Shown here piece by piece: positions 1-35,000 of a DNA stretch of 35,000 nt. Origin of the DNA: Neocallimastix lanati (nom. inval.) (lineage: Eukaryota; Neocallimastigomycota; Neocallimastigomycetes; Neocallimastigales; Neocallimastigaceae); assembly GCA_016946835.1 (NCBI GenBank), contig JACVTC010000018.1, positions 195,001 through 230,000 on the forward strand, in the 5' to 3' direction. The notes under the pieces are model-generated. The model was not told the DNA's origin and ran no database searches. It saw only the letters and a list, made by a program, of their open reading frames with translations. Each line of letters opens with the position of its first letter. The first letter of the stretch is position 1. Made by a program: the position numbers and the translations under genes.

Positions 1-270
1 TTTATGATTCCAATTTATTAATTTTCAATTTTTTATTTTTTTCATTTTTTTTTTTTCTGATTCCAATTTTATATTTTATTTTATTTTTAATTTTTTATTT
101 TTAAGTCCAATTTTTTACTTTTTTTTTTGGATTTCAACTTTTAATTTTTTTTTATTTTAATTTTTTTTTTATTCCAATTTTTTATTTTTTTATTAATATT
201 ATTTTTTTTTGATTCCAATTTATTAATTTTAATTGATTCCAATTTTATATTTTATTTTAAAGTCCGATTT

Positions 271-303
<33 letters not shown>

Positions 304-781
304 GATTCCAATTTTTTATTTTTTTATTATTTTTTTTTATTCCAATTTTTTATTATTTTTTTTTTAATTCCAATTTGTTAATTTGTTAATTTGTTATTTT
401 TTAATTTTTTCTGATTCCAATTTTAGATTTTATTTTATATTTTATTTTTTATTTTTAATTCCAATTTTTTATTATTTTTTTTTTTTTAATTCCAATTTTT
501 TAATTTTTTGATATTTTCTGATTCCAATTTTATATTTTATTTTATTTTTTATTTTTTATTTTTAAGTCCAATTTTTTATTTTTTTTATTTTTTTATTTTT
601 TTTTTTGATTCCAATTTTTTAAATTTTTTTTTTATTTTTTTTATTTCATTTTTTTACTTTATTTTTAATTCCAATTTTTTATTTTTTATTTTTTATTTTT
701 AAGTCCAACTTTTTACTTTTGTTTTTTTTGATTCCAATTTTTTATTTTTTACTTTATTTTTAATTCCAATTTTTTATTTTT

Positions 782-826
<45 letters not shown>

Positions 827-1245
827 ATTCCAATTTTTTATTTTTTTATTATTTTTTTTTATTCCAATTTTTTATTATTTTTTTTTTTAATTCCAATTTG
901 TTAATTTGTTAATTTGTTATTTTTTAATTTTTTCTGATTCCAATTTTAGATTTTATTTTATATTTTATTTTTTATTTTTAATTCCAATTTTTTACTTTTT
1001 TCTTTTGATTCCAATTTTTTATTTTTTTATTATTATTATTATTTTTGATTCCAATTTATTAATTTTTAATTTTTTTTATTATTAATATTTTTTTTTTTGA
1101 TTCCAATTTTTTATTTTTTTATTATTTTTTTTTTTATGATTCCAATTTATTAATTTTCAATTTTTTATTTTTTTCATTTTTTTTTTTTCTGATTCCAATT
1201 TTATATTTTATTTTATTTTTAATTTTTTATATTTAAGTCCAATTT

Positions 1246-1278
<33 letters not shown>

Positions 1279-1629
1279 CAACTTTTTAATTTTTTTTTTA
1301 TTTTAATTTTTTTTTTACTCCAATTTTTTATTTTTTTATTAATATTATTTTTTTTTGATTCCAATTTATTAATTTTAATTTTTTTCTGATTCCAATTTTA
1401 TATTTTATTTTATATTTTATTTTAAAGTCCGATTTTTTACTTTTTTTTTTTTTTTTTTTTTTTCAACTTTTTAATTTTTTTTTTATTTTAATTTTTTTTT
1501 TTATTTATTAATTCCAATTTTTTATTTTTTTATTAATATTATTTTTTTTTGATTCCAATTTATTAATTTTAATTTTTTTCTGATTCCAATTTTATATTTT
1601 ATTTTATATTTTATTTTAAAGTCCGATTT

Positions 1630-1673
<44 letters not shown>

Positions 1674-1895
1674 ATTCCAATTTTTTATTATTTTTTATTT
1701 TAATATTTTATATTTTTTTTTATTACATTTTTTTTTTTTATTTTTATTTTTTTATTTAAGTTTTAATATTTTAATTTTTTATTTTTTATTTTTTAATTTA
1801 TTTTTTATTTTTTATTTTTTTTTTTTATGATTCCATTTTTTTAATCCATTTTTTTATTTTTTATTTTTTTTTTTAATTCCAATTGATTATTTATT
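1..1895. repeat. T-rich minisatellite with GATTCCAATT core and higher-order duplication
   Basis: The stretch is almost pure T/A on this strand. It is built from irregular units of roughly 25-60 bp that start with GATTCCAATT, AATTCCAATT or AAGTCCAATT and continue as T-runs. There is higher-order structure: the block starting TTTATGATTCC at 1 recurs at 1133, about 300-475 recurs at about 823-990, and about 1335-1445 recurs about 195 bp later. Any ORF here (for example 508-702) is only a poly-Phe/Ile reading of T-runs. No gene is visible. It resembles a subtelomeric or heterochromatic satellite, but the sequence gives no direct proof of location. Confidence 0.85.
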
Positions 1896-2034
1896 TTTTT
1901 ATTTAAATTTAAAATAATTTTTTTAATTATAATATTTTAAAATTAAAAAAGAAAAATAAAAGTAAAAAATATAGATTAAAATTATATTTATATATATAAT
2001 TAACACACTTCCTTAAAAAGAATAAAATTTTGAA

Positions 2035-2071
2035 CGTCACCTGTAGGAACTGAACCTGCGCTCCCAAAGGG
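2035..2071 (-). pseudogene. 3' part of a class II (Ser-like) tRNA gene, 5' part missing
   Basis: Read on the minus strand, this segment gives a short variable-arm hairpin (CCC-TTT-GGG), then a T arm containing GGTTCAGTTCC (a B-box match), then AGGTGAC plus discriminator G. That is the order found in the 3' part of a tRNA with a long variable arm, most like tRNA-Ser. The expected D arm, anticodon arm and 5' acceptor strand (GTCACCT) are absent: the sequence runs straight into the 56-58 bp tandem repeat. One T-stem pair is a C-A mismatch. It is therefore a truncated relic. The isotype is an inference from the variable arm and T arm only. Confidence 0.6.
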
Positions 2072-2080
2072 AAATAAAAT

Positions 2081-2482
2081 AGATAGTGAAGTAATATTAA
2101 AGAGTAAAGTATTAATAAAATAAAATAAAATAAAATAGATAGTGAAGTAATATTAAAGAGTAAAGTGTTAATAAAATAAAATAAAATAAAATAGATAGTG
2201 AAGTAATATTAAAGAGTAAAGTATTAATAAAATAAAAAATAAAATAAAATAGATAGTGAAGTAATATTAAAGAGTAAAGTATTAATAAAATAAAAAATAA
2301 AATAAAATAGATAGTGAAGTAATATAAAAGAGTAAAGTATTAATAAAATAAAAAATAAAATAAAATAGATAGTGAAGTAATATTAAAGAGTAAAGTATTA
2401 ATAAAATAAAAAATAAAATAAAATAGATAGTGAAGTAATATAAAAGAGTAAAGTATTAATAAAATAAAAAATAAAATAAAAA
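2081..2482. repeat. 7-copy tandem repeat, 56-58 bp unit
   Basis: The unit begins AGATAGTGAAGTAATATTAA, continues with AGAGTAAAGTATTAATAAAA and ends in a variable AAAAT-rich tail. Copies start at 2081, 2137, 2193, 2251, 2309, 2367 and 2425. The first two are 56 bp and the later ones 58 bp. Copies 5 and 7 share ATATAAAAG where the others have ATATTAAAG, suggesting a two-unit amplification step. The array abuts the broken tRNA fragment on its left and a possible coding relic on its right. There are no spacers, so it is not CRISPR-like. Confidence 0.93.
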
Positions 2483-2490
2483 TAAAACAA

Positions 2491-2741
2491 TTCTTTTTTA
2501 ATGACTCTAGCTATTCTAATTCAAAAGAAGAATTTATAAATTATCTTTGTGCTTCAATAAAAAGGATATTAAATAAGGAAATTAAGGACTCCGAAACCAA
2601 TTAAGGAAATAAAGTTCATAGGAGTCTTAAAATAATCCTAAAATCATTCCCACACCAGTTTTGAGAAAGAGAAAAGAAAATAAAAATGAATTAAGAGAAA
2701 ATTACAAAGAAAGTATTAATACAATAATATCTTTAAACTAG
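2491..2741 (+). pseudogene. possible decayed coding fragment
   Basis: This is a patch with more balanced base composition than its surroundings. One frame is open over 2491-2604 (about 37 residues, containing EEFINYLCASIKRILNKEIK). A second frame is open over 2631-2741 (about 36 residues, containing IIPTPVLRKRKENKNELREN). Neither has a convincing start, and the frames are offset, as in a degraded gene. I do not recognise the protein. Retroelement debris or a broken exon are both possible. Confidence 0.25.
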
Positions 2742-3438
2742 TTATTAATACTTGAAAGAATAAAAATGACCTGTTCTAGCTACTGTGATAACAAAAAAAA
2801 TAAGTATTATTATAATAGTATATTATAATATAATTTATAATAATATTTATTTGAAATAATTTATTTTTTTTGAATATATAATAATTTTAAATATATTTAA
2901 AAAGTATTATAATAAAATTTATAATATAAATGAAATTATAAAAATAAAAATATTTTTTTTAATAAATTTAAATATAGATTAAAGAGTAAGAAGAATATAT
3001 AAGAATTTATAATACTCATATATATATATATATATTTATATACTTTTTTTTTTGTTATATTAAAAGATTATAAATTATATATATTAACAAATTAAGTAGA
3101 TTAAAATAAAATAAACGATTAATAAAAATAATTACTAATAAAATATATATCTATTTTATTATTATTATTATTATTTTTTTTACATAATTCTTTAACTATT
3201 TAAATTTAAATTTTTATTTTTATTTTTATTTTATCTTTTTTTTATTATTAAATAATTTTATATATGCTTATATAAAAGTATAAAATATAACGACACATAT
3301 TTAATACCATATATGTATATTTTTAATATAAAATTTATTATTTATGAATATAAGTTATTTCAATTTTCTTTTATTTAATAAATTTTTTTTTTCTTATAAA
3401 TTATTTTTTTTTCTCTATCATTCGGGTCATTATCTTAT
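2742..3438. other. A/T-rich intergenic spacer
   Basis: It holds (TA)n at about 3018-3034, a short (ATT)n near 3160 and A/T homopolymers. It contains the 3' end region of the minus-strand gene that stops at 3439. I see no gene or RNA in it. Confidence 0.7.
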
Positions 3439-6400
3439 TTAAGAGACTGTCATGAAATTCGCTAAAATTGTATCATGTTGATGATAAAAAATATAATGAA
3501 CATTATCTTTTCTATTAATAGGTGGTGCCGCTAAAAAGGCTAAATCTCCATCTTCTAATTCCTCTTCATTTTCAACTTGAATTCCATCTCTAGCTTTAAT
3601 ATGAAGTTGAATTAAATCGTTAATTGAAATTTTCAATGGTTCCAAATAATAATAGAATAAGGAATACTTCATTCTAAGATTTCGATCGTACCATTTTTTA
3701 TTATTTTTCATTCTTTCTAAATCCCTTTGGCGATCATTATTATCTATAGTATTATTGATTTCAATGGATTGATCTTTATCCTTATCTTTTATATATTCCA
3801 GAATTTTTCTATAGTAATTGTAATATTTATTTTCATATTCTTTATCAATCCATATAAACTCACGAGTTTTACAATCAACAATAAGAGGACAAGCAGCATT
3901 TTTGTAATTAAAATTAAAATTTTGATGAAGTATTTCTGGATTAAATTTTTCACTGGAATTTAATGCTCTTCTTTTCATCCATCCAAATTTGATATTATTT
4001 CCTTCTGAAATACTTACCACAATATATCTTATACCATTTTGAACTATTTTCTCAAAATCGATATCGTAAAATTTTTGCTCACTTTTATAATAATAAAAGA
4101 TATCATCATTATTTTCTTCTTCATCACTATAATTGTTATTGTCATTGTTATTGTTATTTCTATTATACCTATTATAGCTTCTTAAATTTTGATGAGCAAG
4201 GTCATAATTTTTAAGTGTTGGGTATATTCTTTTCAATTGTAAATTATCATCAAACATCTCAATCGTAAATTCTTTACAACCGACAACATATAATCGAATA
4301 TAATTTAAGGAGTTATCAGATTGATAATACTTAATATTTTCCAATTCTTCTTCATTTTTCTGAACAAAGCTCTTAAGAATGTCTAATTTCTTTTCCATAG
4401 TTTTTAATCTTTTGTTAATTTTATTGGATAGAGGTCCCACAGCTCTAACAACATATTTTACTTCGAATTTTCTCTTTTTTTCCAAATAATCCTTGACTTT
4501 CTTTTTATTCTTTTCTAATTTTCTTTGAAGATCTTCAACAATTTTTTCTCGATATTCATCAGTTATATCCTTAAATTTAATATTAAAACGAGAACCCTTA
4601 GCACACATGTTTCCATTGGTTTTCTTAACACTACGAAGATCATAGGGAATGACAAATTTTTGAATATCAGGACTAATATATACACGATTTAATTTAGTTT
4701 TATTTTGGAAATTTCTTATGAGAGCTTCATCACAAATTCTAACAATTTTTTGACACATGTCATCATCTAAGGGCTTTTTCACTTTAGTAGTATAATAGAT
4801 AACGGTATGTGTCTTGGTGACTACCCCTTGATTTGTATTAATAAGCCTATTGCTTTGATTCGTCTTTTTATCCCTATAACCTCCTTGAATAAGAAAAGCT
4901 CTACCCTTTAGAGATTTTGTTCTTTTCTGGAAATAACCCTTCATACTTAACAATACTTTTATGGACACCTTACTAGTCGCTTCCTCAAATAACTGAAGAA
5001 TTAATTCCTTTTCACTTTCCTTTTCACTTTTTGTCACTAATTCATCTAATTGTCTCAAAAAAATACCAGGTTTACGAGATAGTATTTTGGCTGCTTCTTC
5101 AATTTTTTTATTGCTAATTAATTCTACCCATTTAGAATTAAAGGTTTGTCTCTCCTTTCTGTACCTACGGACTTTTTCTTTAGTTTGGTTAATCTGAGGA
5201 ATAATTTCATTCATTCGTTTCTGAATCAAATCTACATCTAAAATTGGAATTACAGTACGGTAAAGAGAATCACTACTGCTCCTCAAAGCATGAATGTATT
5301 CATCGTAATATTTTTTTGTTCCACCCATCCGATATGAAGTATCCCATTCATTTTGATATACTTCATTGATGCCTTTTAATCCACCGGAAAATATAGTAAC
5401 AAGACTTTGCAAATAAAAATAAAGGTACTTCTTCATTTCCTCTGGTAGCTTTGTTAAATTATGGAATTTTTCTATTATTTTTTCATGTTCACTCAAGGTG
5501 AGTGGAAAGTTCCGGTCAGCTAAAACTCTATTGATCCGTAAATTTCTAACGATAGTACGGACAATTTCAATGTCTTTTTCCGAAATGAGTTTATAATTAA
5601 CAATGGGATCTTTATCGTCATTTGGATTGTTTTGATCAAGAAATTCCAAGTTGAAAAATTGAGCAGAATTTCTAATTTCCGAATTGATATTGTACCGATT
5701 TAGATAATTTAATATATTTTCTACAGGCTGTTTATATTGAATCAATTTAAGCGTATCCTCCCGGTATTTCATTAAACGTTCATTCAATTTCAATAATAAT
5801 TGATAAAATGAATATTCCATCATTAATTGTTTAATTTCAGGTTCACCCACAAATCGATAAGTACCCAATAAATCTTCTATTAAATCAGGATAAATCTTTT
5901 TAAATTTTAATGGATGAATTTTTTCGAAAAACCTTGACCAAATATTATGATATTTTATTAAATCATCATAGCGATCTCCACTGCAATTATTTAAAAGTTT
6001 CATGAACAGTCTTCTTTCTGGATTACTGAAAGATTTAAACCTTTGTGGTTTACCTAAATCAGATGCCGAATGATCGGAAAGAACTAAAGCAAGTCTCAAG
6101 ACATCATTAACATTTCTAAAGAGTGGAATGATGACATCTTCTGGAATAGAATCATAAGAATAATGTTTTAATAGTAAATTAACAATATTGACCAAATTTT
6201 CTTTATTTGGAATAATTTCAGGAATATATTTTAAATGATTCTTTTCAAATTGAATAAATGTTCTCAAATTAGAAAGATCATTTGCATTGAAGGCTTCAGG
6301 TGCTACCATAATTCTAACTATTGTTTGATAAAATTCTTCTCTTTCTCCTAACATAACAATTTTCAATCCGGCATCATTGGTATCAATATTCATTTCATAT

Positions 6401-9400
6401 TTAATTCGTTTTTTTCTTGTTTCCTTATCTTCTATTTCATATTTACCTTTTTTTTCTCTTTCATTCTTCTTATCATATTTATCTTCATTTTCATTCTCTA
6501 TGTCTTCAATTTCTTCTTCTTCTTCTTCTTCTTCTTCATCATCATCATCATTTTCTTCTTCTTTTTCCTTTGATTTTTCTTTAATTTTATCGTCCTTAAA
6601 TAAAAATTTCTTAAAACTCATTGGAATCACCGTTTCATTAAAATGGAAAATACGTTCCAATCGAGAGAGCCATTTACAGTAACTATAGTAAAAGGCCTTT
6701 TTAATATCAAGATACATATTAGGAAAGCTTGGGAAAGGTAAATTTATATTTTCTTTATTACTTAATAATTGTTCAATAAAGAATTTAGAAAGTTCTTCCA
6801 ATTCATATGGAGTATATAATGCTAATATTTCTACTAAATCTACTTCCATAATGTATCCTGCAGAATAAATATTCTCATTCAAGGAAAGAACTAAATTTAA
6901 TTTTTCTCGAATATTTTTAGTTTCTACTTCAACTATTTCTTTTAAATGATCCATTAATGATTCTTCTATTTTAATATCTGTATTATTCTTGTCATTTTCA
7001 TAATTATTGTTAATGTTGTTGTTGTTTTCATTGTCTTCGTCATCACTATCATTGACAGTCATATTTTCTTTAGTATCTAATTCAATAATAATATCGGTTA
7101 GCTCAGAAGGTGGCTCAGTAAATAATTTTCCATTTTCGAATTCCATTTTTTGATTTTCATTTAATGTTAAAGAGCAATACAGTAGGTGACATTGTTTAAC
7201 TTTGATTTTAAATTGAGGGTAGGATAAGAAATAGCTATCGTTTTGAATTGATTTTTCAAGATTATTTTTATAATATGTATCAAGATTTTCATCTTCCATT
7301 TTGTCTATAAATAGTTTATTACGCCTCTTCAGTAATAGGGCTCTAAAGTTATAGTCTTTAGATACCGATAACAAATCCTCTATAATTTGATTATACTTTA
7401 CTTTTAACTTTTGATGATCAATTGTATTACAGAAACGACTCCATATATGCGGATATTTCATAAAACTTTCATATCGCGTAGTTGAATCACAATGATCTAA
7501 AATTTTGAATATAAATTTTATATTCAATTCATCAAAAATTTTAATCGACTGAAAAGTATTTAATTCAACAACTTCATCACTATTTCTTGACATACAAATA
7601 ATTAATTTTAATACCTCATTGACATTATGAAATAATGACACAATTCTATTCATGCTTTCTGAAGTCAAAATATCCATGTCTTTTCTGAAATATTCATAGT
7701 TATTCTTCCTTATGTCGTTCACATAAATTTTATTAATTATACGGACCAAATTATCTTTATTGGGAATATCGTTTGGTATATAATTCCAATAATTTTTTTC
7801 AGATATAATAAAATCTTCTAAGTTTTTAATGTCAGAAACCGATAGAGCCGATGGTGAAGCAAACATTTCCTGAATCATTTTATAAAATTCATCTTCATTA
7901 CTACTACAAATAATTTTCCACTTTAAATTATTATTTTCATCCTTTTCTTTGATTCTATTAATAATCTTTTTATTTTTTTTGTAGCTTAAAGGAAGATTCA
8001 TACTATTCAAATTTTCTCCTTTACTAATTACGGACTTTTCTACATAATAAAGCCATTTACAATAATAATAGTAAAAAGTATCCACCTTATTTTCTACTTT
8101 ATCACTAACATATTTAACTATTTCTTCCTCGTCTTGATCATCAGAATCATCATCTTGATATATTTGTTCTATTGAACTATCTGAAAAATCATCATCAGTA
8201 TCATCATCATTATTATTATTACGATCATTATTATTATGACCATCCTTTTCTTTGAAATCAATTATATTAGAATTATATGTTTTATTTTTTGGGATATGCG
8301 TAAGTTCACGCATTAAGAAGAGACCTAATTCATAGATTTCATATTTATCATAAAAAGAAATGATTTGGATTAAATCTGGAGACAAAATATATCCATAATT
8401 TGCCAAATTTTCTATAAGAATAAGAGAATTCTTTAATTTTTCTTTAACAATATCAGTTTCCTTTTCCACAATACTATTTAATGTTTCCATAAAAGTATCA
8501 TCCGTAACAGCTTTTGCACCACGAATACATTTTGAATTTTCATACTCCAGTTCTACTGTGTTATTTAATATTAAAATGCAATTAATAAAATTACATTTTT
8601 TCACTATTAAATGATATTTTTTAGAATTCGCTATAAGAGCATTATTATTCAACGCCTTCTCAAGTTGGCATTTAAAATAATTGTTTAATACATTTTCTTC
8701 ATACATAATCATTTTATTAGCTCTGTTAATATAAATGGAATTATAACTTAAATATTTTTCCATTAAATTTGCTTCATTATTCAAATCAGGATAGAGTTTA
8801 TCGAAATTATTAATTCTGTATCTTATTTTTCTAAAAATTATTTTCCATCTCGTGCTTTTTTTGATAAATTGGTAATAACGATTATTACATTTTTTTAATA
8901 ATTCTACTATTAATTCCGTTTGAAAGTATTCAAGATATATATTACTATTAACATTGTTAGATAATGATTGATTATTATAGGTCAACACCAAATTTAATAC
9001 ATCATCTACAACAACTTCTTTAAATCGAGGTGGAATGATATCTTTTTGAGACATTTTATTATCATGATTGAATAATAATTTTGAAATTTGTCCCAAATTA
9101 TATTTACTAGGAATATCCGATGGTATATATTCCAAATAACGAGTTTCATATTTAATAAAATTTCTTAAATCAGATATATCTTCAGAACTTAAGGGAAAAG
9201 GTGAACTCATCATATTAGATATCATTTGATAATATTCCTCTTTTTTTCCTAAAGACACAGTAATAAATTTTAAATCATCTCTAAAGAAATTGGTAAATAA
9301 AAATTTATATAAATTATCGGATTTTAAGGTTTCTTTATTATCAAAAATATGTTTATATGAACTTGGAATTTCATTAACATTCAATGAATATGTATTATAA

Positions 9401-10065
9401 GCATTGATAGAGGCATGTTCTAAATTGTACAACCACTTACAATAAAAAAAGTAAAAAAACTCATTATTGATATGTTGATCAGGAAAATTAGGATAAGCAG
9501 GTTCATACTCTCTTCCATTTTCAATGTTATTATTTCTAATAAATGTTTTAATTTGAGCAGGCAAAAAAATATTAAAATCTCTCATTTGACTCTTATCATA
9601 AAGGGCTACATTTTTTATTAATTCGATATCCATACAATATCCTAAAGAAAGTAAATTTTCATTAATACTAAGAGCTAAATTTAATTTTTCTCGTATTTTT
9701 TCTGTTTCATTTTCCACCAATGTCATTAAATTTTCCTTTAATTCTTTATCTTTTGTAACTTCTTTATCATAATTTAATAATGTTCCATTTTCAAATTCAA
9801 TATCGGATTCATTATTAATAGTTAATACACAGTATAAAAGTTGACATTTTTTAACTGATATATAATATTTTGAAGAAACAATGTATTTATTATTACTAAT
9901 AGCTTCTTCAAGATTTAATTTGAAAAATTGATTAATATCTTTATTATTATCAATTAATATTTCATGTTTTTTTTTAAAAAAAAAAGTATTTACAATTTCT
10001 TCTTTTATCTTTTTGTTATTATCTATTGTGCTTGTGTTGTTATACGAATTCGATGAATTAACCAT
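3439..10065 (-). CDS. giant TerD-associated (MXAN_6230/SCO0854-like) protein with triplicated module
   Basis: A single uninterrupted ORF of 2208 residues. Residues about 45-440, 461-905 and 930-1405 are three diverged copies of one module. Each module has a V-K-x-C-x-x-x-x-C-x-L-x-L-N start, a helical LNL-LS-NEN-GY segment, a YPNFP-like motif, F-Y-Y-x-Y-C-K-W-L, a SP-LS-DI-NL segment ending IP-DIPNK-NL, and (clearest in copy 3) DVLRLALVLSD...F-NPERRLF...IHPLKFKKIYPDL. After an extra 1405-1640 segment come RKPGIFLRQLDELV (about 1664-1677), VSIKVLLSMKGYFQKR, KLNRVYISPD, IPYDLRSVKKT and GSRFNIKF. A TerD-like segment follows (about 1920-2080: DIDFEKI, GIRYIVVSI, FGWMKRRAL, PLIVDCKTREFIWID), then ISINDLIQLHIKARDG. 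This order is what I know from bacterial TerD-associated MXAN_6230/SCO0854-type stress proteins. The RING cysteine cluster of those proteins is not visible. Acidic and Asn-rich runs (about 605-650, 1000-1030, 1165-1215, 1965-1990) are eukaryotic-style insertions. Lack of introns and bacterial architecture suggest horizontal transfer. The biochemical role is unknown; family membership is inferred from remembered motifs. Confidence 0.72.
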   Translation of the reverse strand: MVNSSNSYNNTSTIDNNKKIKEEIVNTFFFKKKHEILIDNNKDINQFFKLNLEEAISNNKYIVSSKYYISVKKCQLLYCVLTINNESDIEFENGTLLNYDKEVTKDKELKENLMTLVENETEKIREKLNLALSINENLLSLGYCMDIELIKNVALYDKSQMRDFNIFLPAQIKTFIRNNNIENGREYEPAYPNFPDQHINNEFFYFFYCKWLYNLEHASINAYNTYSLNVNEIPSSYKHIFDNKETLKSDNLYKFLFTNFFRDDLKFITVSLGKKEEYYQMISNMMSSPFPLSSEDISDLRNFIKYETRYLEYIPSDIPSKYNLGQISKLLFNHDNKMSQKDIIPPRFKEVVVDDVLNLVLTYNNQSLSNNVNSNIYLEYFQTELIVELLKKCNNRYYQFIKKSTRWKIIFRKIRYRINNFDKLYPDLNNEANLMEKYLSYNSIYINRANKMIMYEENVLNNYFKCQLEKALNNNALIANSKKYHLIVKKCNFINCILILNNTVELEYENSKCIRGAKAVTDDTFMETLNSIVEKETDIVKEKLKNSLILIENLANYGYILSPDLIQIISFYDKYEIYELGLFLMRELTHIPKNKTYNSNIIDFKEKDGHNNNDRNNNNDDDTDDDFSDSSIEQIYQDDDSDDQDEEEIVKYVSDKVENKVDTFYYYYCKWLYYVEKSVISKGENLNSMNLPLSYKKNKKIINRIKEKDENNNLKWKIICSSNEDEFYKMIQEMFASPSALSVSDIKNLEDFIISEKNYWNYIPNDIPNKDNLVRIINKIYVNDIRKNNYEYFRKDMDILTSESMNRIVSLFHNVNEVLKLIICMSRNSDEVVELNTFQSIKIFDELNIKFIFKILDHCDSTTRYESFMKYPHIWSRFCNTIDHQKLKVKYNQIIEDLLSVSKDYNFRALLLKRRNKLFIDKMEDENLDTYYKNNLEKSIQNDSYFLSYPQFKIKVKQCHLLYCSLTLNENQKMEFENGKLFTEPPSELTDIIIELDTKENMTVNDSDDEDNENNNNINNNYENDKNNTDIKIEESLMDHLKEIVEVETKNIREKLNLVLSLNENIYSAGYIMEVDLVEILALYTPYELEELSKFFIEQLLSNKENINLPFPSFPNMYLDIKKAFYYSYCKWLSRLERIFHFNETVIPMSFKKFLFKDDKIKEKSKEKEEENDDDDEEEEEEEEEIEDIENENEDKYDKKNEREKKGKYEIEDKETRKKRIKYEMNIDTNDAGLKIVMLGEREEFYQTIVRIMVAPEAFNANDLSNLRTFIQFEKNHLKYIPEIIPNKENLVNIVNLLLKHYSYDSIPEDVIIPLFRNVNDVLRLALVLSDHSASDLGKPQRFKSFSNPERRLFMKLLNNCSGDRYDDLIKYHNIWSRFFEKIHPLKFKKIYPDLIEDLLGTYRFVGEPEIKQLMMEYSFYQLLLKLNERLMKYREDTLKLIQYKQPVENILNYLNRYNINSEIRNSAQFFNLEFLDQNNPNDDKDPIVNYKLISEKDIEIVRTIVRNLRINRVLADRNFPLTLSEHEKIIEKFHNLTKLPEEMKKYLYFYLQSLVTIFSGGLKGINEVYQNEWDTSYRMGGTKKYYDEYIHALRSSSDSLYRTVIPILDVDLIQKRMNEIIPQINQTKEKVRRYRKERQTFNSKWVELISNKKIEEAAKILSRKPGIFLRQLDELVTKSEKESEKELILQLFEEATSKVSIKVLLSMKGYFQKRTKSLKGRAFLIQGGYRDKKTNQSNRLINTNQGVVTKTHTVIYYTTKVKKPLDDDMCQKIVRICDEALIRNFQNKTKLNRVYISPDIQKFVIPYDLRSVKKTNGNMCAKGSRFNIKFKDITDEYREKIVEDLQRKLEKNKKKVKDYLEKKRKFEVKYVVRAVGPLSNKINKRLKTMEKKLDILKSFVQKNEEELENIKYYQSDNSLNYIRLYVVGCKEFTIEMFDDNLQLKRIYPTLKNYDLAHQNLRSYNRYNRNNNNNDNNNYSDEEENNDDIFYYYKSEQKFYDIDFEKIVQNGIRYIVVSISEGNNIKFGWMKRRALNSSEKFNPEILHQNFNFNYKNAACPLIVDCKTREFIWIDKEYENKYYNYYRKILEYIKDKDKDQSIEINNTIDNNDRQRDLERMKNNKKWYDRNLRMKYSLFYYYLEPLKISINDLIQLHIKARDGIQVENEEELEDGDLAFLAAPPINRKDNVHYIFYHQHDTILANFMTVS

Positions 10066-10882
<817 letters not shown>

Positions 10883-11315
10883 CTTTTTATGTAATATTCA
10901 AAATTCAAAAAATATATATATATATTTCTCTAAAATAGCTATTATTTAATTATTATTTATTGATTTTTATATATTTGGGTTATTTTATAAAATTATAATT
11001 AACATCATATCATATCATATATTTTTAATTTTTATTCTATATTTTAATACAGTATCTACTATAATTCAAAATTAAATTAAAAAATTAAAGTATTTTATAT
11101 TAAAATTTTAAATTGAAATTAAATTAAATTAAATTAAATTAAATTTATTAGATTACATCAAAGTGTAGATTATAATATTTTATATACTGAAGTTAAAAAG
11201 TTTGTATATTTTTATCATCTATTTCACTTTAACAAATATTTCAATAATCTGATAATTTAAATTAATATTTCAATTTTAATTAATAAAAATATGTTACAGC
11301 GTATAGTGTATGTAT

Positions 11316-11350
<35 letters not shown>

Positions 11351-11769
11351 TTCTTTATTAAACTGTAACATATTATCAATACGTTACGTTACATTTACAT
11401 ATTTCACAAAAATCTTTATAATTAATTTTAATTATTAAATTAATAATAAAATGATATACAATAGAAAAATTTTATTTTACTTTATAAAAAAATTCCTTCT
11501 AATAACTTTTAATAAAAAAAAACTAATAATAATAGTAATTACTATTATTTTAATTATATTAATAATAATTTTTAATGTATTAATAATATTTTTAAATGTT
11601 TTAATAATGTTTTTTAAATGTATTAATAATATTTTTAAATGTTTTAATAATGTTTTTTAAATGTATTAATAATAATTAGTAATTAAATATATATATATAT
11701 TTTTTCTCCATTGAACTGAAGCTTTACTATAAGAATTCAACAAAAAAAAATTAATTAAATTCTATCAAA
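10883..11769. other. A/T-rich spacer with short repeats
   Basis: It contains (AATTA)n at about 11118-11145, a T-run of about 28 at 11321-11349, and a 43-bp tandem unit (AATGTATTAATAATATTTTT plus a matching half) repeated about 2.3 times at 11572-11670. The 69-residue ORF at 11451-11660 is a reading of that repeat. No supportable gene. Confidence 0.7.
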
Positions 11770-12983
11770 ATGAATAGCAATAATAATAATAATTATGTTT
11801 ATGTTGTCTATGCCGCCGAAGAAAAAGAAGAAAATCAACCTCTCATTAATCTTAACTGATAATTTCTATTAAGAGTGAGATCCTTTACAGAAAAGAATAA
11901 TATTATATACTCTAAAGATCCTGAAACTACTCTAGTTAATGATATTAATGACGCCTCTGAAGTCTACAGAAAAACTGATGAAATAAATATTAAATATACT
12001 AATTGTAAAAGAAAAATAATTTTTTTACATTATTAATATAAAAAATTATTCAGATATTATTGGCTACGATTAATTAAAAGAAAACAAATATTCATTCACT
12101 TTTAAAAATAAATTTCCAAACATAGAAAATGATTTAAAAATACCACAAGAAATTAATTTAATTAGAGATTTTATTGAAGATGTTTTATTCATTGATGAAG
12201 AGAAGAAAAATTCAAAAGAAACTATTATTCCGAAAGAACTAGAAGATATTAAGGAAGTTTTTGACTAAAAATTGCCTGATGTTTTACCTTCCCATAAAAT
12301 CTACGGTTATGACATAGAATCAAAACCAAATACTACTTTTTTTCTTTGGACCATTATATTCTTTAGCTACCAAAGAATAAGAAACCCTTAAGGAATACAT
12401 TGCTAAATATCTGAAAAAAAAAAATTATTAATCCATCTAAATCTCTCTTTGGTACACCGATATTATTTGTTCCTAAAAAAAAAATGGTTCTCTCCGTTCA
12501 TGTTTGGACTATAGAAATTTAAATTCATATCATACTACCATAAAGAATTCATATTCTTTTCCTTTAATTAAGAATTTTTTGAACAGGGTTCAAGTCTGAT
12601 ACTTCTTTACAAAACTGGATCCTGAAAAACCTTTCATTGTGGAAACAGATGTAAGTGACTTTGCAGCGGGTGCTGTTCTCTTTCAATATTCTGAAAACAA
12701 CAAACTCAATCCTCGTGTGTTTATATCTAAAGATTCAAAAAAATATTGAAGTCCACTACGATAGCTATGAAAAGGAATTACTTGCTATAGTTGTTATAAT
12801 CGCAGCTTTCAAGGAAAGTTGGAATTATCTATAAGGATCCAAAGAATCATTTTAAATTTAAATTTATTGTAATCATAGAAACTTAAAGTTTTCAAGGAAA
12901 CCTGAAGTACTCTCGGATAGGAAAATTCAATGGATCGAATTTTTTTCTATGATTAATTATGATATAGTTTATTATTTTGTTTA
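11770..12983 (+). pseudogene. decayed Ty3/gypsy pol relic, RT core deleted
   Basis: Frame-shifted and stop-riddled pieces of a Ty3/gypsy polyprotein. An opening segment at 11770-11859 (MNSNNNNN...QPLINLN) is followed by RT N-terminal motifs at about 12235-12590 (LPDVLPSHKIYGYDI, INPSKSLFGTPILF, LDYRNLNSYHTTIKNSYSFP). At about 12605 the text jumps from FFTKLDPEKP straight into RNase H motifs (FIVETDVSDFAAGAVLFQYS, then SYEKELLAIVV, then KIQWIEFFSMINYDIVYY), ending near 12983. The central RT, including YxDD, is therefore missing. It is older than every other element in the window. It is diverged from the element at 21632-28642. No LTR on its left side was recognised. Confidence 0.82.
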
Positions 12984-13169
12984 TTTTTGATTTTTATGAT
13001 TAATATTTTTATTTTAGAGAAATAACTAGAATATTTTAAGGTGGACTTTGTTTACAATTAAGGTGTAATTTATTATAAATTTTTACTTTGCATGAGCTTT
13101 TAGTTTTGGATTAGATTAAATTTATTAATTTTACTACGAATTAATTTATAGTTTTTATGTATTTTTTAT
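12984..13169. other. A/T-rich spacer
   Basis: Nothing recognisable between the pol relic and the first LTR. There is no purine-rich tract right before 13170, so the LTR is not obviously the 3' LTR of the relic. Confidence 0.5.
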
Positions 13170-14130
13170 TGTTAAGAATCTATAATTATTTTTAAATAAA
13201 ATAATTATATTTTCTTTGTTAAAGTTATAATTATAACTTTATTTAATTATATAATATTTATTCATTTAAATATTATTAATAATTTATTTAACCCATATTA
13301 AATATTCATTAATTTAATACAACAAAATTTATTTAATTAATTATTATTTATACATTTATTAATAATTATAGTTTATTTAATTATACATTTAATTATTAAA
13401 TTTATTAGTTTTAGTTTATTTATTTAATTAAATTGTAAACAAATATATTATGTATTCTAATATGTATTTTAATAATGTATTCTGTATTTTGTTTATTAAT
13501 ATCATTATGTTATTTTCCTTATTTGTAAATTTATAATTCTATGATCGAAATATCTTTTATTATTTTATTCTTTTATTTTCGATCAATTACATTAGATTAA
13601 CGAATCGGTTAATTAGGGTTTTTCCCAATTACTTCTTAAAAGTAATTGGTTTTACCTAATTGATACGATGATCGATATGGATAGAATATCGATCAAAAAT
13701 CTTATCTAGGTTTTTCTCTCTAATCTTTTCCTAGATAAGAGATTTGTTAAGATTAGAAAACATTTTTTAATTTAACCTTATTTTTCAAAAAAGTATAAAT
13801 AAGGCTCTTGAATTCTCTTTGAGAAATCAAGAGTTATTATTATAACAATTATAATATAGTAATAACATTAATAAATATTTTATATTTCTATTTTAATAAA
13901 ATAAGTTTTAATAAAACAAATTTAAAAATAAAACAAAATAAAATAATCCTTTCTCTTGACAATTCTGTGTTATTAGTTTATTATAATTAGTTATAATAAA
14001 CTCTTTCTTATAAAAGATAAGTATATTTATCCTTTTTTGCTTTCTCAATTTAATAATAATTATTATTTAATTATTATTAAGTTGTAGTTAATAATTTAAT
14101 TATAATTAATTTTATAATTAAATTATTATA
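13170..14130 (+). mobile_element. family B solo LTR, copy 1 (oldest)
   Basis: A 961-bp LTR of the same family as 14775-16316 and 16322-17320. It begins TGTTAAGAATCTATAATTAT, has TATAAAT at 13794-13800, and ends AAATTATTATA where intact copies end AAATTATTACA. The flanks are TTTAT (13165-13169) and TTTAG (14131-14135), a 4-of-5 target duplication consistent with age. It holds the hairpin series shared by the family (for example 13700-13740 and 13805-13833). Confidence 0.8.
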
Positions 14131-14769
14131 TTTAGCTGATAAATAATAATAATATATATTAAGAAATAGTAAAAGATTTTATAATATTTTAAATATTAAA
14201 ATAATTAAATAGTAATAACTTAATAATAATCTTGTTCATAATATTAAATAATTATAATAATTTTTATTATTATAATAATATTATTTAATAATAATATTTA
14301 TATACATTTGATTGGAAAATATAGTTACACCAACTATAATAATAATATAAATATAAAATTTTTTATATGGAATAATTAGTTCTTTAGAAATTAATTTATA
14401 AAATAATTATGAAATTTATTAAGAGAATTTATTTAGAAAAATAATGAATTATAACAATTAAAAATATTTCTCAACGTTGTATAATCAACTATAAAAATAT
14501 TAAATAAAAATTATTATTATAACAAATATATAAAGTTATAAACTATATTATTTATATTATAGTATTTAACTATTTTAATTATTTATAAAAAGAATTATAA
14601 TATTTAATATATAGATTAAATATTATATAAATTTTTAATAAAACATTTTTTTTAAAATAATTAAGTAAATTTAAATATTAAATATCGGTAAAACTTGTTA
14701 AAATAAAACAAGGTAAAACGATATAAAATAAGTTTAAGAAAATAAAATAAATAATACCTTAAACTTATT
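14131..14769. other. A/T-rich block, possibly a badly decayed LTR
   Basis: It starts TTTAGC-TGATAAATAA and ends AAACTTATT directly before ATAGC. The flanking TTAGC (14132-14136) and ATAGC (14770-14774) resemble a worn target duplication, and TGATAA at the left recalls the TGATACG end of family D. The right end is not CA and no family-specific internal motif was matched. I see no gene. Confidence 0.25.
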
Positions 14770-14774
14770 ATAGC

Positions 14775-16316
14775 TGTAAGAATCTATAATTATTTGTTAG
14801 CAAATAATTATATTTTCTTAGTTAAGTTATTATAACTATAACTTTATTTAATTACATATAATATTTATTAAATTTATTTAATTTAATTTTAAATATTCAT
14901 TAATTTAACAAAATTTATTTAATTAATTTTAAATAATATATTTACAATATGCTAAATTCTCTACTGTAACTAATGTATTTTGTATTGTATTCTGTATTTT
15001 ATAATGTATTCTATATTTTATAATGTATTCTGTATTTTATAATGTATTCTGTATTTTATAATGTATTCTGTATTTTATTAACTATTTAATTTTATATTTT
15101 TAATATAAGGATAAATTATATGATCGAAATATCTTTTATTATTTTATTCTTTTATTTTCGATCATTAGATTGGAAAATCGGTTAATTAAGATTTTTTCCA
15201 ATTACTTTTTAGAAGTAATCGGTTTTACTTAATTAATGCGATGATCGATATGGATAGAATATCGATCGAAAACTTATCTAGGTTTTTCTATCTAATCTTT
15301 TCCTAGATAAGAGATTTTTTAAGATTAGAAAACCCTTTCTTATTTAACCTTATTTTCATAAAAAAATATAAATAAGGCTCTTGAGTTCTCTTTGAGAAAT
15401 CAAGAGTTATTATTATAAAAAAACATAGTTATAATAGTAACAATTTTATATTTTTAACTTTAATAAATTAATAAAAATATTTTATTCAAAAACATATTTT
15501 TAAAATCAATTTATACAAACAATTCTTTTCTTACTTTTTGTGTTATTATTATAATTAATTTTATAATAAACTCTACTCTAAAGGTAAAAAAAAATTATTA
15601 TTTTATTTTATTTTCTCAACTTAATGAATTAGTCGTTAAGTTGTATGTTAAAGTTTTTAGATAATTTGGTCTTAACGATTAGGTCAAGATGCCAAATTAT
15701 AGTAATTAATTAATAACTTAATTTTACTCTTATTTAAAACATATTGTTATTAGTAAATTTTATAATTAAGTTTTTATCTAAAATATAAATTTTATTTAAT
15801 CTTAATAATATTTTATTACATTATTATTTTATATAATTATTACTATAATTTAAATTACAATAATCCTACAAAGGATTAATCAAAAGATTTAAACATGTAT
15901 TTATATAAAATAATTAATTATTAAAATATTAATTATTAATATGAATATGTAATAGTATTAATATAAGTTTGATATTGATAATATAAAGTAAGATAGTAAT
16001 ATAAATATTTAATATAAATAAAATATAAGAATATAATATGTAGAAATTAATTTAATATGACAATCACGTGTTTACATTATTTAATATATATTAATTTCAA
16101 TATGTTAATAATATTTAGTAATTAGTTGGCCTAGACTAATTCCTAAATATTTTAATAAAGTTAATTTAATAATAATTATTATATTATTATTTTTTATTAA
16201 TATTGAAATTCAAATAACTGAATTATCGAAATTGAAATTGAATTGAAATTCAGTTATTATCTTAACATTGTAGTTAATAATTCTATTTCGAGTTAGTTCT
16301 TAATAGAATTATTACA
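14775..16316 (+). mobile_element. family B solo LTR, copy 2, interrupted by a family A LTR
   Basis: It begins TGTAAGAATCTATAATTATT and ends AGAATTATTACA. It is flanked by perfect ATAGC duplications (14770-14774 and 16317-16321). Removing the nested LTR (15646-16267) and one TTGTA leaves 915 bp. U3 contains about five copies of a 20-bp unit (TTATAATGTATTCTGTATTT) at about 14985-15080. TATA box TATAAAT lies just before the hairpin at 15378-15406. When this LTR arrived, its right end lay 16 nt from the tRNA-Gly gene (ATAGC plus 11 nt). Confidence 0.92.
15646..16267 (-). mobile_element. family A-related solo LTR nested in B copy 2
   Basis: A 622-bp LTR. On the plus strand it runs TGTTAAAGTT...ATTATCTTAACA, flanked by perfect TTGTA duplications (15641-15645 and 16268-16272). 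It shares the end TTCAGTT-ATTATCTTAACA and the core GTTGGCCTAG (about 16125) with the LTRs at 20925-21628 and 21632-22366. It is more diverged than they are. The remaining B-LTR tail plus ATAGC plus 11 nt puts its insertion exactly 60 nt upstream of the tRNA at that time. Confidence 0.9.
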
Positions 16317-16321
16317 ATAGC

Positions 16322-17320
16322 TGTAATAATTTAATTAAAAAATTATAATTAAATTATTAATCATTAATATTAGCTCTAACTGCTAATATTAAAGGTTTAG
16401 AAAAGAATCATACTTACCTATGGTTCTTTCTAATTATCGAGTTTATTATAACGAATTATAATAGACGAAACACTAAAATTGATAAGGAAAAGTTTTAATT
16501 ATAAAATTTGTTTTATTAAAATAATTTGTTTTATTATTTATTAAAAATTTTAAATGTTAAAACTTATTGTTATTATTATTATATTATAATTGTTATAATA
16601 ATAACTCTTGATTTCTCAAAGAGAACTCAAGAGCCTTATTTATACTTTTTTGTCAAAATAAGGTTAAAATCAAAAGAGGTTCTAATCTTAACAAATCTCT
16701 TATCTAGGAAAAGACTAGAAGAAAAACCTAGATAAGTTTTTTGATCGATATTCTATCCATATCGATCATCGCGTTAATTAAGTAAAACCGATTACTTTTA
16801 AGAAGTAATTGGAAAAACCTTAATTAACCGATTACTTAATCTAATATAATGATCGAAAATAAAAGAATAAAATAATGAAAATTATTTCGATCATAAAATT
16901 TAAAATTTAATCTATTTAGTTCTATTTTATAGAACTTTACATAAAAAATATAAAACAATACATTAATAATAAAATACACGATTAATACAATACAGAATAC
17001 ATGATAGAATACAGAATACATGACAAAATACAGAATAGTGTTTTAGTTTATGATTTAATAAGTGAGAGAAAACTAAAACTAATAAATTTAATAATTAAGT
17101 GAATAATTAAATAAATTTAATATTATTTTAAATGTATAAAAATTATTTGATTAAATAAATTTTTAATATTAAACTAAATAAAATTTTAATATATAATTAA
17201 ATAAATTATTAATTATAATTAATTGTATAAATGAAATATGAGTTAAATAAAAGTTATATTAATTATAACCTAACTAAGAAAATATAATTATTTTGTTAAA
17301 AATAATTATAGATTCTTACA
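16322..17320 (-). mobile_element. family B solo LTR, copy 3, reverse orientation
   Basis: 999 bp. The sense (minus) strand begins TGTAAGAATCTATAATTATT and ends AATTAAATTATTACA. It is flanked by perfect ATAGC duplications (16317-16321 and 17321-17325). It has the same hairpins and TATA as copies 1 and 2, inverted (hairpins at 16699-16736 and 16605-16633). ORFs at 16526-16735 and 16836-17021 are readings through this LTR and not genes. Confidence 0.95.
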
Positions 17321-17326
17321 ATAGCT

Positions 17327-17792
17327 TGATACGGTATTTTATTTATGTATCTAAATTAATATTTATTTATGGGCAATGACAATAAGGAATTATGACAAAA
17401 TAATATATTCTAATATTAAATAGAAATAACACATACAATAATACAAAATAAAGTAATAAATATATTTTTTTAATGTTCTCTTTATTTATTATTAATTATT
17501 AATTATTACATAAATTATTATTATTATTACTCTCTTATATAAATATTATAATTAATTATCTCAAATATATATAATATCTCTTTTTAACTATACTAAAATA
17601 AAATATAAAATAGCTATTTATGTGAATTAATTTATCATAAGTATAAACTTATAAATAAAAGAATTCTCCGTATAATAATTATTATTCTAAAATTATATAT
17701 TATTATAAAATTATTATTGACCAATAATATTTAAGTATTTCTTTAACCTAAAGAATCTACCTAAATACCATTTTTATAGTGGTTACGTATCA
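17327..17792 (-). repeat. element D 3' LTR
   Basis: 466 bp, plus-strand text TGATACGG...TTACGTATCA. It is the same length as the partner at 19770-20235, with scattered substitutions and compensating indels. Confidence 0.95.
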
Positions 17793-17806
17793 AGACGCCC
17801 CCACTT
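17793..17806 (-). other. element D polypurine tract
   Basis: The minus-strand text AAGTGGGGGCGTCT lies immediately before the 3' LTR, where plus-strand DNA synthesis is primed. It resembles the family A tract (GTGGAAGGGCGT) at 22367-22378. Confidence 0.75.
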
Positions 17807-17847
17807 AAATTAGACTTCGTCCCCTGAAGTCTCAATAACAATATAAT

Positions 17848-17881
<34 letters not shown>

Positions 17882-17907
17882 TTTGTTTATTAAAATTTAA
17901 TTATTGG

Positions 17908-17955
<48 letters not shown>

Positions 17956-18111
17956 TTAAATTTTTGAATTAATGATTATTTTAATTTTTGAAATTCGAAA
18001 TCTTGAAATTTCGAATTAATTTAATTTAAATTATTGTTATATATATATAATTATTTATTTATTAATATTTCATCATAATTAAATTATTTATTTATTTTTT
18101 TTTTTTTCCTA
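17807..18111. other. element D 3' untranslated region
   Basis: A/T homopolymers (T-runs at about 17850-17880 and 17920-17948) between the gag stop and the purine tract. There is no room for, or relic of, pol. Confidence 0.6.
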
Positions 18112-19545
18112 TTATTTTTTTTTTTTTTTATGTTTATTATTATTATTACTGTTATTATTGTTATTATTATTATTGTTTTTATTATAATTTATTTCAATAA
18201 CATTATTAACATTTTTATTTTCGTTATTTGTATAATTAGTATTGTTATTAGTATTGTTATTATTAAAACTATTATTATTTCCTAATGAATTTATGTTTCT
18301 ACTATATCCATTATTGTTTTTATTTATATTATTTCCAATTATATTATCCTGAATATTATTTATATTTGAATTAAACGTATTTTCTACACAATTAGTATTT
18401 AAATTATTGTTGAAATTAATTTCATTTCCAATATTAACATCTTTATTTCCTTGCTTATTATAATTTATACCCTGATTATTGCTGATTCTACATTTTATTT
18501 TATTTATATTCTCATTTAAATTACTGTTATTGTTATTGGTACCAAAATTTTTATTTAAATCATAATTACTTTTATATAGATAATTATTTAAATTATTATA
18601 ATTATTATTACCAAAATTATTATTTAAATTATAATTATTTCTATAAATTTCTCTATTTCCATTATGCTTTTTACCAAAACTAATCATGTTATGATGATTT
18701 TCAGCAATATTACTATTTAAATTATAATTTCTACGATAATAATTAATATAGTTTTTATTTCTATCATATGAATTAAATTTATAATTATAATTATTATGGT
18801 TTCCAGGTATAAAATTTCTTCTTTTATTTATTTCCAAAATTCCAGTTCTTTCTAATTTCGCTAATTCTTTAAACGAGTGTCTACAATTAATTGCTTTATG
18901 ACCTAACTCATAGCATCTAAAGCACATAATTTTATTATTCTTATTGTTTTTATTGCTATTTAATTTATTCATTTTGCAATTATTATTATTCCATTTTTGA
19001 TTATTATTCTTATAAATATTATTTAAATTTAAATTTAATTTCTTTTCAATTCTTTCAACTTTTTCTGCATATTTGATAGCTTCTTTTATATCTTCGATTT
19101 CTTCTTCTAATATTCTTAAACAAGGATATATTCTGGACCTGATTGAATTAACATAATTATTAACAGTAATTAATTTCTTTATATTACTATCAATATCATT
19201 ATATTTTCTTAAGTATTTATAATTAAAATTACTAATTGATTCATTTGAATTAATTTTTAAATTAATTAAGTTCCAATATTTTACGTTTGATGTTATTTCT
19301 AGATATTCTTCTAAGGCTATTTTTATTTCTTTTAAGCTAGGAACCTGATTATTTTTTTCCTTTAATTCATCAAGAACATACCTAATTTCTTTATTTACAC
19401 ATTCTTTACATAAAATAAATCTTCTTTCTTGTTCTTTTATATTCCATAATTCAAATAACTCAGTTAATTCTTCTATCCATTCATTGATATCATTATTATA
19501 ATTTTCTAATAATGGTAACGTACTTAATATCTTAAAAACATTCAT
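18112..19545 (-). CDS. gag: element D Gag with CCHC zinc knuckle
   Basis: 477 residues. Residues 1-175 are mostly helical and capsid-like (NDINEWIEELTELFELW near the start), as in Ty3/gypsy or Ty1-type Gag. A zinc knuckle follows at C208-x2-C211-x4-H216-x4-C221. From about 240 the protein is almost all Asn with Lys/Tyr, ending in poly-N and KKKKK. It would form particles and bind the element RNA in the cytoplasm. The ATG lies 224 nt after the 5' LTR. The intact ORF, despite visible LTR divergence, hints that Gag was kept under selection or that the copy is fairly young. There is no pol downstream. Confidence 0.88.
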   Translation of the reverse strand: MNVFKILSTLPLLENYNNDINEWIEELTELFELWNIKEQERRFILCKECVNKEIRYVLDELKEKNNQVPSLKEIKIALEEYLEITSNVKYWNLINLKINSNESISNFNYKYLRKYNDIDSNIKKLITVNNYVNSIRSRIYPCLRILEEEIEDIKEAIKYAEKVERIEKKLNLNLNNIYKNNNQKWNNNNCKMNKLNSNKNNKNNKIMCFRCYELGHKAINCRHSFKELAKLERTGILEINKRRNFIPGNHNNYNYKFNSYDRNKNYINYYRRNYNLNSNIAENHHNMISFGKKHNGNREIYRNNYNLNNNFGNNNYNNLNNYLYKSNYDLNKNFGTNNNNSNLNENINKIKCRISNNQGINYNKQGNKDVNIGNEINFNNNLNTNCVENTFNSNINNIQDNIIGNNINKNNNGYSRNINSLGNNNSFNNNNTNNNTNYTNNENKNVNNVIEINYNKNNNNNNNNNSNNNNKHKKKKK

Positions 19546-19747
19546 CTTTAAAAAATTTTATTTATTCTTATATATTTTTTTATTATAATTTTCTATTTCA
19601 ATTTAATATTATTATAACTATTACTATTATAATTATTAGTAACTAATTTAAACTAATTAAATTCTTTTTATATACATACTAAATAATATTTATTATATAG
19701 ACGTATTATTTTATTAATATTATTTTCATATTATTTTGCTATTGTCA

Positions 19748-19765
19748 CGCCCGGATTCTCCACCA
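19748..19765 (-). other. element D primer-binding site (tRNA type)
   Basis: Four nt inside the 5' LTR (gap AATT), the minus strand reads TGGTGGAGAATCCGGG. It starts with TGG, the complement of the CCA tail, and continues as complement of a plausible acceptor strand (ATTCTCC) and discriminator A. I cannot name the tRNA. Confidence 0.7.
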
Positions 19766-19769
19766 AATT

Positions 19770-20235
19770 TGATACGATATTTTATTTATGTATCTAAATT
19801 AATATTTATTTATGGGCAATGACAATAAGGAATTATGACAAAATAATATATTCTAATATTAAATAGAAATAACACATACAATAATACAAAATAAAGTAAT
19901 AAATATATATTTTTTTAATGTTCTCTTTATTATTAATTATTAATTATTACATCAATTATTATTATTATTACTCTTTTATATAAATATTATAATTAATTAT
20001 CTCAAATATATATAATATCTCTTTTAATTATACTAAAATAAAATATAAAAATAGCTATTTATGTGAATTAATTTATAATAAGTATAAACTTATAAATAAA
20101 AGAATTCCCCGTTTAATAATTATTATTCTAAAATTATATATATTATTCTAAAATTATTATTGACCAATAATATTTAAGTATTTCTTTAACCTAAAGAATC
20201 TACCTAAATACCATTTTTATAGTGGTCACGTATCA
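19770..20235 (-). repeat. element D 5' LTR
   Basis: 466 bp. In sense orientation it begins TGATACGTGACCACTATAAA, so a TATA-like box sits only about 14 nt from the LTR edge. If that box is used, U3 is very short and R-U5 very long. Confidence 0.93.
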
Positions 20236-20924
20236 TAGTGTAAGTGTTGACTAATTAATTAGTCACACTTAACCAAATATAATATAAATATTATATTTAT
20301 TTTTATTATTAATTAAGATTTAAATAATTTTTCAATAAAATAACACTTAATATTATTTAATATACTATAATTTTAATAATTGTTATTAAATAATAAAATA
20401 AAAATAATTATTAATTGATAAAATTAATTTTTTAACTAATTAATAATTAATTATTATGAAATATAAACAATATCTTTAATTAATAACCAATTTCTATTTA
20501 ATATAAATAATTAATCATTTGATTTATCATTAACAATAATACGTGATTAATTATATTAAAACATTTAATATTAATATAATTAATATTAAATTAATATAAA
20601 ATTAGTTAATAATTATAAACTTAAAACATCATAATAAATAATTTCATAAAATATTGGTTAATTGCCAATATTAAATAATATTAAATGATGTTAAATAATA
20701 TTAAATAATATTAAATTATATTAAATAATAAATAATTAATTTATTTTATCTTTCAGGTTTTTTCTCATAATCTTTTTCCTGAAAGAATAACTTTTAATAT
20801 TATGAACAAAAAAAATTATAAATAACCTTGATTTTTTCTATAAAATAAAAATCAAGAGTTATTATTTAGAAAATAATATATAATAAAATTTCTTAATAAA
20901 CTCGAAATATTTTTTATCAATTAT

Positions 20925-21628
20925 TGTTAAGATTTTGATATAATTTATAATTTAAATTTAAATAAAATAATATGTTTTAATAAAAATATTCACTAAGTCG
21001 ATATGTCTATATAGTAATATACTATATAAATATATAATAATAATAATAAATATTTAAATGTTTAGTTTAATAAAAATTTATTTATAATAAACTTTGATAA
21101 TTAGAATTATCAAATTAATTTGATTTTAAATTTATTGATTTTATTTAATAATAAAATATCTATAATATATTACTATTAAGGTAATTTTACAATAACCTTA
21201 CAAAGAACATAAAAGATAGATTTTTACATCTTTCTTTTATACTTTGTAAGTTACATAATAATAATATTTAATTATAAGATAATAATAATATAAATAATAA
21301 TAAAATATAAGGATAAATTTAATTATATAATTAATTTGAATAATTGAATTTAATATAGATATGTTGTAAACATATATAAAAACATAATATAAATAAAATA
21401 CACGTGACGTCAAATGTATCATTGAAATAAATTATTAATATAAACCTTATTTATTAATATTCTCAGAATTATTAGGCCTAAGATAACCCTTTAAATATTA
21501 AACAAGAATTTATATTAATTATTAATTATTTAAATATATATATTATTTATAATTAAATAAATAATATTTTTAATTATTGAAATGTAAATAACTGAAATTG
21601 AGATTTCAATTCAGTTATAATTTCAACA
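20925..21628 (-). mobile_element. family A solo LTR, older copy
   Basis: 704 bp. Plus-strand text TGTTAAGATT...TATAATTTCAACA. The left duplication is ATTAT (20920-20924). The right one is ATT (21629-21631) plus AT (28648-28649), split by the younger element. It has the same TATA/hairpin region (AACCTTACAAAGAAC at about 21194) and AGGCCTA core as the younger LTRs. After rejoining, it inserted exactly 60 nt upstream of the tRNA. The 61-residue ORF at 21237-21422 lies inside it and is not a gene. Confidence 0.9.
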
Positions 21629-21631
21629 ATT

Positions 21632-22366
21632 TGTTAAAAAGTAAACAGATTGAATTTAACGAGGAATCAGGTTGATATATCTATATAATATAACTATATA
21701 GATATAAGTAAATTACTAAAATAAAAGAGTTATAAAGTTAAATTTGTTAATTTAACACTTAATTAAAACTAATAATTGGTTTGATATGATAAAAATTTTT
21801 ATTTATTAATAAAAATATATAGTTATATTATAATAGGTTAACTATAACCTTACAAAGAACAAAAAGATAAATTTGAATTTTCTTTTTATACTTTGTAGGT
21901 TTGAGAATATTGATAATAATAATATAAAGTTGATAATAATAATATTTAGTATAAGAATATGTTTAATATAAATAAATTATATTTTTTAATCTAATATATT
22001 AGCTAATATATATAATATAATATTAAATTTAAATATTTAATATAGTAATTAATAATTAATAATTAATTAAATCAATATAACATAAATTAATACATAAACA
22101 TTAATTTATGAATCAAGGATGACATGACCAAATGATTCATGTTAATAAATATTTTATTTATTAATAATATTTAAGTTTAATATGATATCATTAGAATCAG
22201 TAGGCCTAAGCTGGTCCTAAGATGATCAAATAACTTATAATATTATAAAATAAATAAAATTTAAAGAATAATTAATGAATTATAAATTTTTATTAATTAT
22301 TTTGTTTTTAATAATTTTAATTGAAATTAATTGAAATTGAAATTTAATTCAGTTGTAATTTCAACA
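21632..22366 (-). repeat. family A element 3' LTR
   Basis: 735 bp, TG...CA ends. It differs from the 5' LTR at GATATATCT/GATATATCA and GACATGACC/GACATAACC. Confidence 0.97.
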
Positions 22367-22378
22367 ACGCCCTTCCAC
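22367..22378 (-). other. family A polypurine tract
   Basis: The minus-strand GTGGAAGGGCGT directly abuts the 3' LTR. Confidence 0.75.
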
Positions 22379-22907
22379 AAAAATCGGATTCCAGACGATT
22401 TTGTGTAACGTTACATAAAGAAATTATTATATTTATAAAATTGTATATTTTAAAAAAATTTTTTTTTTTTTTTTTTTTTTTGAAGTAAAAAGGTCACATG
22501 AGTCCTTTAAAGAACACATTACAAGTGGCCATTTCATGGAAATTTCGAAATTGTCAAAATTTACTGAAATTAAAATTTTGTTATAAAATTAAATATCGAG
22601 AAATATAATGGTGTGAATTTTATTAAAAATTTCGTTGAAAAAATGTGAATTTGAAATTTTGAAATTTAAATTGAAATTTCATCTTAATTTTATGCATTAA
22701 ATTGAAAATTTTTAAATATAGTGAAAATTTATAATTTAATGAATATAATAATGTAAAAAATAAATAAAGTTTTATTAAATTTCGATTTTTAAAAATTTTT
22801 GAAATTTTGAAATGTAAAATTTTAAATTAACTAATTTAATTTTGAAATATTATTATTTAATATACTATTTATAGCTTAAGTATAATAATTTTTTTTTTTT
22901 TTTTTTT
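22379..22907. other. family A element 3' untranslated region
   Basis: 529 bp between the pol stop and the purine tract. It has repeated GAAATTT/AAATTTC stretches, T-runs and a GTAACGTTAC palindrome near 22405. No ORF or env-like gene. Confidence 0.6.
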
Positions 22908-25600
22908 TTAATTATAAGAAAGAGAAGTGAATTTTCTATTATTCTTTAAATATTCTTGATATATTCTTTGATTCCTTGGATTATTTTCAACTTCATAAGA
23001 AGGCACCCAATTACTTGAACTTTTATATTTGTATCTAACTCTATATTCGTAGCAGTTTTTCTTGTAGTTTGTCCTAAATCCAGAAATTTCAATAATATCA
23101 TTAATGGATTCATTGTGCGAACTTCTATTTAAAAACTTTTGCGGAGTTGGGACATAAGGTTCCAATTCAGAGATATGAAAGATTGGATGATGTTTTGGAA
23201 AAGGTGACTTTTTAAGATCAATTTTATAATTATTATTCTCTAAAACATCGATTACCTTGTAAGGTCCATATTTGCAAGGAGCGAGTTTAGAACAATCTTC
23301 AATATTTAAGGAAGGAGGTGCTTGAATCCAAACCAAGTCACCTTCTTTTATTACAGGAGGTGGCATCCTTTTCTTATCCGCATAATTTTTATATAATTCT
23401 TTAGATCTTAATAAGACATCTTTAATATGATTAAAACTTGTACTTACATTTTTAATAAATTTACTATTAGTATCAACTTGGGGTAGTAAGAAATATTCGT
23501 CCATAGATGGATGAAATCCATAGTTAATAAAGAAAGGTGTTTCTTTTGTAGATTCATTGACTGAATTATTATAAGCGAACTCTGCAAGATAGATCCAATT
23601 AATCCAATCGTCGTGATAATAAGATCTTGAATAAGCTCTTAAATACTGTTCAATAAAGGAGTTGCATCTCTCAACTTGACCAACAGTCTCATGATGATCT
23701 GTTGTAGCTAATTTGGATTTAATATTAAGTAATTTCATGAATTCCTTCCAAAGTGCACTTGTAAACTGAGGACCTCTATCTGTATACATATCATAAGGAA
23801 GGCCATGTAATTTATAAACATTATTCATAAATGCTTTGGCAGTTTGTTTTGCATCAGGAATTTGTTTGAAAGGTATTAAGTGAATCATTTTAGAGAAACG
23901 ATCCACTACAACCATTATTACCGTATATCCCTTTGAATCCGGGAGGCCACATAAAAAGTCAACTTCTATAGATTTCCAAGGTCTATCAGGTGTTTCCAAC
24001 GGTTGTAGAAAGCCATATTTCCTATGTCTATTAATTTTGTTTCTTGCACAACATTCACAGGAATTGACAAATTTTGTAACATCATCTTGCATTTTGGGCC
24101 ACCAAAAGTTTCTTGTAATTAATTCAAGAGTTCTTTTAATTCCAAGATGACCAGCGGAAGGCTTTTCATGATATTTAGTTAAGATTTCTAATCTTAAAAT
24201 TTCAGGAATATAAATTAAATTATTATATAATATAATATTATCCTTTATTTTGAACTTATTCATTTTCCTAAAGGGTTTATAGGACATATCATTTTTAATA
24301 TTCTGTGGGCTAAAATAGAGTCTAATATCATCAGCTGTGGCATCTGTTTTTGTAGCTTCTATAATTCTTTCTAAAAGATCGCTAACAACACCAATAAAAC
24401 ATGGAACTTTCTTTACATTTTTTATGTCAAGAATATTTTCGGTTTTAGTTTCTTCATTATTTTTTATATAATCTGGTCTTCTTGAAAGAGAATCAGGTTT
24501 TCCATTATTGGAACCTTGTCTATAAATTAATTCAAAATTATATTCTTGGAAGAACATATGCCATCTATGTTGCCTTTGATTACCAATTTTACCACCAAGG
24601 GTATATAATAAGTTCCTATGATCAGTATAAACAGTTACTTTGTATTTCGCACCAAGTAATAAATGTCTCCATGCCAAAAAGGCTTCTCTAATAGCTAACA
24701 ACTCCTTGTCTGTAATAGTATAATTAAATTCTGCACCTTGTAAGCTTCTTGAGAAATATGCAACTGGATGTAATTTATTATTATCATCCTTTTGTGATAA
24801 AACAGCACCAAGGGCAAAGTTACTTGCATCACATTCAACAATAAATGGTTTATTATTATCCGGATGGAATAAAACTGGAGAACTGGTTAATCTTTTCTTT
24901 AATTCTGAGAATGATTCTTCACATTTGTTATTCCAATTAAATTTAATATTTTTTCTGGTTAAATTATGTAAAGGTTTTGCAATTTTTGCAAAATCTTTAA
25001 CAAATCTTCTATAATAATTGCAAAGACCTAAAAACCTCTGTACCTCCTTTAAGTTATTTGGTTGAGGCCAGTCTTTAATTGATTCTATTTTCTTCGGATC
25101 GGTAGTGACACCTTGACCTGATAATACATATCCAAGGAATTCAACTTTCTCTTTATCAAATTCGCATTTTTCTAATTTTGCATATAAGTTATTATTAATT
25201 AATGCTTGCAAAACCTCCCTAACTTGTTTATGATGTTCTTTTAAATCTTTGGAGTAGATTAAAATATCGTCTAAATAAAGAATAACACTTTTTTCTAAAT
25301 ATGGTCTTAGTACCGAATTAATAAACGATTGAAAAGTAGCTGGTGCGTTTTTTAAACCAAATGGCATAACTAAGTATTCATAGTGACCATATTTAGTTCT
25401 GAAAGCTGTCTTGTATTCATCCCCTTCCTTAATACGGATTAAATTATAGGCTGAACGTAAATCTAATTTTGTAAAATATTTTGCTCCTTTAACCTTTTCG
25501 ATAATTTCATTAATAAGAGGTATGGGGTACGAGTTTCTTATAGTAACAGCGTTTAACTTCCTATAGTCTACGCATAACCATCTTTTTTCTTTTGGAATAG
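22908..25600 (-). pseudogene. pol: family A pol, RT/RNase H/integrase/chromodomain part (after frameshift)
   Basis: The first in-frame ATG is at 25367, but the frame is open back to about 25600, where LCVDYRKLN and YFTKLDLRSAYN complete the RT. Numbering from that ATG: MPFGLKNAPATF 1-12; catalytic YLDD 31-34; RNase H D180, E222 and D249; integrase zinc finger H400-x6-H407 and C437-x2-C440; DDE triad D470, D530, E566 (35-residue spacing); GPY 701-703; chromodomain about 756-815. All key residues are present. It would copy element RNA and insert it, with the chromodomain tethering to chromatin. It is out of frame with the protease part upstream because of a -1-type break in an A-run near 25580-25600. 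That break can be a true mutation or an assembly error. Confidence 0.93.
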
Positions 25601-26800
25601 AACTGGATAACCTGCAGGTGATTCAGATGGTCTAATAAATCCTTTTTTTAGGTTTTCTTTTATATATTCTTTCAAAACTTTATTTTCCTCTTCGGTTAAG
25701 GGATAGATTGGACCATAGTGAAGGGAAGCGTCCTTCTCCAGCACTATTTTGCAGTCGGTTAAACGATGTGGGGGAAGTTTATCGGCTTCGGCTTTACTAA
25801 AAACAATAAATAGATCGCGATATTGAGGCGGAATATCTTCAATATTTGGATCTTCATTGTCATTTTTATTAATTTCTTTATTTGATAAGAAGGAATATAT
25901 TAAAAAATTGTAATTATAGTCATTGTTTAAATTAAAATTATTTTTTAAATATTTATTTTGTTTTTTGAAATAATATTTATATTTATTAATAAAATAATGA
26001 TTTTTATTAAAAAATTTTTTATAATTAAATTTATCACAAAATTTTGAAAATTTATTAAGGTTAAGGTTATTAAGTTTTTTATTAAAAAATTTTTTATTAT
26101 AATTAAACTTCTGATCAAATTTTTTGAAATTTTTTGAAAAATTTTTATAATTAAATTTTTTTATTGATTTATTAAAAAGTAAATAATTTTTTAAAATTTT
26201 ATTTTTCATCGACTGTAGATATAAATTGTTTTTGCAATATTTATTAGGATTTTTGTTATTTTTATTTGAAAAATAATAATTTAAGTAAGAATATAATATA
26301 TTCTTATCATAATTATAGTGAATTTTGAATTTTCGCATGAACTGATTACCAAAAAGTAGATCAGTTGGTATGCAATTTGTTATTAGAAATTTTTCATTGT
26401 AATTTTTAAAATAAAATTTTTTATTCTTTTGTATTTTTATTTGAAATTTTAGCCAAACGTACTGATCTATCTTAGTAGTAGAACCAGATATACCTTTGAC
26501 TAAAATTTTATTTTTTAAATTATAAATTTTTAAATTTAGTTTTTGAACTAAATTTTCTGTAATAAAATTACAAAATGATCCAGAATCTAGCATAGATTCA
26601 GATGTAATTTTTTGGTTATTTTTAATTTTTAATTTATTATTATTAATTAGTAGTCTTGTTGGAATGTAGCAATGGAATAAAAGAAAAGTTGAAGGTAGTT
26701 TTTGGGTTGTGATGTTATCAAATGAAGGAAAGTTATAATAAATTGTTTTTACATTTTTTGATGAATTGGACTCCGAGTGAAGTCCTTCATTTAGTTTTTT
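25568..26800 (-). pseudogene. pol: family A pol, protease and RT N-terminus (entered by -1 frameshift)
   Basis: The frame is open for 69 codons from the slippery site at 26800 to the first ATG at 26593, and continues to a stop at 25568. The protease active site LDSGS is at residues 2-6 after that ATG. A Lys/Asn/Phe-rich low-complexity linker (about residues 105-240) separates protease from RT. The RT start reads IPPQYRDLF, LPPHRLTDCKIVLEKDA and GFIRPSESPAGYPVLFQ. The ORF ends prematurely at KKKDGYA, just before the LCVDYR motif found in another frame. The internal ATG is probably not used; translation is expected as Gag-Pol. Confidence 0.9.
26768..26800 (-). promoter_or_regulatory. programmed -1 ribosomal frameshift signal, gag to pol
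   Basis: The minus strand reads gag codons TCA AAA AAC TAA, so the classic heptamer A_AAA_AAC sits right before the gag stop. After an 8-nt spacer (TAAATGAA) comes a 7-bp stem GGACTTC / GGAGTCC with loop ACTC. The -1 frame leads directly into pol, open from 26800. This is a complete signal of the kind used by many retroelements. Confidence 0.88.
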
Positions 26801-27873
26801 GAATTATTATTATTTGTACTATTATTACTGTTATTATTAATTTTATTAAAGTTATTATTATTATGGACTTTATTATAATTATTATTATTATAATATTTGT
26901 TATAATTGTTATTATTATTATATTTATTATTATTGTTGTTGTTGTTATTGTGGACATTAGAAGGCTTTTTCTTTAAATTTTTATTACCATTAGATTTTAA
27001 TTGACCTTTAGATTTCAAGGAATTTTCGTAAAGAATACATCTAGTATAAATAGTACTAAGATCAGAAGGAAATTCATCCATTTTTTCTATTTCTTCCTGG
27101 AACCTTGGGTGCAATCCATTATAAAAGAATAAAACTAAAGCTTCTTCATTCCAATTCAAACATGTTGTAAGGGTTCGAAATTCATCAATATAATCATTAA
27201 TTTTCCCAAATGTGTGAGAAATTTTTGCGAGTTGGATCATGGCTAATTTCTTACTGGCAACATTATTAAAAGCTTTCCTTAATTCTTTAATCAATTCTTC
27301 TAATGTTGCTGGACTTCTATCTTTATATTTGGCATAATACCAATTACGAGCACCATCTCTTAAGCGTGACTTAACATAATTAATTTTTACATCCATAGTA
27401 GATTCACAGTTAGGATAAGTCTTAAAAGTATCTTCACAGAGCTGACAAAAGAGATCGGTTTCCTTAGTATCCCCAGTGAAGAATCCAGGTTCTGGGACTT
27501 CTTGAAGTGTATTGGGAATAGTATTCCTCATTATTACATCATTGTCTGCCTCTCTTCTTGTTGATATAGAAGCGTTATCATCTTGATTTTGAGAAGCATT
27601 AACATTAGGAATAAAATCGAATTTCTGATTTAAAATGCTGGTAATAGAAGAAAGTTGTTTTATGATATTCTTGTTATCCCTATTTAAAGTAAAAAGTTTC
27701 TTTTGAAGATCTTCATTATATTTATTAAAATCTTCTCTTGATAAGAATGTAACTTCTGCATCTTTTGCCAGTTCAGAGACAGTAATCTGAGCGTCTGTTC
27801 TTAGCTTATTTACTTCCGACATAGGAGCAAAGTCAGGATAGGAGTTTGCCCACACGTTATTATAAAGGGACAT
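26791..27873 (-). CDS. gag: family A Gag
   Basis: 360 residues. Residues about 45-82 look like a coiled coil. Residues about 130-290 form a Retrotrans_gag-type capsid domain (EPGFFTGDTKETDLFCQLCE, SRLRDGARNWYYAKYKD, NDYIDEFRTLT, LVLFFYNGLHPRFQEEI). The C-terminus (about 295-360) is Lys- then Asn-rich. No CCHC knuckle is present, so RNA binding probably relies on the basic tail. The start codon lies 34 nt after the 5' LTR, an unusually short leader that includes the primer site. It ends in the slippery sequence. Confidence 0.93.
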   Translation of the reverse strand: MSLYNNVWANSYPDFAPMSEVNKLRTDAQITVSELAKDAEVTFLSREDFNKYNEDLQKKLFTLNRDNKNIIKQLSSITSILNQKFDFIPNVNASQNQDDNASISTRREADNDVIMRNTIPNTLQEVPEPGFFTGDTKETDLFCQLCEDTFKTYPNCESTMDVKINYVKSRLRDGARNWYYAKYKDRSPATLEELIKELRKAFNNVASKKLAMIQLAKISHTFGKINDYIDEFRTLTTCLNWNEEALVLFFYNGLHPRFQEEIEKMDEFPSDLSTIYTRCILYENSLKSKGQLKSNGNKNLKKKPSNVHNNNNNNNNKYNNNNNYNKYYNNNNYNKVHNNNNFNKINNNSNNSTNNNNSKN

Positions 27874-27897
27874 ATCAAGGTGATTCTCTTTTCTTGG

Positions 27898-27907
27898 GTA
27901 AGGTTAT
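27898..27907 (-). other. family A self-priming site
   Basis: The first ten internal bases next to the 5' LTR read ATAACCTTAC on the sense strand. They are exactly complementary to GTAAGGTTAT in the LTR (28120-28129), which lies 37 nt after the TATA box, where the RNA should begin. No TGG-type tRNA site is present. This is the Tf1-type arrangement in which the RNA 5' end primes reverse transcription. Confidence 0.8.
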
Positions 27908-28642
27908 TGTTAAAAAGTAAACAGATTGAATTTAACGAGGAATCAGGTTGATATATCAATATAATATAACTATATAGATATAAGTAAATTACTAAAATAA
28001 AAGAGTTATAAAGTTAAATTTGTTAATTTAACACTTAATTAAAACTAATAATTGGTTTGATATGATAAAAATTTTTATTTATTAATAAAAATATATAGTT
28101 ATATTATAATAGGTTAACTATAACCTTACAAAGAACAAAAAGATAAATTTGAATTTTCTTTTTATACTTTGTAGGTTTGAGAATATTGATAATAATAATA
28201 TAAAGTTGATAATAATAATATTTAGTATAAGAATATGTTTAATATAAATAAATTATATTTTTTAATCTAATATATTAGCTAATATATATAATATAATATT
28301 AAATTTAAATATTTAATATAGTAATTAATAATTAATAATTAATTAAATCAATATAACATAAATTAATACATAAACATTAATTTATGAATCAAGGATGACA
28401 TAACCAAATGATTCATGTTAATAAATATTTTATTTATTAATAATATTTAAGTTTAATATGATATCATTAGAATCAGTAGGCCTAAGCTGGTCCTAAGATG
28501 ATCAAATAACTTATAATATTATAAAATAAATAAAATTTAAAGAATAATTAATGAATTATAAATTTTTATTAATTATTTTGTTTTTAATAATTTTAATTGA
28601 AATTAATTGAAATTGAAATTTAATTCAGTTGTAATTTCAACA
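27908..28642 (-). repeat. family A element 5' LTR with promoter
   Basis: 735 bp. The TATA box (TATAAAAAG, minus strand) is at 28158-28166 and the predicted RNA start near 28129, giving U3 of about 513 bp and R-U5 of about 222 bp. It is nearly identical to the 3' LTR. Confidence 0.96.
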
Positions 28643-28709
28643 CAATTATTGTTATTTTAATAAAAGTTAAGTATTAATTTTGTATTATTACACATAGCTA
28701 TCGAAAGAA

Positions 28710-28780
28710 GCGTTAATAGTATAGAGGTAGAATATTTGCCTTCCAAGCAAATGGCCCGGGTTCGATTCCCGGTTAACGCA
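28710..28780 (+). tRNA. tRNA-Gly (UCC anticodon)
   Basis: A 71-nt cloverleaf without intron. Acceptor GCGTTAA pairs with TTAACGC, discriminator A. Anticodon stem TTTGC/GCAAA with loop CTTCCAA gives UCC, which reads GGA. T arm is CCGGG-TTCGATT-CCCGG. The A box lies around 28717-28727 and the B box GGTTCGATTCC at 28759-28769. It is the reference point of the retrotransposon stack on its left: the nearest insertion's target duplication ends 12 nt before it. The gene itself looks intact and functional. Confidence 0.98.
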
Positions 28781-28786
28781 TTTTTT
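28781..28786 (+). terminator. Pol III T-run terminator
   Basis: Six T residues directly after the tRNA-Gly discriminator base. Confidence 0.9.
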
Positions 28787-29430
28787 AACTATTTTTATTC
28801 AAGTAATATTTTTAATATTAGTAATGAATATCTATTTATTTATTAAATTAAAAATTATAAAAAAAAATTTTTTTTTCTTTTTTTTTTTTTAAATAACTTT
28901 TATGGAAAATATATATATATATATTTTTAAAAATATTTTAATATTTCAAAAAATTTATTATTTTTATTTTTATTTTATTCAATCAGTACTTTTTATTGTA
29001 ATCATATTTTACTTTTTTTTTATATATATATATATATCGTTTAATATTATAATTTATTTTGAAAATATTTAAAATACTATATATTTAATTATATATATAT
29101 ACATATTATTTATTAACTTTTTTTATTTTTAATATTTTATATTTTCTTTAAATTGATAAAATATTTTTAATCAAAAACTATATTCACTAAATATTATGTT
29201 AATTATATTTTCAATTTTACTTAATAAATTTAATAATGAAACAATATATTAAATAATAGATTAATATATCTTTTTTAATATATTTAAATTCTTAAATTTT
29301 GAAAATTAAATTTTTAATACCATTTTCATTGATTATTATTATTTATTTTATTTTATTCAGTATAATAAACTAATAAAGCAACCATTTCATAGTTATTATA
29401 ATTCTCTGTTCTAAATATGGAAACTTTTTT

Positions 29431-29466
<36 letters not shown>

Positions 29467-29699
29467 TAAACATCAAAAAAAAAAAAATATCTTATAAACA
29501 CATTATTTATAATAAATATTTATTATTATTTTTACAAAAAATATTAAAATATATCTTTAAAATTAAATATTATTTAATATTTTATTATATATCATTATAT
29601 ACATATTAAAATATTTTTTTTTTGAATTAAATATTATTAAATATAATTTCATTATTAAAAATTTAAATAATATTATTAATTTATTAAAAATCATTTAAG
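28787..29699. other. A/T-rich intergenic spacer
   Basis: It contains (AT)n near 28911 and 29025, and a T-run of about 30 at 29430-29461. No gene, LTR or target duplication is seen on this side of the tRNA. Confidence 0.6.
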
Positions 29700-30559
29700 C
29701 AACCCTTACATCAACGTTTTTATAAAATACGCCACATTTTATATATATTCAAAATACAACATTCTGAAATGTAACTTTACGAAATGCACCACATCCATTT
29801 TGGTAAAGTGGGGTATTTCGCAAGGTTGCATTTCACCATTTTTGAAAGCATGTGGCGTATTAAAAAATGTGGCATTTTGCCAAATTGAGAATATTAAATA
29901 AATAAATGAATAAATAAATAAAAATATGAACTATTTTTTTTTTTTTTTTTTTTTTTTTTTATTAGTTTGTTTTTTTTTATAATATTTATTTAATAATCAA
30001 TATTATTTTAATATTATTTTTACAAATAATATATTTTTAATGGAGAGTTGCATTTCCCCAGATTGCATTTCGCCAAGTGGCGTATTATTAAAATGTTGCA
30101 TTTCCCCAAGTTGCATTTCGACAAATGGCTTATTGATATAAGTAAATGAATGAATGAATAAATAAAAATTCAAAATAATTTTTTTAAACTTGTTTTTATT
30201 ATATTTTATAATTAATTATAGATATTTTTTAAAATAAAATAATTATTAATAATATTTAATTATAAAAATAAATTTAATTATAAAGATATATTTTAATATT
30301 TTTTAATCGTCATTATTATTATTAATGACAATCCTTTTATAATTATAGCAATAGTGTTTATATTATTATTTTTTTTTATTAATTATATTACTATATTGTT
30401 TATTTTATTATTATTAATTTTTTTTTTATTTATTACTAAACAATTTATTATTTATTTAAACAGATATTTGTAAAGCTATTTTTATATGAAAAAAAATTTT
30501 TTAATATTTAAATATTTACTTCAAAAATATAAATACATCAATATTAAAAATATTTAATT

Positions 30560-30591
<32 letters not shown>

Positions 30592-30690
30592 TAATTCTCA
30601 ATTTGGCGAAATGCCACATTTTTTAATACGCCACATGCTTTCAAAAAATGGCGAAATGCAACCTGGCGAAATGCCCCACACCCATTTTTA
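29700..30690. repeat. inverted, clustered TTGCATTTCGCCA repeat family
   Basis: Roughly ten occurrences of TTGCATTTCGCCA or its complement TGGCGAAATGCAA lie in three clusters (about 29700-29892, 30049-30135, 30601-30680). Arms 29808-29905 and 30565-30679 are inverted copies of about 100 bp, sharing GTGGGG, GGTTGCATTTC, GAAAGCATGTGGCGTATTAA, TGTGGCATTT and CAAATTGAGAAT, then an AAAT tetranucleotide run. The middle cluster is followed by a similar ATGAATGAATAAATAAA tail. These are the only GC-containing islands in the region. No ORF, no TG...CA ends. Function unknown. Confidence 0.8.
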
Positions 30691-30746
30691 ATATTATGTA
30701 AAATAGTAATAGAATAATTATTTATTTCCTTATTCATTCGTATTTC

Positions 30747-30778
<32 letters not shown>

Positions 30779-31512
30779 AAATTTTTTTTACATTGGCCTT
30801 ATAAATTAAAAATTTTTATTTTTTATTTATTCATAAAATAGTAAGAAAAAAAAGGAAAGTCGAAATAGAAATGGAATACAGCGAAGATGCAGGAACAATT
30901 TCTTTTTGGGGAATATTTAAAAGGGAAAACATTAGATACTTTATATATAGATATATTTAAACTTAAATAAAAAGAAAATTAATAATAATTATATATTTTT
31001 TTTTTTTTGCAATAATCATAAAACTTTTACTTTCCATCTCATTCTCACTTTCATTTTTTTTTTTTTTTAAAAATTATTTAATGCTATTGTTTTTTATTTT
31101 CACTTTCATTTTTTTTAAAAAAAAAATTAATGATACCTTTCTCCTTTTTTTTCTCTCGTTTAATTAATAAAGGAGTTTCAAATATAGAAAAGATAGAAAA
31201 AAAATAGTTCTATTCTCCCTCTACATTGATTACGATTTTTAATGCCTCTGTCTATTTATCTATAGATAAACCTCAAAAAAAATATTATAATTTTATTTTA
31301 ATTTTTTTTTTTTTATTTTTAATAAAAAATAATTATGTAATGAAAATAATATAAAAAAAAAAAAAAATAAAATTTAAAAAAATTTTTTTATTTAATGCTT
31401 AAAAATATATAAATATATATACATTAATTTTTATATGACGACTATCAATTTTTTTTTATTTAATAATTAAAAAGAATTATTAATTCTAGCTAATTTAACC
31501 TGCTACACTTTT
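30691..31512. other. intergenic spacer with a short non-repetitive island
   Basis: Mostly A/T homopolymers. The island 30845-30970 has mixed composition and contains a 27-codon frame at 30887-30970 (MQEQFLFGEYLKGKTLDTLY...). It may be a terminal exon or a relic, but no splice partner is clear. A second mixed patch lies at 31140-31270, with no open frame. Confidence 0.4.
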
Positions 31513-31632
31513 AAAAAAAAATAATGATAATATAATAAATATATGATCATCAAATATTTTATTTTATTTATATAAAAAAAAATAATGATAATATAATAAA
31601 TATATGATCATCAAATATTTTATTTTATTTAT
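31513..31632. repeat. 60-bp direct tandem duplication
   Basis: Two nearly identical copies of about 60 bp, each holding ATAATGATAATATAATAAAT and ATGATCATCAAATATTTTAT. A recent duplication in intergenic DNA. Confidence 0.9.
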
Positions 31633-31658
31633 ATTAATATTTATTTAATTATTTTTAA

Positions 31659-31660
<2 letters not shown>

Positions 31661-31707
<47 letters not shown>

Positions 31708-31863
31708 TTTTTAAAAAGTTTTTAAAAAGGTATAGCGAAAGATATATAAGTTAAATTAAAAAAGGAATAATAATATTAATAATTATATATCTAGTAAAAT
31801 AATAAATAAATAAATAATAATAATAATAATAATAATTATATATCTAGTAAAATAATAAATAAA

Positions 31864-31894
<31 letters not shown>

Positions 31895-31920
31895 TAATAA
31901 TTATATATCTAGTAAAATAA

Positions 31921-31956
<36 letters not shown>

Positions 31957-31960
31957 AATA
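31661..31960. repeat. (ATT)n run and composite AATAAATA / TATATCTAGTAAAATAATAA repeats
   Basis: (ATT)n at about 31661-31706. Then three copies of ATTATATATCTAGTAAAATA (about 31783, 31834, 31901), each followed by growing AAAT and AAT runs. Unequal array expansion is the likely cause. ORFs here are readings of the repeat. Confidence 0.9.
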
Positions 31961-33039
31961 ATGATAATAATAATAAAAATATGAAGTAAAAAATTATAAA
32001 AAATATTATATTATAAAATAATATATAATAATTATATAAAAAAAAAAATAAAATTAACAAACCATTTCATGAAAATTTAAAAAAAAAAAGTGAAATGGAG
32101 AAAAGAAATAATAAAAAAGTGGAAATTTTAGAAATCAAAGATTAAAAATTTGATTGAATGATAATTATTTTCTTATCATTTAAATATAATTAATAAAATT
32201 TATATATTAATATATATTTATTTTTAACTATTTTTTATATTCATTATAAAGAATATAATATAACTTTTTTTTTTTTTCTAAATGATCATGATAATAATAT
32301 TTAAAAGTAAAATAAATAGTTAATAGAGGCATTAAAATCAAAAAAAAAAAAAAAAAAAAAAAATATAAATTCTTTTAAATTTATTCTCATATTTAAAATA
32401 TTATTAAATACAATTAAATATCATTTAATGTATAATACATATTTAATATTTTTACTAATTTTCATGATAAAATTATCATTTTTTACTTATTTATTAGATT
32501 TATATAATTTAATAAAATTAATTTAAATTCATCTTTATTACATTTATATTTATATATTATTATTATTTTTTTTTTTTTTTTTTAGTTTTTTTTTAAAGTG
32601 AATTGTTCATTTATCGAAAAACTATAACCAATGATAAAGTTTTCTATAATTTTAAAAGAGAGAATAACTAATTAGTTAACATTTATTCTTAATTCTATCT
32701 AAAAATAATAAAAAAGATTTTTAATAATAATACTATATTATTATTATAAAAAGCCATCAAAATAAATTTACTAATAAATACAGAAAATAAATGAATTATC
32801 ATCATATAAAAAAAATATTATTTTTTTTTTAACTAATTTTAAGGTTTTTTTTTTTTATTATTTTAATTAAAATTTTTATATTAATTAAAGTTTATGATTA
32901 CATTTATTTACCAAAAAAAAAAAAAATTTAATTTCGAAATTCTTCCGTTCTAAAAAAGAAAAGATTGGGTTGATAAAGATTGGATTGATAAATTTTAATT
33001 AAAAGAAAAAGAAGAAAAGAAATCTTATTTTATATAAAT
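31961..33039. other. A/T-rich intergenic spacer
   Basis: Homopolymers and short A/T motifs (A-run at about 32340-32363, T-run at about 32570-32583). No gene found on either strand. Confidence 0.6.
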
Positions 33040-33395
33040 ATAAAATAAATAATAAAATAAATAATAAATAAAAAATAATTGAATAATAAATAATAAATAA
33101 TTAGATAATTAAATATTTAAATAATAAATAATAAATAATAAATAATTAATAATTGAATAATAAATAATAAATAATAAATAAATAAATAATAAATAATAAA
33201 TAAATAATAAATAATAAATAATAAATAATTGAATAATAAATAATAAATAATAATAAATAATAAATAATAAATAATAAATAATAAATAATAAATAATAAAT
33301 AATAAATAATAAATAATAAATAATAAATAATAAATAATAAATAATCAATAATCAATAATCAATTAATCAATAATCAATAATCAATAATAAATAAT
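33040..33395. repeat. AATAAATAAT-type microsatellite
   Basis: A long irregular array of ATAATAA units, with an AATCAATA variant at 33342-33385. The ORFs at 33109-33348 and 33146-33355 are poly-(IYYLLF) readings of it. Confidence 0.95.
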
Positions 33396-34085
33396 AAAAA
33401 AATTTTATTTTTTAATTAGAATAAATAATATTTTATTTTTATTGGCTGTACCATAGAAATTATTCATATACAATAAGTATAATATATTTGTTTATATTTT
33501 TATATATTATATATTTAATTGATTGGAAGGCCTTTTGTCCAATAAAATTTAATTACCAAATTTATCGAATTTAATTTAATTTAATTTAATTTAATTTAAT
33601 TTAAATTTCTTATTTTTAATTTTTTATTTTTTATTATTTAATATAAAATTATTATAATTTTGAAAATAAAATAATTTTTAATTTTCATTTCAATTTTTTA
33701 TTTTAAAAAAAAAATTTAAAATATTAATAATAAATTTTTTAAATATTCCTCAATATTTTAATGGAATAATTTACAATCAGGAGTAGTTAATAAATATTAA
33801 AGCAAGTATTATTTATTTGTTATATAAATTTCATTTTATTAAAAATTAATAGAAACATTTGAACTCTTGTTTTAGTTAGAAATTATTTTATTTAAATAAT
33901 ATTTTTTTATTTTATTTTTTCTTTTTTTTTAAAAAATATTATAAAGATTATTTGTTTTATCTATTTTATTTCGACTTTAATTTTTCATATTAGTGATTTT
34001 TAAAAACAAATAAAAATAGTAATAATTTTAAAAATATAAAAATATTTAATTAATATTAAAATAATAATATTAACAAATATTAATA

Positions 34086-34130
<45 letters not shown>

Positions 34131-34257
34131 TTTTTTTTAAAAAAAGTTTTTTAAAGTATAAATAAAAAAAAAAATAAATTAATAATCTATTTTATTTTTC
34201 AGATTTTCTTTTAGAAACAGTGTGCTAATTAATATATAAAAAAAAATTTACACCACA
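33396..34257. other. intergenic spacer before the last gene
   Basis: (TTTAA)n at about 33566-33605, (AAT)n at 34088-34123 and A/T text. A small hairpin ATTGGA...TCCAAT at about 33521-33542 surrounds AGGCCT. The last part (34190-34257) includes TTTTTCAG and TTTTAG, which could be acceptors of a 5' UTR intron for the gene starting at 34258. Confidence 0.5.
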
Positions 34258-35000
34258 ATGGGTATATTATTTTATTATATTAATATTTTATAGTATATAT
34301 TAATATCATTATAATATTCAAAAATAATTCAAATAAACTATATTTCATATATTATTATTTAAATAAAAATATATTTTATTGTGTAAATTAATATAGTGGT
34401 AGTAACATCATTAGTGATTAGTGCTGCAGCTGTAGCTGGTGGTATACTCGATGAAAATATTTATAATGGAATCGGTATTATATTATTTATATCATTTTTA
34501 ATATATATAATTTTATCTGTATTACGTTTATAATTAAAAATTGCTAAATAGAAATTTTCTAACTTTTTCTTTTTTTTATTCTACATTAAAACATATATAT
34601 AACCTTTGGCTAAAAAGAAAAAGCAAGTAATAATATATTTTATTAATATAAAAATAAAATATTTTTTATTGTAATTAATATATTAATATAATAAAAAATT
34701 AATTTTTATTCTGAAATATGTATTAATTTTATTTGTAAAAAAAGATAATTTTTCACAGTTAATAAAGAGTTGTTATAATCTTTTATCATTTTGCGAAGAA
34801 TTTCACAGTAAGGAGTTAGAAAGATATATAAAAATTGCAGAACATCTAAATGATAATATAGAAAAATTACCAAAAGAAGCTTGGGATAGAAATCCGAAAT
34901 TATTAAGAGATATTTGTGATTATTATAATAGATTTACAGAAAAAATTAGAAAAATTAGTGAAAGTAAATTAGAACAAATTAAATTGATTTGGAAAGATGA
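34258..35000 (+). CDS. 5' part of a spliced gene: two-TM N-terminus then helical domain (runs off window)
   Basis: Exon 1 coding part is only ATGG (34258-34261). Intron 34262-34396 has GTATAT...TATAG ends. Exon 2 from 34397 encodes MVVVTSLVISAAAVAGG, then YNGIGIILFISFLIYIIL: two hydrophobic segments with a short ILDEN turn, so an integral membrane hairpin. If unspliced, exon 2 stops at 34531, giving a 46-residue protein. A phase-0 donor (GTATTA at 34519) and acceptor (TTTTCACAG ending 34758) would join it in frame to an open exon from 34759 to the window end. That exon is charged and helical (FCEEFHSKELERYIKIAEHL, WDRNPKLLRDICDYYNRF). I do not recognise the family. The first intron is well supported; the second is less certain. 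Confidence 0.55.

What the first reader, a model, noticed from the sequence alone, without database searches (positions are those of the whole stretch)
14770..28709. Four independent LTR elements inserted within the same 7-bp window 11-17 nt upstream of one tRNA-Gly
Working back from the tRNA (first base 28710 = +1), each target duplication maps to the same site. B copy 2 and B copy 3: ATAGC at -16 to -12. D: TAGCT at -15 to -11. C: CATAG at -17 to -13. The duplications of D and C become perfect only after later insertions are removed, which is strong internal proof. Yeast Ty3 integrates at Pol III start sites and Dictyostelium DGLT-A upstream of tRNA genes (established knowledge); repeated reuse of one target by at least three LTR families, in both orientations, leaves a readable stack. 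The inference is that integrase is guided by TFIIIB or a related factor at the tRNA start site.
Basis: partly seen in the sequence, partly recalled or inferred. Interest (0 to 1): 0.92.

Follow-up and report, generated by a model that had tools for sequence, protein, structure and literature searches.

The report
Retroelements stacking beside tRNA genes
In this gut-fungus genome several families of retroelements land, to within a few bases, at one spot just before tRNA genes, and a related group lands at a second spot about 50 bases further out, so layers of old insertions pile up there; the first spot is known from yeasts, the second precise one appears new.

Summary
B2, B3, D and C each carry a 5-bp target duplication within 11-17 nt before one tRNA-Gly; D's is perfect only with C taken out. 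By coordinates, 110 A-type LTRs against 183 tRNA starts give four upstream pairs within 5 kb: 66, 66, 66 (one query-biased) and 2494 nt. Slot-1 integrases (B, C) end soon after their SH3 domain; that of A' has a chromodomain-like tail. Best reading: Ty3/gypsy elements of a neocallimastigomycete guided by the Pol III initiation complex, with two rulers. TFIIIB was not tested. I did not find the 66-nt LTR slot in print.

The parts
28710..28780 (+). tRNA-Gly(TCC), the target gene
   Evidence: ARAGORN; Rfam RF00005 67 bits
28693..28699 (+). re-used 7-bp target CATAGCT (-17 to -11 from the tRNA)
   Evidence: read directly
13173..14128 (+). B1, older B-like LTR (76% to a typical B LTR), outermost layer recognised
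14137..14770 (-). F, probable solo LTR of the TAATAAGTTTAAGG family; end 15 nt from the tRNA when later layers are left out; boundaries inferred from its end next to D copies L161 and L166
   Evidence: inference
14775..16316 (+). B2, solo LTR (98% to typical B) holding A2; TSD ATAGC 14770-14774 and 16317-16321
15646..16267 (+). A2, solo LTR of an A-type element inside B2; TSD TTGTA; 49 nt from B2's end, 65 nt from the tRNA at that time (slot 2)
16322..17320 (-). B3, B-like solo LTR in opposite orientation (76%); TSD ATAGC
17327..20235 (-). D, gag-only LTR element (LTRs 96% identical); TSD TAGCT, right copy completed at 28695-28699
18112..19545 (-). 477-aa ORF of D with one CX2CX4HX4C knuckle (motif by eye); no Pfam match at E 0.001
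20239..28692 (+). C, solo LTR (typical 749 nt, 96%) interrupted by A1b and A'; TSD CATAG 20234-20238 and 28693-28697
20925..21628 (+). A1b, solo A-type LTR inside C; TSD ATTAT; 48 nt from C's end, 65 nt from the tRNA (slot 2)
21632..28642 (-). A', Ty3/gypsy-type element (LTRs 99.7% identical), TSD CAATT = CA of A1b + ATT; 67 nt from the tRNA (slot 2)
22908..25367 (-). A' ORF with RT part, RNase H, H2C2, rve, SH3 and a C-terminal chromodomain-like fold (residues about 753-810)

Best explanation
These are Ty3/gypsy-type LTR elements (plus a gag-only passenger, D) of an anaerobic gut fungus whose integration is positioned by the RNA polymerase III initiation complex on tRNA genes. Slot 1, 12-18 nt before the mature tRNA, is used by B, C, D and further families in both orientations. 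Slot 2, about 66 nt before it, is used by the A-type elements. Each insertion leaves a 5-bp duplication and the same distance to the tRNA, so the site is remade and re-used and layers stack outward. Shown: positions, duplications, re-use, spread over tRNA genes, two classes. Inferred: that the tether is TFIIIB (TBP-Brf1-Bdp1) placed by TFIIIC, that slot 1 is its gene-side edge and slot 2 its upstream side, and that the chromodomain-like tail of A-type integrase helps set the longer distance.
For: Exact TSDs and nesting. Slot 1: breakpoints at 12-18 nt in 27 of 47 units with two or more supporting loci, 32 of 47 with one; by eye an LTR-like end at 12-18 nt in 44 of 47, mode 14; 11 different termini each at two or more units, three of these groups counting L001, L002 or L004. 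D outer flanks 15 of 18 with TG at offset 3-6, background 0.09-0.13, p 2.4e-11; B/C outer flanks 52 of 75, several others facing a tRNA. tRNA-like SINE heads 1 of 10. Slot 2: window 65, 65, 67; L111 66, L114 65, L124 63; coordinates only: 66, 66, 66 among four upstream pairs within 5 kb; 13 A-type junctions 47-53 nt outside a slot-1 end. In the Cys-Gly, Asn-Arg and Ser-Cys pairs seen, the LTR end precedes the first tRNA. C's RNase H-integrase piece matches the Ty3 chain of 7q5b, E 6.5e-60; the A' C-terminal model's best structural match is 7q5b.
Confidence: 0.83

Rival explanations
1. LTR ends themselves, not tRNA genes, are the target: elements prefer existing LTR termini, which happen to lie near tRNA genes.
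For: Most outer flanks of B, C and D show another LTR start; the slot-2 inserts resolved lie 47-53 nt inside slot-1 LTRs.
Against: The neighbours are of many unlike sequences; the layer next to the tRNA keeps 12-18 nt to the gene whatever the family; in the window the re-used copy of the duplication is the tRNA-side one for D and C; slot-2 distance follows the tRNA rather than the LTR end (slope 0.34, weak).
Confidence: 0.08
2. Selection only: insertion is broad and copies elsewhere were lost, leaving tRNA flanks as safe places.
For: tRNA flanks are described as safe havens (PMC8632968, passages).
Against: Selection alone should not give a 7-nt window in a 199-Mb genome; the listed best copies of A', B and C are 95-100% identical to the window's, so there was little time for sorting.
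Confidence: 0.04
3. Block duplication: tRNA gene plus upstream LTRs were copied as units around the genome.
For: L122, L123 and L126 are near-identical blocks; tRNA arrays exist on C555 and the tRNA-Gln repeats.
Against: The 12-18 nt between LTR end and tRNA differ between units, the same LTR end occurs before different isotypes, and TSD registers differ within one stack.
Confidence: 0.03
4. Slot 2 is set by a nucleosome or by an upstream DNA element rather than by TFIIIB.
For: Ty1 uses nucleosomal DNA upstream of tRNA genes (PMC3545840, start of abstract in a listing).
Against: The spread is 63-69 nt, far narrower than Ty1's 1-kb periodic zone; the underlying sequence is whichever LTR sits there, so no shared DNA element was seen.
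Confidence: 0.2

Closest known systems
Ty3 of Saccharomyces cerevisiae
   Same: Ty3/gypsy pol order, 5-bp TSD, insertion about 15 nt before the mature tRNA; structure shows integrase on TBP-Brf1 (PMC8632968 and PMC5006619, passages)
   Different: Ty3 integrase carries a chromodomain described as a ruler for what is slot 1 here; B and C stop soon after the SH3 domain yet use that slot, and A', with a chromodomain-like tail, uses -66. Ty3's primer is a host tRNA (recalled); A', B, C look self-primed
Tj1 of Schizosaccharomyces japonicus
   Same: Ty3/gypsy, self-primed reverse transcription, inserts just upstream of tRNA genes (PMC4600332, abstract and Results section read)
   Different: Tj1 inserted 5-11 nt before the mature RNA and always in one orientation at Pol III genes; here 12-18 nt and both orientations
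DGLT-A of Dictyostelium
   Same: Ty3/gypsy without chromodomain, 13-33 nt (mean 15) upstream of tRNA genes in either orientation (PMC5006619, PMC5911963, passages)
   Different: a social amoeba, not a fungus; no second LTR slot upstream in the passages seen
TRE5 and NLTR-B of dictyostelids
   Same: a second upstream window, about 39-64 nt before tRNA genes (PMC5911963, PMC5006619, passages)
   Different: non-LTR retrotransposons; here LTR elements at 63-69 nt

Membership tests
Ty3/gypsy LTR elements (A', B, C) | RNase H before integrase; H2C2, rve and gypsy-type SH3 domains | tested here: met
   Pfam, (rve in C is 31.9 against a cut-off of 32.6, just under; B 33.6 and A' 41.9 over)
Ty3/gypsy LTR elements (D) | pol domains | tested here: not met
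   the only ORF of 100 aa or more between its LTRs is the 477-aa CCHC ORF; no Pfam match
Ty3-like tRNA targeting | insertion at a fixed distance near the Pol III start, 5-bp TSD | tested here: met
   12-18 nt before the mature tRNA. Start site itself not known here
Ty3-like tRNA targeting | integrase bound to TFIIIB (TBP-Brf1) | not testable with these tools
   needs binding or occupancy data
Ty3 integrase architecture (B, C; slot 1) | chromodomain after the SH3 domain | tested here: not met
   stop 18 (five C copies) and 11 (one B copy) residues after the FHISQLEPY motif
Ty3 integrase architecture (A', slot 2) | chromodomain after the SH3 domain | tested here: inconclusive
Tf1/Tj1 self-primed elements (A', B, C) | primer site directly after the 5' LTR complementary to the transcript's own 5' end | tested here: inconclusive
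   complementary runs of 10, 12 and 19 nt beginning 0 nt after the LTR; shuffled maxima 11, 12, 13, so only C is beyond chance by length alone; transcript start not mapped
Tf1/Tj1 self-primed elements (D) | self-complementary primer site | tested here: not met
   a TGG... tRNA-type primer site 4 nt after the LTR, longest self-complement 6 nt

The most novel reading that the evidence does not exclude
The Pol III initiation complex of this fungus offers two fixed docking geometries, one on each side of TFIIIB. Integrases without a chromodomain dock on the gene side (about -15) and integrases with a chromodomain-like tail dock on the upstream side (about -66), so a domain at the end of integrase chooses the slot, and the stacked insertions are a base-resolution fossil footprint of TFIIIB.
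Probability: 0.35. Interest if true: 0.87.

Novelty: new variant of a known kind. Interest (0 to 1): 0.74.

Why it matters
tRNA targeting by LTR elements is known from a few yeasts and social amoebae. Here most sampled tRNA units of a large, AT-rich genome carry it (27-32 of 47 by the strict test, 44 by eye), with many families in the same slot, and a second sharp slot used by other elements. Because each insertion remakes the target, the stacks give an ordered record of integration and a ruler that does not depend on the underlying sequence. That lets one ask which integrase part sets the distance, using natural variation alone, and offers a footprint of the Pol III factors in a phylum for which my library searches (listings only) showed no such report.

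Tried and rejected
First homology scans by BLAST on the AT-rich flanks and by pairwise 30-mers were too noisy; the second also counted tRNA pairs as downstream signal. They were replaced by the breakpoint test (left 25 nt at least 22 alike, right 10 nt at most 5 alike, low-complexity words dropped). An automatic pick of one end per unit had an edge effect in its shifted controls and is not used. Single-linkage grouping of termini merged unlike AT-rich ends; the complete-linkage grouping is used. In one search I had L007 at 13; one search has 12. A block-duplication origin and an LTR-as-target origin are listed as rivals. I first took A' for an untargeted control family; some searches showed it is targeted to a second slot. 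For a while I read L018 as two A2 elements five bases apart; on checking, the second start lies inside an ordinary slot-1 LTR (compare L139), so I dropped it. A mirror-image placement of the slots about TFIIIB was considered: with the Ty3 figures in PMC8632968 and a start near -10, the mirror of slot 1 would be near -53, not -66, so I do not claim symmetry. Host primer of D: best of the held tRNAs matches 13 of 18, not identified. Rfam on 10000-31000 gave only the tRNA. A search of the PDB by sequence with the A' tail gave nothing of note. D against the first tRNA list by coordinates: no pair within 3 kb; against the second: 565, 2703 and 3008 nt, which would be deeper layers.

Dropped rows: two internal D flanks (L151, L154), 20 of the 38 listed D copies outside the window having been fetched; internal, short or duplicate B/C flanks and the window's own copies; L001-L004, L123 and L126 from the 47 units; intron-suspect L089; the window's own copies and six partial A2 matches (33 of 40 A2, 39 of 40 A1b, 38 of 40 A' used). 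Coverage of the tRNA sample: 37 of the 40 tRNA-Gly places, 11 of 63, and the first 40 of the 100 places listed (2010 counted), of which 14 gave ARAGORN calls (5 canonical tRNAs, 8 SINE heads, 1 suspect). The 47 units are 17 Gly, 14 Cys, 6 Arg, 5 Asn and one each of Ala, Thr, Glu, Val and a Cys-like Phe.
Full report
WHAT WAS CHECKED. The window is G000:C90:195001-230000 of a 199-Mb genome.

ANATOMY. Reading outward from the tRNA-Gly at 28710, the layers are C (20239-28692), D (17327-20235), B3 (16322-17320), B2 (14775-16316), probably F (about 14137-14770), then B1 (13173-14128). Target duplications of C, D, B3 and B2 are CATAG, TAGCT, ATAGC and ATAGC; all lie in CATAGCT at -17 to -11. C's own duplication is perfect as it stands. 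LTR divergence agrees with the order: the two LTRs of D are 96% identical, those of the youngest, A', 99.7%.

A SECOND SLOT IN THE SAME LOCUS. Typical B and C LTRs are about 910 and 749 nt; B2 and C are longer because A-type elements sit in them. A2 lies in B2 with TSD TTGTA, 49 nt from B2's end. A1b lies in C with TSD ATTAT, 48 nt from C's end. A' lies at A1b's end with TSD CAATT, made of A1b's last CA plus ATT. At the time of insertion these ends were 65, 65 and 67 nt from the tRNA. So in this locus the outer slot, too, was re-used within two bases.

GENOME-WIDE, FROM THE tRNA SIDE. I collected tRNA loci by tRNA sequence alone (coverage in Tried and rejected): 53 first or single transcription units, 47 after leaving out L001-L004 (query-biased) and two duplicates; 42 of the 47 are Gly, Cys, Asn or Arg. 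The breakpoint test (tallied) finds a place where homology to other loci stops at 12-18 nt upstream in 27 of 47 units with two or more supporting loci (32 of 47 with one). Other 7-nt windows from 19 to 158 have 0-4 units, except 61-67 with 7; some of those 7 show the break because another copy of the same LTR is interrupted there. By eye 44 of 47 have an LTR-like end at 12-18 nt, mode 14; three have none. Eleven termini occur before two or more units, often of different isotypes (three of the eleven groups include L001, L002 or L004); since an LTR has two ends, this is at least six families. In the Cys-Gly, Asn-Arg and Ser-Cys pairs seen the LTR end precedes the first tRNA, as expected if one initiation complex serves the pair. 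Of ten tRNA-derived SINE heads from the B-box sample one has an LTR end at about 15-16 nt.

GENOME-WIDE, FROM THE LTR SIDE. Twenty D right ends were fetched; two were internal. Of the other 18, 15 have TG, the usual start of an LTR, at offset 3-6, ten of them at 4 (background 0.09-0.13; p 2.4e-11). Of 75 distinct outer flanks of B and C copies 52 do (B 32 of 41, C 20 of 34); among the rest are tRNA-Ser, Gln, Ala (two) and Trp at 15-19 nt, and a few that I could not assign. Spacings of 3-6 nt are what a 5-bp duplication re-used within one or two bases predicts. Both LTR ends face tRNAs (B 5' end in L004, L131, L013, L037; B 3' end in L002, L109; C 5' end in L042, L044, L061; C 3' end in L001, L138), so orientation is free.

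SLOT 2 GENOME-WIDE. Ten cases with a tRNA in view or reconstructed: 67, 65, 66, 67 (L001 = the window's A', and L002-L004; query-biased), 66 (L111), 65 (L114), 63 (L124), 65 and 65 (A2 and A1b in the window), 69 (L085, counted from the virtual start of a tRNA gene into which another LTR is inserted at +5). Of 29 A-type end matches printed, 13 could be read by eye as facing a slot-1 LTR end; the distance is 47-53 nt, mean 50.0, sd 1.7 (A1b counted with A' left out). The other rows are internal or far ends or were not resolved. Without reading any letters, I compared coordinates of 110 A-type LTRs with 103 tRNA starts: three upstream pairs lie within 5 kb, all three at 66 nt. One is L003, which is query-biased; the other two, both on C555 among the Rfam-found tRNAs, are independent of that query. 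Downstream pairs are 323, 375 and 915 nt, from two LTRs. Against 80 further tRNA-Ala and tRNA-Gln places there is one A2 at 2494 nt upstream, perhaps in an older layer, and no A' or A1b within 5 kb on either side.

IS THE RULER THE tRNA OR THE LTR? Regressing slot-2 distance on slot-1 distance gives slope 0.34+-0.28 over the ten cases; slope 1 (LTR ruler) has p 0.046, slope 0 (tRNA ruler) p 0.25. Without L085 p(slope=1) is 0.012; without L001-L004 it is 0.228. This favours the tRNA but is not decisive.

MECHANISM. In Ty3, integrase docks on TBP and Brf1, the chromodomain helps set the distance, and strand transfer at -6 and -2 from the start gives a 5-bp duplication (PMC8632968, passages). With a start near -10, slot 1 here would coincide with Ty3's. 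Slot 2 would lie on the other side of TFIIIB. That placement, and the role of the A-type tail, are inferences.

WHAT IS NEW. Slot 1 adds a new phylum and many families to a known behaviour (Ty3, Tj1, DGLT-A; review table in PMC5911963, passages seen). An LTR slot at about 66 nt is not in the passages I saw of PMC5911963 and PMC5006619, and library searches (listings only, apart from PMC4600332, PMC5911963, PMC5006619 and PMC8632968, read in part) showed no report for gut fungi. That is a limited search.

Noticed in passing
G000 contigs C188 and C252: tRNA-Gln genes identical over 72-74 nt recur every about 11 kb (C188) and 12.7 kb (C252) on small contigs, as in a long tandem repeat, possibly rDNA.
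   Followed up: no
G000:C555:329729-333608: A run of tRNA genes (tRNA-Arg in the copy held, L146) about every 540 bp; L146 has no LTR end in slot 1.
   Followed up: partly
L070, L072, L076, L079, L091, L092, L096, L103, L104, L105: A dispersed tRNA-derived SINE starting GCCATGTTGGTCCAG is common among B-box matches; L104 and L056 carry an LTR end at slot 1.
   Followed up: partly
L085 (about 376-520): An LTR sits at +5 inside a tRNA gene; two other LTR ends lie 16 and 69 nt from the tRNA's virtual start, as if the ruler still worked.
   Followed up: partly
window 17327-20235: D is a gag-only LTR element with a tRNA-type primer site, unlike A', B and C.
   Followed up: partly
window 3439-10065 (-): A 2208-aa ORF with relatives in Piromyces and Anaeromyces; no Pfam domain precomputed for the seven matches.
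   Followed up: no
window 11700-13000: Decayed coding remains that look like a pol fragment by eye.
   Followed up: no
window 29700-30700: Short GC-richer repeats (gtggcgtatt / catttcgcca) in direct and inverted copies downstream of the tRNA, seen by eye.
   Followed up: no
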